Source: an uncultured Kiritimatiellota bacterium (GTDB lineage: Bacteria > Verrucomicrobiota > Kiritimatiellia > RFP12 > DVOR01). From it: a stretch of DNA of 64,000 bases. The number at the start of each line of letters is the position of its first letter. Position 1 is the first letter of the stretch. A program made the position numbers and the translations under genes. Below the pieces are notes generated by a model. The model made no database searches and was not told the DNA's origin. It saw only the letters and a list, made by a program, of their open reading frames with translations. Location: assembly GCA_944389585.1 (NCBI GenBank), contig CALXMW010000002.1, positions 124,001 through 188,000 of the forward strand, written 5' to 3'. Positions 1-64,000 of the stretch are shown one piece after another.

Positions 1-2284
1 CGGCGTTTTCGGCGGCGGCGGCGCGGGATTCGCGGGGGATGTAGGTGCTGGTGGCGTAGCCGTAGCGGGAGGAGTAGTTGCCGAACCCGCCCCAGCGGCC
101 GAAGTCGACGTTGTTGACGACGACGCCGAGGATTTTGGCACCGACCTCGGTAAGGCGCCTGGAGGCGAACTGGATGGGCCCGAAGCGGGTCTTGTCGGGG
201 GTGGCGACGAGGAGGACGGAATCAACGAGGTTGGCCAGGACGATGACGTCGCCCACGAGGCCGAAGGGCGGGGAGTCGATGACGATATGGTCGTAGTTCT
301 TGCGGGCCCAGGCGAAGAAGTCGGTGATGATGTCGGCGCCCATGAGGACGGACGGGCTGATGGAGCCGGAGGCGCGGGAGAAGACGACGTGGAGGTTGGG
401 GACCTGGCAGTCTTGGGGGAGGGTGTCGAAGAGCGCGGCGTCGTTGCGCGCGAGGGTGTGGGGGAGGGAGGCGAAGGTGTCGTTGGCGCGCTCGAAGATG
501 CCGGCGAGGCGGGGGCGGCGCATGTCGAAGTCCACCAGGAGGGTCTTCTGGCCGGATTGGGCGTAGGCGATGGCGAGGTTGACGGCGGTGCAGGTCTTGC
601 CCTCGGCGGGCTGGGTGGACATGCAGAGGATGGCTTTGGTGAGGCCGTGGTAGCGGGGGGAGTCGAGGAGGTTGCGGAGTCCGGCCATGGATTCGGCGTA
701 TTGGGAGAAGGGCTCGTTGTGCATGGTGAGGGCCACCTGGGCGCGCTGTTTGCGCCGGAGGTGGGGGAAGACGACGAGGGCCTTGAGGCGGAGGCGTTGC
801 TCGATGTCGGCGACGCCGACGAGCTTGTCTTCCATATGGTCGAGGAGGAGGACGAAGAGGGTGCCGAAGAGGAGGCCCAGGAAGACGCCGGCGGTGAAGA
901 TGATGTAGGGGTTGGGGCTGGCGGGCTCCTCGGGGGGGATGGCCTCTTTGACGGGGCGGATGGTGGCGGCGTTCTCGTCGGCCTTGAGGCGGGCGACGCG
1001 GGCGCGCTCGCGGAGGTCGGCGGTCTTGCCGATTTCGATGTCGCGGGTGCGCTCGAGCTGCTGGATGGACATCTCGGCGGAGATGATGGCGCTGTCGAGC
1101 TCGATGATCTGGGCGCGGACGGTGGCGGCCTCCTCGACGACGGGCTGGCGCTGGTTCTCCAGGAAGCGGAGCTGGGCCTTGCCGGTCTCGTAGGCGCGCT
1201 GGGCGGTCTCGACGAACTGCTCGCGGTAGACCTCGACCTCGCGCTCCTTGACGCGGATGTCGGGGTGGTTCTCGGTGAGGCGGATGAGGAGGGTGCGCTT
1301 CTCCATCACGGCGCTCTGCCAGCGCTCGTAGGCCGCGTCGATCTCGCCGGAGCGCTCGATGCTGGTGGGGATGGAGCCGAACTTGGTGGGGTCGTCCTTG
1401 ACGATGGCCAGGGCCAGGAGCAGCTCCTTGGCCACGGCAATCTGCTGCTCCAGCTCGATGGAGCGCGCGTCGAGGGCGGAGAGGCGGTTCTGCACCTTCT
1501 CGCGCTCGCGGTTCAGGTTCTCGATGCGCTGGGATTTGCGCAGGTCGAGGAGCTCCTTCTCCACCTGGTCGAGGATGCGCTCCTCTTGGTCGAGGGTGGT
1601 GGTGAGGAAGGCCACGGCGTCCTCGGCGGCGGCCTTGTTCTGCTCGCCCATGAAGGTCTCGCAGACGGAGACGTAGGCGTTGGCCAGGTCGGCGGCCAGG
1701 TCGGGGTCGCCGGCGGTGACGGTGACGCAGACGAGGCGCGAGCGCGGCAGCAGCTCCATCTCGGTGTCCTCGTCCAAAATCTTGAGGAGGGTCTCGGTGG
1801 CGACGCCGCTGTCGGTGTGCTTGGTGCGGTAAAGGTTGACGACGCTCTGCTGCACGCCCGGCGTCCGGAACTGCGTGGAGCGGGTGTTGAAGACCGACTG
1901 CAGGGAGTTCTCCGTCCCGCCATAGCCGTTGTCGGCGTAAAGGTTGCCGGCCACGAGCGACGAGCCCTGGATGGTCATCTCGTAATACGCCTCGGCCTCG
2001 TATTTCTGCGGCAGCAGCTGGAAGATGACGAAGGAGACGAGCAGCCCCAGGATAAGGAAGACGAAGATGGTCATCCAATGGTTGGAGCAGACGCGGATGA
2101 TGCGCCCCACGCTCAGCGTGCCGCCGCCCTCACCCTCGCCCTCAAGCCCCTCTCCGTAGGCCGCGCCATAGGTCGGCGTGGCGTAGGCCGGCGCCGCATA
2201 GGCCGGCGCCCCCCCCGCGGGCAGGTTCTCCCGCGAGAAGCGCTGATAATACAAGCTGCGTCCGTTCGTGTTTTCCTCGGCCAT
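1..2284 (-). CDS. Polysaccharide biosynthesis tyrosine autokinase (Wzc/BY-kinase type), 3' end beyond the window
   Basis: Inner-membrane chain-length regulator and tyrosine kinase for exopolysaccharide export. About 761 residues are visible. A Pro/Gly/Tyr-rich N-terminus is followed by a first membrane segment (about residues 65-83), a Wzz-like periplasmic region with long coiled coils, a second membrane segment (about 455-480) and a cytoplasmic BY-kinase domain. The kinase shows a Walker A-like motif TQPAEGKT (about 555-562), Walker A' LLVDFDMRRPRL and Walker B VIDSPPFG. A tyrosine cluster (NYSSRYGYATSTY) near the visible end is the expected autophosphorylation tail. The ATG lies 19 nt after the O-antigen-ligase-like gene, so it is the last visible gene of the export operon. 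The protein end is off the window, so loss of the true C-terminus cannot be judged. Confidence 0.9.
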   Translation of the reverse strand, partial: MAEENTNGRSLYYQRFSRENLPAGGAPAYAAPAYATPTYGAAYGEGLEGEGEGGGTLSVGRIIRVCSNHWMTIFVFLILGLLVSFVIFQLLPQKYEAEAYYEMTIQGSSLVAGNLYADNGYGGTENSLQSVFNTRSTQFRTPGVQQSVVNLYRTKHTDSGVATETLLKILDEDTEMELLPRSRLVCVTVTAGDPDLAADLANAYVSVCETFMGEQNKAAAEDAVAFLTTTLDQEERILDQVEKELLDLRKSQRIENLNREREKVQNRLSALDARSIELEQQIAVAKELLLALAIVKDDPTKFGSIPTSIERSGEIDAAYERWQSAVMEKRTLLIRLTENHPDIRVKEREVEVYREQFVETAQRAYETGKAQLRFLENQRQPVVEEAATVRAQIIELDSAIISAEMSIQQLERTRDIEIGKTADLRERARVARLKADENAATIRPVKEAIPPEEPASPNPYIIFTAGVFLGLLFGTLFVLLLDHMEDKLVGVADIEQRLRLKALVVFPHLRRKQRAQVALTMHNEPFSQYAESMAGLRNLLDSPRYHGLTKAILCMSTQPAEGKTCTAVNLAIAYAQSGQKTLLVDFDMRRPRLAGIFERANDTFASLPHTLARNDAALFDTLPQDCQVPNLHVVFSRASGSISPSVLMGADIITDFFAWARKNYDHIVIDSPPFGLVGDVIVLANLVDSVLLVATPDKTRFGPIQFASRRLTEVGAKILGVVVNNVDFGRWGGFGNYSSRYGYATSTYIPRESRAAAAENA

Positions 2285-2303
2285 GATTCCTCGCTTTCCC
2301 GGC

Positions 2304-3677
2304 TCAACGCGGCCGGGGCATCCATCCGCCCATGCAGGCGCACACAATCAAAAACGCGCACAGCGCCGCAGGCTCGTGCAGCGGCGTGCCAACCAACGAC
2401 GCCCCCAGCATGGACACCACGCCCAAGAGCGACCCGACCAAAACAAAGACATACCGCAGGCTGTACCGCCGCCGCCGATCCTGGCTGAACGCCACCCACC
2501 GCATCAGGCACCGCCCCAACATCGCCCCCCCCGGGATCAGCAACAGCAACGCCCCGATCATCCCCCGCTCGCACAGCAACTTCAGGAAATCGCACGGCAC
2601 CCCCGTGCCGCCCTCGCGCCACAGCCCCCACGCCAGCGACCCCTCCACGTAAAACCGCGCCGTGTGCGCGAAGCCCTCCGGCCCCACCCCCAACATCGGG
2701 TTCCGCCCCAGCACCTCCAGCGCCAGCCCCGCCCGGAACGGCCACTGCGCCAAAAACGCCTCCACCCCCGCCGCCAGCGAGGCCTGCCCCACCCCCGCCC
2801 AAACCGCCGCCGCCCCCGGCAACAACGCGAAGCCCACCCCCGCCGAAAGCGCCACCGGCGCCATCAACACCGTGTTCCAAAGCAGCGCCAGCCCCCGCCC
2901 GCACGCCCGCACCGCGAACGCCGCGAACGCCAGCCACACCACCGTCACCACCGCCCCCAGCCCCGCCATCAACGGCGTGCCGAACGCGAACAAAGCCATC
3001 TCATTCAGGCACGCCGCCGCCAACGCCGCCGCGCACGGCCGCAGACGCCCCTCCAAAAACGCCTCCCCCACAATCCCCAGGCACACGCAAAACAGCATCA
3101 GCCACAGCGCCGAGGCCACGAAGCGCCCCCCCAGCCAGCCGAACGACGGCGCCCCGCCCGTCGCCAACGCCACCCCCACGCCGACCGCCGCCAACGTCCC
3201 CGTCAGCGCCCCCAGCCCAATCAGCGCATACAGCCGCTGCCCGCGCGGCAACCCCACCCGCACCGCCAACGCGCACGCCAGCGCGCACAGAAGCCCCACG
3301 AAAAAGGGAACCCCCTCGGCCGGGTCGATCGAGGAGGGCATCGCCGGCATCCGCGGCGGGGCGTAGACCCACCGGAGCAACTCCGGCTCGAAGCCGAAGG
3401 CGCGCGGCCCGTTGAGCAGCCCCACGCCCACGTACGCCACGCACAGGAGCGCGGACCACGCCACCACGTCGCCGCGCATCGCCTGCGCCACGCGCCGGCG
3501 CGCCAGCCAGAAGCTCTCGCCGCGGAAGACCGGCGGCAGGCAGAGCGTCATCAAGAGCAACGACGCGGCCGCCCACAGCCCGAAGCCGACGGTGAGCGCG
3601 GGGGCAAAACAAAGGGTGCCCGCCACCAAGAGCAGATGGACAAGCACCCAGTATTTGGTCAGCAAGATCCGGATCAC
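2304..3677 (-). CDS. O-antigen ligase/polymerase-like membrane protein (Wzy_C type)
   Basis: Polytopic inner-membrane protein of 457 aa with about ten to twelve hydrophobic segments. The motif NPMLGVGPEGFAHTARFY (about residues 327-344) matches the G-V-G-x-x-x-F signature of the large periplasmic loop in O-antigen ligases and polymerases (WaaL/Wzy_C family). It probably polymerises or ligates the exported polysaccharide. It lies between the outer-membrane barrel gene and the tyrosine kinase gene, all on the minus strand with short gaps, which supports a role in the same polysaccharide system. Ligase and polymerase cannot be told apart from sequence. Confidence 0.75.
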   Translation of the reverse strand: MIRILLTKYWVLVHLLLVAGTLCFAPALTVGFGLWAAASLLLMTLCLPPVFRGESFWLARRRVAQAMRGDVVAWSALLCVAYVGVGLLNGPRAFGFEPELLRWVYAPPRMPAMPSSIDPAEGVPFFVGLLCALACALAVRVGLPRGQRLYALIGLGALTGTLAAVGVGVALATGGAPSFGWLGGRFVASALWLMLFCVCLGIVGEAFLEGRLRPCAAALAAACLNEMALFAFGTPLMAGLGAVVTVVWLAFAAFAVRACGRGLALLWNTVLMAPVALSAGVGFALLPGAAAVWAGVGQASLAAGVEAFLAQWPFRAGLALEVLGRNPMLGVGPEGFAHTARFYVEGSLAWGLWREGGTGVPCDFLKLLCERGMIGALLLLIPGGAMLGRCLMRWVAFSQDRRRRYSLRYVFVLVGSLLGVVSMLGASLVGTPLHEPAALCAFLIVCACMGGWMPRPR

Positions 3678-3702
3678 GGAAGTGCCACCGGGCCCTCAGG
3701 CC

Positions 3703-4905
3703 TCAGAACGTGAAGGTCAGGCCAAGGTCGAGGCGGACGTTGTCTTTGGTCTCGTCCCCGCCGGGGCCGTAGTCGTATTCGTCCTGCGTCCACGTCACGC
3801 CGCCGTAAAGGGCGGCGTAGCGGTTGAACTTGTAGGAGGTGGTGAAGGCGGCTTGGATGTAGGTGCGCGTCTCGTCGTTGTAGTCGATGGCAGGCGCGGT
3901 GTGGTCCTCGTAGATGCCCGAGACGGTCAGGCGCGAGGAGAGCACGTCCGTCCACTGCACGTTCACCGAGCCGGTGAGGTTGTGCGACCAGATGTAGGCG
4001 TCGCGCGTGTCGCCGTAATACTCGGACTCGTAGCGCGAGTTCATCGAGAGCGCGAGGGCCACCTTGCGCGAGGCCTTGTAGGCGACGCTGACGGTGTACG
4101 AGGGGTCGACGCTCGTCTCGCTCTTGTAGCCGTCGTAATCCTGCATGGAGACGCCGACCTGGGCGGAGGCGGAGAGCCTGTCGCTGATCACCTTGGAGAG
4201 GCCGGTCATCAGGTAGTACGAGTACGAGTCGTTGCCGCAGTACTGATCCTGGATGGTCATCGCCAACGTGTTCGTCCACGTCAGCGTCTTGCTCAGGATG
4301 TACCCGGCGCCGAGGCTGAGGTTGTACTGGTCGTTCTCGTTGCCGCCCTTCGTGTCGCTGCGGCTCCAGCCGGCGCCGATGGAGAGGTTCCAGCGGTTGC
4401 CGAGGTAGGCCAGCGCGGCGTTCACGTTGTAGTGGTCGGATTCCTCGGTGTCGATGCGCCCCAGGTAGGGGTTCGACGGGTTCCAGCCCACGCCGTAGTA
4501 CTCATCGTTCTCGGAGTGCGAGTACGAGGCCGAGACCGAGAGGCCCCAGCGCTTGGAGAGCTTGCGCGAGAGGTTGAGGTTCACGCCGTAGGAGTCGTTG
4601 TCCTGCGCGTCGTCGCTGTCGAAGCCGCGCTCCATCGTGTAGAAGGCGTTGAGGCCGAAGTCCGTGCGCTCGCCCAGGCGGTGGCTGATGGAGAGGACGG
4701 GCTGGACGCGCCAGCCGGCGCCGGAATCCTCGTCGTTGTAGGTGTCGCGGGCGTTGGATTCCCAGAAGGCGCCGACGCTCACGGCGGGGCTCACCGTCCA
4801 GTTGTTGGCGAAACGGAAGCCGGGCTCCTTGCCGGGGGCGGCCACGAGGAGCGAGGTCACCAAGCACCCACAGAGCAACGCGGCCAGTTGAAGCGGTTTT
4901 CTCAT
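3703..4905 (-). CDS. Outer-membrane beta-barrel protein of the exopolysaccharide cluster
   Basis: A 400-aa protein with an N-terminal signal peptide (MRKPLQLAALLCGCLVTSLL, cleavage probably after VAA). The rest is alternating polar and aromatic beta-strands with Asp/Asn/Tyr-rich turns, ending LDLGLTFTF; a C-terminal Phe is the usual BAM recognition residue. It resembles the BBP2-type barrels found in exopolysaccharide loci, probably as an outer-membrane secretion channel. Two ATGs are possible; the inner one (MRKP) is preferred because GGAG lies 8 nt upstream of it, against only 2 nt for the ATG six bases earlier. Confidence 0.75.
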   Translation of the reverse strand: MRKPLQLAALLCGCLVTSLLVAAPGKEPGFRFANNWTVSPAVSVGAFWESNARDTYNDEDSGAGWRVQPVLSISHRLGERTDFGLNAFYTMERGFDSDDAQDNDSYGVNLNLSRKLSKRWGLSVSASYSHSENDEYYGVGWNPSNPYLGRIDTEESDHYNVNAALAYLGNRWNLSIGAGWSRSDTKGGNENDQYNLSLGAGYILSKTLTWTNTLAMTIQDQYCGNDSYSYYLMTGLSKVISDRLSASAQVGVSMQDYDGYKSETSVDPSYTVSVAYKASRKVALALSMNSRYESEYYGDTRDAYIWSHNLTGSVNVQWTDVLSSRLTVSGIYEDHTAPAIDYNDETRTYIQAAFTTSYKFNRYAALYGGVTWTQDEYDYGPGGDETKDNVRLDLGLTFTF

Positions 4906-4929
4906 TGTCATTTCTCCGGACAGACAGGG

Positions 4930-5934
4930 TCAATCGATGTACTGGTTGCCGTAGGACGGGCTGGGCAGAACGGGCCGCGGGATGGGGCCGCCGGGGAGAG
5001 GGATGTGCCCGAGCGCGTCGATGGCGTCCTGCTCGACGACGGGCTGGCCGCCGAGGGTGGCCGGGCGCGGCGCGCCGGTGGCCCAGGTGTAGGTGGCGTC
5101 GGCCATCGTGTCGAGGGTCATGCCCAGCACGTCGGTGGCATAGCGCGCAAGCAGGGGGACCTTGGCCTCGACGCCGCCCTCCTCGCCCTCGGCGGGCGCG
5201 GCGTCAGGCTCGGGCGAGCCGTCCTCAAGGTAATCGGTCTGCGCCTCGACGGTCGGCGCGGGCGCGGGGACGATGGCGTCGGCGTCGGGGTCGTCGGGGG
5301 TGGAGGCCACCTCGTTGACGCCGGTGGCGGCGGCCAGGACGTCGAGGTTGCCCTGCTCGGAGGCCGCGACGTAGGTGGCGGCGGAGGTCTGGTAGCCGGC
5401 GGGGAGAGCGGCGATGACCATCGGGCGGGTGCGATCGGGGTCGGAGCTGCCCTTGGTGAAGGTGGCCGCGAGGATGCTCATGCGCACGGCCGGCGAATCG
5501 GTGCCGGACGAGGCGATGTAGGCCGAGGCGGTGCGCGCGACGTTGGCGCAGAAGGCGTCGTACTGCTCGTCGGTGAAGCCGTTCTCGGCCTGGCCGAAGC
5601 CGTTGGCGGCCAGGAGGTCGGCCACGCCCTGGAGGTTCTCGACGGGCACGGTGTTGTAGATCTCGGCGATGATGGCGGCGCCCTGCTCGGCGCCGGCGCC
5701 GGTGATCAGGGCGCGGGAGGCGGAGGTGAGGGCCTGGGTCTTGGCCTCGCCGGCGGCGGGGCTCGTGCCGATGGCCTGCAGCACCTGGCGCGCGTAGGCG
5801 ACGCGGTTGGCGGCGGGCTGGGCGGCGACGGCCTGGGTGATGGCCTGGGGCGTCAGATCGGCCTCGGTCAACGCCGCGAAGGCCATCCCACCCCCCATCA
5901 GGAGGAACGCGGCGACAATCAACATTCTCTTCAT
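4930..5934 (-). CDS. Secreted protein of unknown function in the exopolysaccharide operon
   Basis: A 334-aa protein with a clear signal peptide (cleavage after GMAFA). The mature part is Ala-rich and probably helical to about residue 205, followed by an acidic Asp/Pro/Glu-rich linker (about 206-255) and a Gly/Pro-rich tail ending YGNQYID. I do not recognise a family. Its place between the Wza-like lipoprotein and the outer-membrane barrel suggests a periplasmic role in polysaccharide export or assembly, but this rests on position only. Confidence 0.7.
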   Translation of the reverse strand: MKRMLIVAAFLLMGGGMAFAALTEADLTPQAITQAVAAQPAANRVAYARQVLQAIGTSPAAGEAKTQALTSASRALITGAGAEQGAAIIAEIYNTVPVENLQGVADLLAANGFGQAENGFTDEQYDAFCANVARTASAYIASSGTDSPAVRMSILAATFTKGSSDPDRTRPMVIAALPAGYQTSAATYVAASEQGNLDVLAAATGVNEVASTPDDPDADAIVPAPAPTVEAQTDYLEDGSPEPDAAPAEGEEGGVEAKVPLLARYATDVLGMTLDTMADATYTWATGAPRPATLGGQPVVEQDAIDALGHIPLPGGPIPRPVLPSPSYGNQYID

Positions 5935-5970
5935 GCTTGACTCTCTTTCTCTAGACCAACAACAACAAAA

Positions 5971-6615
5971 TCACCAGTTGCTCTCCGGCACGTTCAGCAC
6001 GTCGCCGGGCATCAGGATCACGTTCAGCTCGGTGGCGCCGGCGCTGCCGATCTCGTCCAAGTCGATGATCACGCGCTGCTTCGTGCCGTCGGCCAGCTCG
6101 CGCGTCAGCGAGACGTCGCCTTTGTTCGCCCATTGGCCGACGCCGCCGGCGTCGGAGAGGGCCTGCATCACCGTCAGGTCGCGCGTCGGCGGGATGTTCA
6201 CCGGCCCGGGCTTGCCCACGCAGCCGGTCACCAGCACCGTGCCGTAGGGCGAGGAGCCGCCCTGCGTCATCGGCACGTAGTCCACCGACACCTGCGGGTC
6301 GACGTAAAACTCCATGTAGCGCTCCACGAGCAACTTGCGGAAGGCCTCGATGGTCATCCCCCCGCATTGCACGCGGTCGACGTAGGGCAGCAGCACGTCG
6401 CCCTCCACCGACACTTCCTTCTCCTGCTGCTCGAAGACCGGCTGCCCCGAGGCGGAGACCGAGACGAGCACCTTCACGCCCGGGCGCAGCTGCGGCACGA
6501 TGATGCCGGGCTTCAGCTCGGCCACGCCCACGCGGGTCACGCCCTCGGGGTCGAAGAGCCCACACCCGCACAGCCACGGAAGAAGGCAAACAAACAACAA
6601 CGTCAATCGGTGCAT
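5971..6615 (-). CDS. Polysaccharide export lipoprotein with Poly_export and one SLBB domain (Wza-like)
   Basis: A 214-aa lipoprotein of the outer-membrane polysaccharide export family. A signal peptide ends in the lipobox LCGC (lipidated Cys about residue 18). The Poly_export domain (about 45-115) contains EGDVLLPYVDRVQCGGMTIE, and an SLBB domain follows (about 120-185, GKPGPVNIPPTRDLTVMQAL). The C-terminus ends in a PGDVLNVPE motif typical of the family. It is much shorter than E. coli Wza and has a single SLBB domain, as is common in exopolysaccharide systems. The start MHRLTLL is chosen over an ATG 21 nt upstream because GGAG lies 5 nt before it. First gene of the minus-strand export operon. 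Confidence 0.85.
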   Translation of the reverse strand: MHRLTLLFVCLLPWLCGCGLFDPEGVTRVGVAELKPGIIVPQLRPGVKVLVSVSASGQPVFEQQEKEVSVEGDVLLPYVDRVQCGGMTIEAFRKLLVERYMEFYVDPQVSVDYVPMTQGGSSPYGTVLVTGCVGKPGPVNIPPTRDLTVMQALSDAGGVGQWANKGDVSLTRELADGTKQRVIIDLDEIGSAGATELNVILMPGDVLNVPESNW

Positions 6616-6643
6616 ACGCACTCCAAAATGGAACATCGGCCAT

Positions 6644-6673
6644 ACTGTAGCACAAGGGGCTTTTCATTTGCAA
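6644..6673 (-). promoter_or_regulatory. Promoter of the exopolysaccharide export operon
   Basis: Minus strand: TTGCAA, 18 bp, then TACAGT with an extended TGC just before the -10. The predicted start falls about 25 nt before the export-lipoprotein ATG, leaving room for its GGAG site. Confidence 0.5.
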
Positions 6674-6755
6674 GCACTTTTATTCGCTACCCCCCTCCCA
6701 GCCGCCCCGCCCCGGGGAAAGCGCGCCCCTTTCTTACGATTTTCTAAAAAAAGGC

Positions 6756-6784
6756 TTGCGCGCGCGTCGCGGATGCGATATAAT
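6756..6784 (+). promoter_or_regulatory. Strong promoter of a candidate small RNA
   Basis: Plus strand: TTGCGC at 6756-6761, exactly 17 bp, then a perfect TATAAT at 6779-6784. An A-tract (6746-6752) lies just upstream like an UP element. The same -35 box, spacing and upstream A-tract precede the tRNA-Ala gene at 40.3 kb. No protein gene on this strand follows. Confidence 0.65.
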
Positions 6785-6790
6785 ACGCGC

Positions 6791-6862
6791 TGTTTTTTGA
6801 CATTCTCCTACACAGACACACAACCCCACCCCGCCACGGACATTGTCCGGGCGGGTTTTTCT
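6791..6862 (+). ncRNA. Candidate small non-coding RNA, about 70 nt
   Basis: A unit bounded by a strong promoter and a rho-independent terminator, with no start codon and reading frame of useful length. The 5' part is U/C-rich, probably unpaired, and contains TTCTCCT at 6803-6809, complementary to Shine-Dalgarno-like AGGAGAA. The 3' part is the terminator hairpin. This is the usual plan of a base-pairing regulatory RNA. TTCTCC is also complementary to the GGAGAA ribosome site of the outer-membrane barrel gene (4912-4917), a possible but unproven target. No known RNA family is recognised. Confidence 0.45.
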
Positions 6863-6863
6863 T
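6830..6863 (+). terminator. Rho-independent terminator of the candidate small RNA
   Basis: Stem CCCGCC/GGCGGG continued by CGGA/TCCG across one bulged A, with a 5-nt loop, followed by TTTTTCTTT on the plus strand. Confidence 0.7.
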
Positions 6864-6873
6864 TGCCCTCGGC

Positions 6874-6899
6874 AAAAAAAGGCGCGCCCGCGGCGCGCC
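6874..6899 (-). terminator. Rho-independent terminator after the mazG/HAD operon
   Basis: On the minus strand, GGCGCGCC, loop GCG, GGCGCGCC, then seven T. It begins 14 nt after the HAD phosphatase stop codon. Confidence 0.8.
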
Positions 6900-6912
6900 C
6901 CAATCTGCCGCC

Positions 6913-7776
6913 TCAGCCATTCCCGGCCCACGGGGGGCGGTCGGGGAGGGCGGCGGCGAAGTCGGCGACGAGGGCGGCCTCGCGCGCGGGGTCGTAGCGC
7001 CCGGCGAGGAAGTCGGGGAAGACCTCACCGGCCAGGCGGGCCCACGAGTCGCCTTCGCGCCCGGGGAGGATGGGGAAGAAGCGGCACCCAAAGGCGCGCG
7101 CGGCGTCGAGGTCGCCGAAGGCGTCGCCCACCATCAGCACGTCGGCGGGGGGGCGGCCCTCGGCGAGGGCGGCGAGCTGGGCGGGCTTGGCGCCGAGCTC
7201 CTGCCCGGCCACGAGGTCGACGTGCCCGAGCAGGCCCTGCGCGCCCCAGTCTTGGCGGAGGACGCGCTCGGGCGATTGCGAGACGATGCCCACGCGGCAG
7301 GGGCCGTGCATGGCCTCGAGCGCCTCGCGCACGCCGGGGAAGACGTCGAAGCGCACGCCGGAGGCGAGGATGGCCTCGTTCACCGCGTGGCCCCAGGCCA
7401 GGAGCTTCTCGAGGAAGGGCGAGGGGTGGGCGCGGAGCCAGCCCGCGAGCGCGTCGGCGCTGAGGGGCAGGCCGCTTTCGACGAAGGCGCGCAGGTCGGC
7501 GGTGGGCAGGGGGGGGAAGCCGGCGGCGTGGACGGCGGGGTGGGCGTTGAAGGCCTCGAGGGTGAGGAGGATGGCGTGGTAGCGGCTGATGCCGCGCGTG
7601 GCGGAGAAGAGGTTCACGAAGTCGGCGCACGCGCGGTAGGCGGCGGCCTGGGGCTGGAGCCCGAAGGCCTCGATGAACATCGGCTGGAGGAAGCGGTGCT
7701 GCTTGGGCGCCATCGTGTCCAGGACGGTGCCGTCGCTGTCGAGCGCCACGCAGGCGCGGGGGGCGGCGGGGCTCAC
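6913..7776 (-). CDS. HAD-superfamily phosphatase (phosphoglycolate phosphatase-like)
   Basis: A 287-aa HAD hydrolase. Motif I is LDSDGTVLD with nucleophile Asp13 and general acid Asp15; motif II is the VSQS region (about residue 180) and motif IV is VGDAFGDLDAA. A helical cap domain occupies about residues 25-150. Substrate unknown. It starts with GTG, whose TGA overlap with the mazG stop (GTGA) indicates translational coupling. With MazG it may form a small housecleaning pair for nucleotides or phosphometabolites, an inference from position. Confidence 0.8.
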   Translation of the reverse strand: MSPAAPRACVALDSDGTVLDTMAPKQHRFLQPMFIEAFGLQPQAAAYRACADFVNLFSATRGISRYHAILLTLEAFNAHPAVHAAGFPPLPTADLRAFVESGLPLSADALAGWLRAHPSPFLEKLLAWGHAVNEAILASGVRFDVFPGVREALEAMHGPCRVGIVSQSPERVLRQDWGAQGLLGHVDLVAGQELGAKPAQLAALAEGRPPADVLMVGDAFGDLDAARAFGCRFFPILPGREGDSWARLAGEVFPDFLAGRYDPAREAALVADFAAALPDRPPWAGNG

Positions 7777-8573
7777 GCGCGGGCCTCGCGCTTGACGGCG
7801 TCCCACTCGGCGTCGAGCGCCGCGAGCGAGAGCGCGGCCATCTCGCGGCCGGAGGCCTTGACGCGGCGCTCGACGGCCTTGAAACGGCGGGCGAACTTCT
7901 CGGTGGCGGCGCGGAGGGCGCCCTCGGCGTCGACGTCCAGGTGGCGGGCCAGGTTCACCAGCGTGAAGAGCGCGTCGCCCAGCTCCTCGGCGACGCCGTC
8001 CTTCCTGCCCTCGCGCATGGCGGCGCGGAGCTCGGCGATCTCCTCGTCGAGCTTGGCGTCGGGGCCCTCGGCGCCCTTCCAGTCGAAGCCGACCTTGGCG
8101 GCCTTGTGCTGGGTGCGCTGGGCGCGCAGGAGGGCGGGGAGGGCGGCGGGCACGCCGTCGAGGGCGGAGGCCTCGGGGCCTTTGCGCTCGGTCTGCTTGA
8201 TGCGCTCCCAGTTGCGGAGGGCGGCCTCGGTGTCGCCGGCGGAGGCCCGGCCGAAGACGTGGGGGTGACGGCGGATGAGCTTGTCGGCCAGGGCGGCGGC
8301 CACGTCGTCGAAGCCGAAGGCGCCCTGCTCCTCGCGGATGTCGCATTGGAAGAGCACCTGCAGGAGCACGTCGCCGAGCTCCTCGCGGTGGTGGGCCAGG
8401 TCGTCGCCGGCCATGGCGTCGAGCAGCTCGTAGCACTCTTCCTGCAGGCAGGGCTCGATGGTCTTCAGCGTCTGGGCGCGGTCCCACGGGCAGCCGTCGG
8501 GCGCGCGCAGGGCCTTGAGCACCCAGCGCAGGCGGGCGAAGGGCGTGGGGAAATCGGTCGGCACCTCTCTCAT
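7773..8573 (-). CDS. mazG: Nucleoside triphosphate pyrophosphohydrolase MazG
   Basis: A 266-aa all-alpha NTP pyrophosphatase that hydrolyses NTPs or dNTPs to the monophosphate and pyrophosphate. Two MazG repeats are visible. The first has the metal-binding set EECYELLDAM and HHREELGDVL (about residues 46-70); the second has DEEIAELRAAM and EELGDALF. GCPWDRAQT near the N-terminus is the family hallmark. Length matches E. coli MazG. AAAGGAG lies 6 nt before the ATG. It is the first gene of a two-gene operon with the HAD phosphatase. Confidence 0.93.
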   Translation of the reverse strand: MREVPTDFPTPFARLRWVLKALRAPDGCPWDRAQTLKTIEPCLQEECYELLDAMAGDDLAHHREELGDVLLQVLFQCDIREEQGAFGFDDVAAALADKLIRRHPHVFGRASAGDTEAALRNWERIKQTERKGPEASALDGVPAALPALLRAQRTQHKAAKVGFDWKGAEGPDAKLDEEIAELRAAMREGRKDGVAEELGDALFTLVNLARHLDVDAEGALRAATEKFARRFKAVERRVKASGREMAALSLAALDAEWDAVKREARA

Positions 8574-8595
8574 CTCAAACTCCTTTTGGGCGCAC

Positions 8596-8604
8596 AGTAT
8601 ACCA
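8596..8604 (-). promoter_or_regulatory. Extended -10 promoter of mazG
   Basis: Minus strand TGG-TATACT, 22 nt before the mazG ATG, with no clear -35 box. Confidence 0.5.
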
Positions 8605-8608
8605 CAGC

Positions 8609-9445
8609 TCAGCGCGCGGCCTTGCCGCGCCTGGGCGCCAGGCGCTCGACGTACTCGCCGCCGCCGAGCGCGGCCAGCTCCTCGAGGAGCGGGGATTTCT
8701 GGCCGATGGCGACGGCGCTGAAGACGACGTCGCGCGGCGGCGGCGGGTAGGCCTGCTGGCCGCGGAAGGCGGGGCGCTGGGCGGTGGGGCGGCGCCAGCC
8801 CTTCCAGGGCTCCCACCACGCGGCCTTGAGGCGGAAGAGGGCGCGCTGGGCGGCGGCGGGGTCCCGGCGCGGGAGCGCGTACCAGGCCGAGACGACGGCG
8901 CGGACGGGGGCCTCGGCGTAGCGGCCGACGTCGTTGTCGCCCAGATAGATGACGTGGGTGATGTGCTGGCGGGAGACGAGCGGCCAGAGCGTCTCGCCGA
9001 AGGTCGCCTCGAAGCTGCCGCCGGAGGTGAGGGCGCGGGCGTGGAGCGCGGCCAGCAGGGCCTCGGCGGCGCCGGGCTTGGCCAGGTCGAAGGGCTCGGT
9101 GCCCGCGTGCGGCGCGTCGCCGCCCTCGTAGAGGAGGGTGACGGTGTAGCAGACGCGGCGGCGCGCGGCGAGCGCGGCCATCCGCCCGGCCATCTCGGAG
9201 ACCTGGTCGCACAGCGTCTCCCAGCGCGTGCCGCCGTCGGGGCGCGAGGCATCCTTGCGGCCCATGGACTTGGAGGTGTCGATGACCAGGAGGACGCGCG
9301 CGCCGCTCTCGGGCAGGGCGATGCCGTAGAAGTAAGGCACGTAGCGCGCGTCGGAGGGCGCCTCGGCCGGGGCCAGGGGGCAGAAGAGCGCGGCCAGCGC
9401 CGCGCAGAGGCAGGGGCGGAGCGCCCGCAGGAAGGGCTTTGGCAT
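8609..9445 (-). CDS. Secreted von Willebrand factor A domain protein
   Basis: A 278-aa protein with a signal peptide (cleavage near PAEA, residue 29). A vWA domain begins about residue 48. Its metal-ion-dependent adhesion site DTSKSMG has Asp56, Ser58 and Ser60, and LGDNDVG later supplies a candidate metal-site Asp. Such domains bind protein ligands through a divalent metal. AAGGAG lies 6 nt before the ATG. The gene follows comM by 25 nt on the same strand, so it may be cotranscribed with it. Partner and function unknown. Confidence 0.75.
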   Translation of the reverse strand: MPKPFLRALRPCLCAALAALFCPLAPAEAPSDARYVPYFYGIALPESGARVLLVIDTSKSMGRKDASRPDGGTRWETLCDQVSEMAGRMAALAARRRVCYTVTLLYEGGDAPHAGTEPFDLAKPGAAEALLAALHARALTSGGSFEATFGETLWPLVSRQHITHVIYLGDNDVGRYAEAPVRAVVSAWYALPRRDPAAAQRALFRLKAAWWEPWKGWRRPTAQRPAFRGQQAYPPPPRDVVFSAVAIGQKSPLLEELAALGGGEYVERLAPRRGKAAR

Positions 9446-9470
9446 CGTCGTCTCCTTCGTCGCCGGCGCC

Positions 9471-11000
9471 CTACCACTGCGCGTGGTCGAGGGCGCGGTA
9501 TTGGATGGCCTCGAAGAGGTGCTCGCGGGCGATGGCCTCGGCGCCGGCCAGGTCGGCGATGGTGCGGGCCACGCGCAGGATGCGCGAATAGGCGCGGGCG
9601 GTGAGGCCCAGCTCGTCCATCGCCGCGCGCAGGACGGCCTCGGCGGCGGGCTCGAGCGGGCAGAAGCGCTGGAGGCGCCCGGCGGGGAGGTCGGCGTTGC
9701 AGCGGACGCCGGGCAGGGCGGCGTAGCGCGCGGCCTGGCGGGCGCGGCAGGCGAGGACGCGGGCGCGGATGGCGGCGGAGCTTTCGCCCTCGGCCTTGTC
9801 CGCGAGCTCGCCGTAGGCCACGGCGGGCACCTCCACGTGCAGGTCGATGCGGTCGAGGAGCGGCCCGGAGACGCGCGCGCGGTAGCGGCGGATCTGCGGC
9901 TCGGAGCAGCGGCAGGCGCGCTTGGGGTCCCCCGCGAAGCCGCAGGGGCAGGGGTTCATCGCCGCCACGAGCATGAAGTCCGCCGGGAAGGTGAGGGTGC
10001 CGGCGGTGCGCGCGATGGTCACCGCGCCGTCCTCGAGCGGCTGTCGGAGCACCTCCAGCACGTGTCGGTGGAACTCGGGCAGCTCGTCGAGGAAGAGGAC
10101 GCCGCGGTGGGCCAGGGAGACCTCGCCGGGGGTGGGGTGCGTGCCGCCGCCGATGAGCCCGGCGTCGCTGACGGTGTGGTGGGGCGCGCGGAAGGGGCGG
10201 CGCGCGACGAGCCCGCCGCGGAGGGCCCCGGCCACGGAGTGGATGGCGGTGACCTCGAGGGCCTCCTCGGGGGTGAGCGGGGGGAGGATGGAGGGGATGC
10301 GCCGCGCGATCATCGTCTTGCCGCTGCCGGGCGAGCCGATGAGCAGGATGTTGTGGCCGCCGGCGACGGCGACCTCGACGGCGCGGCGCGCCAGGGCCTG
10401 GCCCTTGACGTCGGCGAAGTCCTCCCCGCCGGCGGCGCCTTGGGCGAAGAGGGCGTCGCGGTCGACGCGGTGGGGCGTGGGGGCGAGGCGGCCGGAGAGG
10501 AGCTCGACGGCGTGGCGGAGGCTTTTGACGGGCCAGACGTCGATGCCCTCGACGAGGGCGGCCTCGTCGGCGTTGGCCTCGGGCACGGCCACGGCGCGGA
10601 AGCCGCGGGCGCGCAGGGCCAGGGCGATGGGCAGCACGCCGCGGATGCGCCGCACCTCGCCGCCCAGCGCCAGCTCGCCGAGGATGGGGATCTCGGCCAG
10701 GAGGGGGAGTTTCTCGGCGCCGTCCGCCGCGAGCAGGGCCAGGGCGATGGGCAGGTCGTAGACGGGGCCTTCCTTGCGCAGGTCGGCGGGGGCGAGGTTG
10801 ACGGTGACGGCGGCGGGCTTGAGGCGGAAGAGGGAGTTGCGCAGGGCGGCGCGGACGCGGTCGACGCTTTCCTTGACGGCGGCGTCGGGCAGGCCGACGA
10901 CGCGGGTGCGGGGGTCTTCTGAGGCGACGGCGTGGACCTCGATCTCGACGGGCTCGGCGCCGATGCCAAGGACGGCCGCCGCGTGGGCTTTGGTGAGCAT
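9471..11000 (-). CDS. comM: ComM/YifB-type AAA+ ATPase (Mg-chelatase-like)
   Basis: A 509-aa hexameric AAA+ helicase-like protein; ComM promotes branch migration during natural transformation in Vibrio and Haemophilus. An N-terminal ChlI domain (about 20-140, VVGLPDAAVKES) precedes the AAA+ core with Walker A GSPGSGKTMIARR, the family motif RAPHHTVSDAGLIGGG, Walker B VLFLDELPEF and a Cys-rich insertion CPCGFAGDPKRACRC. The C-terminal Mg-chelatase domain holds LTARAYSRILRVARTIADL. AAGGAG lies 5 nt before the ATG. Presence does not prove competence, since the gene is widespread. Confidence 0.92.
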   Translation of the reverse strand: MLTKAHAAAVLGIGAEPVEIEVHAVASEDPRTRVVGLPDAAVKESVDRVRAALRNSLFRLKPAAVTVNLAPADLRKEGPVYDLPIALALLAADGAEKLPLLAEIPILGELALGGEVRRIRGVLPIALALRARGFRAVAVPEANADEAALVEGIDVWPVKSLRHAVELLSGRLAPTPHRVDRDALFAQGAAGGEDFADVKGQALARRAVEVAVAGGHNILLIGSPGSGKTMIARRIPSILPPLTPEEALEVTAIHSVAGALRGGLVARRPFRAPHHTVSDAGLIGGGTHPTPGEVSLAHRGVLFLDELPEFHRHVLEVLRQPLEDGAVTIARTAGTLTFPADFMLVAAMNPCPCGFAGDPKRACRCSEPQIRRYRARVSGPLLDRIDLHVEVPAVAYGELADKAEGESSAAIRARVLACRARQAARYAALPGVRCNADLPAGRLQRFCPLEPAAEAVLRAAMDELGLTARAYSRILRVARTIADLAGAEAIAREHLFEAIQYRALDHAQW

Positions 11001-11009
11001 GGCGGCTCC

Positions 11010-12842
11010 TTAGCGGGTGAGGGATTGGAGGGTCTCGAGGGCGCGGACGATGGGTTTGTCGCCGACGCCTTGGGCCATGCGTTGCTCGTAGGCGAGCTCG
11101 TCGCGGAAGCGGGCCTTGTCTTTGCCGCCGGCGTCGCGGAGGAATTGGCTGGCGGCGTCGGAGCAGAGGAGGAAGAACCAGGGGCTCGTGGCCTCGGGGA
11201 CGTCGGGGAGGCCTTGGTAAGAGGGCTCGGGGAGCTTCCAGGCCTTGGCGGCGGCGGAGCGGCCGGCGCGGACGGCGGCCTGGTTGACGGGGCGTTTGAG
11301 GCCGTGGGCGGCGTAGGCGCGGGCGGCGGTGAGGAGGCGGAGGGTGCCGGTGGCGTCCTTTGCCTGGCGGTATTCGGCGGCGAGGGCGTTGAAGACGTCG
11401 CCGTCGAGGGGGTTCATGAGGAAGACGCTTTCCAGGAGGGCCACGCGGCGGGGCTGGGAGAGCCTGAGCAGGTCGATGACGGCGCGGGCGATGCGCGCGT
11501 CCTCGTAGGCCCGCAGGCCTTGGTTGAGGGTGGCGGCCAGGCCCATGAACCAGCGGTGCTGCACCTGCCCGGGCTCGACGGGGCCGGCGGCGGCCAGGGG
11601 GCGCTCGAGGTGCCAGGGGGCCTTGCTGCCGGTGCCGGTGTGGGCGTTGTCGGCGCATTGCATGAAGTAGTGGTAGTTGCCCTTGCCGCCGGTGAACCAG
11701 AACTTGCCGTCGGGCGGGGCGGAGACGACGGTGGCGGGCACGTTCACGGCGTTGAGGGCCCAGGCCCACGAGCGCCCGCCCTGGTCTTTCTTGGAGCCGT
11801 TGTAGACGCGGATGAACTTGTCGGGGTGCCAGTTGCTGCGGGCGAAGCGGAAGGCGGGGCTGCGGGTGTTGACGTTCGCGCCGTCGCCGATGACGAGGCT
11901 TTGGCCGCCGCCGGGCGCGGGGATGGCCTTGTGCTTCACCACCTGGTAGAAGAAGAAGCTCGTCTCGTCGATCTGCGCCAAGTCGGCCAGGTAGAGCAGG
12001 ATGGGCCACTCGGCGTCGGCCATGTCGAAGTCGGGGCGCCCCTCCGTCCGGCGCGGGATGCGCCCGTTGCGCCAGATCTTCAGCAGGCAGGCGCGCTGGG
12101 GCGTGGGCGTGCCGTCGACGTAGGGCGGGTAGATGCGCCCGCCGAGAGCCACGTTCTCCCAGTTCGGGAACTTGGTGAGCATGGGCGGGTCGTCGGGCGT
12201 GCGCCGCGTCATCATGTTGATCTCGTGCAGCGGCATCTCCATCAGCTCGGGGATCGTCAGCGGCGGCCGCGTCGAGGAGAGCGACTGCGGCCCGGCCAGC
12301 CACTCGCCCAGGCGCCGCTCCTCGTCGGAGACCTCCGGGAAATCGTCCTCGTCCAACAGCCCGAAGTCCCCGCCCTTCCCCTTTTCGTTGCTCGAGACGG
12401 CCCGCTCCAGCCGCGCGGGGTTCCACGCCTCCTTCGCGCGGTCGATGGCGATCGGCTCCTGACGGTAGCGGATCGCGTAGGCCAGCGCCAGCTGGCTCCA
12501 CCGATCCGCCTGCTGCGGCCCCAGGGCCAAGGCCAGGCGCTGGAAGTTCAGGAGCACGTTCGGGTTCGCCGGCCACTCCGCCGCCGCGGCCGCCGACAGC
12601 ACCTCCGGGTGCTGGCGCAGCCACTTCCACGTGCGCTCGTTGATCTTCGCGGGGCCGTACTTCGCCCGCGTCACCGCCTCCACGTAATCGATGTACGCCT
12701 GGCGCAGCGCCGGCGAGAACGCCCCGTCCGCCGCCCGCAACGCCTTGTCCACCGCCTGCTTCGCCGCCTCCACGTCCGCACCCCGCGCGAACCCGGCCGC
12801 CAACGCCACACAGGCCACTGCCACAACAAGCCATCTTCTCAT
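11010..12842 (-). CDS. Large secreted protein of unknown function
   Basis: A 610-aa protein with a signal peptide (cleavage after FARGA, about residue 21). The mature part is mostly globular, with many Trp/Tyr residues and no membrane segment. Internal parts such as WPILLYLADLAQIDET and WAWALNAVNVPATVV resemble helical secreted domains, but I recognise no family or active site. No ribosome site is evident; a -10-like box lies only 6 nt before the ATG, suggesting a leaderless mRNA. It ends 9 nt before comM, so the two may be cotranscribed. Confidence 0.7.
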   Translation of the reverse strand: MRRWLVVAVACVALAAGFARGADVEAAKQAVDKALRAADGAFSPALRQAYIDYVEAVTRAKYGPAKINERTWKWLRQHPEVLSAAAAAEWPANPNVLLNFQRLALALGPQQADRWSQLALAYAIRYRQEPIAIDRAKEAWNPARLERAVSSNEKGKGGDFGLLDEDDFPEVSDEERRLGEWLAGPQSLSSTRPPLTIPELMEMPLHEINMMTRRTPDDPPMLTKFPNWENVALGGRIYPPYVDGTPTPQRACLLKIWRNGRIPRRTEGRPDFDMADAEWPILLYLADLAQIDETSFFFYQVVKHKAIPAPGGGQSLVIGDGANVNTRSPAFRFARSNWHPDKFIRVYNGSKKDQGGRSWAWALNAVNVPATVVSAPPDGKFWFTGGKGNYHYFMQCADNAHTGTGSKAPWHLERPLAAAGPVEPGQVQHRWFMGLAATLNQGLRAYEDARIARAVIDLLRLSQPRRVALLESVFLMNPLDGDVFNALAAEYRQAKDATGTLRLLTAARAYAAHGLKRPVNQAAVRAGRSAAAKAWKLPEPSYQGLPDVPEATSPWFFLLCSDAASQFLRDAGGKDKARFRDELAYEQRMAQGVGDKPIVRALETLQSLTR

Positions 12843-12848
12843 GGCCCT

Positions 12849-12857
12849 ACCCTACCA
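12849..12857 (-). promoter_or_regulatory. Possible extended -10 giving a leaderless mRNA
   Basis: Minus strand TGG-TAGGGT ends 6 nt before the ATG of the 610-aa secreted protein, the same geometry as at hisH. The hexamer is poor, so this is tentative. Confidence 0.35.
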
Positions 12858-12923
12858 AATCCCCGCCGCGCGCGCAACCGGACCCGGGTGGCCTTCGGGA
12901 GAAGCGCCAGAGGCCGCCCCGAA

Positions 12924-12956
12924 GACGGGAAAGCCGGGCCCCCGGCGGGGCCCGGC
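12924..12956 (-). terminator. GC-rich hairpin terminator after the InlB-repeat protein
   Basis: A 10-bp stem GCCGGGCCCC/GGGGCCCGGC with a 4-nt loop, followed on the minus strand by TTTCCC. The short T-run makes it a weak intrinsic terminator. Confidence 0.5.
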
Positions 12957-12976
12957 CCGAACGGGCGCGGACACGC

Positions 12977-15900
12977 TCAGCGCAGGCGCAGGCGGTAGCC
13001 CGGGCTCGGCGCGGACAGGGGCGCGGTGTGGCCCGTGACGGTGAGCGTCGCGGCCGCGGCGAGCGCTTCCGCCTTCAAGGTCAGCGTCACCGCGCCATCC
13101 TGCAACTTCTCTTCTTTCACCACGCCGGTGGCGCCAGAGAGCGTGACCGGCTTCCCCTCCACGAAGGCATAACCCTCCGGCGGATAAACCGTAATCGTGC
13201 CGCCGACCACCGCGTTCCCGGGGCCCTGGCAGTTCACGCACCTAACCGTGACATCCCTGACGGAGGGCACGTCCTTCCACGTCGCCGCGAGCACCTTGCC
13301 CTCATCTTCCGCCTTCACCACGTAATCGGTGCCGATGGATTGACCGCCCAACGTCCAGCCCGTAAACTTCTTCCCCGCCTGCGTCGGCGCCGGCGTCGCG
13401 CTTCCATCCGGGAAGAGCGCCTCCCCCGCCGCCACGTGCACGACCGGCCCCCCCGCCGCCCCCACGACGATCGCCACCGGCTCCTCCACCTCGATCAGCG
13501 GCCTCAGCGAGGCGTATTGGGCGTACCCAGGATTGAGCGAGTAAGCGGGGTCTGTCAAAAATGCATCTGCCTGATTGCGTCGAAAGACGACCGCCCCGGC
13601 GAAACCCTTCCCGTCGCCGTTCGTCTCAAAGGCGTTGCCCCAAAGACCGTAGAAGCCGTAGGGGTCTTGCGTCATCGCATTCGCGTCCTTCGGGTCCTGC
13701 CCTGTCCCTCCAGCGACAACCATACCGTCGGTCAACGATGAATCAGTGGGATACCCGGGGCTGATTTCCGCCACGTCCTCCACCTCCGGCAAGCGGGCAT
13801 TCACCTTGAATTTGCCGTTGAGCATGGACAGGATTTCTTTGAACTTATTCAGGGGCGACACTAGATTGGAGACATTCTTGCCGCAGTAGACCGCCGCGCT
13901 GTCGAGGTTCTTTTCCTCCCCGTTGAGGCGGGCCACATGGCCGACGGTCGTCTCGTAGACGCCAAGGTAAAAGGCCGTGCCGTCGTCGCGCACGACGCGC
14001 CGAAGAGCAAGCACAGACGTATCCAGCTCAGGCGTTTCCGCCTCGCCATACGCCTTTTGCCACCACTCCAGATAATCCCGCCAAAACGCGCGGTAGGAGT
14101 CATAGTCCGCCAGGTTGGGCGGGTCGCCCACGGAGTCATCCCCGGACTCGACGGGCTCGCTGTACCTGATCGAGCCGTCCGTCAGGTCAAGCGAGGCGAT
14201 GGTGCCCGCCGGCGAATAGTGGAAGCCCTCGTAAACGTTGCCGAAGTCATCCTCCCCGACCTCCGTCCTGTCGCCCGGGAGGTTGCCGAAGAGGGAGGCG
14301 CCGGAGCCGAGGCGGATGGTGACGGGGTCGGGCGTCTCGGCCTCGGCGTCTTCGTAGGTGGCGGTGAGGGTGACGGAGGTGCCGTAGTCGCCGACGACGT
14401 AGGCGTTCCCGGTGAGGCCCTCGGTGGCGCCCGCCCAGCCCTTGAACGTGCGGCCCTCGACCTTGTCTGGCGTCAGGGTGAGGCTGGCGCCGGGCTCGTA
14501 ATAGCCGTTGCCGAAGGATTGCCTGCCGTTGGTGACGACGGCGCTGCCGCCGGAGACAAGGACGCGCGGATAGTAACGATAGGCGGCGGTGAAGGTATAG
14601 GTGACGTTCCCGGTCAACTCCGGCACGGTGAAGACGTTGCCCTCAAGGCCCTCGGCGACGCCTTCCCAGCCCGTGAAGGCCTGATAGGCGGGCGCCGCGC
14701 GGGGCGTGAGGGTGACGGTCTCGCCCGCGACGGCCTCGTAGGCGCTGGCGTCGCCGCCGACGACGACGATGGTGGCGTGCGGGATGACCTCGAAGCGGGC
14801 CGTGAAGGCATATTCCTGGCCGTCCCGGATGTCCCCCGGCACGGTGAAGACGTTGCCCTCGCCGAGCGCGACGCCCTCGGGCGTCTCCCAATCCGCGAAG
14901 CGCTCGTACTTGCCCGGGGCCCGGGGCGTGAGGGTGACCTTTGCGCCGGCCACGGCGCGGACGACGGCACCGCTCTCCCCGCCTTCGACGGAGGCGGTGC
15001 CGCCCGTGACGGTGACGGTGGCGCGCGGGATGACCTCAAAGCGGGCCGTGAAGGCGTATACCTCGCCGCCCTGGATGTCCTCAGGCACGGTGAAGACGCC
15101 GCCCTCAAGGCCCTCGGCGACGCCTTCCCAGCCCGCGAACGTCTCGTAGTCCCCGGGCTCCCGCGCCGTGAGGGTGACCACGTCGCCGGCGAAGGCGCGG
15201 ACGGAGGCGCCGCTCTGCCCGCCTTCGACGGAGGCGGTGCCGCCCTCGACGGTGATGGTGGCGTAAGGCGCGGAAACGTAGGCCACCGTCACATTCTCGG
15301 CGGGCATCGCGAAGGTGAAGGTCTCGTCCAGCGCGGCCTCACCGTCCAGCCCCTCAGGCGTCACCTCCCGCCCCGTCAGCGCATGGCCGCCAGGGACTTG
15401 GGGGGTGACGACGACGGTCTCGCCGGGCTTATGCCCCTCGGGTTCGCCGACCTGCTTGCCGTTCATGGTGACGGTGACGGAGAAGGTTTGCGCCTCTGGC
15501 GGGGTGTAGACCAGACGCACGCCCAAAAGCCCACGGCCGTTGCTGTCCGTCGGGACTTTGTCGCGGATTGTCTCCCCATCCTTGCTTAAACTACTGAATG
15601 TATAGCCCGTCTTGGCGGCGCACCCGCCGATGTAAAGGCCCTCCGCCGTGTATTCCAAGGCGTTGCCGTAGAGGTCAAACGCGCCATGGTCAGGGTCTGT
15701 GACGCCGGCATAATCGCCCTCATACCACTCCTCCACGGGCACCGCATACAAAAAGGGAGACAGGGTGTCCGGCGTCCCACCCGACACGTTGCACGGTTTC
15801 GTCGGTTCGCCCGCGTAGGCCTGCCACTGCGCCACGGTCTGGAAGGAGAGGTTGGCAGGAAGGGCGGGGAGGGTGGCGATTTCCGTCTTCGTCGTGGCGG

Positions 15901-16183
15901 TGTAGGCCTGCCCACCGGCCTTCGCGCCCGTCCACTTCAGCGTCGCGGCCTGGGCTTGGGTGACCTCGAAGGCGCCGATGTAGTAGTCCGTGGAGATGTC
16001 GGGGTCTTGGACGAAGAGGATTTGGGTGCCGTTGCGGTAGGTCGCGTCACGCGGGTCGGAGACGGTTGCGGGGGTGGCTTTCTGCGTTTTGAGGTCGTAG
16101 ACGAGATAGCGGGGCTCGGCCCTGGCGCTTGGGGCGAGGGCGAGGAGGGCGCTTGCCAGGCAGAGAATCGAAAGGCGTTTCAT
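12977..16183 (-). CDS. Secreted SUMF1-like and InlB-type repeat protein
   Basis: A 1068-aa surface or secreted protein. After a signal peptide (cleavage near SARA, residue 22) comes a degenerate SUMF1/formylglycine-generating-enzyme-like domain (about 50-235; IGAFEVTQAQA, DLYGNALEYTAEG). Next are about five divergent InlB B-repeat-like units (about 240-630) marked by GGTASVEGG, VTLTPRAP and YAFTARFEV. A second SUMF1-like region follows (about 700-895; YLGVYETTVGH, GFYGLWGNAFETNG), then one or two short beta domains ending PGYRLRLR. The catalytic cysteines of real formylglycine-generating enzymes are not evident, so binding or adhesion is likelier than catalysis. GGAGG lies 5 nt before the ATG. 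Confidence 0.75.
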   Translation of the reverse strand: MKRLSILCLASALLALAPSARAEPRYLVYDLKTQKATPATVSDPRDATYRNGTQILFVQDPDISTDYYIGAFEVTQAQAATLKWTGAKAGGQAYTATTKTEIATLPALPANLSFQTVAQWQAYAGEPTKPCNVSGGTPDTLSPFLYAVPVEEWYEGDYAGVTDPDHGAFDLYGNALEYTAEGLYIGGCAAKTGYTFSSLSKDGETIRDKVPTDSNGRGLLGVRLVYTPPEAQTFSVTVTMNGKQVGEPEGHKPGETVVVTPQVPGGHALTGREVTPEGLDGEAALDETFTFAMPAENVTVAYVSAPYATITVEGGTASVEGGQSGASVRAFAGDVVTLTAREPGDYETFAGWEGVAEGLEGGVFTVPEDIQGGEVYAFTARFEVIPRATVTVTGGTASVEGGESGAVVRAVAGAKVTLTPRAPGKYERFADWETPEGVALGEGNVFTVPGDIRDGQEYAFTARFEVIPHATIVVVGGDASAYEAVAGETVTLTPRAAPAYQAFTGWEGVAEGLEGNVFTVPELTGNVTYTFTAAYRYYPRVLVSGGSAVVTNGRQSFGNGYYEPGASLTLTPDKVEGRTFKGWAGATEGLTGNAYVVGDYGTSVTLTATYEDAEAETPDPVTIRLGSGASLFGNLPGDRTEVGEDDFGNVYEGFHYSPAGTIASLDLTDGSIRYSEPVESGDDSVGDPPNLADYDSYRAFWRDYLEWWQKAYGEAETPELDTSVLALRRVVRDDGTAFYLGVYETTVGHVARLNGEEKNLDSAAVYCGKNVSNLVSPLNKFKEILSMLNGKFKVNARLPEVEDVAEISPGYPTDSSLTDGMVVAGGTGQDPKDANAMTQDPYGFYGLWGNAFETNGDGKGFAGAVVFRRNQADAFLTDPAYSLNPGYAQYASLRPLIEVEEPVAIVVGAAGGPVVHVAAGEALFPDGSATPAPTQAGKKFTGWTLGGQSIGTDYVVKAEDEGKVLAATWKDVPSVRDVTVRCVNCQGPGNAVVGGTITVYPPEGYAFVEGKPVTLSGATGVVKEEKLQDGAVTLTLKAEALAAAATLTVTGHTAPLSAPSPGYRLRLR

Positions 16184-16207
16184 CGGTTCCTCCCAACGTT
16201 TCTGCCC

Positions 16208-16236
16208 AGTATGGCAAATCCGCGGGCGCGGCGCAA
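16208..16236 (-). promoter_or_regulatory. Promoter of the SUMF/InlB-repeat gene
   Basis: Minus strand TTGCGC (16231-16236), exactly 17 bp, CATACT (16208-16213), with TGC extending the -10. It overlaps the region just after the MATE stop codon's other side, within a 63-nt gap. Confidence 0.6.
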
Positions 16237-16246
16237 GCGTTTTCGG

Positions 16247-17608
16247 TCAGCCCAGCAGGCGGATCGCCTTCCAGCGGCCGCGGCGGAAGCGCAGGAGGAG
16301 TCCGCCGCCGGCGACCATGACGTAGGCCAGCATGGTGAGCCAAAGCACCTCGATGGAGGCGCCGAGGGCGTAGGCGCCGAAAAGGGCGGGCATCCAGAGC
16401 AGGAGGGCGACGCCGCCGACCCACCAGATGACGAAGCGCGTGTCGCCGGCGCCTTTGAGGGCGCCGCCCAAGACGATGTTGAGGACGTCGAAGAAGGCCC
16501 AGGCCAGGAAGATGGCGATGAGGTGGCGGCCGAGGGCGACGTAGGCGGCGTAGTCGAAGGGGGCGCCGGCGGGGTAGAAGAGGCGGAGGATGGTCTCGTT
16601 GAGGCCGCCGATGACCAGGAGGCAGAGCAGGACGTAGGCCCAGCCGATGAGCAGGCAGTTGCGCCCGCCGCGGGCCGCGCCCTCGGGGTCGCCGTCGCCC
16701 ATGCGCTGGCCCACGACGATGCCGGCGGCCATGCCGATGCCCATGAGGGGGGCGAAGACCAGCTGGTTGATGGCAAAGGCGATGTTGCTGGCGGCGAAGT
16801 CGATGGGCTCGAGCCAGCCGGTGACGAAGGTGAAGACGGTGAAGGTGCCGACGTCGAGGAGGACGTGCCCGCCGTTGGGGACGCCGTAGCGCACGATGCG
16901 CGCGGCGAGCGGGGCCTTCCAGGCGAGGACCACGCGGCGGCGGCGCCCCGTGGCGAAGTGCGGCTCCAGGCACAGCGCCCCGGCCAGGATGGCCAGGATG
17001 AGGAATTGCCCGATGGCCGTGGCCACGCCCGCGCCCACGATGCCCAGCTCGGGGACGGGCCCCCAGCCCCAGATGAAGAGGGGGTCGAGCGCGATGTTGG
17101 CGACGTTGCCCACCAGGTTGGCGGCCATCACCAGCCGGGTGTGGCCGCGCCCGGCGAAGAAGCCGCTGAGCGCCGCGCCGAAGGGAAGCGCCAGGTTGGC
17201 GACGACGAGGGAGAGGTAGTAGCGCTTCTCCTCGGCCAGCACGTCGGGCGCGTGGCCCACCAGGTCGAAGAGCCACAGCCCCAGCGGCATCGTGGCCAGC
17301 AGGATGGGCACGCACGCCAGCGAGAGCCACAGCCCCTGCCCCGTGGCGCGGGCGCACGCGGCGCGGCTGCCGGCGCCGGCGTACTGCGCCACGAAGGTGC
17401 CCGAATAGGCCACCACGTTCTGCAGGAGCGCGATGACCATGAAGGCCACGAGCCCGGCGGGGAGCGCCGCCTGGATGCTCACGGCGCTGTACCGCGCCAG
17501 GAAGAGGCGGTCGACGAACATCATCAGCGCGTTGCCGGTCATCGCCAGCACGAGCGGCCAGGCGATGCGCAGGCAGTGGGTGAAGGAAGCGGAGGGGGCG
17601 GTTTGCAT
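16247..17608 (-). CDS. MATE family multidrug/metabolite exporter
   Basis: A 453-aa polytopic protein with twelve predicted helices in two six-helix halves, the size of MATE antiporters that export drugs or metabolites using H+ or Na+. The segment IALDPLFIWGWGPVPELG followed by GAGVATAIGQ is the classic MATE signature; a similar element recurs in the second half (LNIVLGGALKGAGDTRF). The start MQTAPSA is chosen because the upstream in-frame codons fall in a low-complexity intergenic repeat. No Shine-Dalgarno site is visible. Substrate unknown. Confidence 0.88.
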   Translation of the reverse strand: MQTAPSASFTHCLRIAWPLVLAMTGNALMMFVDRLFLARYSAVSIQAALPAGLVAFMVIALLQNVVAYSGTFVAQYAGAGSRAACARATGQGLWLSLACVPILLATMPLGLWLFDLVGHAPDVLAEEKRYYLSLVVANLALPFGAALSGFFAGRGHTRLVMAANLVGNVANIALDPLFIWGWGPVPELGIVGAGVATAIGQFLILAILAGALCLEPHFATGRRRRVVLAWKAPLAARIVRYGVPNGGHVLLDVGTFTVFTFVTGWLEPIDFAASNIAFAINQLVFAPLMGIGMAAGIVVGQRMGDGDPEGAARGGRNCLLIGWAYVLLCLLVIGGLNETILRLFYPAGAPFDYAAYVALGRHLIAIFLAWAFFDVLNIVLGGALKGAGDTRFVIWWVGGVALLLWMPALFGAYALGASIEVLWLTMLAYVMVAGGGLLLRFRRGRWKAIRLLG

Positions 17609-17868
17609 CAGTAGGCGCGGGAAGGGGGTGGGAGAACGGAGAACAGAGAACAGAACGCGCGGCAAGCGCGCGACGGATAAGCCACCGTCCAGGCTCCCAC
17701 CCTTTGAGACCTTTGCGGGCCTTCAGTGTCTTTGTGGGTGCCGCGCAGCGCGTGCGCTTTCCGAGGAGACGTCAGCGGCGCAAGGGATGGGCACGTCAGT
17801 GAGGCGCAACGCGCCGCACGGCAAGCCGCCCAGGCCCTGGCGCGCCTTCGTCTCCGCGCGGGGGGCGG
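17609..17868. other. Intergenic region with degenerate short repeats
   Basis: 260 nt between recA and the MATE gene with no supportable gene. It contains a purine-rich run of GGAGAAC/AGAGAAC units (17630-17655) and near-tandem pyrimidine/purine phrases built on CTTTGaGaCCTTTGCGGgCCTT and TCTTTGTGGGT (17701-17740), a type of degenerate repeat seen in the spacers of many bacteria. No clear terminator for recA was found. Confidence 0.5.
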
Positions 17869-18933
17869 TCACTCGGCGGCGGGGGTCTCGGCGGCGGGGG
17901 CGGAGGCCGACTTGCCGGGGGCGAAGGCGTCGCGGTGCTCGAGCACCTTGGCCTTGATCTTCTCGGCGACGTCGGGGTTGGCGCGGAGGAACTCGGTGGC
18001 GGCGTTGGCGCCTTGGCCGATCTGCTCGTTCTCGAAGCTGAGCCAGGAGCCGCGCTTGTTGACGACGCCTGCGGCGAGGGCGGCGTCGAGGATGGAGCCC
18101 TCCCAGGAGATGCCGCGGGAGTAGAGGATGTCGAACTCGGCCTCGGTGAAGGGCGGGGCGACCTTGTTTTTGACGACGTTGACGCGGGTGCGGTTGCCGT
18201 AGGCCTTGCCGGCGTTGTCCTTGAGGGTGGCGACGCGGGCGATCTTCATGCGCACGGAGGCGTAGAACTTGAGGGCGTTGCCGCCGGTGGTGGTCTCGGG
18301 GCTGCCGAACATGACGCCGATCTTCATGCGGATCTGGTTGGTGAAGATGCAGAGCGTCTTGGTGGTGGCCAGCAGGCCGGTGAGCTTGCGCATGGCCTGG
18401 GACATGAGGCGGGCCTGGGCGCCCATGTGCGAGTCGCCGATGTCGCCGTCGAGCTCGCTCTGGGGCACCAGCGCGGCCACGGAATCGACGATCACCACGT
18501 CCACCGCGCCCGAGCGCACGAGCTGCTCGGTGATCTGGAGGGCCTCCTCGCCGGAGTTCGGCTGGGAGAGCAGCAGGTTGTCCACGTCCACGCCGATGCG
18601 CCTGGCGTAGGCCACGTCGAGCGCGTGCTCGGCGTCGATGAAGGCGACGATGCCGCCCTGCTTCTGGGCGTTGGCGGCGATGTGCAGCGAGAGGGTGGTC
18701 TTGCCGGAGGATTCGTTGCCGAAGATCTCGATGATGCGCCCGCGCGGCACGCCGCCGACGCCGAGGGCGAGGTCCAGCGAGAAGGCGCCGGTGGAGACGA
18801 CCGGCACGTCCTGCACCTCCACCTCGCCCATCTTCATGATGGCCGAGGAGCCGAACTCCTTGCGGATCTGGTTCAGCACGGCGGCCAATTTGTCGTCCGC
18901 GGAGGGCGCCCCCGCGCTCTTCTTCTCTGCCAT
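17869..18933 (-). CDS. recA: Recombinase RecA
   Basis: A 354-aa DNA-dependent ATPase that forms filaments on single-stranded DNA for homologous pairing and LexA cleavage. The Walker A motif GNESSGKTT is at about residues 72-80, Walker B is [14 protein letters not shown], and loops L1/L2 are represented by the [15 protein letters not shown] region and [19 protein letters not shown]. The C-terminal tail is Ala/Pro/Glu-rich (ending AAETPAAE) instead of strongly acidic. The start MAEKK is preceded by AAAGGA at 9 nt, while a start nine codons upstream has no site. No obvious LexA operator was seen near the promoter. Confidence 0.97.
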
Positions 18934-18968
18934 GGTCAAAGGTCCTTTCAGAAAACGCAATCCCGGCC

Positions 18969-18977
18969 ATTATACCA
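18969..18977 (-). promoter_or_regulatory. Extended -10 promoter of recA
   Basis: Minus strand TGG-TATAAT, 35 nt before the recA ATG. No TTGCGC box at 17 bp. Confidence 0.55.
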
Positions 18978-19029
18978 CAACCGCGCCGGCCCCCGCGCAG
19001 GCGCAGGCCCCGCGGGGCGGCGCGGCGGC

Positions 19030-20208
19030 TCACCAATTGACGGCCGCGGGGGTGGCGTCGTAGGCCGCCAGGAGGAGCTTGCGGATGTCCTCGGCGGTGG
19101 TCTCGCGGGGGTTGGCGCCGGTGCAGGGATCCTTGACGGCGTTCTCGGCGATGAAGCCCAGGTGCGCGTCGAAGGTCGCGCGGTCGACGCCGGCGGCCTC
19201 GAGGGTGGGCGGGATGTCGAGCGAATCGTTGAGCGCGCAAAGCTTGTCCACCAGGACGTTGACGAGCTGGCGCTCGGTGGCGCCGGGCAGGCCCAGCGCG
19301 CGGGCGATGTCGGCATAGCGCGCCTCGCAGGCCTTGCGGTTGAACTGGATGACGAAGGGCTGGAGGATGGCGTTGCAGAGGCCGTGGGGCAGGCCGAACT
19401 GGGCGCCGATCTTGTGGGCGATGGAATGGGTGATGCCCAGGAGGGCGTTGGAGAAGGCCATGCCCGCCAGGCACTGGGCCACGTGCATCCGGCCGCGGGC
19501 GGCCGTGTCGCCGTTGTACGAGGCCACGAGGTCGTCGTCGATCATCTGGATGGCCTTGAGCGCCAGCGGGTCGGAGAAGTCGCTGCGCAGGGCCGCGACG
19601 TAGGCCTCGATGGCGTGGGTGAGGGCGTCCAGGCCGGTGTGGGCGGTGAGGCGCGGCGGCATGGTCTCGGCCAGGTCGCTGTCGACGATGGCGACGTCGG
19701 GGGTGATCTCGAAGTCGGCCAGCGGGTATTTCACCTTGGTGGCGTAGTCGGTGATGACGGAGAAGGCCGTCACCTCCGTGGCCGTGCCGGAGGTCGAGGG
19801 GATGGCCACGAAGATGGCCTTCTCGCGCAGGTGCGGCATCGTGAAGGGCTCTTTGATGTCCTCGAAGGTCTTCTCGGGGTGCTCGTAGAAGACCCACATG
19901 GCCTTGGCCGCGTCGATGGGCGAGCCGCCGCCGATGGCCACGATCACGTCCGGCCCGAACTCGCGCATCGCCGCCGCGCCCTTCATCACCGTCTCCACCG
20001 AAGGGTCGGGCTCCACGCCCTCGAAGTGCGCCACCTCCAGCCCCGCGCCCCTCAGGATGGCGTCCAGGCGCCCCAACGCGCCGCTCTTCTGCATGGAGCT
20101 GCCGCCGGTGACGACGATCGCGCGCTTGCGCGTCTTGCCCAAAACGGCGAGCTCCTGCATCGCGCCGGGGCCAAAGTAAATATCGCGGGGAAGCGTGAAA
20201 CGTGCCAT
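19030..20208 (-). CDS. Iron-containing alcohol dehydrogenase
   Basis: A 392-aa NAD(P)-dependent group III alcohol dehydrogenase that interconverts aldehydes and alcohols. It has the nucleotide-binding GGGSPIDAAKAM (about residues 94-105) and the iron ligands in TGLDALTHAIEAY (Asp and His) and in the segment ITHSIAHKIGAQFGLPHG (two His). Length matches monofunctional enzymes such as YiaY or butanol dehydrogenase. AAGGAAAGGA precedes the ATG. The leader contains a strong hairpin (20232-20250). The substrate is unknown; a fermentative role is plausible. Confidence 0.9.
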   Translation of the reverse strand: MARFTLPRDIYFGPGAMQELAVLGKTRKRAIVVTGGSSMQKSGALGRLDAILRGAGLEVAHFEGVEPDPSVETVMKGAAAMREFGPDVIVAIGGGSPIDAAKAMWVFYEHPEKTFEDIKEPFTMPHLREKAIFVAIPSTSGTATEVTAFSVITDYATKVKYPLADFEITPDVAIVDSDLAETMPPRLTAHTGLDALTHAIEAYVAALRSDFSDPLALKAIQMIDDDLVASYNGDTAARGRMHVAQCLAGMAFSNALLGITHSIAHKIGAQFGLPHGLCNAILQPFVIQFNRKACEARYADIARALGLPGATERQLVNVLVDKLCALNDSLDIPPTLEAAGVDRATFDAHLGFIAENAVKDPCTGANPRETTAEDIRKLLLAAYDATPAAVNW

Positions 20209-20257
20209 GTCGAAATCCTTTCCTTCGCGCCGGGGACGCTCCCCGGCGACCGCAGAC

Positions 20258-20266
20258 AGTATACCA
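20258..20266 (-). promoter_or_regulatory. Extended -10 promoter of the alcohol dehydrogenase gene
   Basis: Minus strand TGG-TATACT. The transcript leader of about 45 nt contains GCCGGGGA/GCG/TCCCCGGC, a stable hairpin between promoter and ribosome site, which could stabilise the mRNA or regulate translation. Confidence 0.5.
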
Positions 20267-20274
20267 AAAAGGCC

Positions 20275-21210
20275 CTAGCCGCGGAAGGCCGCGATGGCCG
20301 CGCGCACGTCCTCCACCGTCCGCAGTTCCATCAGCCGCCCCCGCAGCGCGTTGGCCCCCGGCAACCCCTTGAAATACCGGAACAGATGCTTGCGGAAGGT
20401 CAGCACCGCCGCCTCCCCCGCGCCCAGCCGCGAGACGCCCCCCGCCAGCGCCCGATACCGCAGCTCCAGCGCCAGATGGCGCTCCGCCACCGCGCACGGG
20501 TCGCCCAGCGGCGCCAGGGAAAAGACACACGGGTTCGCGAGCGCCGCCCGCGCCACGAGGATCGCCCCCACCCCCGTCGCCGCCATCGCCTCCGCCCCCG
20601 CGCGGTCGGCCACCGACCCGTTGCCGTAGACCGGCAGGCCGCCGGCCTCCGCCACCGCCTCGCGCAACACGCCCAGATGCACCTCCCCCGCGTGCCCCTG
20701 CGAGGTGTAGCGCGCGTGGAAGGCCACCGCCGCCGCCCCGCCCTCCCGCGCCAGGCGCAGCACCTCGCGCCAGACCGGCGCGCCGGGGTGCGGCCCCAGC
20801 CGCGTCTTCACCGTCACCGGCAGGCGCACCGCCTTCGCCACCGCCTCGACCGCCCGCCCCAGCCGCGGCAGATCCCGCAACAGCGCCGCCCCCGCCCCCT
20901 GCGCCGTGATGCGCGGCACGGGGCAGCCCGCGTTCAGGTCGATGCCCTTGAAGCGCCCCAGCGCCTCCACCCGCCGCGCCGCCTCGGCCAAACGCGCGGG
21001 GTCGGGCCCGTACAGGTGCGCCCAGACGTTCCGCTCCTCGGGGAAGGTCTCCAGCAAAAACAGGCTCTTGGGCTGGCCGCGGCACACGCCCTCGGCGTTG
21101 ACCATCTCGGTGAACGTCCGCGCCGCCCCGCGCTCCTCGCACAGCACGCGCATCGGCGGCGAGGTGAACTCCGCCATCGGCGCCAGGAAGAGCGGCGGCA
21201 ACGCCCCCAT
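20275..21210 (-). CDS. tRNA-dihydrouridine synthase (Dus family)
   Basis: A 311-aa flavoenzyme that reduces uridine to dihydrouridine in tRNA D-loops. The N-terminal TIM barrel carries FLAPMAEFTSPPMR, IDLNAGCPVPRITAQGAGAALL with the catalytic Cys in the NAGCP motif, VKTRLG, FHARYTSQG and VYGNGSV; a helical C-terminal domain follows (about 235-311). The stop codon of the upstream coiled-coil gene is 2 nt before the ATG, so translation is probably coupled. Last gene of a four-gene operon. Which Dus subfamily it belongs to was not resolved. Confidence 0.92.
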   Translation of the reverse strand: MGALPPLFLAPMAEFTSPPMRVLCEERGAARTFTEMVNAEGVCRGQPKSLFLLETFPEERNVWAHLYGPDPARLAEAARRVEALGRFKGIDLNAGCPVPRITAQGAGAALLRDLPRLGRAVEAVAKAVRLPVTVKTRLGPHPGAPVWREVLRLAREGGAAAVAFHARYTSQGHAGEVHLGVLREAVAEAGGLPVYGNGSVADRAGAEAMAATGVGAILVARAALANPCVFSLAPLGDPCAVAERHLALELRYRALAGGVSRLGAGEAAVLTFRKHLFRYFKGLPGANALRGRLMELRTVEDVRAAIAAFRG

Positions 21211-21212
21211 CG

Positions 21213-22466
21213 TCAGCGCCTGCGCAGCCACCCGAACGAACCCCGCGCCCCGGGATCCGGGTCGGCCGCCGGCCCCGCGCCCACCGGCAGCGCCCGCTCC
21301 AGCTCCTCGATCCGCCGCAGCAGCTGCTCCTGCACGCGGGCGTTCTCGCGGTGCTCCTCCTCGCGGGCGGCGCGCTCGCGGTTCAAGGCCTGCGCCGTCT
21401 CGCGCAACATCTCGTCCAGCCGCAGCGAGTCGAGCGTCTGCCGCTCGGCCAGGCCCAGCTGGGAACGCAGCTGCGTCTCGCGCCCCTCCAGCGCCACCAG
21501 GCGCTTCTGCAGGTCGCTCTCGCGCCCCCGGGCCTCCTCCAACGCCCGCTCCAACGCGGCCACGCGGGCCTCGTGCTCGCGCCGCGCGGCGGGGCCAGGC
21601 GGCGGCGCGGCGGGCGCCTCGCCGCGGGCGGCGGCGGCGGTGGCCTCGCCCACGATGCGGCGGATCTCGGCGACGCGCTCGGCGAAGGCGGCGGCTCGGG
21701 CGCGCGACAGCTCGCGCAGTTGCCCCAGAAAGCGCTCCTCCTCCTCCTGGCCGCGGCGGAGAGCCTCGGCCTCGCGGGCGAGAAGCTCGGGGAAGGCGCC
21801 CTCCGGCGCGGGCCGGGCGTCCTGCGCCGTCTCCAAGGCCGTCTCCAGCGAGCCGATGCGCTGGCGCAGCTCGCGCTCGCGGCGGTCGGCGGCCTCGGCG
21901 GCCTCCTGGGCGGCGGCCTGGGCGTGGTCGCGCTCCAGGCGCGCGGCGGCGAGCTCGCGGGCGAGGGCCCCGGCGTCGGGCGCGCCGGAAAGGTCCAGCT
22001 CGCCCTGGCGGGCCTCGGCCTCGCGGCGGAGCTCCTCGATGCGGCGATCCTTCAGGCGCAGCTCGCGCTCCAACAGCACCAGGCGCTGGCGCGTCTCCTC
22101 CAGCTCCTGCGAGGCGGCGGGCGGCTCCAGGGCCAAGGGCAGCTCGGCGGTGGCCGGCTCCCCGCCGGGCTCGCGCGAGAGGGCCGCGCCCTTGGGGAAG
22201 CGGCCCTCGGCCAGGAGGCGCTCGGCGGCGGCCTTGGCCACGGGGCCGTAGGGCGGGCGGCCGGGGGCGCGGACGTACCACTCCATGCCCAGCTCGGGGA
22301 GCGTCTCGGCAGGGGCCCAGGTCTCGCCGTCGGCGGAGATGGCGAAGCCCGGGAGGATGGCGCCCTGGGCGGCCCACTGGGCGAGGAGGGCGGTGGGGAC
22401 GTTCGCGTTGCGCAGGGCCCCGGAAGGGTCGCGCAGCGACCAGCGGCGGGTGTCCGCCTCGGCCAT
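21213..22466 (-). CDS. GYF_2-like and coiled-coil protein of unknown function
   Basis: A 417-aa protein. The N-terminus shows two short GYF_2-like units: WSLRDPSGALRNANVPTALL...GETW (about 8-50) and WYVRAPGRPPYGPVAKAAAE (about 63-100). Then comes a long Glu/Arg/Ala-rich coiled coil (about 120-390) with heptads, and a Gly/Arg tail ending GSFGWLRRR. No signal peptide or membrane segment. Its ATG overlaps the stop codon of the 82-aa coiled-coil gene by one base. GYF_2-like modules in bacteria usually mediate protein contacts, so a scaffold or structural role is possible; no function is established. Confidence 0.7.
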   Translation of the reverse strand: MAEADTRRWSLRDPSGALRNANVPTALLAQWAAQGAILPGFAISADGETWAPAETLPELGMEWYVRAPGRPPYGPVAKAAAERLLAEGRFPKGAALSREPGGEPATAELPLALEPPAASQELEETRQRLVLLERELRLKDRRIEELRREAEARQGELDLSGAPDAGALARELAAARLERDHAQAAAQEAAEAADRRERELRQRIGSLETALETAQDARPAPEGAFPELLAREAEALRRGQEEEERFLGQLRELSRARAAAFAERVAEIRRIVGEATAAAARGEAPAAPPPGPAARREHEARVAALERALEEARGRESDLQKRLVALEGRETQLRSQLGLAERQTLDSLRLDEMLRETAQALNRERAAREEEHRENARVQEQLLRRIEELERALPVGAGPAADPDPGARGSFGWLRRR

Positions 22467-22714
22467 CAGCGGGCCTCCCCGGCGCGGCGGACGGCCTCGG
22501 CGGCCTCCTCGCGCACGCCGAAGACCTCGTCGTCGGCCTCGAGGGTGCGGATCATGGCGGCGCGGAGGCGCTCGCGGGCGAGCTCCATCTCGGCCTGGGC
22601 GTTGACGAGGGCGGCCTTGGCCACCACGAGCTCCTGCTGCCAGCGGCGTTTGGCCTCGGCCAGCTCGGCCTTGAGGCGGGCGTTTTCTTCGCGCAGCGCG
22701 GTCAATTCGTCCAT
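22466..22714 (-). CDS. Small coiled-coil protein
   Basis: An 82-aa Glu/Ala/Arg-rich protein predicted to be one continuous helix for residues 1-60, with heptad spacing in LREENARLKAELAEAKRRW. No signal peptide or membrane segment. Placed between a TPR-like lipoprotein gene and the larger coiled-coil gene, whose start it overlaps by one base, so it may form a heteromeric coiled coil with that protein. No family recognised. Confidence 0.65.
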   Translation of the reverse strand: MDELTALREENARLKAELAEAKRRWQQELVVAKAALVNAQAEMELARERLRAAMIRTLEADDEVFGVREEAAEAVRRAGEAR

Positions 22715-22726
22715 GTCGTCCCTCCG

Positions 22727-23458
22727 TTAGAATGCGCTCTTTTCGCCGAGCGGGGCGGTTTCGATGAGGGCGGCCTCGCGCGCGGCGGCGGGGTCGCCGG
22801 CGGTGAGGGCGCGCGCCAGGGCCAGGGCCTGGGCCTTGCGCGCGGCGTCCCCGGCCTCGTTGTAGAGCTTGGCGGCGATGAGGGCGGCCTCGGCGTTGCG
22901 CGTCTCGTTGGCGCAGCGGGCGGCGGCGGCGGCGGCCGCGCCCAGGCGCCCGGCGTCGTAGAGCCCGCGCACGCCCAGGCGCCAGCGGGCGACGGTGTCG
23001 TCGTGGAGGGCGGGGCGGCCCTGCTGGAGACTGGCGCGCAGGAGGTTGTAGCGGGTGCGCAGGGGCTGGGGCCAGGCGGCCGTCTCCAGGTCGTAGAGCC
23101 AATCGGCGGCGTACTGCGGGCGGAGGGCCTCGGCGAGGGTCAGCTCGGCGTCGGCCACGGTCTCGGCGTCCCAGTCGCCGCGTTGCTCGCCCCAAGCCTG
23201 GAGGAAGCGGCGCAACTCGCCGTGCTGGGCGTCCTCGGCCAGGGCGATGCGCAGCTCGAGCGTCCGCCGCCACAGCCGGCCCTGGGGCACGTTGAGCGTG
23301 TCGGCGCGGGCCACGAGGGCGCGGGCGCGGGCGAAGTCCCCCGCCGCGAAGGCCGTCGCCGCGCGGCCGCGGAGGCGCGCGTCCTCGCGCACGTCGCTGG
23401 TCTGCACGCACCCGGCGAGCGCCGCGGCGGCCACAATCAAGAAAACTGCCATTCTCAT
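22727..23458 (-). CDS. Lipoprotein with TPR-like helical repeats
   Basis: A 243-aa lipoprotein: the signal peptide MRMAVFLIVAAAALAGC ends in the lipobox LAGC (Cys17). The mature part is Ala/Arg-rich helix-turn-helix, typical of divergent tetratricopeptide repeats (for example AFAAGDFARARALVARADTL and AAKLYNEAGDAARKAQALAL). GGAAAGGG lies upstream of the ATG. First gene of the operon that continues with two coiled-coil proteins and the tRNA dihydrouridine synthase. A role in envelope protein assembly is a guess from fold type only. Confidence 0.7.
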   Translation of the reverse strand: MRMAVFLIVAAAALAGCVQTSDVREDARLRGRAATAFAAGDFARARALVARADTLNVPQGRLWRRTLELRIALAEDAQHGELRRFLQAWGEQRGDWDAETVADAELTLAEALRPQYAADWLYDLETAAWPQPLRTRYNLLRASLQQGRPALHDDTVARWRLGVRGLYDAGRLGAAAAAAARCANETRNAEAALIAAKLYNEAGDAARKAQALALARALTAGDPAAAREAALIETAPLGEKSAF

Positions 23459-23478
23459 CGCGTTGCCCTTTCCGTGCC

Positions 23479-23487
23479 AGTATAGCA
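23479..23487 (-). promoter_or_regulatory. Extended -10 promoter of the lipoprotein/Dus operon
   Basis: Minus strand TGC-TATACT, 20 nt before the ATG. Confidence 0.5.
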
Positions 23488-23496
23488 AAACCGCGC

Positions 23497-24423
23497 TTAG
23501 GGCAGGAGGCGCGCCACGGCCCGGTTGCCGAAGGCCTCGGCCAGGGCCCGCGGCGTGACCCCGCGCCCGAGCGGCTGGTCGGGGTCGGCCCCCGCGCCCA
23601 GCAGCAGGCGCACGACGTTCGGGTCTTCCCCCGCCACGGCGAAGGCCAGGGCGGAGCGGCGCTCCGCGCGCCCGGCGCGTTGGAGCGTGGCCAGGGCCGA
23701 GACGTCCGCCCCCGCGCCGACGAGCAGGCGGCAGACGGCCAGGGCCGCGTCCTGCGCCTCGCGGGGGAGGCTGGGATCGGCCGCCGTGAGCGTCGCCAGC
23801 ATGAGGGGGGTCAGCCCGCGCAGGGCCCGCCCCTCGCGCTCGGAGGCGAAGCGCGCGTCCACCTTCGCGCCGTTGGCCACCAGCAGCTCGCACGCGCGGA
23901 TGGCCTCCTCGGGGTCGCCGCCGCCCGCGATCGCCGCGACGGCCAGGGCCAGGGGCGGGGCCTCGCGGAGGGTCGCGCCGCCCAGGGCCACCGTCCCGGG
24001 CAGGTCCGGGTCGGCCCCGTGGGCCAGCAGGGCGCCCAGGAGGCGCTCGTTGGCGGCCTTGGCCCCCGCGCGGCGCGGCTGGGGGGCGGGCTCGGCGGGC
24101 AGGGCGCCGGCGGCGCAGTAGTGGAGGGCGGCCAGGCGGAAGCCGTCGCGCGTGCCGCGGGCGTCGAGGTCATAGCCCGCCTCGGCCAGGATCGCGATGC
24201 CCTCGGGCCAATCCCGCAGCGCGCAGACCACCGAGAGGGGGAGCCCCTCGAAGCGCTCGCGCGGCCCCACGCCGCCGGCCACCAGGGCGCGCAGGCGCGC
24301 GGCGTCGCGCGTCTCGAAGAGGCGCACGACCTCCTCGTCGGGCACGCGCGAGAGCGCCGAGCGCGGCTCCCCGCACCCGGCCAGCGCGCACGCCGCGGCA
24401 ATCACCAACAACAGGCCTTTCAT
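23497..24423 (-). CDS. Ankyrin-repeat lipoprotein
   Basis: A 308-aa lipoprotein. The signal peptide ends in LAGC (Cys about 17), and the mature chain is built of about seven ankyrin units with the usual G-A-D-x-(D/N) turns, such as LLAHGADPDLPG, LVANGAKVDARF, LVGAGADVSAL and LLLGAGADPDQPLG. Ankyrin repeats mediate protein binding; here this would be in the periplasm. The start MKGLLL is chosen as the signal-peptide start. The -10 box ends only 8 nt before this ATG and no ribosome site is present, so the mRNA is probably leaderless. Confidence 0.82.
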   Translation of the reverse strand: MKGLLLVIAAACALAGCGEPRSALSRVPDEEVVRLFETRDAARLRALVAGGVGPRERFEGLPLSVVCALRDWPEGIAILAEAGYDLDARGTRDGFRLAALHYCAAGALPAEPAPQPRRAGAKAANERLLGALLAHGADPDLPGTVALGGATLREAPPLALAVAAIAGGGDPEEAIRACELLVANGAKVDARFASEREGRALRGLTPLMLATLTAADPSLPREAQDAALAVCRLLVGAGADVSALATLQRAGRAERRSALAFAVAGEDPNVVRLLLGAGADPDQPLGRGVTPRALAEAFGNRAVARLLP

Positions 24424-24431
24424 CGCCCCAC

Positions 24432-24440
24432 AGTATACCA
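24432..24440 (-). promoter_or_regulatory. Extended -10 promoter giving a probable leaderless mRNA
   Basis: Minus strand ATG-TGG-TATACT followed by 8 nt and then the ankyrin lipoprotein ATG, placing the transcript start at or next to the start codon. Confidence 0.5.
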
Positions 24441-24462
24441 CATGCGGCGCGGCGGGCGGCGT

Positions 24463-25341
24463 TCAGAGGAGGCCGAGGGAGAGGGCCATGGCGGCCATGC
24501 CGGCGACGAGGCCGCAGAGCGAGTCGTGCCCCTTGCCGTAGGCGCGGCTGGCGGGAAGCAGCTCGTCGAGCGAGACGAAGACCATGATGCCGGCGACGCC
24601 GGCGGAGACCAGCCCCATGAGCATCGGCGGGGGATGGGCGAGCGCGTCCCCCGCGAAGAGGGCGAGCAGGCCCCAGAGGGCGAGCGCGCCGACGGGCTCG
24701 GCCAGGCCGGAGAGGCAGCTCCAGAGGAAGGCGCGTCGGCGGTCGCCGGTGGCGTAGTAGATGGGGACGGAGACGGAGATGCCCTCGGGGATGTTGTGCA
24801 GGGCGATGGCGACGGCGATGGCCAGGCCGAGGGCGGGATCGTCGAGCGCGGCGAGGAAGGTGGCGAGGCCCTCGGGGAAGTTGTGGACGGTGATGGCCAG
24901 CGCGGTGAAGAGCCCCATGCGCAGGAGGCCGGCGCGGTTGCGGCGGGCGGTCTCCTCGAGGTGGTGGCGGGCCTCGGGGGGCGTGGGGGCGGCGGGGTCG
25001 CGCAGGGGGGCGTACTCGGCGGGGGCGTGCGTCTCGTGCGGGTTCTCGGGGCCGGGGACGAGGCGGTCGATGAGGAAGATGAGCGCGATACCCAGGAAGA
25101 AGCCGAGCGCGCCCAGCAGGAAGGCGGGGCGCTCGGCGAAGCCGGCGCCGCCCAGGCGCGCGACACCCTCGGGGAAGAGCTCGACGAAGGAGACGAAGAG
25201 CATCACGCCGGCCGAGAGCCCCGTGCAGACGGAGAGGAAGCGCGCGTTCGCCCGGGGCGCGAAGAAGGCGATGACGGCGCCCAGCGCCGTGGAGAGGCCG
25301 GCGGCGAGCGTGAGGGCGAAGGCCAGGAGGAGCCGTTCCAT
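24463..25341 (-). CDS. ZIP family metal transporter, second tandem copy (ZupT-like)
   Basis: A 292-aa inner-membrane importer of zinc or other divalent metals, with eight predicted helices. The metal-site motifs are HNFPEG in helix IV and HNIPEG in helix V. A charged, His-containing loop (NPHETHAPAEY, about 105-145) lies between helices III and IV. The gene begins one base after the stop of the upstream copy and the two proteins are nearly collinear, so this is a tandem duplication. The loop is the most diverged part. Metal specificity is not predictable. Confidence 0.92.
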   Translation of the reverse strand: MERLLLAFALTLAAGLSTALGAVIAFFAPRANARFLSVCTGLSAGVMLFVSFVELFPEGVARLGGAGFAERPAFLLGALGFFLGIALIFLIDRLVPGPENPHETHAPAEYAPLRDPAAPTPPEARHHLEETARRNRAGLLRMGLFTALAITVHNFPEGLATFLAALDDPALGLAIAVAIALHNIPEGISVSVPIYYATGDRRRAFLWSCLSGLAEPVGALALWGLLALFAGDALAHPPPMLMGLVSAGVAGIMVFVSLDELLPASRAYGKGHDSLCGLVAGMAAMALSLGLL

Positions 25342-25342
25342 G

Positions 25343-26221
25343 TCAGAGCAGGAGGAGGGAGAGGGCCATGACGGCCATGCCGGCGACGAGGCCGTAGAGC
25401 GAGTCGTGCCCCTTGCCGTAGGCGCGGCTGGCGGGGAGCAGCTCGTCGAGCGAGATGAAGACCATGATGCCGGCGACGGCGCCGGAGACCAACCCCATGA
25501 GCAGCGGCGGCGGGTCGAAGAAGACCGCGCCGTGGCAGGCGGCCAGGAAGGCCCAGAGGGCAAGCGCGCCGACGGGCTCGGCGAAGCCGGCCAGGCAGCT
25601 CCAGACGAAGGCGCGGCGGCGGTTGCCGGTGGCGTAGTAGATGGGGACGGAGACGGAGATGCCCTCGGGGATGTTGTGCAGGGCGATGGCGATGGCGATG
25701 ACCACGCCCAGGTGCGGGTCGACCAGCGCGGCGAGGAAGGTGGAGAGCCCCTCGGGGAAGTTGTGGACGGTGATGGCCAGCGCGGTGAAGGCGCCCATGC
25801 GCAGCAGGTGGCGGCGCGTCTGGCGCGTCCGCCGGCGATAGGCGCGGCGCTCGGCGGGGGTGGCAGCGGGGCCGGGCTGGCGAAGCTCGTCGTAGTCGCG
25901 CCGGGCGTGCGTCTCGTGCGGGTTCTCGGCGTCGGGGACGAGGCGGTCGATAAGGAAGATGAGCGCGATACCAAGGAAGAAGCCGAGCGTGCCCAGCGCC
26001 GCGGCCGGGCGCTCGGCGAAGCCGGCCAGCCCGATCTGCGCGAAGGCCTCGGGCAGGATCTCCATGAACGAGACGTAGAGCATCACGCCGGCCGAGAGCC
26101 CCGTGCAGACGGAAAGGAAGCGCGTGTTCGTCTTGGGCGCGAAAAAGGCGATCGCCGCCCCCACCCCCGTGGAAAGGCCGGCCATCAACGTCAGCGCGAA
26201 TGCGATCAGAAAGCGTTCCAT
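25343..26221 (-). CDS. ZIP family metal transporter, first tandem copy (ZupT-like)
   Basis: A 292-aa ZIP transporter with the same layout as its downstream neighbour: HNFPEG and HNIPEG metal motifs, VSLDELLPASRAYGKGHDS-like C-terminal part and a diverged central loop, here Arg-rich (ATPAERRAYRRRTRQ). Both copies have the same length, and the first 130 nt of their 3' ends are almost identical, which suggests recent duplication or gene conversion. Upstream, a GC-TACCCT box 8 nt before the ATG may be its promoter. No metal-regulator binding site was recognised. Confidence 0.92.
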   Translation of the reverse strand: MERFLIAFALTLMAGLSTGVGAAIAFFAPKTNTRFLSVCTGLSAGVMLYVSFMEILPEAFAQIGLAGFAERPAAALGTLGFFLGIALIFLIDRLVPDAENPHETHARRDYDELRQPGPAATPAERRAYRRRTRQTRRHLLRMGAFTALAITVHNFPEGLSTFLAALVDPHLGVVIAIAIALHNIPEGISVSVPIYYATGNRRRAFVWSCLAGFAEPVGALALWAFLAACHGAVFFDPPPLLMGLVSGAVAGIMVFISLDELLPASRAYGKGHDSLYGLVAGMAVMALSLLLL

Positions 26222-26279
26222 GGGGAAAAAGGGTAGCGCACGCGGGGCGCCCGCGTCAAGGGAAAAGGCCGCCGGGATG

Positions 26280-26288
26280 TGCTATCAT
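26280..26288 (+). promoter_or_regulatory. Extended -10 promoter of copA
   Basis: Plus strand TGC-TATCAT, 26 nt before the copA ATG. I found no CueR- or CsoR-type palindrome around it. Confidence 0.45.
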
Positions 26289-26314
26289 TTAGCCAAGACA
26301 AAGGAGCAAGAAGG

Positions 26315-28591
26315 ATGAAGGCGCGATTTTCCGTCACCGGGATGAGCTGCGCGATGTGCGCGGCCCGTGTCCAAAAGGCCGTCGCCGCGCTCCCGGGCGT
26401 CCGGGACTGCGCGGTGAACCTGCTCAAGGGCGACCTGTGCGTGGAGCTCGACGGCACGGGGGCCGACCCCGCGGCCGTCGTGAAGGCCGTGGAGCAGGCC
26501 GGCTATGGCGCGACCCCGATCGAGGCGCCCGGCCCCAAGGCCCCGCCCCGCCCCGCCGCCCCTACCCCTGCCGAGAAGGCGGCGCGGGAGGCCGCGGCCC
26601 TGCGCCGGCGCTTCGCGCGCTCGGCCCTCTTCGCCGCGCCGCTCCTCTATCTTTCGATGGGCCGGGCGATGGGCTGGCCCCTGCCGCCGTGCCTGCTGGG
26701 CGCGTCGAACGCGGGGGTCTTCGCGCTGACGCTCCTGCTGCTGGCCGCGCCCGTGGCCTGCCTCAACGCCCGCCTCTTCCGCGGGGGCCTCAAGGCGCTC
26801 CTGCGCGGCGGGCCGAACATGGATTCGCTGGTGGCCCTCGGGGCGGGCGCCTCGCTGGCCTATGGCCTCTGGACGCTCTACCGCGTCGTCGCGGCCCTCG
26901 GCGCGGGCCAGGCGGCCGCGGCGGAGGCCCTCGCGGGCGACCTCTACTTCGACGGCGCGGCGATGATCCTCACCCTCGTCACCCTGGGCAAATGGCTCGA
27001 GGCGCGCGCCAAGGGCCGCACCACCGAGGCCCTCGGCGCCCTGCTCGCCCTCGCGCCCAAGACCGCCCGGCTCCTGCGCGGCGGCCGCGAGGAGACCGTC
27101 CCGGCGGAGGCCGTCGCGGTCGGGGACGCCGTGCTCGTCAAGGCCGGCGAGGCCATCCCCGTCGACGGCACGGTGGAGGCGGGCCGCGGCGCGGTGGACG
27201 AGAGCGCCCTCACCGGCGAATCCATCCCCGTGGACAAGGCGCCCGGCGACCGCGCCGCCTGCGCCACCGTCCTGCGCGACGGCTACCTGACGATCCGCGC
27301 CGAGCGGGTGGGCGGCGAGACGGCGCTGGCGCAGATCGTCCGCCTGGTGGACGAGGCGACCTCCTCAAAGGCGCCCCTCGCCAAACTGGCCGACCGCGTG
27401 GCGGGCGTCTTCGTGCCGGCGGTCATCGCCGTGGCGCTGGCGACCTTCGCGGCGTGGCTGGCGTGCGGGGCGGGCGTCGGCTTCGCGCTGACGATGGCCG
27501 TCTCGGTGCTGGTCGTCTCGTGCCCCTGCGCGCTGGGGCTGGCCACGCCCACGGCCGTCATGGTGGGCATGGGGCGCGGCGCGGCGCGCGGCATCCTCTT
27601 CAAGTCCGCCGAGGCCCTCGAGGCCGCGCACGCCGTGGGCGTGGTGGCGCTGGACAAGACCGGCACGCTCACCGAGGGCCGGCCCGCCGTCACCGACGCC
27701 CTCCCCGCCCCGGGCGTGGAGGCCGCGCGGCTCTGGCGCGTGGCCGCGGCGCTCGAGCGCCTCTCCGGCCACCCGCTGGCCCAGGCCGTGGCCGAGGAGG
27801 CCGCCCGGCGCGGCGTCGAGGCCCCGGCCGCGGAGGCCTTCGCCCAGATCCCGGGGCGCGGGCTGGGCGGGCGGGTCGGGGGCGCGCCGTGCCTGGCGGG
27901 GAACCGCGCCCTGCTGGAGGAGCGCGGCGTGCCGACCGGGGCCCTGGCGGCGCGGGCCGAGGCGTTGGCGGGCGAGGGCAAGACGGCGCTCTGGTTCGCC
28001 GAGGCGGGCCGCGCGCTGGGCCTCATCGCCGTGGCCGACACGCTCAAGCCCACCGCCCGCGAGGCCGTCGAGGCGCTCCGGCGCCTGGGGGTGGAGACGG
28101 TGATGCTGACGGGCGACGCGCCGCGCACCGCCGAGGCCATCGGCCGCCAGGCCGGCGTGGGGCGCGTGGTCGCCGGCGTGCTCCCGCAGGGCAAGGCCGC
28201 CGAGGTGCGCGCCCTCCAGGCCGGGGGCCGGCGCGTGGCGATGGTGGGCGACGGCGTGAACGACGCGCCCGCCCTGGCCTGCGCGGACGTGGGCGTGGCC
28301 ATCGGGGCGGGGACGGAGGTGGCCATCGGGGCGGCGGGCGTGGTGCTGATGCGCAACGACCCGTTGGACGTGGCGCGGGCGGTGCGCCTGAGCCGCGCGA
28401 CGGTGCGCAACATCAAGGAGAATCTCTTCTGGGCGTTCTTTTACAACGCCGCGGCCATCCCGTTGGCGGCGGGGTGCTTTTACGCGGCGTGGGGGCTGCG
28501 CCTGAGCCCGATGGTGGCGGCGCTGGCGATGAGCCTGAGCTCGGTCTTCGTGGTCTCCAACGCCCTGCGCCTGCGCTTCGCGCGCCTGTGA
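26315..28591 (+). CDS. copA: Copper-exporting P1B-type ATPase
   Basis: A 758-aa Cu+ efflux pump. An N-terminal heavy-metal domain carries GMSCAMC (Cys12, Cys15). The transmembrane metal site is CPC (Cys403, Cys405), and later helices contain FFYNAAAIPLA and MSLSSVFVVSNALRL, the YN and M-x-x-S-S determinants of the Cu+ subgroup. The actuator has TGES, the P-domain DKTGT (Asp447), the N-domain SGHPLA and the hinge GDGVNDAPAL. GGAGCAAGAAGG precedes the ATG. It stands alone on the plus strand and converges on glyS with only 19 nt between the stop codons. Confidence 0.95.
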   Translation: MKARFSVTGMSCAMCAARVQKAVAALPGVRDCAVNLLKGDLCVELDGTGADPAAVVKAVEQAGYGATPIEAPGPKAPPRPAAPTPAEKAAREAAALRRRFARSALFAAPLLYLSMGRAMGWPLPPCLLGASNAGVFALTLLLLAAPVACLNARLFRGGLKALLRGGPNMDSLVALGAGASLAYGLWTLYRVVAALGAGQAAAAEALAGDLYFDGAAMILTLVTLGKWLEARAKGRTTEALGALLALAPKTARLLRGGREETVPAEAVAVGDAVLVKAGEAIPVDGTVEAGRGAVDESALTGESIPVDKAPGDRAACATVLRDGYLTIRAERVGGETALAQIVRLVDEATSSKAPLAKLADRVAGVFVPAVIAVALATFAAWLACGAGVGFALTMAVSVLVVSCPCALGLATPTAVMVGMGRGAARGILFKSAEALEAAHAVGVVALDKTGTLTEGRPAVTDALPAPGVEAARLWRVAAALERLSGHPLAQAVAEEAARRGVEAPAAEAFAQIPGRGLGGRVGGAPCLAGNRALLEERGVPTGALAARAEALAGEGKTALWFAEAGRALGLIAVADTLKPTAREAVEALRRLGVETVMLTGDAPRTAEAIGRQAGVGRVVAGVLPQGKAAEVRALQAGGRRVAMVGDGVNDAPALACADVGVAIGAGTEVAIGAAGVVLMRNDPLDVARAVRLSRATVRNIKENLFWAFFYNAAAIPLAAGCFYAAWGLRLSPMVAALAMSLSSVFVVSNALRLRFARL

Positions 28592-28610
28592 CGGGCGAGG
28601 CGCCCGCCGG

Positions 28611-30371
28611 TCAGCCGACCGCGGCGTCAATCTTGGCGATGAGGGCCTCGAGGGTGAGGCGCTCCTGGGCCATGGTGTCGCGGTCGCGCACGGTGACGGT
28701 GCCGTCTTTCTCGAGGGTGTCGAAGTCGACGGTCACGCAGAAGGGGGTGCCGATCTCGTCTTGGCGGCGGTAGCGGCGGCCGATGGCGCCGGTCTCGTCC
28801 CAGAAGCAGTTCCAGCGTTTCTGGAGGCGCTTGAAGATGTCGCGGGCGAGGTTGCGGAGCTCGGGGCGGTTTTTGACGAGGGGGAAGACGGCGACCTTGA
28901 CGGGGGCGATGGCGGGGGCCAGGTGGAGGACGGTGCGGAGGTCTTCCTTGCCTTTGTCGTCGGTGAGTCTCTGTTCCTCGTAGGCCTCGCAGAGGAGGGC
29001 CAGGGCCATACGGTCGACGCCGGCGGAGGGTTCGATGACGTGGGGGATGTACTTGCCCTCGAAGAGTTTGTCGACGAAGGCGTGGGCGGCCTCGGTGCTC
29101 TTGCCGCGGCTTTGCCAATCGGCCGCGACCTTGTCGCGGAAGGCGGCCTTCTCGGCGTCGGAGAGCTTTTTGGCGGCGAGTTTGAGGGGTTCGTCGAAGA
29201 CCTCCATGCTTTTGCCGGAGTGCGCTTGGTGGCGGGAGAGGTCGAAGTCGGAGCGCGCGGCGATGCCCTCGAGCTCCTGGGTGCCGAAGGGGAAGCGGTA
29301 TTCGATGTCGACGCAGGCGCGGGCGTAGTGGGCCAGCTCGTCGGGCTTCTGCCAGTATTCGACGAAGGCGTCCCGGGGCAGACCGTTGGCGACGAGCCAT
29401 TGCTTGCGTTGCTCGACCCAGTATTTGTGCCAGCAGGCCCAGCCCCACTCGGGCTTGGGCTCGGAGAGGTCGGTGGCCTCGGTGAGGGGCTCGACGCGGC
29501 CGCAGAGGAGCTCGACGGCCTCGTCGGGCCTGATGAAGAACTCCAGCTCCATCTGCTCGAACTCGCGGGAGCGGAAGATGTAGTTGCGGGGGGTGACCTC
29601 GTTGCGGAAGGATTTGCCGATCTGGCCGATGCCGAAGGGGGGGGCCTGGCGGCTGGAGACCATGACGTTGGGGAACTCGGCGAAGATGGCCTGGGCCGTC
29701 TCGGGGCGGAGGTAGGCGACGTTGGCGGGGTCGTCGATGGGGCCGACGACGGTCTTGAACATGAGGTTGAAGGGGCGCGGCTCGGTCATCACGCCGCCGC
29801 AGTTCGGGCAGGGGAGGGCCGGCGCCTCGCCGGCGGGGGTGGCCAGGAGGGTGAAGAGGGCGCGCGCGTCCGGGGCGGCCTTGAGGGTCTCGAAGAGGGC
29901 CCCGAGGTGCTCGGGGTGCTGCACGGCGTAGAGGCCCGGGGCGAGGCTTTTGCCCTTGCCCTTGCACCAGTTCGCCACGGCGCCGGCGTCGCCCACCAGG
30001 GGCTCGAGGGCGGCCTTGATGGGCGAGTCGTCGAAGATCTCCCAGATTTGGTCGGCGCGCATGAGTTTGCGGCAATTGCCCTTGCACATGCTCATGGGGT
30101 CGGAGAAGGTGTCCAGGTGGCCGGAGGCCTTCCAGATGGCCGGGTGCATGATGATGGAGGCGTCGAGGCCCTCGACGTCCTCGCGGTCGCGCACCATGAA
30201 GCGCCACCAGCGCTCCTTGATGTTGCGCTTGAGCTCGCACCCCAGCGGGCCGTAATCCCAGAAGCCCGCGAAGCCGCCGTAGGCCTCCGAGCTCTGGAAG
30301 ATGAAGCCCCTGCGCTTGCACAGCGAGACCAACGCATCCAACGAACTCTTCGGCGCCTCTTTCTTGTCCAT
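28611..30371 (-). CDS. glyS: Glycyl-tRNA synthetase, single-chain dimeric type
   Basis: A 586-aa class II enzyme that charges tRNA-Gly. It is the eukaryote/archaea-like alpha2 form (also called GlyQS), not the alpha2beta2 form. Motif 2 is FRNEVTPRNYIFRSREFEQME and motif 3 is PSAGVDRMALALL; a zinc-ribbon-like insertion contains CPNCGG. The anticodon-binding domain covers about residues 480-586. AAAAGGA lies 8 nt before the chosen ATG; a GTG two codons upstream would be too close to that site. It converges on copA. Confidence 0.93.
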   Translation of the reverse strand: MDKKEAPKSSLDALVSLCKRRGFIFQSSEAYGGFAGFWDYGPLGCELKRNIKERWWRFMVRDREDVEGLDASIIMHPAIWKASGHLDTFSDPMSMCKGNCRKLMRADQIWEIFDDSPIKAALEPLVGDAGAVANWCKGKGKSLAPGLYAVQHPEHLGALFETLKAAPDARALFTLLATPAGEAPALPCPNCGGVMTEPRPFNLMFKTVVGPIDDPANVAYLRPETAQAIFAEFPNVMVSSRQAPPFGIGQIGKSFRNEVTPRNYIFRSREFEQMELEFFIRPDEAVELLCGRVEPLTEATDLSEPKPEWGWACWHKYWVEQRKQWLVANGLPRDAFVEYWQKPDELAHYARACVDIEYRFPFGTQELEGIAARSDFDLSRHQAHSGKSMEVFDEPLKLAAKKLSDAEKAAFRDKVAADWQSRGKSTEAAHAFVDKLFEGKYIPHVIEPSAGVDRMALALLCEAYEEQRLTDDKGKEDLRTVLHLAPAIAPVKVAVFPLVKNRPELRNLARDIFKRLQKRWNCFWDETGAIGRRYRRQDEIGTPFCVTVDFDTLEKDGTVTVRDRDTMAQERLTLEALIAKIDAAVG

Positions 30372-30403
30372 GTCCACGATCCTTTTGCTGAAAGACGCCC
30401 CTT

Positions 30404-30409
30404 ATTATA
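30404..30409 (-). promoter_or_regulatory. -10 box of glyS
   Basis: Minus strand GC-TATAAT, 32 nt before the ATG; no clear -35. The leader is short, leaving no room for a full T-box riboswitch. Confidence 0.45.
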
Positions 30410-30468
30410 GCGCAAATCCCCCCACCCTTGCCCGCGGCCGCCGCGGCGGCCCCAACGGGCGGCGGATG

Positions 30469-30477
30469 TGCTATACT
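30469..30477 (+). promoter_or_regulatory. Extended -10 promoter of thrB and probably the FkbH/KAS III operon
   Basis: Plus strand TGC-TATACT, 23 nt before the thrB ATG, which has a strong GGAAGGAGATGAG site. No other promoter is visible before the downstream glycosyltransferase. Confidence 0.5.
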
Positions 30478-30500
30478 GTCCCAATTCGGAAGGAGATGAG

Positions 30501-31400
30501 ATGAGGTTCAAGATTTCGGTGCCGGCGACGAGCGCCAACGTGGGGCCGGGCTTCGACGTGATGGGGCTGGCCTTCGACATGTACAACCGGTTCGTCTTCG
30601 ACACGGACTGCCCCGAGCGCCTGCGCATCGAGGGTTGCCTGCCGGAGTTCGCCGAGCCGGAGCGCAACCTGCTCTACACCACCCTGCGCGAGGTGCTCGC
30701 CCAGCACGGGCGCCTGGCGCCGAACCTGCGCATCGCCTTCGACACCGACCTGCCCGTCTGTTCGGGCCTCGGCTCCAGCTCCACCTGCGTGGTGGCCGGC
30801 GTGATGGCCGCCAACACCCTGGGCAACCTGGCGATGGACACCGAGCAGATCCTGCGCACCGCCACCCAGATCGAGGGCCACCCCGACAACGTGGCCCCCG
30901 CCACCCTCGGCGGCTTCGTCGCGGCGGTCGTCGAGGACGGCCTGGTCTACTGGCACCGCTACCCCATCAGCGACCGCATCAGCTTCTACGCCATGATGCC
31001 CGACGTGCGCGTCCCCACCGAGGCCGCCCGCGCCGCCCTCCCCAAGACCTACTCGCTCACCGACTGCATCTACAACCTCTCGCGCGTGCCCATCCTCCTC
31101 GAGGGCTTGGAGCGCGCCGACCCGCGCCTCATCCGCGCCGGCATGAAAGACCGCATCCACCAGGAATACCGCCTCCAGCTCATCCCCCAGGGCGCCGACG
31201 TCCTGCGCTTCGCCGCGGAGGAGACCGAGGCCGTCGCCGCCTACATCTCCGGCGCGGGCCCCACCATCGTGGCCGTGGCCATCGACGACGACGACGCGCT
31301 GGGCAAGCGCCTGCGCCACTACGTCTCCGGCCTCGACGTCGAATGGAGCGTCCGCAAGATGCACGTCCACCGCCAAGGCGCCCAGCTCCGCCTCCTCTGA
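30501..31400 (+). CDS. thrB: Homoserine kinase
   Basis: A 299-aa GHMP kinase that phosphorylates L-homoserine with ATP in threonine synthesis. The N-terminus VPATSANVGPGFDVMGLA and the GHMP phosphate loop PVCSGLGSSST are clear, as is the C-terminal motif SGAGPTIVAV. Strong Shine-Dalgarno site. The next gene begins 5 nt after its stop with no promoter or ribosome site of its own, so thrB probably heads the operon that contains the glycosyltransferase and acyl-carrier cassette. No other threonine gene is nearby. Confidence 0.95.
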   Translation: MRFKISVPATSANVGPGFDVMGLAFDMYNRFVFDTDCPERLRIEGCLPEFAEPERNLLYTTLREVLAQHGRLAPNLRIAFDTDLPVCSGLGSSSTCVVAGVMAANTLGNLAMDTEQILRTATQIEGHPDNVAPATLGGFVAAVVEDGLVYWHRYPISDRISFYAMMPDVRVPTEAARAALPKTYSLTDCIYNLSRVPILLEGLERADPRLIRAGMKDRIHQEYRLQLIPQGADVLRFAAEETEAVAAYISGAGPTIVAVAIDDDDALGKRLRHYVSGLDVEWSVRKMHVHRQGAQLRLL

Positions 31401-31405
31401 AGCCC

Positions 31406-32554
31406 ATGCCCCGCGTCCTCTACATCCACACCCAGGCCCTCCGCGCCGCCTCCCCACACGCCCGGCGCACCTTCGAGATGCTCGGGCTCCTGCGCCGCGC
31501 CGGGCTGGACGTGGACGTGCTCACGCTCCCCGGCGGCGACCCCTGGCCCAAGGGCCTCGCCGGGCGCGTCTGCCGGACGCTCCCCGTCCCCTTCGCCCGC
31601 ACGCTCCCGCCCTACGGCACCGGCCCCCGCCGCCGCTGGGCCACCGCCGCCATGGCCCTCGCCGCCGCCGGGATCCTCCTCCGCGAGCGCTACGACGCCG
31701 TCCACTGCGCCGACCGCTCCGTGCGCCTGGGCGCCTGGCTGGCCTGGCTCTTCGGCGTGCGCCTCGTCTTCGAATGGCGCTCGGCCTCGGGGCACGACCT
31801 CACGGCCTGGGCGCGCGGCCTGGGTCGCCGCCTCCTGCGCCAGGTGGGCCTCGTCATCACCGACCGCCCCTGCCGCGCCGCCGGCCTGCGCGAGACGGGC
31901 CTCCTCGGCCGCCTGGCCGTCATCCCCCCCCTGCCCGCCCCCGCCGTCGCGCCCCTCCCGCCCCCGCCCGCCAGGCCCCGCGGCGCCACCCAGCGCTTCC
32001 GCCTGGCCGCCCTCTCGCCGGCGGGCGACCTCTCCGACCTGGGCCTCCTCGAGGAGGCCCTCCCCCGCCTCCTCGACCGCCCCAACCTGCGCGTCTCGGT
32101 CATCGGCGGCACGCCCGCCGACGCCGAGCGCTTCCGCCGGGCCTGCGCCGCGCGCCTCCCCGCCGAGGCCCAGCCCGACGTCCGCCCCGCGCCCGAGGGG
32201 GCCGCGGACTTCCTGGCCGCCGTCGCGGGGGCCGACCTCGTCTTCCTCCCCGCCGCCGCCGGCGCCCTGCCGCCCCCCGAGCTCCTCGACGCGATGGCCG
32301 CCCAGCGCGCCCTCCTCGCCGTCCGCTCCCCCGCCTACGAAGGCCTCCTGGGGCCGGGCAACGCCATGCTCATCCGGGCCGACGCGCGGGATCTGGTCGC
32401 GGCCGTCCTGCGGCACCTGCGCGCCCCGCTCCTCTGCGCCGAGCACGCCTGCGCCGCCGCCGAGACGCTCGCGCGGGACCGCTCCGCCGCCGCCTGCGCC
32501 GACGCCCTGCGCGCCTGCTACGCCCTGGCCCTGGAAGGGGGGGCCGCGCCATGA
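31406..32554 (+). CDS. GT4-type glycosyltransferase
   Basis: A 382-aa GT-B fold glycosyltransferase. The N-terminal half resembles GT4 acceptor domains (YIHTQALRAASPHARRTFEM, the HCADRSVRLG region, and WRSASGHDLT); the C-terminal half has RFRLAALSPAGDLSDLGLLEEAL and a late nucleotide-sugar region (ELLDAMAAQRALLAVRSPAYEG) where a Glu normally binds the donor. It overlaps the FkbH-like gene start (ATGA). It may glycosylate a lipid, polysaccharide or the product of the following cassette. Donor and acceptor unknown. Confidence 0.75.
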   Translation: MPRVLYIHTQALRAASPHARRTFEMLGLLRRAGLDVDVLTLPGGDPWPKGLAGRVCRTLPVPFARTLPPYGTGPRRRWATAAMALAAAGILLRERYDAVHCADRSVRLGAWLAWLFGVRLVFEWRSASGHDLTAWARGLGRRLLRQVGLVITDRPCRAAGLRETGLLGRLAVIPPLPAPAVAPLPPPPARPRGATQRFRLAALSPAGDLSDLGLLEEALPRLLDRPNLRVSVIGGTPADAERFRRACAARLPAEAQPDVRPAPEGAADFLAAVAGADLVFLPAAAGALPPPELLDAMAAQRALLAVRSPAYEGLLGPGNAMLIRADARDLVAAVLRHLRAPLLCAEHACAAAETLARDRSAAACADALRACYALALEGGAAP

Positions 32555-33987
32555 AGGTCGCCCTCTTCGCCGACAGCGCCCCGCAGTTCGTCGAGCGCGC
32601 CCTCGCCCGCCTGACGGGCGCCGAGGTGCGCGCCTGGCCCTTCGCCTGGCCCGAGGCCGTCCGCGCCGAGCTCGAGGCCTTCGCGCCGGATTGGGTGCTC
32701 GTGTGGGCCTGCGCCGAGGCCGCGCGCTTCCCCGACGTGGCCCCCCTCCTGCGCCTGCCCTTCCGCTTCCTCGTCCCCAACATGGCCGCGCGCGACGACG
32801 GCACGATGGGCAGCCTGGCCCTCCGCGAGCCCACGAGCCTGCGGGCCAAGATCCTGGCGTGGAACGCGCGCCTCGTGGAATTGGCCCGCGCCCACGCGAA
32901 CCTGACGCTGGTGGATCTCGACGGCGTGCAGGCGCGCCTGGGGCGGGGGCGCACCTTCGACCCGCGCCTGTGGGAGGCCGCCGCGATGGCCCTGACCCCA
33001 GAGGGCGCGGAGGCCTTCGCCAAGCGCGCGGCCGACGCCCTGCGCGCCGCCCAGGGGCGCGTGCGCAAGGCGCTCGTGACGGATTTGGACGGGACGCTCT
33101 GGGACGGCATCGTCAGCGAGGTCGGCCCCGAGGGCATCGACCCCGATGGCCCCGGCCGCCGCGCCTACCGCGACTGGCTCCGCGCCCTGGCCGCGCGCGG
33201 CGTCCTCCTGGCCGTGGCCTCGCACAACGACCCGGACGTCGCCCGCGCCGCCTTCGGGCGGCCCGGCCTGGGGATGGCGCCGGGGGACTTCCTGGCCTTC
33301 GAGGCCGACTGGGGGCCCAAGCCCGACATGCTCCGGCGCATCGCCAGGCGCCTCCACGTGGGCACGGACGCGCTCGTCTTCGTGGACGACCGCCCCGAGC
33401 AGCGCGCCCAGGTGCGCGAGGCGCTCCCCGAGGTGGCCGTGCCCGAGATGCCCGAGGACCCCGCCCGCTGGGTGGAGTTCCTGGCCGCGCAGAACCTCTT
33501 CGAGTGCGCCCAGCTGACCGGGGACGACCGCCTCCGCGCCCAGAGCCTGCGCGACGACGCGGCACGCGCCGAGGCCGCCGCCGCCCTCTCGCCCGAGGCG
33601 TACCTCGCCTCGCTCGGCCAGGTGCTCACGCCCGAGCCGTTGGGGCCGGGGAACCTGGCGCGCGCGGCCCAGCTGACGCAACGCTGCAACCAGTTCAACA
33701 TGCGCGGCACGCGCCATACCGAGGCCGACCTCGCCGGGCGCGAGGGGTGGGTCTACCGCCTGCGCGACCGCTTCGGCGACCTCGGCGCCGTCTCCGCCGT
33801 GGTGCTGGAGGGCGACTTCGTCGAGACGTGGGTCATCAGCTGCCGCGCCCTCAACCGCGGCGTGGAGCGGCTCATCCTCGGGCATCTGCGCGCGCAACGG
33901 CCCGGGCTCCGCGGCGAGTACGTGCCCACCGCGCGCAACGGCCGCTGCGCGGGCGTCTACAAGGAAAACGGGGTGCCCACGCCATGA
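32551..33987 (+). CDS. FkbH-like HAD-IIIC protein (probable glyceryl-ACP synthase)
   Basis: A 478-aa protein. An N-terminal SGNH-like region (1-165) is followed by a HAD-IIIC phosphatase domain with DLDGTLWDG (nucleophile Asp178, acid Asp180), a VASHNDP segment and VFVDDRPEQR, and by a GNAT-like C-terminal domain that contains AQLTQRCNQFNMRGTRH. This three-part build is the FkbH family, whose studied members take 1,3-bisphosphoglycerate, remove phosphate and load a glyceryl unit onto an acyl carrier protein. It overlaps both neighbours by ATGA, with an ACP gene directly after it, as that activity predicts. Confidence 0.85.
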   Translation: MKVALFADSAPQFVERALARLTGAEVRAWPFAWPEAVRAELEAFAPDWVLVWACAEAARFPDVAPLLRLPFRFLVPNMAARDDGTMGSLALREPTSLRAKILAWNARLVELARAHANLTLVDLDGVQARLGRGRTFDPRLWEAAAMALTPEGAEAFAKRAADALRAAQGRVRKALVTDLDGTLWDGIVSEVGPEGIDPDGPGRRAYRDWLRALAARGVLLAVASHNDPDVARAAFGRPGLGMAPGDFLAFEADWGPKPDMLRRIARRLHVGTDALVFVDDRPEQRAQVREALPEVAVPEMPEDPARWVEFLAAQNLFECAQLTGDDRLRAQSLRDDAARAEAAAALSPEAYLASLGQVLTPEPLGPGNLARAAQLTQRCNQFNMRGTRHTEADLAGREGWVYRLRDRFGDLGAVSAVVLEGDFVETWVISCRALNRGVERLILGHLRAQRPGLRGEYVPTARNGRCAGVYKENGVPTP

Positions 33988-34208
33988 TCGAGAAGGTGCG
34001 CGAGCTGTTGGCCGGGGTCTTGGGGCGCGAGGTGCCGCCGCTCACGCCGGGGACGCCCTTCGAGGCGCTGCCGGGGTGGGATTCCGTCGTCCACCTCTCC
34101 ATCCTGATGGAGGCCGAGCGGCGCTTCGGGCTTTCCCTCACCGCGGCGCAGATGATCGGCATGAAGACAGTCGGCGACCTGCTCGCCGCGTTGGAGGCCA
34201 AGCCATGA
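33984..34208 (+). CDS. Acyl carrier protein (first of two)
   Basis: A 74-aa four-helix carrier protein. Ser34 in GWDSVVHLSIL is the phosphopantetheine site. ATGA overlap with both the FkbH-like gene and the KAS III gene. In tetronate and methoxymalonate pathways the discrete ACP next to FkbH carries the glyceryl unit, so this is the likeliest acceptor. Distinct from housekeeping AcpP: shorter and with a less acidic helix II. Confidence 0.85.
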   Translation: MIEKVRELLAGVLGREVPPLTPGTPFEALPGWDSVVHLSILMEAERRFGLSLTAAQMIGMKTVGDLLAALEAKP

Positions 34209-35158
34209 ACCAGACCTTCCGCGGGCTCCGCCTGGAGGCCGTCGCCTGCGCGGTGCCGGCGGGGCGGCTGACGCTCGGGGACTACGCCGCGCGCTTCGGC
34301 CAGGACATCGCCGCGCGCTATGAGAAGGTCGTCGGCGTCAGGCAGGTTTTCCGCGCGGCGACCGGGACGGCGGCGGCCGACCTGGCGCGCGCGGCCGCCG
34401 GGGCGCTCTTGGGCGGGGATCGGGCGGGGGTGGACGCGCTCCTGTGCGTGACGCAGACGCCGCGCCTCGACGCGCCGCCGGATTCCTGCCTGCTGCAGCG
34501 GGAGCTGGGGCTGGGCGAGCACGTGCTCGCGCTGGACCTCAACCAGGGGTGCGCCGGCTTCATGGTCGCGCTCCAGGCCGCCGCGCATTTGCTGCTCCAC
34601 CCCGCCGTGCGGCGCGTCCTTGTCTGCGGCGGCGACGTCCTCTCCGACCGCGTGGACGAGAACGACCACGCCACGGCCTTCATGTTCAGCGACGTGGGGT
34701 TCGCGGCGCTTGTCGGGCGCGGCGAGGGCGAGTGGGCCTTCGCGAACGGCACCGCGGGCTCCAAGGCCATCACCCTGCCCCGGGGCGGGAGCTTCAAGAT
34801 GGACGGCACGGAGGTCTTCAACTTCACAATCTCCAAGGTGCCCGAACAAATCCTCTCCCTGCGCACGCCCGAGGTCGACTGCCTCCTCCTCCACCAATCC
34901 AACGCCTTCATCCTACGGCAAATCGGCCGCCTCTGCGGCTTCGCGCCCGAGCAGGTGCCGATGAACATCGCGGACTGCGGCAACGCCTCCTCCGCCAGCA
35001 TCCCGCTGCTCCTCTGCGACCTCGCCAGAAACCGCGGTTGGCGCGGCAGGCGCACGGCCATCCTCTCGGGCTACGGGTGCGGCCTCACCTGGGTCTCCGC
35101 CCGGATGCCCCTAGACTTCGACTCCACGCAATTCCACCTTGCCCCCTATCAGCCATGA
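34205..35158 (+). CDS. KAS III-family ketosynthase (FabH-like)
   Basis: A 317-aa thiolase-fold condensing enzyme with the full Cys-His-Asn triad: Cys116 in LNQGCAGFMVAL, His230 in LLLHQSNAFI and Asn260 in GNASSASIPL. The C-terminal SGYGCGLTWVSA closes the fold. It sits between two ACP genes and after the FkbH-like gene, unlike a housekeeping fabH, which normally lies with plsX/fabD. In tetronate biosynthesis a KAS III-like enzyme joins glyceryl-ACP with a beta-ketoacyl chain; in polysaccharide loci related enzymes make short acyl groups. Product unknown. Confidence 0.88.
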   Translation: MNQTFRGLRLEAVACAVPAGRLTLGDYAARFGQDIAARYEKVVGVRQVFRAATGTAAADLARAAAGALLGGDRAGVDALLCVTQTPRLDAPPDSCLLQRELGLGEHVLALDLNQGCAGFMVALQAAAHLLLHPAVRRVLVCGGDVLSDRVDENDHATAFMFSDVGFAALVGRGEGEWAFANGTAGSKAITLPRGGSFKMDGTEVFNFTISKVPEQILSLRTPEVDCLLLHQSNAFILRQIGRLCGFAPEQVPMNIADCGNASSASIPLLLCDLARNRGWRGRRTAILSGYGCGLTWVSARMPLDFDSTQFHLAPYQP

Positions 35159-35373
35159 ACGACGCCGACATCCTTGCCGAGCTGGCCGACATCCTCGCCG
35201 CGCCCGCGCCCCTCACCCCCGAGACCCCGCTCGAGCCCCCGCTCACGTGGGATTCCATGGCCCTTTTGGCCTATCTGGCGTTCGTGCGCCTCACCTTCGG
35301 GAAGGTGCTCCCGGGCGTCTCCTGCAAGGATTTCAGGACGGTGGGCGACCTGTTGGCCGCGGCGCGGGGCTAG
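35155..35373 (+). CDS. Acyl carrier protein (second of two)
   Basis: A 72-aa carrier protein with the phosphopantetheine Ser34 in TWDSMALLAYL. It differs from the first ACP in having Met after the Ser and a hydrophobic, less acidic helix II, so the two probably carry different acyl groups. It overlaps the KAS III stop by ATGA and ends the operon; the opposing ung gene ends 2 nt later, so no separate terminator exists. Confidence 0.8.
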   Translation: MNDADILAELADILAAPAPLTPETPLEPPLTWDSMALLAYLAFVRLTFGKVLPGVSCKDFRTVGDLLAAARG

Positions 35374-35375
35374 GC

Positions 35376-36029
35376 TCACCAGACGATCGGCGCCTCGCCG
35401 CGCGCCTCGAGCCAGGCGTTGGCGCGGGAGAAGTGGCGGCAGCCGAAGAAGCCGTTGTGCGCCGAGAGCGGCGAGGGGTGCGCCGCCGTCAGGATCAGAT
35501 GTTTGGAGGCGTCGATGAGCGGGGCCTTGGCCTTGGCCTTCGCGCCCCAGAGCAGGAAGGCCACGTGCGGCCGCCGCTCGGAGACGGCGCGGATGACCGC
35601 GTCGGTGAAGGGTTCCCAGCCCTTGCCGGCGTGGGAGAGCGGCGCGTGGGCGTGGACGGTGAGGATGGCGTTGAGCAGGAGCACGCCCTGCGTGGCCCAC
35701 GGCGTGAGGTCGCCGCCGGAGACGTGCGCGGGGCCGACGTCGTCGGCGATTTCCCGGAGGATGTTGCGCAGGCTCGGCGGCGGGGGCGTGGGGGGGCGCA
35801 CCGAGAAGGCCAGGCCGTGCGCCTGCCCGGGCGTGGGATAGGGATCCTGCCCCAGGATGACGACGCGGGTCTTGGCCAGCGGGCAGAGGCGCAGGGCGGC
35901 GAAGAGGCAATCCTGCGGCGGCAGGGTCTCGGGGTCGGCGGCGTAGGCGCGCTCCCAGAAGGCGCGGAGGCGGTCGAAGGCCTCCGTGCGCAGGGTGGGC
36001 AGGAGCGCGTCGCGCCAGTCGGTCTTCAT
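35376..36029 (-). CDS. ung: Uracil-DNA glycosylase, family 1
   Basis: A 217-aa base-excision repair enzyme that removes uracil from DNA. The water-activating loop is GQDPYPTPGQAHGLAFSV (catalytic Asp62), and the DNA intercalation loop is HPSPLSAHNGFFGCRHFS, including the catalytic His. Length is normal. Its ATG overlaps the stop of the PVC-restricted gene upstream (TGATG). Last gene of the hisH-hisF operon. Confidence 0.95.
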   Translation of the reverse strand: MKTDWRDALLPTLRTEAFDRLRAFWERAYAADPETLPPQDCLFAALRLCPLAKTRVVILGQDPYPTPGQAHGLAFSVRPPTPPPPSLRNILREIADDVGPAHVSGGDLTPWATQGVLLLNAILTVHAHAPLSHAGKGWEPFTDAVIRAVSERRPHVAFLLWGAKAKAKAPLIDASKHLILTAAHPSPLSAHNGFFGCRHFSRANAWLEARGEAPIVW

Positions 36030-36439
36030 CACTCGTGCTCGCAGAGGTAGGGCTCGACGAAGGCCTCGTGGAAGTCGTAGAGGGCGTGGAAGTCGCTGCG
36101 CTTGTCGTCCTTGGACTGGCCGAAGGCGCCGACGCCGATGAGGTTGTAGACGAGGTTGCCGATGTCGTCGGTGGAGCGGAGGTTGAGGTCGTCGAGCAGG
36201 CCTTTGGCGAAGGGGCCGAACTCCGCGAGCATATAGTCGCGCAGGCCCTCGGCGAGCTGGCGGGCGGAGACGTGCGGGCCCTCGGGGCCCTCTTCGCGGC
36301 CCTCGTCGCGGCGCTCGGCGCGGCGGGCGCGGATGGCGTGGTCGAGGGCTGCGGTGACGAGGGTATAGGCCTCGCGCGGGTAGCGGGTGTCGGTGGAGAG
36401 GATGGCGCTGACGGCGTCGTCGAAGCGTTCGTTGCGCAT
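36029..36439 (-). CDS. Verrucomicrobia/Planctomycetes-restricted conserved protein (TIGR04138-like)
   Basis: A 136-aa soluble protein that matches, from memory, the family restricted to Verrucomicrobia and Planctomycetes: RYPREAYTLVTAALDHAI, HVSARQLAEGLRDYMLAEFG, LRSTDDIGNLVYNLIGVG and a final ALYDFHEAFVEPYL. Function unknown. Translationally coupled to ung and placed 3 nt after hisF. It is a useful taxonomic marker for the window. The family assignment is from recall of its conserved blocks, not from a search. Confidence 0.75.
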   Translation of the reverse strand: MRNERFDDAVSAILSTDTRYPREAYTLVTAALDHAIRARRAERRDEGREEGPEGPHVSARQLAEGLRDYMLAEFGPFAKGLLDDLNLRSTDDIGNLVYNLIGVGAFGQSKDDKRSDFHALYDFHEAFVEPYLCEHE

Positions 36440-36442
36440 GGG

Positions 36443-37213
36443 TCACCTCACGGGGATGCCGGCCTGGCGGAGGCCGTCTTTGATGCCTTGGCAGGTGAAG
36501 CCCAGGGTGTGGACCATGCTGGCGACGAGGGCGGCGTCGGCGCGCGCCTCGCGGAAGACGTCCACCAGGTGGGCGATCTCGCCGGCGCCGCCGCTGGCGA
36601 CGACGGGGACGCCGACGGCCTCGGCGACCTGCCGGGTGATGTCCAGCTCATAGCCCTGGCGCACGCCGTCGGTGTCGATGGCGTTGAGGCAGATCTCGCC
36701 GGCGCCGCGCGCCACGGCCTCCTTGGCCCAGGCCACGGCGTCGCGCCCCGTGGGCTCGCGCCCGCCGCGGACGACGACCTCGTAGCCGCTGGGGCAGGCG
36801 GCGCCGCGGCCCACGCGCCGCGCGTCCATGCCCAGGACGACGCATTGGCTGCCGAAGGCCTCGGCGCCTTGGGTGAGGATGGCCGGGTCGCGCACGGCCA
36901 GGGAGTTGAGCGAGACCTTGTCGGCGCCGGCGAGGAGGGCCGCGCGCATGTCCTCCACGCCGCGGATGCCGCCGCCGACGGTGAAGGGGACGGTGAGGGC
37001 GCGGGCGGCGCGCGCGACCATGCCCAGGTCGCAGGCGCGGCGCTCGGCGCTGGCGGTGATGTCGTAGAAGACAATCTCGTCGGCGCCCTGCGCGCAGTAG
37101 CGCGCGGCCATCTCGACGGGGTCGCCGACGTCGACGTTGCCTTGGAAGCGGACGCCTTTGGTGACGCGGCCGTCGCGGACGTCGAGGCAGACGATGAGGC
37201 GCTTGAGGAGCAT
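36443..37213 (-). CDS. hisF: Imidazole glycerol phosphate synthase cyclase subunit
   Basis: A 256-aa TIM-barrel cyclase that uses ammonia from HisH to make imidazole glycerol phosphate and AICAR. Catalytic Asp11 is in [10 protein letters not shown] and the second acid is in [10 protein letters not shown]. The phosphate sites TVGGGIRG and [12 protein letters not shown] are present. Its ATG overlaps the hisH stop (TGATG), as expected for subunits of one complex. Confidence 0.96.
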
Positions 37214-37830
37214 CAGCGGCCCTCCCAGGAGAGGAAGTTGCGCAGGAGCCGGGCGCCGGCCTCGCCGCTGCGCTCGGGGTGGAACTGGGTGGCGAAGAGG
37301 CTGCCGCGGCGGAGGGCGGAGGCGAAGCGCTCGCCGCAGAAGTCCGTCCACCCCGCGACGTCGGCGGGCTGGGCGGGGCGGGCGAAGTAGGCGTGGACGA
37401 AGTAGAAGGCCGAGCCTTCGGGGATGCCCGCCCAGAGCGGGTGCGGGGCCTGGGAGAGGGTGTTCCAGCCCATGTGGGGGATTTTGGCGGCGGGGTCGCG
37501 CGCCGGGTCGAAGCGGACGCAGCGCCCGGGGATAAGGCCCAGGCCCTCGACGCCGCCGTCCTCCTCGGAGCCTTCGAGGAGCAGCTGCATGCCCAGGCAG
37601 ATGCCGAGGATGGGGGTGCCTTCGGCGGCGGCGCGGCGCAGGAGCGCGTCGAAGCCGCGTGCGCGGAGGCCGGCCATGCCGCTTTTGGCGGAGCCGACGC
37701 CGGGGAAGACGAGGCGCCCGCCCTGCCACTCGTCCGCGCGGGAGATGAGGCGCGGCGTCTCGCCCAGGCGCTCGAAGGCGAGGCGGACGCTGGTGAGGTT
37801 GCCCGCGCCGTAGTCCAAGATCGTAACCAT
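37213..37830 (-). CDS. hisH: Imidazole glycerol phosphate synthase glutaminase subunit
   Basis: A 205-aa class I glutamine amidotransferase that feeds ammonia to HisF. The nucleophile is Cys78 in [10 protein letters not shown], and the His-Glu pair is in [16 protein letters not shown] is also typical. The TATAAT box ends only 6 nt before the ATG and no ribosome site exists, so the mRNA is probably leaderless. First gene of hisH-hisF-(PVC protein)-ung; no other his gene is in the window. Confidence 0.96.
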
Positions 37831-37836
37831 GGCCTT

Positions 37837-37845
37837 ATTATAGCA
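37837..37845 (-). promoter_or_regulatory. Extended -10 promoter of hisH embedded in a terminator tail
   Basis: Minus strand TGC-TATAAT, 6 nt before the hisH ATG. The pnp terminator hairpin occupies the -35 region, and its T-run runs into TGC of the -10. Confidence 0.6.
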
Positions 37846-37870
37846 AAAGCCCCGGCGCATGCCGGGGCTT
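37845..37870 (-). terminator. Rho-independent terminator of pnp
   Basis: Minus strand AAGCCCCGGC, loop ATGC, GCCGGGGCTT, then TTTTG. Ten perfect base pairs, 20 nt after the pnp stop. Confidence 0.75.
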
Positions 37871-37889
37871 CGGGGTCGTGGGCCGGGGC

Positions 37890-40025
37890 TCACTCGCCGC
37901 GGGATTGGCCGTCGAGGTCGCGCATGGCCTCGCGGCGGGAGAGCTTGATGCGGCCGCGCTCGTCGATGCCGATGCATTTGACCATCATCTTGTCGCCCAC
38001 CTTGCAGACGCTCTCGACGGAGGGGATGCGGCGGTCGGAGAGCTCGGAGATGTGGCAGAGGCCGTCTTTGCCGGGGAGAATCTCGACGAAGGCGCCGAAC
38101 TCCTTGATGCCGGTGACGGTGCCTTCGTAGATCTTGCCTTCCTCGGCCTCGGCGCAGATGGATTCGACCTCGCGCTTGGCCGCTTCCATGCTTTCGGCGG
38201 AGACGGCGAAGATGGAGACCTTGCCGTCCTCGGCGATGTCGATCTGGGCGCCGGTGGCGTCGGTGATGCGGCGGATTTCCTTGCCGCCGGGGCCGATGAG
38301 CGCGCCGATCTTGTCGACGGGGATCTGGACGACGACGATGCGCGGGGCGTAGGGCGAGAGCTCGGCGCGCGGCGCGGGGATGACCGATTCCATGTAGTCG
38401 AGGATGTGGTTGCGCCCGACGCGGGCGGCCTCGAGCGCGCCCTCGACGAGGTCCCACGTCAGGCCGCGGAGCTTGAGGTCCACCTGGAAGCCGGTGATGC
38501 CCTTGCGGGTGCCGCCGATCTTGAAGTCCATGTCGCCGCAGTGGTCCTCGGCGCCGAGGATGTCGGTGACGAGCACCTTCTTGGAGAGGTCGGGGGTGGT
38601 GAAGAGGCCCACGGAGATGCCGGCGACGGGGGCGGTGATGGGGATGCCCGCGTCCATCAGCGCCAGGCAGCCGCCGCAGATGGAGGCCATGGAGGAGGAG
38701 CCGTTGGAGCCCATGATCTCGCTCACCACGCGGATGGAATAAGGGTAGTCGGCGGGGATGACCTCGGCCAGGGAGCGCTCGGCGAGGGCGCCGTGGCCGA
38801 TCTCGCGGCGGCCGGTGGTGCCCAGGCGGCCAACCTCGCCGGTGCAGTAGGGCGGGAAGTTGTAGTGGAGGATGAACTTCTTCTGCTTGGGGCCGCCGGC
38901 CACGGAGTCGAGGTCCTGCGCGTCTTTGCTGGTGCCGAGGGTGACGGTGGCCAGGTTCTGGGTCTCGCCGCGGTTGAAGACGGCCGAGCCGTGGAGGCGG
39001 GGGAGGACGCCGACCTGGGCGGCGAGGGGGCGGATCTCGTGCTGGGCGCGGCCGTCGATGCGCTTGCCGCGCTCGAGGAAGTTGGCGCGGACGGTCTCGA
39101 TCTCGAGGGCGTCGAAGAGGTGGACGAACTTGACGTCGTCGATGACCCACTGGCCGTTCTCGTCCTTGCCGTACTTGTCCTGGCAGGCGGCGAGGAGCTC
39201 GTCGCGGATGGCCTTGACGGCGGCCTCGCGCTCGAGCTTGCCGGGGATGACAAGGGCATCGGCGAGCCTGGCGCCGCCGAGGCCGCGGATGAAGGCCATC
39301 TTCTCGGGGTCTTCGGGCTTGTCGGCGATAACCTTGTCGGGCTTGCCGAGGGCGCGGCGCATCTCGATCTGCAGGTCGATGATCTTCTCGACTTCCTCGT
39401 GGGCGCGCTTCATGGCGGCCAGGAAGTCGGCCTCGGAGATTTCCTTGGCGGAGCCTTCCATCATGAGGAACTTGCCGCGGAGGCCCGCGTAGAGGAGGTC
39501 CAGGTCGGATTGCTGGCGCTGGGCGTGGGTGGGGTTGATGACCCACTGGCCGTTGACGCGGCCGATGCGCACGCAGCCGATGGGGCCCATGAAGGGGACC
39601 TCGGAGAGGTGGAGCGCGGCGGAGGCGGCGTTCACGGCGCAGACGTCGCCGTCGATCTCGCCGTCGCAGCTGACCAGCATGGAGTTGACCTGGACGTCAT
39701 TGTAGTAGCCGTCGGGGAAGAGGGGGCGGATGGGGCGGTCGCACATGCGCGCGGTGAGGGTTTCCTTCTCGGAGGGGCGGGCCTCGCGCTTGAAGAAGCC
39801 GCCGGGGAAGCGGCCGGCCGCGTAGAACTTCTCGCGGTACTCGCACTGCAGGGGGAAGAAGTCGATGCCCTCGCGCGGCTTGTCGGTGCAGGTGACGGCG
39901 CAGAAGACGCGCGTCTCGCCGATGGAGACGATGACGGAGCCGGCGGCCTGGCGCGCCAGGAGGCCCGTCTCGATGGTGAACTTGCGCCCGGCGATCTCCG
40001 TGGAGAATTGCTTGCTGTTTTGCAT
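37890..40025 (-). CDS. pnp: Polyribonucleotide nucleotidyltransferase (PNPase)
   Basis: A 711-aa 3'-5' phosphorolytic exoribonuclease, a trimer and partner in RNA decay. Two RNase PH-like domains (about 1-210 and 310-540) contain [31 protein letters not shown] and the active-site region [18 protein letters not shown] and [15 protein letters not shown] domain (about 555-615, [15 protein letters not shown]) and an S1 domain (about 620-690, [17 protein letters not shown]) end the protein. No Shine-Dalgarno site precedes the ATG. The leader of about 85 nt holds a long-range stem that may serve autoregulation. Confidence 0.97.
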
Positions 40026-40055
40026 GGTTGTGTCTGGTCTCTCGCGGGTCGTGGC

Positions 40056-40110
40056 CGGAAAGAAGGTGCGCCACCCTGTCCGCGATTGGGTTTCGGTTGT
40101 TTTCTTTCCG
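40056..40110 (-). promoter_or_regulatory. Stem-loop in the pnp leader
   Basis: In the transcript, CGGAAAGAA (40110 to 40102) pairs perfectly with TTCTTTCCG (40064 to 40056), 9 bp closing a 37-nt loop. A pnp leader stem in this position recalls the RNase III-cleaved stem through which E. coli PNPase limits its own synthesis. Pairing is read from sequence; the regulatory role is inference. Confidence 0.4.
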
Positions 40111-40116
40111 CCGGCT

Positions 40117-40125
40117 ATCGTATCA
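40117..40125 (-). promoter_or_regulatory. Probable promoter of pnp
   Basis: Minus strand TGA-TACGAT, with TTGTCC about 18 bp upstream. About 91 nt before the pnp ATG. Confidence 0.4.
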
Positions 40126-40146
40126 CAAAGCATGGCCCGCGGACAA

Positions 40147-40175
40147 CAAAAAAGACCGGGGCGCATGCCCTGGCC
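40147..40175 (-). terminator. Rho-independent terminator of tRNA-Ala
   Basis: Minus strand GGCCAGGGC, loop ATGC, GCCCCGGTC with one mismatch and one wobble, then TTTTTTTG. About 19 nt after the tRNA 3' end. Confidence 0.65.
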
Positions 40176-40193
40176 TTCCCGCTTCCTTTTTTA

Positions 40194-40269
40194 TGGTGGA
40201 GGTAAGGAGAGTCGAACTCCTGACCTTTTGAATGCCATTCAAACGCTCTACCAACTGAGCTATACCCCC
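40194..40269 (-). tRNA. tRNA-Ala, anticodon GGC
   Basis: 76 nt including an encoded CCA. The acceptor stem GGGGGTA pairs with TACCTCC (one G-T), with discriminator A. The D-arm is AGCTCAGTTGGTAGAGC. The anticodon stem TTTGA/TCAAA has loop ATGGCAT, giving anticodon GGC. The T-loop is TTCGACT with stem GGAG pairing CTCC. It reads GCC and GCT alanine codons; GCC dominates in this GC-rich genome. Confidence 0.97.
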
Positions 40270-40286
40270 GGAAAAGGAATGCACAT

Positions 40287-40345
40287 AAGATAGCACATCG
40301 GCGGGAGGGGCGCAAGTCTTTTTTTTTGTTTTTTTGTTTTTCCCT
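40287..40345 (-). promoter_or_regulatory. Strong tRNA-Ala promoter with UP-like A-tracts
   Basis: Minus strand TTGCGC (40310-40315), exactly 17 bp, TATCTT (40287-40292) with TGC before it. Just upstream is a run of A-tracts (40318-40345) like an UP element. The predicted start is about 12 nt before the mature tRNA. Confidence 0.7.
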
Positions 40346-40356
40346 TCCCTGCCCCG

Positions 40357-40917
40357 TCAGTCGCGCGCGGGGAGGGCCAGGGGCGGGAGGTCGTTGAGGA
40401 GGATGCGGAGGGCAAGGAGGGCCCAGGCGGTCTCCTCGGGGCCGCCCCAGTGCCCGCCCCGAGGGTCGATGCGTTGGGCGCCGACGAGGGCGAGGGCGAG
40501 GGTTTGGCGCCAGCCGGGGGGGGCGTCGGCGCCGGGGGCGGAGAGGGCGGCGGCGAGGGCGGCGAGGGCCTTGGGGTCGGCGGGGGGGGCGGCGAGGGCG
40601 GCCTTGGGGTCGGCGGGGGGCGGGGGGAGGGTCTGCTCGAGGGGGGTGAGGGCGCAGCGGTCGAGGGGGAAGGGCTTGCCGGCGGGGGCGAGGGCGTAGC
40701 GGCGGAGGGTGGCGCGGGCGAGGTCGTTGGTCTGGGGGGGCTGGGCGGCGAGCCATTGCCTGGCCTTGTCGACGGCGCCTTCGGCCTCCTGGGCGATGGA
40801 GAGGGGGAGCACGGCCTCGGTTTGGACGCGGAAGGCGCCGCCGGGCCGGGCGGGGGCGGGCCAGGCGGCGAGGAGGAGGAGGGGGGGGAGGAGGGCGCGG
40901 AGGGGGGGGAGGGGCAC
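40357..40917 (-). CDS. Secreted alpha-helical protein of unknown function
   Basis: A 186-aa Pro/Ala/Leu-rich protein with a signal peptide (cleavage near PAPA). The C-terminal part HWGGPEETAWALLALRILLN resembles one unit of the alpha-toroid repeats of terpene cyclases and prenyltransferases, but one unit is too little for an assignment. It is separated by 7 nt from the GspE-like gene, so it may be the last gene of the pilus-ATPase operon. Possibly a pilus or secretion accessory factor; function unknown. Confidence 0.55.
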   Translation of the reverse strand: MPLPPLRALLPPLLLLAAWPAPARPGGAFRVQTEAVLPLSIAQEAEGAVDKARQWLAAQPPQTNDLARATLRRYALAPAGKPFPLDRCALTPLEQTLPPPPADPKAALAAPPADPKALAALAAALSAPGADAPPGWRQTLALALVGAQRIDPRGGHWGGPEETAWALLALRILLNDLPPLALPARD

Positions 40918-40924
40918 GTTTGGC

Positions 40925-42604
40925 TCAGGTGTAGCGGAGGACTTCGTCGACGGTGGTGTAGCCGTCGAGGACGTTTCGGATGGCGTCCTCGCGCATGGTG
41001 CGCATGCCGAGCTCGCGGGCTTTCTCGCGGATGACGAGGGTGGGCTCGCGGGCGTTGATCATGTCGCGGACGGGGTTGGACATGCGGAGGTACTCGAAGA
41101 CGCCTTTGCGGCCTTTGTAGCCGGTGGCGTTGCAGATTTTGCAGCCTTTGCCGAAGGCGAACTTGCGCGCGCCGATGTCGGCGCGGGTGAGGCCGAGGCG
41201 GTGGATGGCGTCGTCGTCGGGGTCGTAGAAGGTCTTGCAGTTGGCGCAGCAGGTGCGCACGAGGCGTTGGGCGAGGACGGCCTGGAGGGTGGAGGAGATG
41301 AGGTAGGGGGCAACGTTCATGTCCACCAGGCGCGTGACGGCGCCGGCGGCGTCGTTGGTGTGGAGGGTGGAGAAGACGAAGTGGCCGGTGAGGGCGGCCT
41401 GGACGGCGATCTCGGCGGTCTCGAGGTCGCGGATTTCGCCGACCATGATGACGTCGGGGTCTTGGCGGAGGAAGGCGCGGAGGACTTTGGCGAAGGTGTT
41501 GCCCTGCTGGGGGTTGATGGGGACTTGGACGAGGCCTTCGATGTCGTATTCGACGGGTTCCTCGGCGGTGAGGATCTTGGTGTCGACCTTGTTGATGTAG
41601 CGGAGGCAGGAGTAGAGGGTGGTGGTCTTGCCCGAGCCGGTGGGGCCGGTGACGATGAAGATGCCGTTGGGCTTCTCGATGTCGAGGGTGATGCCTTCGT
41701 AGATGTCCTCGGGCAGGCCGATGTTCTCGAGGTCGAGGGAGACGGCGGAGCGGTCGAGGACGCGGAGCACGACCGATTCGCCGTGGACGGTGGGCAGGCA
41801 GGAGACGCGGAGGTCCACCTGGCGCCCGGCGACGGTGAGGGCGATGCGGCCGTCTTGGGGGACGCGGCGCTCGGCGATGTTGAGGTTGGCCAGCACCTTG
41901 ATGCGCGAGATGATGGGCAGGGCCATGCTCAGCGGCGGGGGGTTCATCTCGTAGAGGGCGCCGTCGACGCGGTAGCGGATCTTGAAGTCCTTCTCGAAGG
42001 GCTCGATGTGGATGTCGGAGGCGCGGTCGGTGATGGCCTGGTAGAGGACGAGGTTGACGAAGCGGATGACGGGGGCGGAGGCGGCGGCGCTCTCGATGCC
42101 CTTCTCGTCGGCGCCCGCGGCGTCGAACTCGGGGAGTTCCTCGATGAGCGCGTCGGAGGCGTCGCCGGCGGAGAAGTGCTCGTCGATGGCGGCCTTGATC
42201 TGGGCCTCGGGGGCGAAGACGAAGCGGATCTCGCGCGAGAGGAGGAAGGTGAGCTCGTCGATGACGTCGGCCTCGACGAGGTCGGAGGCGGCGAAGGTGA
42301 CGTGGTCGCTCTCGGCCTCGACGGGGACGATGGAGTGGAGGCGGACGCTGGCGACGGGGACGAGGGTCTTGAGGGTGTCGTCGAAGGCGACGGCGGAGAG
42401 GTCGATGACGTCGGAGCCTTGGCTGCCGGCCATGAGGGTGAGGAGGTCTTCCTCGGAGAGGACGTCGAGGTCGAGGATGAGGGTTTTGTAGGGCTTGCCG
42501 CTTTCGACGTGCTGGCGGACGAGGTCTTGGGCCTGGGCGTCGTCGATGAAGCCGTTGTCTCGGACGAGCTCGACGAGGGGCGGGAGCTGGAGGGTGTCTG
42601 CCAT
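40925..42604 (-). CDS. GspE/PilB-type secretion or pilus assembly ATPase (second copy)
   Basis: A 559-aa hexameric ATPase. An N-terminal MshEN/GspE-N domain (about 1-150) precedes the ATPase core with Walker A GPTGSGKTTT, the Asp box ILTAEEPVEY, Walker B DVIMVGEIRDLETAEIA and the His box FSTLHTNDA. A zinc finger is formed by CANC and CKIC. It is 3 nt downstream of pilT. It could power pseudopilus assembly of a type II secretion system while its paralogue powers pili. No pilin or other gsp/pil genes are in the window. Confidence 0.9.
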   Translation of the reverse strand: MADTLQLPPLVELVRDNGFIDDAQAQDLVRQHVESGKPYKTLILDLDVLSEEDLLTLMAGSQGSDVIDLSAVAFDDTLKTLVPVASVRLHSIVPVEAESDHVTFAASDLVEADVIDELTFLLSREIRFVFAPEAQIKAAIDEHFSAGDASDALIEELPEFDAAGADEKGIESAAASAPVIRFVNLVLYQAITDRASDIHIEPFEKDFKIRYRVDGALYEMNPPPLSMALPIISRIKVLANLNIAERRVPQDGRIALTVAGRQVDLRVSCLPTVHGESVVLRVLDRSAVSLDLENIGLPEDIYEGITLDIEKPNGIFIVTGPTGSGKTTTLYSCLRYINKVDTKILTAEEPVEYDIEGLVQVPINPQQGNTFAKVLRAFLRQDPDVIMVGEIRDLETAEIAVQAALTGHFVFSTLHTNDAAGAVTRLVDMNVAPYLISSTLQAVLAQRLVRTCCANCKTFYDPDDDAIHRLGLTRADIGARKFAFGKGCKICNATGYKGRKGVFEYLRMSNPVRDMINAREPTLVIREKARELGMRTMREDAIRNVLDGYTTVDEVLRYT

Positions 42605-42607
42605 CGC

Positions 42608-43726
42608 TTATTCCCCTTGCATTTCGCGGAGTTTCTGGACGGTGGTCTCGGGGTCCTGGGCCTTGGTGACGAGGTCTTCGTAGGAGATCTTGCCCTCTGC
42701 GTAGAGGCGCAGGAGCGAGTCGTCGAGCGAGATCATGCCGAACTTGGCGCCGGTCTGGATGTCGGAGGTGATCTGGAAGGTCTTGTTGTCGCGGATGCGG
42801 CTGCGGATGGAGGGGGTGCTCATCATGATCTCGAAGGCGGCGCAGCGGCCCTTGCCGCCCTTGTCGGCGCGCGGCAGGAGCACCTGGGAGATGACGGCGA
42901 CCAGCGACATGGAGAGCTGCGTGCGCACCTGCTCCTGCTGGTTGGTGGGGAAGGAGTCGATGATGCGGTCGACGGTGGAGGCCGCGCCGGTGGTGTGCAG
43001 CGTGCCGAAGACGAGGTGGCCGGTCTCGGCGGCGGTGATGGCCGCGCCGATGGTCTCGAGGTCGCGCATCTCGCCCACGAGGATGACGTCGGGGTCCTGG
43101 CGCAGGGCGCGGCGGATGGCCTCGGCGAAGGAAGGGACGTCGGCGCCGACCTCGCGCTGGGTGACGATGGATTTCTTGGAGTAGTGGTAGAACTCGATGG
43201 GGTCCTCGATGGTGATGATGTGGCAGTCGCGGTCCTCGTTGATGATGTTGAGCATGGAGGCGAGGGTGGTGGACTTGCCGCTGCCGGTGGGGCCGGTCAC
43301 CAGGATGAGGCCGCGGGGCTTGTAGAGCAGCTCGTGGACGGCCTCGGGCAGGCCCAGCTGCTCGAGGGTGAGGATGGTGGAGGGGATCTGGCGCAGGACG
43401 AGGCCGTAGTTGTGGCGCTCCTTGAAGACCGAGACGCGGAAGCGCGCGGCCTCGGAGAAGTAGAGCCCGAAGTCCGCGCCGCCGTTCTTCTCCACCTCGG
43501 CGATCTGCTCCTCGTTGGAGATCTCGAGGGCCAGCTTGGCGACGTCGGCCTGCGTGAGGGGCGGGACGTCCAGCGGCTCGAGGGAGCCGGAGCAGCGCAG
43601 GTAGGGCGGGCCGCCCACGCGGATGTGCAGGTCGGAGGCGCCTTCGTCGACGGTCGCCTGCATGAGGTCTTGCATCGTGATCTCGGTGGCGGCCTCCTGG
43701 GCCAGCTCGTACACGCTCTTGTCCAT
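42608..43726 (-). CDS. pilT: Twitching motility/retraction ATPase PilT
   Basis: A 372-aa hexameric ATPase that depolymerises type IV pili. Walker A is [11 protein letters not shown], the Asp box is [10 protein letters not shown], Walker B is [14 protein letters not shown] and the His box is FGTLHTTGA. The PilT-specific retraction motif appears as AIRRALR. No zinc finger, as expected. Between two assembly-type ATPases, 12 nt from the upstream one, in an operon. Confidence 0.93.
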
Positions 43727-43738
43727 TGCCGAACTCCT

Positions 43739-45427
43739 TTAGTTTTCGTCGCCCATGGTGGCGCGGAGGACTTCCTCGAGGGTGGTCATGCCGCTGGCCA
43801 CCTTGAGCATCCCGTCCTCGCGGAGGGTGCGCATGCCCATCTCGCGGACGCGGGCACGGAGGGTGGTGGTGGGGACCTTGTCGAAGATCATGCGCTGCAC
43901 CGTGTCGTCCACGGTGAAGATCTCGAAGATGCCCTTGCGGCCCTTGTAGCCGGTGTTGTTGCAGACGGGGCAGCCCGCGCCCCGGAACATGCGCATGTTG
44001 GCGACGTCCTTGGCCATCGCGCCGAGCATCTTGCGCTCGTGGTCGGTGGGGGTGTGCTCCTGGCGGCACTTCTCGCAGATGGCGCGCACCAGGCGCTGGG
44101 CCATCGCCGCGCGCAGGGCCGAGGCCACGAGGAAGGGCTTGATGCCGATGTCCGTGAGGCGCGTGACGGCGCTGGGCGCGTCGTTGGTGTGCAGGGTGGA
44201 GAAGACGAGGTGGCCGGTGAGCGCCGCCTCCATGGCGATCTCGGCGGTCTCGTGGTCGCGGATTTCGCCGATCATGACGATGTTCGGGGCCTGGCGCAGG
44301 ATGGAGCGCAGCGCCGCCGAGAAGTCCAGCCCCACGGCGCGGTTCACCTGCACCTGGTTGATGCCGCTCATCTGGTATTCCACCGGGTCCTCGACGGTGA
44401 TGAGCTTCTTGTCGGGGCGGTTGATCTGCCCCAGGCAGGCGTAGAGCGTCGTCGTCTTGCCCGAGCCGGTGGGGCCCGTCACCAGGATGACGCCGTCGGG
44501 CAGGCCGATGAGGCGCTCGAACTTCGCCTGGTCGTCGGAGAGGAAGCCCAGCTGCGGCAGGCCCAGGGCCAGGTTCTGCTTGTCGAGGATACGCATGACG
44601 ATGGACTCGCCGAAGTTCGTCGGCACCGTGCTCACGCGCAGGTCCAGCTCGCGCTCGCCCATCTTCACCTGGATGCGCCCGTCCTGCGGGATGCGCCGCT
44701 CCGAGAGGTCCATGTTCGCCATCAGCTTGACGCGCGAGAGGATGGCCCCCTGCAGGCGCTTGGGCGGCGGGTCCATCTCGCGCAGCGCCCCGTCGATGCG
44801 GAAGCGCACGCGGAAGCGCTTCTCCATCGGCTCCAGGTGGATGTCCGAGGCCTTCATCTTGCAGGCGTCCATCAGGATGAGGCTCACCAGGCGGATGACC
44901 GGCGCGTCGCCCTCGCCGCCCTCGTCCACCTCCATCTCCTTGCGCTGGCTCACCAGGCCCTCGCCGGTGTCCGTCGCGTCCGGGTCGAAGGTCAGCGGGT
45001 AATACTTGTCCATCAGGCGCTTCACGTCGCCCGAGGTCACCACCACGAAATCCGCGTTCTTCCCGTTCAGGCGGTAGCGCACCGCGTCCTGCGCGTCGTA
45101 GTTCGCCGGGTCGCAGATCGCCACCGTCACCGAATCCTCGTCCGCCTGCAGGGGCACGGCGTTGTACTTGCGCGCCGTCTCCGCGTCCAGCAGCGCCACC
45201 GCCGCCGCGTCCACGTCGTCGCCCTCGATCGAGGCGAAGGGCATCCCGAACTGCTCGGCCAGCGTCCCGAGCACGTCCTCCTCCGAGACGTCCCCCCGCG
45301 CCACCAGCCAATCCAGCGGCGTCTGCCCCTCCGCGCGCTTGGCCTCCACGGCCTCGGCCACCTGGGCCGCGCCCAGGCGCCCCGTCTCCTGAAGGATCTG
45401 CAACGCATACTCGTCGTTCGTCGTCAC
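43739..45427 (-). CDS. pilB: PilB/GspE-type pilus assembly ATPase (first copy)
   Basis: A 562-aa ATPase for type IV pilus or type II pseudopilus extension. An N-terminal MshEN domain (about 10-140, with LGTLAEQFGMPF and TVAICDP) is followed by the core: Walker A GPTGSGKTTTLYACL, Walker B NIVMIGEIRDHETAEIA, His box FSTLHTNDA and a CEKC...CPVC zinc finger. The start is a GTG with GGGAG 8 nt upstream; no in-frame ATG exists near. It overlaps the stop of a tiny upstream frame (GTGA). Confidence 0.9.
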   Translation of the reverse strand: MTTNDEYALQILQETGRLGAAQVAEAVEAKRAEGQTPLDWLVARGDVSEEDVLGTLAEQFGMPFASIEGDDVDAAAVALLDAETARKYNAVPLQADEDSVTVAICDPANYDAQDAVRYRLNGKNADFVVVTSGDVKRLMDKYYPLTFDPDATDTGEGLVSQRKEMEVDEGGEGDAPVIRLVSLILMDACKMKASDIHLEPMEKRFRVRFRIDGALREMDPPPKRLQGAILSRVKLMANMDLSERRIPQDGRIQVKMGERELDLRVSTVPTNFGESIVMRILDKQNLALGLPQLGFLSDDQAKFERLIGLPDGVILVTGPTGSGKTTTLYACLGQINRPDKKLITVEDPVEYQMSGINQVQVNRAVGLDFSAALRSILRQAPNIVMIGEIRDHETAEIAMEAALTGHLVFSTLHTNDAPSAVTRLTDIGIKPFLVASALRAAMAQRLVRAICEKCRQEHTPTDHERKMLGAMAKDVANMRMFRGAGCPVCNNTGYKGRKGIFEIFTVDDTVQRMIFDKVPTTTLRARVREMGMRTLREDGMLKVASGMTTLEEVLRATMGDEN

Positions 45428-45456
45428 GCCAGGCTCTCCCGAAAAACGTTCATCAT
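45424..45456 (-). CDS. Possible 10-codon leader frame coupled to pilB
   Basis: Encodes MMNVFRESLA. Its ATG lies 7 nt after the -10 box and its TGA overlaps the GTG start of pilB by GTGA. GGAG directly abuts the ATG. It could be a leaderless leader peptide that brings ribosomes to pilB, or a chance frame. No sign of attenuation was found. Confidence 0.3.
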   Translation of the reverse strand: MMNVFRESLA

Positions 45457-45463
45457 CTCCTTC

Positions 45464-45492
45464 AGAATAACAAAACCCAGACCCCCGCGCAA
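45464..45492 (-). promoter_or_regulatory. Promoter of the pilB-pilT-gspE operon
   Basis: Minus strand TTGCGC (45487-45492), exactly 17 bp, TATTCT (45464-45469), with TGT before the -10. Its -35 box overlaps that of the divergent LysM gene promoter. Confidence 0.6.
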
Positions 45493-45513
45493 ACGCCGCG
45501 CATATGCTATAAT
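45485..45513 (+). promoter_or_regulatory. Promoter of the LysM lipoprotein/nspC operon
   Basis: Plus strand CCGCGC (45485-45490), 17 bp, TGC-TATAAT (TATAAT at 45508-45513). 33 nt before the ATG, which has CGGAGG upstream. Confidence 0.6.
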
Positions 45514-45546
45514 TGCCCCGCACACCCACACGGAGGACGCGCACCT

Positions 45547-46506
45547 ATGACCAAACGCCTTTCCCTGCTGGCGGCCCTCGCCGCCCTCGCCCTCGCCGGC
45601 TGCGGCGACGACGCCGTCGCCGAGCGCGAGCGCGCCGACCGCGCCAACGCCCTCTTCGCCGAGGCCCTCGCCGCCGCCGACCGCGGCGACGACGCCGGCG
45701 CCGAGGCCCTCTACCGCCGCCTCCTCACCCAAGACGGCGCCAACGCCGCCGCCCACCTCAACCTCGCCATCCTCCAGCACGACGCCCGCAAGGACTACGC
45801 CGAGGCCATCCACCACTACCGCTGGTACCTCGACCTCCAGCCCAAATCCGAGAAGGCCGCCATGGTGCGCGACCGCATCGCCGCCGCCCGCACCCTCCTC
45901 ACCACCCAGCTCGCCGCCGACGCCCTCGCCCGCGAACGCCAGGGCCTCGACGCCGAGCGCGAGGGCCTCCGCGCCCAAATCCGCACCCTCGACGCCACCG
46001 CCGCCGACCTCCGCACCCAGCTCCGCGAGCGCGACGACGCCATCGCCGACCTCGAAAGCCGCGTCCGCGCCCTCCAACGCCTCGTCGAGACCCTCAAGGC
46101 CGCCGAGACCCAGGCCGCCGCCCAAGCCCAGGCCCGCCTCGACGCCGCCCAGGGCGCCGCCGCCCAAGCCCCCGCCCAGGAGCCCCCCGCCGAGGACACC
46201 TCCGCCCTCATCAAGGCCATCCGCCTCGACGCCCAGCGCATGATCGAGGAGCCCGACGGCGGCCAGGCCGCCGAGAACGCCGCCACCCGCCAGGCCGTCG
46301 AGGGCCGCGCCGACGAGCCCCCCCTCGCCGCCAGCCCCATCCCCGGCCACCGCTACCTCGTCCGCCCCGGAGACACCCTCTCGCGCCTCGCCCGCGAGGC
46401 CTACGACGGCAACGCCGCCCGCTGGGTGGACATCCGCGACGCCAACCGCGCCACCCTCAGCCCCGACGGCCGCCTCCGCGTCGGCCAGACCATCCTCATC
46501 CCCTGA
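45547..46506 (+). CDS. TPR/coiled-coil lipoprotein with C-terminal LysM domain
   Basis: A 319-aa lipoprotein. The signal peptide ends in LAGC (Cys19). TPR-like helices follow (about 30-115; AEALYRRLLTQDGANAAAHLNLAIL), then a coiled coil (about 120-215) and an Ala/Pro/Gln linker. A LysM domain closes the protein (about 270-319: HRYLVRPGDTLSRLAREAYDG...VGQTILIP), which binds peptidoglycan. The build suggests a periplasmic link between outer membrane and cell wall, somewhat like YbgF/CpoB. First of four plus-strand genes with tiny gaps. Confidence 0.82.
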   Translation: MTKRLSLLAALAALALAGCGDDAVAERERADRANALFAEALAAADRGDDAGAEALYRRLLTQDGANAAAHLNLAILQHDARKDYAEAIHHYRWYLDLQPKSEKAAMVRDRIAAARTLLTTQLAADALARERQGLDAEREGLRAQIRTLDATAADLRTQLRERDDAIADLESRVRALQRLVETLKAAETQAAAQAQARLDAAQGAAAQAPAQEPPAEDTSALIKAIRLDAQRMIEEPDGGQAAENAATRQAVEGRADEPPLAASPIPGHRYLVRPGDTLSRLAREAYDGNAARWVDIRDANRATLSPDGRLRVGQTILIP

Positions 46507-46509
46507 CCC

Positions 46510-46788
46510 ATGCGCCCCTTCCGCCGCAAAAAGGACGTCTCCTTCCACCGCCCCCAAAGCGAGGCCTTCCGCCTCGACACCCGCGACGTCGAGGAAGGCG
46601 CCCCCTTCTGGGCCACGCTCCTGTGCCGCCGCCCCAAGCGCGACGCCCTCACCCGCTACATCGCCGCCGGCGGCACCCGCGACGCCCGCGACGACGGCCA
46701 GGACGCCCGCCTCCGCCGCTCCTGGCGCCGCTTCGCCCTCGCCTTCGCGGCGCTCGCCCTGATTTGGGCGCTGGGGGCCTGGCTGTGA
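46510..46788 (+). CDS. Small single-pass membrane protein
   Basis: A 92-aa basic protein (RPFRRKKDVSF... LRRSWRRF) with one C-terminal transmembrane helix (about residues 74-92, FALAFAALALIWALGAWL). It starts 3 nt after the LysM gene and its stop overlaps the GTG of nspC (GTGA), so it is translated with them. The arginine-rich side is probably cytoplasmic. No family recognised. Confidence 0.6.
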   Translation: MRPFRRKKDVSFHRPQSEAFRLDTRDVEEGAPFWATLLCRRPKRDALTRYIAAGGTRDARDDGQDARLRRSWRRFALAFAALALIWALGAWL

Positions 46789-47960
46789 GCGCCCTCCCCG
46801 AGACCCCCGCCTTCGTGGTCGACGCCGAGGCCCTCCGCCGCAACGCCGTCCTCCTCCGCGAGGTCGCCGAGGCCTCCGGCGCCCACCTGCTCCTGGCCCT
46901 CAAGGCCTTCTCCATGCCCGCGGCCTTCCCCTTCCTCCACGCCGAGGGCACCTGCGCCAGCAGCGTCCACGAGACGATCCTGGGCGGCGAGTTCGGCGGC
47001 GAGCGCCACGCCTTCGCCGCGGCCTTCTCCGAGCGCGAGATGGCCGCGCTCCTCGACGCGGGGCTCAACCACGTCACCCTCAACTCCTTCGCCCAGCTGG
47101 CCCAATGGCGGCGCGTCGCCGCCGCCCACCCCCGCGGCGCGCAGGTCGCCGTCGGCCTGCGCATCAACCCCGAGCACTCCGAGGGCCAGGTGCCCCTCTA
47201 CGACCCCTGCGCCCCCCACTCGCGCCTGGGCATCCGCCGCGCCGCCTTCGCCGGGCAGAGCCTCGAGGGCGTCACCGGGCTGCACTGCCACAACCTCTGC
47301 GAGCAGAACGCCGACTGCTTCGCCCGCACCCTCGAGGCCATCGAGGACAAGTTCGGCGACCTCCTCCCGCGCGTCTCTTGGTTCAACTTCGGCGGCGGCC
47401 ACCACATCACCCGCGCCGACTACGACCGCGGCCTGCTGGTGCGCACCCTCCGCGCCTTCCGCGAGCGCCATCCCCACATCCGCTGCTACCTCGAGCCCGG
47501 CGAGGCCCACGTCCTCAACGCCGGCACCTTCGTCTGCACCGTCCTGGACGTGGTGGAGAACGACGGCCCCATCGCCATCCTCGACGGCTCGGCCGCCTGC
47601 CACACCCCCGACGTCATCGAGATGCCCTACCGCCCCCGCGCCTTCCTCGACCCGGCGTGGGACGGCGCCGCCGCGCCCGGCCCCGCCGCCCTCCGCGCCG
47701 GCGGGCCCGGCGAAAAGCCCCACGCCGTGCGCCTGGCCGGCCCCAGCTGCCTGGCCGGCGACGTCTTCGGCGACTATTCCTTCGACCGCCCCCTCGTGCC
47801 CGGAGACCGCGTCGTCTTCGAGGACATGGCCCTCTACACGATGGTCAAGACCAACACCTTCAACGGCATCCGCCTGCCCTCCATCTGGCTGCGCCGAGGG
47901 CCCGGCGACCTCACCTGCGTGCGCAGCTTCGGCTACGGCGACTTCCGGTCGCGCCTCTGA
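46785..47960 (+). CDS. nspC: Carboxynorspermidine decarboxylase
   Basis: A 391-aa PLP enzyme of the alanine-racemase fold that decarboxylates carboxyspermidine or carboxynorspermidine in the alternative polyamine route. The PLP lysine is Lys40 in LLLALKAFSMP. Other marks are GLRINPEHSE, GLHCHNLCEQNAD, WFNFGGGHHIT, YLEPGEAHVLNAG, GPSCLAGDVFGDYSF and FNGIRLP near the end. GTG start overlapping the upstream stop. The usual partner dehydrogenase is not in the window. Confidence 0.92.
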   Translation: MSALPETPAFVVDAEALRRNAVLLREVAEASGAHLLLALKAFSMPAAFPFLHAEGTCASSVHETILGGEFGGERHAFAAAFSEREMAALLDAGLNHVTLNSFAQLAQWRRVAAAHPRGAQVAVGLRINPEHSEGQVPLYDPCAPHSRLGIRRAAFAGQSLEGVTGLHCHNLCEQNADCFARTLEAIEDKFGDLLPRVSWFNFGGGHHITRADYDRGLLVRTLRAFRERHPHIRCYLEPGEAHVLNAGTFVCTVLDVVENDGPIAILDGSAACHTPDVIEMPYRPRAFLDPAWDGAAAPGPAALRAGGPGEKPHAVRLAGPSCLAGDVFGDYSFDRPLVPGDRVVFEDMALYTMVKTNTFNGIRLPSIWLRRGPGDLTCVRSFGYGDFRSRL

Positions 47961-47971
47961 GGAGCCCCGCC

Positions 47972-49900
47972 ATGAAACGAAGCGCCCTGCTCGCCCTCGC
48001 CCTCAGCCTGCCCCTGGCCCTCGCGGCGCAGGACAAAGGCAAACTCGAGCTCTCCGCCCTCGAGCACGCGCTCACCGGCCCCAACCACGTCTACGGCCGC
48101 GCCCTCGACCCCGAGGACCTCGGCCAGCGCGTCGTCGTCCTCTGGAACATCTCCCGCTTCGTCGAGCCCGGCTACAACCGCCTCAAGGCCGCCGAGAGCG
48201 GCGACGACGAGGACGACGACACCTACCGCCGCGACGACCGCGACGACGACAAGGAGGGCGGCCCCCAAGACCAGATGCGCGAGGAAAGCCGCGCCATCCA
48301 GCGCGCCTCCAAGGGCGCCGTCAAGGACGGCCGCCTCCTCGTCATCGCCGTCGACCCCCAGCCCGCCGACCCCGAGCTCCGTCGCTTCCGCACCGACGCC
48401 ATCCGCGAGCTCAAGCCCTACTTCCCCGTCTACGCCATCAACGTCCCCTCGCAATACTACGACGCCTCCGGCAAGCACCGCGGCATGATCTCCGACGTCA
48501 AGACCTTCGCCGAGGGCGACCGCCTCACCGCCGTCCTCGCCGAGACCCCCGACTACATCCCCGGGCGCATCATCACCTTCAAGACCCAGAAGATGGAGAC
48601 CCTCTCCAAGCGCTTCGTCGAGGGCAAGAACATCGAGCAGCCCCTCAAGCAGCTCCGCGCCGCCGCCAACGGCTCCGGCGAGAAGGCCGAGGAGGCCCGC
48701 CGGATGCTCGCGGCCGTCGAGGCCCACCTCCAGGCCATGGCCGCCGACATCGACGCCGACCTCAAGGCCGCCCCCTCGCGCGCCCTCACGCGCATCGAGG
48801 TGCTCATGAAGACCGCCCCCTCCCAGGGAGCCCGCTACGCCGCCGCCCGCAACGCCCTGCGCAACACCCCCGCCATCCGCCAACTCGCCCGCGCCCGCGA
48901 GTTCCTCCACAAGGCCAACCACGGCGAGGTCGGCCGCGGCGACACCGGCCGCCAGGCCGACGCCTTCGCCAAGGCCCTCACCGAAATGGCCAAAAGCCCC
49001 AACGCCTCCATCGCCGCCGAGGCCGCCGCGCTCGCCGCCGCCATGGAGCCCTACTCCGCCGCCACCCTCGCCGCCCAGCAGGAAAAGCTCCACGAGGAAA
49101 TCGCCGCCCGCCGAAAAGCCCGCGACGAGGCCAGGAAACGCCGCGCCCAGGAACAGCGCGACCGCCGCGCCGGCCGCACCACGAAGGACAAGGAGGAGGA
49201 CGACGCCCCCGCCGCCAAGCGCGACACCGCCGGCTCCATCCTCGCCGCCCAGGCCGGCGAGGGCACCCTCGCCCCCCTCCTGCCCGAGCTCAACCGCATC
49301 GACGACGCCACCTGCAACTACGAACGCCTCCGCGAGAACTACGCCCGCCACGGCGAGATGGCCGGCGAGCGCGGCGCCGCCGCCAAGGCCGCCATCGACG
49401 CCATCAACGCCAACGCCGCCGCCTACCTGGCCGAGCTCAACGCCATCCAGAAGGAAAGCCGCCCCCTCGACCTCTATTCCACGCGCGACTGGGAGAAGCT
49501 CCTTACCGTCAACTACCCCTCCCTCCAGCGCACCCCCGCCGGCTCCGTCGCCGTCAAGATGCTGCGCGATTCCGAGCTCCGCGCCATCCACGGCGTCTAC
49601 GACGACATCCTCAAGGCCAACCCCGACCGCGGGGAGGGCGAGAGCAACGAGGACTACGCCGTCTCCAAGGCCCAATACCTCCAGGCCAAGCTCCGCGCCC
49701 TGCGCAAATACCGCGCCACCCGCTCCGCCTTCGGCCGCATGGCCGTGGCCCACCTCAACGCCCTGGGCTACTCCGACGAGGCCATCCAGGGCAAGCTCAA
49801 CGAGCTCGACGCCCAGCTCAAAGACCTCAAAAAGGCCGCCAAGGAAGCCGAGAAGGCCCGCGAGAAGGCCCAAAAGGAGGCCCGGCGCAACCGCGACTGA
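47972..49900 (+). CDS. Secreted coiled-coil protein with a possible thioredoxin-like N-domain
   Basis: A 642-aa protein with a signal peptide (cleavage after LALAA). Residues about 30-190 (RVVVLWNISRF, LLVIAVDPQP, PVYAINVPSQYYD) have a beta-alpha pattern like thioredoxin-fold proteins but no CxxC, interrupted by a very acidic insertion (DDEDDDTYRRDDRDDDKE). The rest is Lys/Glu/Ala-rich helices and a final coiled coil (KDLKKAAKEAEKAREKAQKE). GAGGAG precedes the ATG. It is the last gene of the operon. Function unknown. Confidence 0.7.
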   Translation: MKRSALLALALSLPLALAAQDKGKLELSALEHALTGPNHVYGRALDPEDLGQRVVVLWNISRFVEPGYNRLKAAESGDDEDDDTYRRDDRDDDKEGGPQDQMREESRAIQRASKGAVKDGRLLVIAVDPQPADPELRRFRTDAIRELKPYFPVYAINVPSQYYDASGKHRGMISDVKTFAEGDRLTAVLAETPDYIPGRIITFKTQKMETLSKRFVEGKNIEQPLKQLRAAANGSGEKAEEARRMLAAVEAHLQAMAADIDADLKAAPSRALTRIEVLMKTAPSQGARYAAARNALRNTPAIRQLARAREFLHKANHGEVGRGDTGRQADAFAKALTEMAKSPNASIAAEAAALAAAMEPYSAATLAAQQEKLHEEIAARRKARDEARKRRAQEQRDRRAGRTTKDKEEDDAPAAKRDTAGSILAAQAGEGTLAPLLPELNRIDDATCNYERLRENYARHGEMAGERGAAAKAAIDAINANAAAYLAELNAIQKESRPLDLYSTRDWEKLLTVNYPSLQRTPAGSVAVKMLRDSELRAIHGVYDDILKANPDRGEGESNEDYAVSKAQYLQAKLRALRKYRATRSAFGRMAVAHLNALGYSDEAIQGKLNELDAQLKDLKKAAKEAEKAREKAQKEARRNRD

Positions 49901-49931
49901 GCCCGACTCTCCCCCACCCCGCGGGGAGGAC

Positions 49932-49970
49932 AAAAAAACGCCCCTGCCGAGACGGTCTCGGCGGGGGCGT
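49932..49970 (-). terminator. Rho-independent terminator, possibly bidirectional
   Basis: A 15-bp stem with a 3-nt loop. On the minus strand it is followed by TTTTTTT and ends the GtrA-like gene; on the plus strand TCCGTTTG follows, so it may also end the LysM/nspC operon. Confidence 0.8.
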
Positions 49971-50003
49971 CCGTTTGCCGGGGGCGGGCCTTCGCGCGGC
50001 GCG

Positions 50004-50456
50004 TCAGAAGACCCAGAACTTGGCGATGAGGTAGTTGAGGGCGATCTCGAGGAGGGTGACGGCGAGGTTGATGGTCTCGGGCCACCAGCCGTACTCGGCT
50101 TTGACGCGGGCCTTGTCGCGCAGATCCCAGCGCAGCCATTTGTCGATGAGCCACCACATGAGCGCGACGGTGAGGACGGCGGTGGCGACGCGGCTGGCGT
50201 ACATCCTCCAGGCCGATTCCCAGAAGCCCGTCTCGGTGCCGGCGAAGGCCAGCCAGCGCATGAGCAGGAAGGCGACGGTGGCGGCGGCGAACCAGCTGAC
50301 GCATTTGCTGGGGACGTTCCCAAGGCCGCATTTGCGGAAGAGCACGGAGTAGCCCACGAAGCTGACGGCGGTGGAGCAGACCCCGGCGAAGAGGTACCAG
50401 AAGAGCTCCCAGAAGAGCGCCGGGGGCATGAAGAGGGCGATGAGGTCGTTGAGCAT
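50004..50456 (-). CDS. GtrA-like four-helix membrane protein
   Basis: A 150-aa inner-membrane protein with four predicted helices. The segment FWYLFAGVCSTAVSFVGYSVLF fits the first helix pair of the GtrA family (flippases or accessory proteins for lipid-linked sugars used in cell-surface glycosylation). Trp-rich, with charged loops. It lies downstream of the sialic acid genes but is separated by a 135-nt repeat region, so cotranscription is uncertain. Confidence 0.7.
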   Translation of the reverse strand: MLNDLIALFMPPALFWELFWYLFAGVCSTAVSFVGYSVLFRKCGLGNVPSKCVSWFAAATVAFLLMRWLAFAGTETGFWESAWRMYASRVATAVLTVALMWWLIDKWLRWDLRDKARVKAEYGWWPETINLAVTLLEIALNYLIAKFWVF

Positions 50457-50481
50457 GGCGGGGCATCCGGGAGTGTGGCGG

Positions 50482-50583
50482 TTTAGAAGCGTGGAGGCTT
50501 GGCGCGCCTCGGCGGGCGTCTAGAAGTCCGCCCCCGAGTGGCGGGGGCCAACCTTCCAAGCCTCCAAACGTCCAACCTTCCAA
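50482..50583. repeat. Intergenic inverted repeat, copy A of a two-copy family
   Basis: Arms TGGAGGCTTGG (50492-50502) and CCAAGCCTCCA (50556-50566) can form a hairpin with a GC-rich inner stem. The segment 50548-50582 is 32/35 identical to 59476-59510. It fills the spacer between the epimerase stop and the GtrA-like gene. Confidence 0.75.
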
Positions 50584-50591
50584 GCGTCCCG

Positions 50592-51788
50592 TCAGTCGCG
50601 GCTGACGAGGTTGAGGGGGCCGTCGTTGAGGAGCTCGCGGCAGATCTGCCAGCATTCGTACTGCATGCGCGGCACGTGGAAGCAGCCTTTGAAGAGGTTG
50701 CCTTTGATGTCGGAGCAGACGCGGCCGTCGCGGGCGAGGTAGCCGAACCAGTCGCCGTATTCCTTGTCGGGGAAGTGGGCGTGGGTCCAGTCGTGGGCGA
50801 GGGTGTGCCATTTGGCGTACTTCTCGGAGCCGGTGACCTGATAGGCCAGGAGGGTGGCGATGCAGACTTCGTTGTGGGGCCACCAGAACTTCATGTCCTG
50901 CCAGTATTCGCTGACGGGGCGGTTGTAGACGTCGCGGTAGTAGAGGATGCCGCCGTACTCCTTGTCCCAGCCGCGCTCCCAGGACCAGTCGAGCATGTCC
51001 AGGCCGATGTTGAGGTAATCCAGGCGGCCGCGGCGCTTGCCTTCCTTCATGATGAACCAGGCGCCCTCGATGGCGTGGCCGGGGTTGAGGGTGCGCTCGT
51101 CGATGTGGTCGATGATCTGCCCTTCGGGCGAGACGGTCTCCATGACGCAGCGGATGTCGGGCTTGAGGTGGTAGCGGACGATGTCGGCGATGGCCTGGTC
51201 GATGCGCGCCTCGGCCTCCTCGTAGCCGATGCTCTCGCGGAGGCGCTGGCAGGTGGAGATGTTGATCATGGGGTGGCCTAGGCCGCGGGTGGGGCGCACG
51301 CCGGTGAACTTGGGGGGCGTGTCGACGTGGTCGCCGTAGAGCTTGTAGGTCCGGCGGGCCAGGTCGGCGTATTCGTCGGAGCCGGTGAGGCGGGCATACT
51401 CGCCGTAGGCGATGGAGGCGAAGCTCTCGGAGAAGGCGTAGCGGCGCTTGCGGATGGGCTCGCCGCGGCGCGTCATGTGGAAGTACATGCGCCCGTCGGC
51501 CGGGTCGTAGCAATACTTGCGCAGGAACTCGAGCGTGCCCTTGGCGGCGGCCTCCCAGTCGGGCCGGCGCTCGACGTGGTTGCAGAGGAAGCCGAGCATC
51601 CAGGCGAAGCGGCCCTGCTGCCAGACGCCCTTGTCGTCGTCGATGCGGCGGCCCTGGCGGTCGACGCCGGTCATGATCCCGCCGTATTCCCTGTCCCACC
51701 CGTGCTCCATCCAGAAGGGGACGGTGTCGCAGAGCAGGCCGTCGTGGTAGGTGGCCTCGAGCTGTTGCAGGCGTTCGGTGCTGAGCAT
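50592..51788 (-). CDS. N-acylglucosamine 2-epimerase family protein
   Basis: A 398-aa (alpha/alpha)6-barrel epimerase of the AGE family. The likely catalytic histidines are in LNPGHAIEGAWFIM and WPHNEV; RGLGHPMINISTCQ and RYAFSESFASIAYGEY are also typical. AAGGAGG precedes the ATG. Its position directly after the sialic acid lyase suggests it converts N-acetylmannosamine to N-acetylglucosamine, the arrangement described for Bacteroides fragilis NanL/NanE. Members also act on cellobiose or mannose, so substrate rests on context. Confidence 0.85.
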   Translation of the reverse strand: MLSTERLQQLEATYHDGLLCDTVPFWMEHGWDREYGGIMTGVDRQGRRIDDDKGVWQQGRFAWMLGFLCNHVERRPDWEAAAKGTLEFLRKYCYDPADGRMYFHMTRRGEPIRKRRYAFSESFASIAYGEYARLTGSDEYADLARRTYKLYGDHVDTPPKFTGVRPTRGLGHPMINISTCQRLRESIGYEEAEARIDQAIADIVRYHLKPDIRCVMETVSPEGQIIDHIDERTLNPGHAIEGAWFIMKEGKRRGRLDYLNIGLDMLDWSWERGWDKEYGGILYYRDVYNRPVSEYWQDMKFWWPHNEVCIATLLAYQVTGSEKYAKWHTLAHDWTHAHFPDKEYGDWFGYLARDGRVCSDIKGNLFKGCFHVPRMQYECWQICRELLNDGPLNLVSRD

Positions 51789-51799
51789 GGGGGCCTCCT

Positions 51800-52690
51800 T
51801 CACTCGGCGAGGATGGCCGCGACGGTGTCGGCGCAGTCCTTGCGCTGCTCGGGGGTGAGGTTGGTGAGGGGCGGGCGGACGGTGGGCATGTCGAGCCCGT
51901 GGATGGCCATCATGGCCTTGCCGCCGACGACGCCGCCGTATTTGACGAGGAGGTCGACGATGCGGCAGACCTTGCCCATGCCGCGGGCGATGGCCGCCTG
52001 GTCGCCCTGGCGGTAGGCCTCCCAGATGGCGTAGTAGAGCGGCGCGGCGTAGTTGTACGTCGAGCCGATGGCGGATTTCGCGCCGCAGGCGAGCGCGCCG
52101 GCGAACCACTCGTCGATGCCCCAGGTGATGTCGTACTTCCCGCCGCAGGCGCGCAGGCAGCGCTGGAACATATAGAGGTCGGGGTAGTTGAACTTGATGC
52201 CGGCGAGCTGGGGGATCTTGCCGTCGGCCTTGACGAGGAACTGCTCCATGTCGAAGTTCACGCCGCTCATCGAGGTGTGGTAATAGTAGAACGGCAGGTT
52301 CGGCGCGGCCACGAGCACCGCGTTGATGTAGTCGATGAGCGCCTCGATGGAGCCGGGGCGGAAAAAGTTCGGCGGCACGATCGAGGTGGCGCCCACGCCG
52401 ATCTCCTGCGCGTAGGCCGCCAGCTCCCGCGCGTCGGCGATGGAGAGCGCGCCCACGTGCGCGATGAGGAAGAGGCGGCCCTGCGCGGCCTCCACCCACG
52501 CCTTCATCACCTGCTTGCGCTCCTCCACCGAGCAGCAGATGCCCTCGCCGGTGGTGCCGCAGACATACGCGCCGATCACCTTCTGCTTCAGCAGCGTCTC
52601 CACCTGCCGGGGGATGAGATCCAGGTTCACGGAACCATCCGCGTTGAACGGCGTGTGGGGGGCGGCGATCAGACCTTCGAGCTTCTTCAT
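51800..52690 (-). CDS. nanA: N-acetylneuraminate lyase (DapA/NanA superfamily)
   Basis: A 296-aa TIM-barrel aldolase that splits sialic acid into N-acetylmannosamine and pyruvate. The carboxylate-binding GTTGEG (about 45-50), Tyr137 in FYYYHTSMSG and the Schiff-base Lys166 in AGIKFNYPD fit the lyase subgroup better than DapA, which has a different set around the Tyr. GGAG lies 6-7 nt before the ATG. It leads an operon with the epimerase. No sialic acid transporter or kinase is in the window. Confidence 0.85.
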   Translation of the reverse strand: MKKLEGLIAAPHTPFNADGSVNLDLIPRQVETLLKQKVIGAYVCGTTGEGICCSVEERKQVMKAWVEAAQGRLFLIAHVGALSIADARELAAYAQEIGVGATSIVPPNFFRPGSIEALIDYINAVLVAAPNLPFYYYHTSMSGVNFDMEQFLVKADGKIPQLAGIKFNYPDLYMFQRCLRACGGKYDITWGIDEWFAGALACGAKSAIGSTYNYAAPLYYAIWEAYRQGDQAAIARGMGKVCRIVDLLVKYGGVVGGKAMMAIHGLDMPTVRPPLTNLTPEQRKDCADTVAAILAE

Positions 52691-52726
52691 GTGCGTTCTC
52701 CGAAACGGGTTTCCAACACGCCCCCT

Positions 52727-52755
52727 ATTGTACCCCTTTCCCCCCGCCCGCGCAA
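52727..52755 (-). promoter_or_regulatory. Promoter of the sialic acid lyase/epimerase operon
   Basis: Minus strand TTGCGC (52750-52755), exactly 17 bp, TACAAT (52727-52732); about 36 nt before the ATG. No clear operator was recognised. Confidence 0.6.
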
Positions 52756-52843
52756 ATCGGGAGCACCCCGGGAAAGGGGCCGACGGGGTGGGCCGATTCG
52801 ATGCAAGCAACGGCGTTTCTCACGGGGCCTCCGCCCCGGGCCC

Positions 52844-54406
52844 TCAGGCGCGCCGACGCCGAAGGAAGGGCAGATCCGCCAGCAGCTCGCGCAGTTCCGC
52901 GGGAACGAGCAGCCTGGCCAGGGGCAGGTAGAGCGCCCCGCCGAAGGCGATGGCCGCCGGCACCGTCAGCCAGACGGGCAGTCCGCGCCCGGCCAGCCAC
53001 CCGTGGAGCGCCCACACCGCCGCGCCCATGGCCGCCGCCGCCAAGAGCGCGCGCAGGGCCGAGCGCCCCAACCCCCACAAGTCCGGCCGCAGGCCGCGCC
53101 GCCACAGAATGGCCAGCAGGATGGCCGTGTTGGCGAAGGAGTTGAGGACGGTGCTCGCGGCGATGCCCACGTGCCGCCACCCCTCGGGGAGGAGGAGGAC
53201 GGAGGCGAGGTTCAGCGCGAAGTTCCCCAGCACGCACCAGGCCGCGACGGTGACGGGGGTCTTGAGATCCTTGTGCGCGTAGAAGACGGGGATGACCGTC
53301 TTGGCCGAGGAGAAGGCGATGAGCCCCAAGGCGTAGGCCGCGACGGCGCGGGCCGTCCAGAGGGTGGATTGCGCGTCGAAGGCGCCGCGCTCGTAGAGGA
53401 GGGCGACGACGGGGCCGGCCAGGGCCATCAGCCCCAGGGCCATCGGGGCCATGAGGACGAAGAGGTTGCGCATGGCCCGCTCGAGCGTGGAAACGAGGGC
53501 GGCGGCGTCCGCCGACGCGGCCTGGCGCGAGAAGGTGGGCAGGAGCACGGTGGCGAAGGCGGTGCCGAAGAGCCCCAGGGGCAGGTAGACGATGCGGTCG
53601 GCGTATTCCAGGGCGGAGGGGGCCCAGGCGGCGCCGTAGTAGGCCAGCCAGCCGTCCACGCAGATGTTCACCTGCGCCAGGGCGATGCCCAGCGAGGCCG
53701 GGCCCATCTGGAGGAGCACTTGGCGGACGTAGGGCGAGGCGCGCCACCCCGAGAAGCGGAAGCGCAGGCGGTAGCCCACGCGCCGGAGCTCGGGCAGCTG
53801 GAAGGCGATCTGCGCCGCGCCGGCCAGGAGGATGCCCCAGCAGACCGCGCCGATGCGCCAGTAGCCCTCGGCCGGGAGCCAGGGGCAGACGAGCAGGAGG
53901 GCGGCCAGCCAGCAGACGTTGAGGATGACGGGGGTGAGGGAGGGGACGGCGAAGCGGTCGCGCACGTTGAGCGCCGCCGAGACGATCGCCGCCACGCAGA
54001 TGAGCGGCGCGTAGGGCAGCATGATGCGCGTCAGCGGCATGGCCACGTCCCACCGGCCGCCGGGCTCGCAGAGCGCCTGCACGGCGTAGGTGAGGGCCAC
54101 GCCCAGCCCCACGAGCAGCCCCAGCGCGCAGACGAGCAGCCCCAGGATGCGCGCCAGGAAGAGCTGGGCGCGGGCGCGGCCCTCGGTGCGCTCGATCTCG
54201 GCGAAGACGGGGATGAAGGCCGCGCCCAGCGCGCCCTCGCCGAAGAGGCGGCGGAAGAGGTTGGGGATGCGGAAGGCGATGACGAAGGCGCTCTGGATGG
54301 CGCTGGTGCCGAAGAAGTGCGCCATGACGATCTCGCGCGCCAGGCCGAAGACGCGGCTGACGGCGGTCATGGCGCTGACCACGCCCACCTTGCCGAGCAC
54401 GCTCAC
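52844..54406 (-). CDS. murJ: Lipid II flippase MurJ
   Basis: A 520-aa polytopic protein of the MOP superfamily with about fourteen helices that flips lipid II across the inner membrane. The N-terminus SAMTAVSRVFGLAREIVMAHFFG and FRIPNLFRRLFGEGALGAAFIPVF carry the conserved Arg residues of the central cavity; PLGLFGTAFATVLLPTFSR and FYAHKDLKTPV are also conserved. Starts 30 nt after lpxK in the same direction, so envelope genes are grouped. No good terminator follows. Confidence 0.95.
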   Translation of the reverse strand: MSVLGKVGVVSAMTAVSRVFGLAREIVMAHFFGTSAIQSAFVIAFRIPNLFRRLFGEGALGAAFIPVFAEIERTEGRARAQLFLARILGLLVCALGLLVGLGVALTYAVQALCEPGGRWDVAMPLTRIMLPYAPLICVAAIVSAALNVRDRFAVPSLTPVILNVCWLAALLLVCPWLPAEGYWRIGAVCWGILLAGAAQIAFQLPELRRVGYRLRFRFSGWRASPYVRQVLLQMGPASLGIALAQVNICVDGWLAYYGAAWAPSALEYADRIVYLPLGLFGTAFATVLLPTFSRQAASADAAALVSTLERAMRNLFVLMAPMALGLMALAGPVVALLYERGAFDAQSTLWTARAVAAYALGLIAFSSAKTVIPVFYAHKDLKTPVTVAAWCVLGNFALNLASVLLLPEGWRHVGIAASTVLNSFANTAILLAILWRRGLRPDLWGLGRSALRALLAAAAMGAAVWALHGWLAGRGLPVWLTVPAAIAFGGALYLPLARLLVPAELRELLADLPFLRRRRA

Positions 54407-54436
54407 GCCGCGCCCCTCCCTCGCCGCGCCGGCGCG

Positions 54437-55636
54437 TCAGCGGTCGGCATCGGGGTGCCTCTTGAAGGGCTTGAAGCAGATGTGGGCGACGGCGTCGTGG
54501 AAGTTCTCGGCGCCCTTGAGGATCTCGATCTCGATGCGCAGGTAGTAGACCGGGACGGCGACGTTGGTGAGGCGGGGGAAGCGGACGGCGTCCTTCTCGG
54601 TGGTGACGACGGCGTCGCAGCCGAGGTCGGCGGCGCGGTTGATGACGTTGATGATCTCCTGGGTGGCGTAGCGATGGTGGTCGGCGTAGCGGACGCACTC
54701 GAGGAGCTCGGCGCCGTAGCCGCGCAGAAAGGCCTCGAAGCTCTGCGGCACGGCGATGCCCGAGAGGGCCAGGATCTTCTTGCCCGCGAGCCAGGCGAGG
54801 TCGCGGTTGGTCTTGCCGTAGACGTTCTTGAGGCGCTTGGGGGCGTGGCGGCACTCGATGATCTCGGCGTGGTTGTTGAGCTTGTGGATGCGGGCGCGGA
54901 GGGCGTCGGAGCGGCCGTCGCTCTTGGTGATGAAGATGAAGTCGGCACGGCGGAGGTTCTGGACGCCCTCGCGCAGGACGCCGCGGGGGAGGAGGTTGCC
55001 GTTGCCGAAGGGGTTGGTCTTGTCCACCAGGACGATGTCGTGGGAGTGCTTGAGGCGCTGGTATTGGAAGCCGTCGTCGAGGACGAGGGTGTCGCAGCCG
55101 AACTTGCGGATGGCGTAGCGGCCGGACTTCACGCGGTTGCGGTCGACGAGGACGACGACGCCGGGGAGGTTCGTGGCCAGCATGTAGGGCTCGTCGCCGC
55201 CGGTCTCGGAATCGAGGAGCACGCGGCGGCCGTCGCTGACGACGAGCGGCGGGTCGATGGTGTCGCTGAAGAGGCGCTGGAGGAAGGGCTTCTCCTTGCG
55301 CCGGTAGCCGCGCGAGAGGATGGCCACCTTGCGGCCCTGGCGCGTGAGCTCGCGGGCGAAGATTTCCACCACGGGGGTCTTGCCCGTGCCGCCGACGGTG
55401 ACGTTGCCCACGCTGATGACCTGGCAGCCCAGCGGCCAGCGCCGGAGCACGCCGATGCGGAAGAACCACATCCGCAGCCAGACGACGGCGCCGTAGAGCT
55501 TGGAGACGCCCTTGAGGAAGGCCAGCAGGGCCTTGGGCCAGAAGCCGGCGGCCTTGCGGTCGGCGCCCTCCTGCTGGATGAGCGGGACGACGTAGCTCTC
55601 CAGCCGCTCGATGAGCCTCACCCGGCTGCGCGCCAC
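54437..55636 (-). CDS. lpxK: Tetraacyldisaccharide 4'-kinase LpxK
   Basis: A 399-aa inner-membrane P-loop kinase that phosphorylates the 4' position of the lipid A precursor. Walker A is in SVGNVTVGGTGKTPVVEI (about 74-91) and the family motif LDDGFQYQRL is present, as are ILSRGYRR and VVTTEKDAVR. An N-terminal hydrophobic helix anchors it. It starts with GTG one base after the purF-like stop. Its presence implies an outer membrane with lipid A. Slightly longer than the E. coli enzyme. Confidence 0.93.
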   Translation of the reverse strand: MARSRVRLIERLESYVVPLIQQEGADRKAAGFWPKALLAFLKGVSKLYGAVVWLRMWFFRIGVLRRWPLGCQVISVGNVTVGGTGKTPVVEIFARELTRQGRKVAILSRGYRRKEKPFLQRLFSDTIDPPLVVSDGRRVLLDSETGGDEPYMLATNLPGVVVLVDRNRVKSGRYAIRKFGCDTLVLDDGFQYQRLKHSHDIVLVDKTNPFGNGNLLPRGVLREGVQNLRRADFIFITKSDGRSDALRARIHKLNNHAEIIECRHAPKRLKNVYGKTNRDLAWLAGKKILALSGIAVPQSFEAFLRGYGAELLECVRYADHHRYATQEIINVINRAADLGCDAVVTTEKDAVRFPRLTNVAVPVYYLRIEIEILKGAENFHDAVAHICFKPFKRHPDADR

Positions 55637-55637
55637 G

Positions 55638-57122
55638 TCACTTCCCCATCGCGCACTTGTCGCCGCAGCAGGCGCAGTTCCCCTTGCAGCCGCCGCGCCC
55701 GGCGAGCGAGGGGTCCTCGCCCGTCCAGCAATAGGTGCAGATTTTCGGGCCGATGCCGATGGCCTTCTCCACGTCGCCCACGCGCTGGAAGGCCAGGCTG
55801 GTCATGCCCAGGCGGCGGCGGATCTCCTCGACCATGCGCCGATAGGGCGCGCCGTCGGGGTCGCGGTAGGCGCGGACGTCGGCGTCGGGGCCGTCGAGCT
55901 CGAGGATGACGCGGCGGGTGATGAGGTCCATCACGCTCTCGGTGCGCGAGAAGGTGAGGAACTTGCACTTGTAGAGGAGCGGCGGGCAGGCGATGCGCAC
56001 GTGGATCTCCTTGGCGCCGGCGCCGAAGAGGCGCCCCACCTGGTTGCGCAGCTGGGTGCCGCGGACGATGGAGTCGTCGCAGAAGATGAGGCGCTTGCCC
56101 TCGATGAGCTCGGGCACGGGCAGGAGCTTCATGTTGGCGATCTTCTGGCGGAGGCTCTGATCCGGCGGCATGAAGCTGCGCGGCCACGTGGGCGTGTACT
56201 TCACGAAGGGCCGGGCGTAGCGGATGCCGCTCTTGAAGGCGTAGCCTAGCGCGTGCGCCACGCCCGAGTCGGGGATGCCGGCCACGTGGTCGGCCTCGAC
56301 GGGGGCCTGCTGGGAGAGGAACGCGCCGCTGCGGTAGCGCGTGCGCTCCACGCCCACGCCCTCGTAGGTGCTCGCGGGATAGCCGTAGTAGACGTAGAGG
56401 AAGGCGCAGATGGCCGATTCGTCGCGCCCCTCGCGCACCGTGCGCACGCCCTCGAGGGAGAGCGCGGCGATCTCGCCGGCCTTCAGGTCGCGCACGCGGC
56501 GGTAGCCCAGGTTCGGGAAGGCGGCCGTCTCCATCGTCACGGCCAGGCCGCCGCCCTCCTTCTCGCCCAGCACCACGGGGGTGCGCCCGAAGGGGTCGCG
56601 CGCCGCGTAGAGCACGCCGCGCTCGGAGAGGAGCAGGAGCGAGCAGGAGCCCTCCACGCGGCTCTGGGCGTAGGCCAGGCCCTCCTCGAAGGAATCGCGC
56701 GCGTTGATGAGCATCGCCAGCACCTCGAGGGTGTTGAGCGTGCTGTCCTTGCCCAGCTCGCAGAAGTGGGCCGTGCGGTCGCGCACCAGCTCCTCGGCGA
56801 TCTCCTGGAGGTTCGTCACCAGCCCCACGAAGGCCAGCGCGTACATCCCCAGGTGCGAGCGCACGAGGATGGGCTGGTCGTCCTGGTCGCTGATGACGCC
56901 GAGGCCGTAGTTCGGGTTCAGCCCCGCGAAGCGCTTGGCCGCCCGCTCGAACTGCGCGCGGAACTGCGCGTTCTGGATGTTGTGGATGGAGCGGTGGAAG
57001 GCGTTGCCGGCGTAGACCACCATGCCGCCGCGCACCGTGCCCATGTGCGAATGGTAATCCGTCCCGAAATACACGTCCGGGACGCATCCGGACTCCGCCA
57101 CCACGCCAAAAAATCCGCCCAT
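55638..57122 (-). CDS. PurF-like amidophosphoribosyltransferase lacking the N-terminal Cys
   Basis: A 494-aa protein with an Ntn glutaminase-like domain (1-230) and a phosphoribosyltransferase domain (about 250-440) with the PRPP loop LIFCDDSIVRGTQL. Canonical PurF starts MCG, and Cys2 is the glutaminase nucleophile; here the start reads MGGFFGVV, so Cys2 is Gly and glutamine hydrolysis as known is impossible unless another Cys substitutes. The C-terminus is Cys-rich (CTYCW..GGCKGNCACCGDKC), a possible metal site. Related MGGFFG proteins occur, from memory, in Bacteroidetes. It may use free ammonia or have another role. First of purF-like/lpxK/murJ. Confidence 0.8.
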   Translation of the reverse strand: MGGFFGVVAESGCVPDVYFGTDYHSHMGTVRGGMVVYAGNAFHRSIHNIQNAQFRAQFERAAKRFAGLNPNYGLGVISDQDDQPILVRSHLGMYALAFVGLVTNLQEIAEELVRDRTAHFCELGKDSTLNTLEVLAMLINARDSFEEGLAYAQSRVEGSCSLLLLSERGVLYAARDPFGRTPVVLGEKEGGGLAVTMETAAFPNLGYRRVRDLKAGEIAALSLEGVRTVREGRDESAICAFLYVYYGYPASTYEGVGVERTRYRSGAFLSQQAPVEADHVAGIPDSGVAHALGYAFKSGIRYARPFVKYTPTWPRSFMPPDQSLRQKIANMKLLPVPELIEGKRLIFCDDSIVRGTQLRNQVGRLFGAGAKEIHVRIACPPLLYKCKFLTFSRTESVMDLITRRVILELDGPDADVRAYRDPDGAPYRRMVEEIRRRLGMTSLAFQRVGDVEKAIGIGPKICTYCWTGEDPSLAGRGGCKGNCACCGDKCAMGK

Positions 57123-57152
57123 ACTCGGCTCCTTGCGAAAGAAATCGCCCCT

Positions 57153-57161
57153 ATTCTACCA
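57153..57161 (-). promoter_or_regulatory. Extended -10 promoter of the purF-like/lpxK/murJ operon
   Basis: Minus strand TGG-TAGAAT, 30 nt before the ATG, which has AAGGAG upstream. Confidence 0.5.
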
Positions 57162-57186
57162 CATCCGGGCCCGCCCCGCGAGGCGC

Positions 57187-58479
57187 TCAGAGCCCGAGGA
57201 CGGCCGGGAAATCCGGGAAGGACTCGGCGAGGATGTCAAACCCGGCGATGGTGATGGGCCGCTCCGCCACGAGCGCGGCCAGCGCCAGCGACATCGCCAC
57301 GCGGTGGTCCCCGTGCGCGTCCACCGCCGCCCCGCCGGGGATGGCACCGCCGAAGATGTCGAAGCCGTCGGGCTCCTCCTCGATCTCCACGCCCACGGCC
57401 GCGAGGTTGGCGGCCATCCCCGCGATACGGTCCGATTCCTTGGTGCGCAGCTCGGCGGCCTCGCGCACGGTGGTCACGCCCTTGGCGCAGGCCGCCGCGA
57501 CCATGAAGGCCGGGAACTCATCGATCATCCGCACCACCAGGTCGCCCGAGACGACGGTGCCGCGGAGCGCGGCGTGGCGCACGCGGATGTCGGCGACGGG
57601 CTCGCCCGCGAGGGTCTCCTCGTTGAGCAGCGCGATGTCCGCGCCCATCGCCCGCAGGGCGTCGAGGATGCCGGTGCGCGTGGGGTTCACGCCGATGCGC
57701 CGCAGGGTGAGGTCGCTCCCCGGCAGGAGGGTCGCCGCCACGATGAGGAACGCCGCCGAGGAGATGTCCCCGGGCAGCTCCAGGTCCAGCGGCCTGAGGG
57801 GCGCGGCCAGCGGCAGGGCCACGGCGCCGTGCGCCGGCGCCCCGAGGGGCCTGACGGCCGCGCCCATGGCCGCGAGCATCCGCTCGGTGTGGTCGCGGCT
57901 GGGGCCGGGCTCGGTGAGGGCCGTGGGGCCGTCCGCCGCGAGCGCGGCCAGCAGGAGGCAGCTCTTGACCTGCGCCGAGGCGACGGGGAGGGCGTAGGCG
58001 ACGGCGTGGAGCGGCGCGGGGCGGAAGACGAGCGGCGCACGGTCGCCCGCGGCGGCGGAGACGTCCGCGCCCATCAGGCGCAGCGGCTCGACGATGCGGC
58101 CCATGGGGCGGCGGCAGAGCCCCGCGCTGCCGGTGAGCGTGCAGGGGACGCCCGCGGCGGCGACGGCGCCCGCCAGGAGGCGGAGGGTGGTGGCGGAGTT
58201 GCCGCAGTCCAAGGGCGCCCCCGGCGGGCGGAAGCCGTGCAGGCCGCGCCCGCGGACGGTGAGGACGTGCGCGTCCTCGTCGAGCGTCCAGTCGACGCCC
58301 AACTGGCGCAGGCAGCGGAGCATGGCGCGGGTGACGCCGCCGACGAGGAAGCGGCGGATGACGCTGGTGCCCTCGGCCAGCGCGGCGAAAAGGAGGGCGC
58401 GGTGGGAGAGGGATTTGTCGCCTTGGGGGAAGTATTCGCCGACGAGCGGCTCGGCGCGCCTGGAGATGGTCTTGTCCAT
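57187..58479 (-). CDS. aroA: 3-phosphoshikimate 1-carboxyvinyltransferase (EPSP synthase)
   Basis: A 430-aa two-domain enzyme of the shikimate pathway that joins PEP to shikimate 3-phosphate. PQGDKSLSHRALLFAALAEG holds the catalytic Lys, LDCGNSATTLRLLAG replaces the usual GNAGTxxR loop, and SAQVKSCLLLAAL, MIDEFPAFMVAA, LRTKESDRI and DAHGDHRVAMSL are all present. Ala/Gly details of the PEP loop differ from E. coli, as in many class II-like enzymes. Its ATG overlaps the rnhC stop (TGATG). Confidence 0.93.
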   Translation of the reverse strand: MDKTISRRAEPLVGEYFPQGDKSLSHRALLFAALAEGTSVIRRFLVGGVTRAMLRCLRQLGVDWTLDEDAHVLTVRGRGLHGFRPPGAPLDCGNSATTLRLLAGAVAAAGVPCTLTGSAGLCRRPMGRIVEPLRLMGADVSAAAGDRAPLVFRPAPLHAVAYALPVASAQVKSCLLLAALAADGPTALTEPGPSRDHTERMLAAMGAAVRPLGAPAHGAVALPLAAPLRPLDLELPGDISSAAFLIVAATLLPGSDLTLRRIGVNPTRTGILDALRAMGADIALLNEETLAGEPVADIRVRHAALRGTVVSGDLVVRMIDEFPAFMVAAACAKGVTTVREAAELRTKESDRIAGMAANLAAVGVEIEEEPDGFDIFGGAIPGGAAVDAHGDHRVAMSLALAALVAERPITIAGFDILAESFPDFPAVLGL

Positions 58480-59438
58480 CAGTCGGCCTCCTCTGGCAGG
58501 GGCAGCGCGTCGCCATGGCCGGTGGCGGCGAGGGCCTCGTGGACGGTCTTGAAGTGGCATTTGGCGAAGGCCGGGAGGCAGTCTGGGCCCTTTTGCGCGA
58601 TGAGGGCGCGGAGGGTCTTGGGCACGGCGGGGCCGGCGCCTTTGGGCAGCTCCAGGCCGGCCTCCTGGGCCAGGCGGCGCATCTCGGAGACGAAGAGGTC
58701 TCGGGCAAGGACGGAGGCGGCGGCGACGGCGATGTCGCGCTCGGCCTTGTGCATCTGCTCGACCTTGAGTTTACGGCCGCGCGCCATGAGGGCGCGGGCG
58801 ACGGTGGCCTCGGTGCGGGCGAATTGGTCGACGACGGCGCGGGTGCAGTCGGGGCGCTGCTCGGCGAGGCTTTCGATGGCGCGCGCGTGGCACCAGGCCA
58901 GGAGGCGGTTGACGTTGGGGATCTTGGCGTAGAGGCGGTTGTAGGTGGGGGGGCGCAGGAGGACGAAGGCGACGTTTTGGCGGCCCAGGAGCCTGCGGAT
59001 CTGGGCGGCGAGCTTTTGGATCTGGCCGTCGGCGATGGTCTTGGAGTCGCGCACGCCCAGGTCGGCGAGGGCTTTGCCGGTGGTTTCGTCGATGAAGGCC
59101 GCGCAGGTGACGAGGGGCCCGAAGATGTCGCCCTTGCCGCTTTCGTCGGTGCCCATGTGGGGGGCGTAGAGCGTGGGGTCGAGGGTCTCCTCGTAGCCGA
59201 GGGCGGCCTGCTTGAGGACGAGGGGCTCGAGGGTGAAGAGGACGAAGTCCTGCGCCTCCTTGCCCTGCACCACGAGCTTGCCGGAGGTGTAGAGCATGAC
59301 GGTGAGCTTGGGGCCCTTGAGCGCGAGCGTGGTGTAGGGGGCCTGGACGCGCCGAAGGGCGCCCATGCCGGCGGTGGCCCGCTCGAGGGCCTGCCCTTGC
59401 TCGGGCGTCAGGGTGTAGGTGAAGAGGGTCTTGTCCAT
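58479..59438 (-). CDS. rnhC: Ribonuclease HIII
   Basis: A 319-aa enzyme that removes RNA from RNA-DNA hybrids. The N-terminal TBP-like domain (about 1-85) is the mark of HIII, and the catalytic domain begins with GTDESGKGDIFGPLV, which supplies Asp and Glu. Further acids are in RDSKTIADGQI and in VVDQFA. No Shine-Dalgarno site is found because a repeat element abuts the ATG. Translationally coupled to aroA. Confidence 0.93.
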   Translation of the reverse strand: MDKTLFTYTLTPEQGQALERATAGMGALRRVQAPYTTLALKGPKLTVMLYTSGKLVVQGKEAQDFVLFTLEPLVLKQAALGYEETLDPTLYAPHMGTDESGKGDIFGPLVTCAAFIDETTGKALADLGVRDSKTIADGQIQKLAAQIRRLLGRQNVAFVLLRPPTYNRLYAKIPNVNRLLAWCHARAIESLAEQRPDCTRAVVDQFARTEATVARALMARGRKLKVEQMHKAERDIAVAAASVLARDLFVSEMRRLAQEAGLELPKGAGPAVPKTLRALIAQKGPDCLPAFAKCHFKTVHEALAATGHGDALPLPEEAD

Positions 59439-59443
59439 GGGAA

Positions 59444-59510
59444 GCTTGGAGGCTTGGTTGCTTGGAGGCTTGCGACCAAACTTCCAAGCCTCCAAACATC
59501 CAAACTTCCA
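59444..59510. repeat. Intergenic inverted repeat, copy B of a two-copy family
   Basis: TGGAGGCTTGG at 59447-59457 and TGGAGGCTTG at 59463-59472 face CCAAGCCTCCA at 59484-59494. The segment 59476-59510 is 32/35 identical to copy A at 50548-50582. It fills the whole spacer between the pyrB stop and the rnhC start. Confidence 0.75.
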
Positions 59511-59512
59511 CG

Positions 59513-60601
59513 TCACGGTTTGGGGTGCGCGGCGTAGTAGTCGGCGATGGCCTGTTCCTGGCCGAAGGTGGCGGCGATGAGGGCGGCGCGGATCCACATG
59601 CCGTTGCGCATCTGGCGCCAGTATTTGGCGCGCGGGTCGTTGTCGAGGTCGGTGGCGATCTCGTCGCGGCGGGGGAGAGGGTGGAGGATGGCGGCGGTGG
59701 GCTTCATGAGCCCGGCCTCGGCGCGGCCGAGCTTGAAGGCGGAGGTGTCGATGCGGGCGCTCTCGCCGCTGGCGGTGTCCCACTCGTCCTGGATGCGCGT
59801 CATGTAGAGGGCGTCGGCCTCGGGGAGCCAGCGGCGCAGGTCGTGCGAGACCTCGTAGGCGATGCCGCGGTTGCGGAGCATCTCGAGGATGTCGTCCTTG
59901 ATCTGCAGCTCCTGCGGGGCGACGAAGACCTGGCGCACGCCCTCGAAGCGGGTGAGGAGGTAGGAGAGGGAGCGGACGGTGCGCCCGCGCAGGAGATCGC
60001 CCACGAAGACCACCGTCTTGCCGTCGATGCCGCCCTGGCACTCGAAGGAGCGGAAGAGGGTGTAGACGTCGAGCAGCGCCTGGGTGGGGTGCTGGTCTTT
60101 GCCGGAGCCGGCGTTGATGATGGGGATGTTGCGCTCGGAGTTGCCCAGCACCCAGGCCATGCGCTCGGCCAGGCCGCGCGAGGGCGAGCGCATGATGACC
60201 AGGTCGAAGTAGGAGGAGAAGGTGCGCACGGAGTCTTCCTTGCTCTCGCCCTTGAGCTCGCTGCTGGTGGCCGCGTCGCGCACCGAGCCGGTGCGCATCC
60301 CCAGGATCTCGCACGCCGAGAGGTGCGAGAGGAAGGTGCGGCTGCTGGGCTGCGAGAAGTAGAGCATCGCGCGCTTGTGGCTGAGCAGCGAGGCCAGGAA
60401 GAGCGCGCCCTCGCGGCGCTTGGCGACGCGCCGGATCTGCGTGGCCAGCGTGCAGAGGCGTTCGAGGAGCGCGCGGCTGAACTGCTGGGCGAAGAGGGTG
60501 TGGAAGGGCATCCCGTCGTCCTGCATCAGGTAAGGCGCCTTCTCGCGCAGGGGGAGGGCCTCGAAGGCCTCCCAGGAGAGCGTGGTGATGTCTTGCTGCA
60601 T
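59513..60601 (-). CDS. pyrB: Aspartate carbamoyltransferase catalytic chain
   Basis: A 362-aa enzyme of pyrimidine synthesis. The carbamoyl phosphate loop is YFSQPSSRTF, which has SSRT instead of the usual STRT. The SSELKGESKEDSVRT loop gives the shared-site Lys, and HPTQALLDVYTLF and HPLPRRDEI are conserved. It is about 50 residues longer than E. coli PyrB, mainly at the N-terminus. It lies 16 nt after argF and is probably cotranscribed with it. A different transcarbamylase substrate cannot be fully excluded. Confidence 0.88.
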   Translation of the reverse strand: MQQDITTLSWEAFEALPLREKAPYLMQDDGMPFHTLFAQQFSRALLERLCTLATQIRRVAKRREGALFLASLLSHKRAMLYFSQPSSRTFLSHLSACEILGMRTGSVRDAATSSELKGESKEDSVRTFSSYFDLVIMRSPSRGLAERMAWVLGNSERNIPIINAGSGKDQHPTQALLDVYTLFRSFECQGGIDGKTVVFVGDLLRGRTVRSLSYLLTRFEGVRQVFVAPQELQIKDDILEMLRNRGIAYEVSHDLRRWLPEADALYMTRIQDEWDTASGESARIDTSAFKLGRAEAGLMKPTAAILHPLPRRDEIATDLDNDPRAKYWRQMRNGMWIRAALIAATFGQEQAIADYYAAHPKP

Positions 60602-60617
60602 GGCCCGGCCCCTCCCC

Positions 60618-61622
60618 TTAGAAGCCCGGCTCGCGGCAGAGCGCCGAGACGTAGAGGGCCTTGATGGTGTGCATCCGGTTCTCCGCCTCGTCGAAGACCT
60701 TGGAGAAGGGCGCCTCGAAGACCTCGTCGGTCACCTCCAGCGCGCCCGTCTCGCGCGAGACCTCCGTCTCGTGGTCATGGAAGGCCGGCAGGCAGTGCAG
60801 GAAGATGAGCTCCCCGCCCAGGTTGCCCGTCGCCTCGCAGAGCGCCGCGTTCACCTGATAGGGCCGCAGGAGCGCCAGGCGCTCGGCCTTCTTGTCCTCC
60901 TCGCCCATGCTCACCCAGACGTCGGTGTAAAGGACGTTCGCGCCCTTCACGCCGGCCGTGGGGTCGGTCTCCACGCGCACCGTGCAGCCGTTCTTGGCGG
61001 CGATGGCGCGCGCGGCCTCGACCAAATCGTCGGCGGGGAAGAGCGCGCGCGGCGTCACGTTCACGAAGTTGATGCCCGCCTTGGCGCAGCCCATCATCAG
61101 GCTGTTGGCCACGTTGTTGCGGCCGTCGCCCACATAGGCCATCGTCCGCCCCCGCACGTCCCCGAAGGCCTCGCGCATGGTCATCATGTCGGCCAGGAAC
61201 TGCGTGGGGTGGCTCTCGTCGGTCAGGCCGTTCCACACCGGCACGCCGGACATCCTGGCCAGCGTCTCCACCGTGCCCTGGCTGAAGCCGCGGAAGAGGA
61301 TGCCGTCGAAAAGCCGCCCCAGCACCCGCGCCGAATCCGCCACCGATTCCTTCACGCCGAAATGCGTGTCGTGGCCCGTGAGGAACTCCGCGTTGCCCCC
61401 CTCGTCGCGCACCGCGATGGCCGCCGAGTTCCGCGTCCGCGTCGAGCTCTTCTCAAAGATGAGGGCGATGTTCATCCGCCGCAGCAGGTCGCCGCGCACC
61501 CCCGCCTTCCGCCGCGCCTTCAGCGCGATCGCCAGCTCCACCATGTACGCCAGCTCCGCGTCCGACAACGAGCGGATGTTCAGCAACGAGCGCCCCAACA
61601 GCCCATGGTCCAACTCAAACAT
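60618..61622 (-). CDS. argF: Ornithine carbamoyltransferase
   Basis: A 334-aa enzyme making citrulline in arginine synthesis. The carbamoyl phosphate loop is FEKSSTRTRNSA, followed by HPTQFLADMMTM, YVGDGRNNVANSL and the ornithine-site FLHCLPAFHD. AAGGA lies 9 nt before the ATG. Length and motifs fit anabolic enzymes; the catabolic form cannot be excluded. It precedes pyrB, so two carbamoyl phosphate users share one transcript. Confidence 0.95.
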   Translation of the reverse strand: MFELDHGLLGRSLLNIRSLSDAELAYMVELAIALKARRKAGVRGDLLRRMNIALIFEKSSTRTRNSAAIAVRDEGGNAEFLTGHDTHFGVKESVADSARVLGRLFDGILFRGFSQGTVETLARMSGVPVWNGLTDESHPTQFLADMMTMREAFGDVRGRTMAYVGDGRNNVANSLMMGCAKAGINFVNVTPRALFPADDLVEAARAIAAKNGCTVRVETDPTAGVKGANVLYTDVWVSMGEEDKKAERLALLRPYQVNAALCEATGNLGGELIFLHCLPAFHDHETEVSRETGALEVTDEVFEAPFSKVFDEAENRMHTIKALYVSALCREPGF

Positions 61623-61649
61623 CTCAAAGTCCTTTCAGCAAATGAATGT

Positions 61650-62453
61650 TTATTTTACCAAATCCACGCGCAGCCCGTCGTAGGCCGGCGCGAACGAAGC
61701 CTCCTCCGCCGCCAGCAAGGCCTCCAGCCGCGCGTGCGTCACGTCGTGCGACAGATGCGTGAAGCGCGTCCGCCGCGCCCCGACGGCCCGCGCGTAGGCC
61801 ACCGCCCGCGCGAACGACAGATGCGTCGGGTGCTCGCGCGGCCGCAGCAGGTTCAGCACCAGCAAATCCAAGCCCCCCATCAACGCGAGCGTCCCCTCCG
61901 GGATCTCGTGCACGTCCGGCAGATACGCCAGCGAACGCCCCCCGAAGTCGATCCGCACCCCGTTGGTCTCCACGTCCCCGTGGACCACCGGCAACGGCGT
62001 CAGCCGCGCCCCCAACGCCTCGAACGCACCCCCCACCGCCACGAAGTCGATGAGCGGCCGATACAACCCCTGCGCATCGCGCCGCCGGGAAATGTAAGGG
62101 AAGACGCGCCGCATCCCCGCGAGGGTCTCCGGCCCCGCGTAACACGGGATGACCGCGTTGCCCTGCATCGTGTTGAACCGCCGGATGTCGTCGAACCCAA
62201 AGACATGGTCGGCGTGCAGATGCGTGATGAACGCCGCGTCCACCCGCGCCACCCCCCACCGCAGGCACTGCGCCCGGAAATCCGGCCCCGCGTCAAGCAA
62301 CAGCGCCCGGTCGCCCAACGAGACAAGCGCCGCCGAACGCCACCGCCCATCCCGCGGGTCGGCGCTCCGGCACACCTCGCACCCGCACCAGATCAACGGC
62401 ACCCCCGTCGACGTCCCCGTCCCCAAAAAAAGGATGGAAAACGTCGCGCTCAC
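61650..62453 (-). CDS. MBL-fold metallohydrolase (PhnP-like phosphodiesterase family)
   Basis: A 267-aa metallo-beta-lactamase-fold hydrolase. The N-terminus GTGTSTGVPLIWCGCEVC with DPRDGRWRSAALV is the PhnP/cyclic phosphodiesterase type, with two Cys pairs. THLHADHVFGFDDIRRF holds the binuclear metal site; LPVVHGD and FTHLSHDVTHARLE add the remaining histidines. GTG start overlapping the FAD gene stop (GTGA). No phosphonate genes are near, so the substrate is unknown. Confidence 0.88.
   Translation of the reverse strand: MSATFSILFLGTGTSTGVPLIWCGCEVCRSADPRDGRWRSAALVSLGDRALLLDAGPDFRAQCLRWGVARVDAAFITHLHADHVFGFDDIRRFNTMQGNAVIPCYAGPETLAGMRRVFPYISRRRDAQGLYRPLIDFVAVGGAFEALGARLTPLPVVHGDVETNGVRIDFGGRSLAYLPDVHEIPEGTLALMGGLDLLVLNLLRPREHPTHLSFARAVAYARAVGARRTRFTHLSHDVTHARLEALLAAEEASFAPAYDGLRVDLVK
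61652..61660 (-). promoter_or_regulatory. Extended -10 promoter of argF-pyrB inside the MBL gene end
   Basis: Minus strand TGG-TAAAAT. Its last base is within the TAA stop of the upstream MBL hydrolase gene. 29 nt before the argF ATG. Confidence 0.5.
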
Positions 62454-63544
62454 GCCAACCGCTTCTCCCACTCCGCCAACTCCTTGCGCGTGTTCACCCA
62501 CCGCAGCCCCACCGGCCGCCCCGCCCGGCAAAAGACCGTCCGCGCCTCGCACGCCCCCTCGCCCCCCAACGCCCGCGCCTCCAGCCCCTCGCCCCGCACC
62601 TCCCCGCGGACAAAGACCGAGGCCCCCGGCGCGATGAGGTTCAGCGGCAACGCCGGCTCCGCCCACGCCTCCGTGGGCCGCCCGGCCAGCCCGGCCAACA
62701 GGTTCCGCGCCGCCAGCTGCCCCATCAGCTGGGCGCGGCGCACCTGGCAGACAGGCCGCTCCGCCGTCGGCTGGGCCGGGTCGCCCGCCGCGTAAACCCC
62801 CGGCGCGAGCGACAGGTCGGGCCGCGTCCGGATGAACCCCTCCGCCCCCGCCAACGCGCCGTTTGGCCGCGCCCCGGCGGAGCACAAAAGCACGTCGTCG
62901 GCGACAACGCTGCCATCCTCCAGCGCCACAGCGCCCGCCTCGACCGCCGCCACGCCAACGCCCACGCGCAGGGCGATCCCCTTGGCCTCGAGCGCCCCGC
63001 GCAGCGCGCCCTCGTCCCCGCCCAGGCACCCGCCAAGCAACGCGGGCGCGGCCTCGACGAGCGTCACGCGCAGCCCCGCCTCGGCGGCGCGGAGCGCGGC
63101 CTCGAGCCCCAGCACGCCGCCGCCGATGACGGTGAGCGCCTTGCCGGGCGCGCAAAGCCCGCGCAGGGCCTCCGCGTCGGCCAGCGTCCAGAGCGGCCGG
63201 GCGCGCCCGCGCTCGCCCCGGAACGGCGGCACGAAGGCGCGCGAGCCGGTGGCCAGGATCACCCCCTCAAAGGCCCGCCCGTTCACCGTGCGGGCCTGGA
63301 CATCGACCGCCGTGGCGGCCTCGCGGCGCAGTTCGATGCCCACCTCGTCGTAAGCCTTCTGCGGCTTGATGGCGATGGCGCCGGGCTCGGCCTGCCCAAA
63401 GGCCACGGCGATGAGGCGGGGCCGGAAGTAGGGCAGGCACGGCTCGTCGGAGAAGAGGGTGACGCGGGCGCCCTGCGCGGCGAGGGCGAAGGCGGCCTCG
63501 ACGCCGGCGTGGCCGGCCCCGACGATGGCGATCTCAAGCTTCAT
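62450..63544 (-). CDS. FAD-dependent pyridine nucleotide-disulfide oxidoreductase
   Basis: A 364-aa flavoprotein. An N-terminal FAD-binding GAGHAGVEAA (about 8-17), ILATGSRAF, a second GGGVLGLEAALRAAEAG for NAD(P)H and the FAD-closing GVYAAGDPAQ are seen. It is like rubredoxin reductase and the reductase part of NirB, with no redox-active CxxxxC pair. A rubredoxin or nitrite partner was not found nearby. It overlaps the upstream folate gene by 11 nt. Confidence 0.82.
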   Translation of the reverse strand: MKLEIAIVGAGHAGVEAAFALAAQGARVTLFSDEPCLPYFRPRLIAVAFGQAEPGAIAIKPQKAYDEVGIELRREAATAVDVQARTVNGRAFEGVILATGSRAFVPPFRGERGRARPLWTLADAEALRGLCAPGKALTVIGGGVLGLEAALRAAEAGLRVTLVEAAPALLGGCLGGDEGALRGALEAKGIALRVGVGVAAVEAGAVALEDGSVVADDVLLCSAGARPNGALAGAEGFIRTRPDLSLAPGVYAAGDPAQPTAERPVCQVRRAQLMGQLAARNLLAGLAGRPTEAWAEPALPLNLIAPGASVFVRGEVRGEGLEARALGGEGACEARTVFCRAGRPVGLRWVNTRKELAEWEKRLA

Positions 63545-64000
63545 GGGCAAAACCTCCTTGGCAGACGATGAGACGGTTTTCGGTGAGCAGGAAATCCATG
63601 GGAATGTCGTGCGGCTCCGTCGGCACCGCCGGCGCCAGCTGCGCCTCGAAGCAGAGCCCGATCTTGCGGCATCCCCGCGGCAAGGCCCCCAGCAGGCGGT
63701 CGTAAATCCCCTTGCCGTACCCCAAGCGCCCCCCGGCGGCGTCGAAGGCCAGCCCCGGCACGAAAACCGCCGCCACCTCCCCCGGCGCGACGGGCTCCGG
63801 CACGCGCGGCTGCGGCACCCGCATCGGCCCGGGCACGAGATCGCCGCGCAGACGCGCCCAAGAATAGCCCTCCCCCTCCCGAAAGGCGGGCACGCACAAC
63901 GCCTTGCCGACCGCGCGGAAGAGCGCCTCGTGCGCCGCCGGCGAAAACTCCGTGCCGATCGGGACATACGCCGCGACCCACCCGCCCGGCAGGGCGGCCA
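63534..64000 (-). CDS. 5-formyltetrahydrofolate cyclo-ligase, 5' end beyond the window
   Basis: The visible 155 residues include the family core: YVPIGTEFS, FVPGLAFDAAGGRLGYGKGIYDRLL and IGLCFEAQ, with HDIPMDFLLTENRLI near the C-terminus. The enzyme converts 5-formyl-THF to 5,10-methenyl-THF using ATP. The start lies beyond the window end; open reading continues to the edge. It overlaps the FAD oxidoreductase start by 11 nt, so it heads or belongs to that operon. Confidence 0.9.
   Translation of the reverse strand, partial: AALPGGWVAAYVPIGTEFSPAAHEALFRAVGKALCVPAFREGEGYSWARLRGDLVPGPMRVPQPRVPEPVAPGEVAAVFVPGLAFDAAGGRLGYGKGIYDRLLGALPRGCRKIGLCFEAQLAPAVPTEPHDIPMDFLLTENRLIVCQGGFAHEA

Follow-up and report, generated by a model that had tools for sequence, protein, structure and literature searches.

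A conserved FkbH–ACP–KAS III–ACP cassette beside a glycosyltransferase gene, and its possible role in glyceryl-derived acylation

The operon and its conservation in the genus

The window, by which we mean the whole analysed stretch of 64,000 nucleotides, contains an operon of six genes (Table 1). The initial annotation had described five plus-strand genes, each after the first overlapping its neighbour by ATGA, and all five open reading frames were recovered with the coordinates in the table. The residues that it had picked out (Asp178 and Asp180 of FkbH, Cys116, His230 and Asn260 of the KAS III and Ser34 of both ACPs) proved correct by the sequences and the alignment. The sixth gene, thrB, had been overlooked: it stops 5 bases upstream of the GT start, lies directly upstream of the GT in all 12 genus genomes whose contigs cover that stretch, and is the first gene of one unit with the five cassette genes. 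We found no lead toward a role of thrB in the pathway, and it is perhaps merely co-transcribed with the cassette. Among the titles and abstract openings listed by the literature searches, none described the operon.

Table 1. Genes of the operon, with their positions in the window and the evidence for each assignment
Gene	Position	Strand	Evidence
thrB, homoserine kinase	30501..31400	+	TIGR00191, 236 bits (cut-off 168; query span 30504-31400)
GT4-type glycosyltransferase (GT)	31406..32554	+	Pfam PF13579, 1.2e-12
FkbH-like HAD-IIIC enzyme, predicted glyceryl transferase/phosphatase	32551..33987	+	TIGR01686, 210.7 bits (curated cut-off 146.65)
ACP1, predicted to carry glyceryl and to partner FkbH	33984..34208	+	PF00550, 1.9e-10; Ser34 in GWDSV
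KAS III	34205..35158	+	Pfam KAS III domains; Cys116-His230-Asn260
ACP2, predicted to carry the second unit	35155..35373	+	Similarity to ACP1; Ser34 in WDSMALLAY

Pfam assigned the GT, FkbH, ACP1 and KAS III to the GT4-like, FkbH_N/HAD, PP-binding and KAS III families respectively. ACP2 of the window gave no Pfam or NCBIfam match at E 0.001 and was called an ACP because it is similar to ACP1; the attachment position was Ser in 15/15 aligned genus rows for ACP1 and ACP2 alike (G003 had no row for ACP1, and G004 none for ACP2). FkbH scored over its curated cut-off, and its Asp178, Asp180, Lys257, Asp279, Asp280, Arg371 and Ser430-Cys431-Arg432 were conserved in all 67 aligned FkbHs, with Asn463 conserved in 66. 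Of the PDB entries, 3slr (the Bacteroides fragilis protein BF1531) best matched the AlphaFold2 model of FkbH (pLDDT 92.3). The GT is a genus-specific lineage, with 45-93% identity within the genus and at most 33% outside it among class matches at E 1e-15. Its EX7E-like motif is degenerate (LLDAMA); a database search returned 34 relatives, none of them named, and gave no lead to the acceptor.

The genus consists of little-known gut bacteria represented, as far as seen, by metagenome-type records only. The initial annotation had proposed an FkbH–ACP–KAS III–ACP cassette coupled to a glycosyltransferase, and had named its absence from related genomes as a finding that would count against the proposal. 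The cassette is conserved, with KAS III present in 16 of 17 genus genomes and FkbH–ACP1–KAS III–ACP2 contiguous in 13, and the active-site residues of FkbH and KAS III are intact. The flanks differ between lineages but are shared within close pairs (G000 and G013, for example), and pairwise dN/dS for the five genes was 0.06-0.41 (two genome pairs). Because gene order is conserved amid such varying flanks and dN/dS is in this range, the cassette is more than a chance arrangement. One genome, G016, keeps ACP1, KAS III and ACP2 with no FkbH in the operon, and the reading frame of its GT is interrupted by a TAG. Its ACP1 is identical to that of G009 at 41/75 positions, against 58/75 for G009-G011, and its ACP2 (53/71, against 55/71) and KAS III (238/312, against 244/312) are level. 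Since G016 has no linked FkbH, the KAS–ACP2 half may run without glyceryl, or with the unlinked FkbH of that genome.

The KAS III and the two carrier proteins

The KAS III was compared with E. coli FabH, in which Trp32, Arg151 and Arg249 form a set that contacts CoA and the ACP. Arg38, Val42, His155 and Phe235 of the KAS III occupy the positions of FabH Trp32, Arg36, Arg151 and Arg249 respectively, and the same pairing was reproduced by profile–profile alignment. Residues were counted in 15 of the 16 cassette KAS IIIs, that of G004 being cut by a contig end and excluded. In E. coli numbering, Trp32 was replaced by Arg and Arg249 by Phe in all 15, and Arg36 and Arg151 were found in none. The catalytic residues were retained (Cys112 15/15, His244 14/15, Asn274 15/15), apart from the KAS III of G007, in which Gly replaces the catalytic His and the Cys and Asn remain. 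In FabH models with superposed CoA, as given in the available part of the source, the pantetheine arm is held by Arg36 and the adenine is sandwiched by Trp32 and Arg151 (PMC4606726). The missing CoA-site residues predict, short of proof, that the donors of the KAS III are ACP-bound. All 13 genus FabHs have Trp32, Arg151 and Arg249. Within the same order, all 16 KAS IIIs that adjoin FkbH in family f5 were missing the same four residues. The loss is not specific to FkbH-linked KAS IIIs: Trp32 and Arg249 were also missing from 7 of 13 FkbH-unlinked KAS IIIs of the class.

The AlphaFold2 model of the KAS III (pLDDT 94.8) was nearest to PDB entry 4efi (TM 0.93). The genome's own housekeeping FabH is a separate gene (C3:9456-10289), and we rejected a reading of the KAS III as its duplicate on the missing CoA-site residues and the separate position in the tree. 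Clustering with housekeeping FabH, which the initial annotation had named as counter-evidence, was not seen; the cassette KAS III was sister to the second KAS of KAS–ACP–KAS–SDR loci (support 100/98). The partial sequence rel_L092 was left out of both the residue counts and this tree. The FkbH–KAS III sets of the genus and of family f5 were placed apart in the KAS and FkbH trees. Because a joint KAS clade of the two was not rejected (p-AU 0.111), we do not claim that the pairing arose independently in each.

The two ACPs are unlike each other. The ACP1 profile won on 5/5 FkbH-adjacent ACPs of tetronate-type loci and on 6/8 ACPs from FkbH loci of polysaccharide type that lack KAS III. The ACP2 profile won on 6/8 ACPs adjoining the closest KAS relatives, with one ACP next to each of these relatives preferred by it. 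ACP1 thus appears mostly FkbH-partner-like and ACP2 mostly like the ACPs near KAS III relatives, with exceptions in both directions: the ACPs of FkbH loci L144 and L147 favour the ACP2 profile, and the ACP1 profile is favoured in KAS III loci that have no FkbH, by the ACPs of L097, L104 and L106 and by the second ACP of each Azospirillum locus.

Proposed pathway and alternative readings

We tentatively favour, at rather less than even confidence, a composite operon in which glyceryl loading by FkbH and ACP1 is joined to condensation by the KAS III on ACP2, leading to a surface acyl decoration. FkbH would load a glyceryl unit onto ACP1, the substrate being suggested by FkbH family membership, and the KAS III, fed by carriers rather than by CoA, would receive the glyceryl from ACP1, the likeliest next step being its condensation with a malonyl-type unit carried by ACP2. 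The product would be a short dihydroxy-oxo acyl group, for example 4,5-dihydroxy-3-oxopentanoyl-ACP2, and its destination may be a glycan or glycolipid of the cell surface that the neighbouring GT helps to assemble. It is in this sense that we infer the cargo of each ACP, condensation over simple transfer, the product and the acceptor. No acyltransferase for the final transfer step lies in the operon. We count in favour of this reading that ACP1, unlike ACP2 and KAS III, is less conserved in G016, and against it the persistence there of ACP1, KAS III and ACP2 without a linked FkbH, the Gly of the G007 enzyme, the ACP exceptions and the lack of an MBOAT in the genome. If true, just four proteins would turn a glycolytic intermediate into an acyl group, the operon containing no PKS, and this compact path would be easy to rebuild in vitro because its parts are few and small; the cassette would test whether a KAS III can dispense with CoA when it has two ACPs, and it would point to glyceryl-derived surface chemistry in the genus. 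We consider rather unlikely a bolder version, in which the KAS III has abandoned CoA and condenses glyceryl from ACP1 with malonyl on ACP2 into a new dihydroxy-oxopentanoyl decoration, a core surface trait of the genus, the glyceryl-loading and condensing halves having been fused from two glycan-acylation systems.

It is possible, though doubtful, that the KAS III is an acyl shuttle, which passes glyceryl from ACP1 to ACP2 without condensation, so that glyceryl itself decorates the glycan. The two ACPs and the absent CoA-site residues are consistent with such a role, as is the retention of Cys and Asn without His in G007, and a precedent exists in ChlB3, which moves 6-methylsalicyl from ChlB1 to the ACP ChlB2 in the portion of the source available (PMC9573744). 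ChlB3 and CerJ have the KAS III fold in common with the cassette enzyme; however, their triad is given there as Cys-His-Asp, compared here by description, whereas the cassette has the FabH-type Cys-His-Asn, with its His in 14/15.

Quite unlikely, in our judgement, is a division of the cassette into two separate halves sharing only the operon, with KAS III and ACP2 supplying a glycan with a fatty or hydroxy acyl group and FkbH and ACP1 serving a separate glyceryl function. Each half resembles different loci, and the FkbH-less operon of G016 would fit such a division, but the four genes are contiguous in 13/17 genus genomes and FkbH adjoins KAS III in family f5 as well.

The initial annotation had proposed a glyceryl-derived or tetronate-like product, of which the glyceryl-derived acyl group remains plausible and the tetronate is not supported. 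In a tetronate offloading reaction the KAS III would join glyceryl-ACP1 to a beta-ketoacyl group from fatty acid synthesis borne by ACP2, and the GT would glycosylate the resulting small tetronate. As far as the available part of the source goes, the five-gene tetronate set includes FkbH, an ACP and a FabH-like enzyme (PMC7489565), and the cassette has the expected FkbH and stand-alone ACP, ACP1 being of the kind whose profile favours tetronate-type carriers. The FkbH tree alone does not argue against this reading: a joint cassette–tetronate FkbH clade was not rejected (p-AU 0.233) in a second tree from which eight rows from other phyla, mostly near-copies, had been dropped, and in which trimming had gone wrong for tetr_L165 (12% of columns filled) and had been omitted for tetr_L166 and tetr_L168. 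However, against five tetronate-type reference loci (Methylosinus, Streptomyces, Pseudalkalibacillus), picked by gene context, the tetronate-type KAS IIIs formed a separate clade with Pro at the catalytic His position in 5/5, and a joint KAS clade with the cassette was rejected, modestly (p-AU 0.028). The cassette KAS III is 19-26% identical to the tetronate-type enzymes versus 34-37% to glycan-locus KAS IIIs, and the operon contains no E2-type acyltransferase or dehydratase partner (Agg4/Agg5-like) and no PKS or other beta-ketoacyl source. On the KAS III clade and the His-to-Pro signature the cassette is probably not a tetronate pathway, and offloading of this kind is very unlikely. The second ACP, which the initial annotation had taken to set the cassette apart from tetronate clusters, is no such mark, as three Streptomyces loci and the Pseudalkalibacillus locus also have two ACP genes. 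If true, the His or Pro residue and the KAS III clade would offer a way to separate tetronate-like from other FkbH–KAS III sets, and would aid the annotation of FkbH clusters.

Comparison with known systems

Tetronate operons, such as that with Mad7/Mad8/Mad16 in the available text of PMC7489565, and our reference loci likewise have adjacent genes for FkbH, an ACP and a KAS III-type enzyme; unlike the cassette, the reference loci have a PKS or ketosynthase gene (5/5) and an E2-type acyltransferase (2/5). According to the same text, FkbH and ACP are accompanied in the methoxymalonyl-ACP operon by an O-methyltransferase and two dehydrogenases (PMC7489565), and supply of methoxymalonyl was rejected because these partners are absent from the operon.

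The FkbH–ACP–MBOAT sets (L136, L142, L143, L144 and Tistrella L164, with L147 by its likeness to L144) hold the nearest FkbH lineage in both trees (97/96, and 80/87 in the second), and their ACPs are mostly ACP1-like. Unlike the cassette, they have an MBOAT gene (by Pfam; annotated in L164) and no adjoining KAS III, and their FkbHs have 575-678 residues, as against 478. MBOAT-mediated transfer was rejected, there being no MBOAT in the operon and no PF03062 match in the genome.

The flagellin locus of Campylobacter jejuni presumably carries an FkbH/KAS III/two-ACP set. The available part of PMC3068675 makes no mention of these genes. In two annotated flagellin/pseudaminate loci of Azospirillum, the order is pseI, two ACP genes, ligase, SDR, KAS III and flagellin. 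Their KAS III is 34-36% identical to that of the cassette and, like it, has Cys-His-Asn and no Trp32, but it retains Arg151. Each locus contains a pair of small genes resembling ACPs, and one of the pair fits the ACP2 profile; in L160 one of them is annotated as hypothetical. The Azospirillum stretch has no FkbH, and its pseI, CoA ligase, SDR and alpha/beta hydrolase are all absent from the cassette; a NeuB/PseI profile gave in the cassette's own genome one 23.2-bit match (cut-off 22.1), covering only 78/241 profile positions, and pseudaminate decoration is a candidate that we neither adopt nor reject.

The KAS–ACP–KAS–SDR sets of family f5 (L155, L156 and L157, the first KAS of L157 being cut by a contig end) differ from the cassette in having two KAS IIIs and an SDR, with no FkbH match within the fetched stretches; their second KAS is the cassette sister and their ACP fits ACP2 best. 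Two of the three contain polysaccharide genes: L155 has O-antigen-ligase-like, GT61 and deacetylase genes, and L156 has DegT aminotransferase and methyltransferase genes. Both halves of the cassette have relatives in glycan loci, and from these sequence comparisons the cassette is apparently composite in origin.

Operon layout and conservation in the genus

In the window's source genome (1.95 Mb, completeness 94%), six consecutive plus-strand genes run in the order thrB, GT4-type glycosyltransferase, FkbH, ACP1, KAS III and ACP2, with a 5-base gap between thrB and the glycosyltransferase gene and four ATGA overlaps afterwards. Behind the operon lie minus-strand genes which we take, by reading, to encode uracil-DNA glycosylase, HisF, HisH and PNPase; a 136-residue minus-strand protein following the uracil-DNA glycosylase-like gene had no Pfam match.

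Features of the window, of genus genomes (G) and of fetched loci (L)
Feature	Position	Strand	Remark
thrB	window 30501-31400	plus	first of the six genes
Flg_new_2 protein	window 12977-16183	minus	1068 residues, InlB-like repeat domain; perhaps a surface protein
ZIP-family metal transporter genes	window 24463-25341 and 25343-26221	minus	adjacent, in tandem
HMA-domain P-type ATPase gene	window 26354-28591	plus	beside the tandem ZIP-family genes
Three neighbouring genes resembling type II/IV secretion ATPases	window 40925-45427	minus	both scanned members T2SSE (Pfam)
KAS III of G007	L124:11208-12179
Glycosyltransferase of G016	L116:9265-10413		one in-frame internal TAG
Azospirillum pseudaminate/flagellin loci	L160:4711-9110, L161:4398-8804		two ACP-like genes, ligase, SDR, KAS III
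Single ORFs with two ACP-like stretches	L104:8533-8979, L106:4423-4851		adjoin a KAS III without Trp32/Arg249; no FkbH match in either stretch
Neighbouring PP-binding pairs outside the cassette	G006:C178, G012:C16, G014:C142
Flank, L111			amidase and helicase (Pfam)
Flank, L118			lectin-domain protein (Pfam)
Flank, L119			fumarase (Pfam)
Flank, L120			NAD kinase (Pfam)
Flank, L121			UTP-glucose-1-phosphate uridylyltransferase (Pfam)
Flank, L122			release factor 2 (Pfam)
Flank, L124			porphobilinogen synthase and recombinase (Pfam)

A KAS III match at 45-100% identity was present in 16 of the 17 genomes of the genus, the one without it (G006) being 66% complete. FkbH was also matched in 16/17, the copy in G016 being an unlinked relative with 49% identity. 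FkbH, ACP1 and KAS III were contiguous in 14/17 genomes and followed by ACP2 as well in 13/17; the contig of G004 stops inside the KAS III gene. Directly 5' of the glycosyltransferase gene, thrB was found in all 12 genomes whose contigs reach that point. The G014 genome carries ACP1-ACP2-KAS III on one contig and FkbH on a separate contig behind a rubrerythrin gene, with no glycosyltransferase match at E 1e-15, and the G016 operon has no FkbH between the glycosyltransferase and ACP1. Beyond the operon, a Pfam scan of seven loci showed flanks unrelated between loci; the downstream flank of the window is also present in G013.

The dN/dS values of the five cassette genes were 0.30-0.41 for the near pair G000-G013 and 0.06-0.14 for G008-G010, and those of thrB were 0.13 and 0.01 respectively. 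In 11 genomes KAS III diverged faster than the FabH of the same genomes (identity to the window copies 0.48-0.84 versus 0.80-0.96). FkbH is frequent in the class (111/345 genomes at E 1e-15), and KAS IIIs with >40% identity to that of the window were seen in this genus only. One KAS III and one FkbH among the protein-database relatives are labelled Candidatus Spyradenecus sp., placed at NCBI in Lentisphaerota.

Residues and relatives of the KAS III and FkbH

With E. coli FabH as the numbering reference, Trp32, Arg36, Arg151 and Arg249 were absent from all 15 cassette KAS III sequences, the window enzyme having Arg38, Val42, His155 and Phe235 as their equivalents, in agreement with a profile-profile alignment. 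We take Arg249 of FabH to be an ACP docking residue. For FabH with CoA superposed, the pantetheine arm is described as bound by Arg36 and the adenine as sandwiched by Trp32 and Arg151 (PMC4606726, available part). Of the catalytic residues, Cys112 and Asn274 were retained in 15/15 and His244 in 14/15; in the G007 enzyme, on a long branch, Gly replaces the His. The FabHs of the genus kept Trp32, Arg151 and Arg249 in 13/13, with His standing for Arg36. All four residues were missing from the FkbH-linked KAS IIIs of f5, a family belonging to the same taxonomic order (16/16). The comparison included 13 KAS IIIs from the class with no FkbH linked to them; six grouped with FabH and retained all four residues, and the other seven had neither Trp32 nor Arg249; thus loss of the CoA-site residues is not specific to FkbH linkage.

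A 73-row KAS tree separated the cassette, FabH, f5-linked, pseudaminate-locus and tetronate-type sequences into five groups (bootstrap 98-100 each). A housekeeping FabH identity was rejected on the residue losses and the separate tree group. The initial annotation had considered a tetronate-like product; a tetronate-type identity for the KAS III was likewise rejected, given the separate clade and the Pro at the catalytic His in 5/5 tetronate-type references, which were picked by gene context (KAS III-FkbH-ACP). A joint clade of the cassette and tetronate KAS was rejected with p-AU 0.028. The reference loci contained a PKS or ketosynthase gene in 5/5 and an E2-type acyltransferase in 2/5.

In the tree the cassette KAS was sister (100/98) to a group formed by the second KAS from KAS-ACP-KAS-SDR sets of three f5 genomes, the first KAS being truncated by the contig end in one (L157). 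An O-antigen-ligase-like protein, GT61 and a polysaccharide deacetylase lie near the L155 set, and a DegT aminotransferase and a methyltransferase near the L156 set. The best plasmid-borne relatives were KAS IIIs from Azospirillum; in two annotated loci (L160 and L161) the gene order is glycosyltransferase, pseI, two ACP-like genes, ligase and SDR, then KAS III, with flagellin following. Their KAS III is without Trp32 like that of the cassette, yet retains Arg151, and is perhaps another carrier-fed KAS III. The nearest solved structure, by sequence and fold alike, was 4efi, a Burkholderia xenovorans KAS III.

The cassette FkbH grouped with FkbHs of FkbH-ACP-MBOAT loci (97/96; 80/87 after adding tetronate-type FkbHs), separately from the KAS-linked FkbHs of f5, and its structure model best matched 3slr. 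Streptomyces loci L005-L009 encode FkbHs that share ~37-41% identity with that of the window and have ACP-like stretches in their vicinity; no KAS III match was found in their fetched stretches.

Two ACP lineages

The genus rows yielded one profile for ACP1 and one for ACP2, and both were used to score ACPs at other loci, namely ORFs >12 bits plus twelve named ACPs. At FkbH loci without KAS III, of MBOAT type and similar, ACP1 was preferred in 6/8 (L136, L142, L143, L145, L016 and Tistrella L164) and ACP2 in the remaining two (L144 and L147). ACP1 was also preferred by all twelve ORFs of L005-L010, likewise FkbH loci without KAS III, with mostly low scores, and by the FkbH-adjacent ACPs of the tetronate-type loci (5/5). 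At KAS III loci without FkbH, ACP2 was preferred in 6/13 (L155, L156, L157, L127 and the 77-residue ACP of the two Azospirillum loci), that is, by one ACP at each closest KAS relative tested, and ACP1 in 7/13 (L097, L104, L106, the second ACP of both Azospirillum loci, and the ACPs near FabH in L108 and L109). The ORFs of the f5 FkbH-KAS III loci preferred ACP1 in 15/15; therefore the mix of two ACP lineages was seen in this genus only.

In G016, whose operon has lost FkbH, ACP1 has diverged (41/75 residues identical to G009 versus 58/75 for G009-G011), with no comparable divergence of ACP2 and KAS. This single case points to ACP1 as the probable partner of FkbH.

Proposed route and comparison with known systems

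Enzymes of the FkbH family load glyceryl on an ACP. Tetronate and methoxymalonate examples are given in the available part of PMC7489565. In the proposed route, all chemical steps of which we infer, FkbH would load glyceryl on ACP1, and the KAS III, without the CoA-site residues, would accept acyl groups from carriers. A condensation by the KAS III, in which the glyceryl starter is joined to malonyl carried by ACP2, would be likeliest, since Cys-His-Asn is the FabH triad (PMC4606726, in part). The main rival is that the KAS III performs plain ACP-to-ACP transfer, as by ChlB3, an example of such acyl transfer in the part of PMC9573744 consulted. Several findings count against the proposed route: the KAS-ACP2 half persists without a linked FkbH in G016, the catalytic His is lost in the G007 enzyme, loss of CoA-site residues is also seen in unlinked KAS IIIs, and the ACP profile preferences have exceptions.

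The housekeeping counterparts are present in the window's genome: the FabH gene adjoins a ketosynthase gene, and an AcpP-like gene is clustered with what we read as FabD and FabG. The genome also encodes LpxC (lipid A). The operon itself yielded no acyltransferase, nor did the genome yield an MBOAT. A target on the cell surface, either a glycan or a glycolipid, is suggested by the glycosyltransferase together with glycan-locus relatives on both sides.

No published description of this operon was found among the titles and abstract openings listed. The set of FkbH, ACP and KAS III is already a known kind, two-ACP versions included; new here are its joining to a glycosyltransferase and thrB, a KAS III of the glycan-locus type, and ACPs of two lineages.
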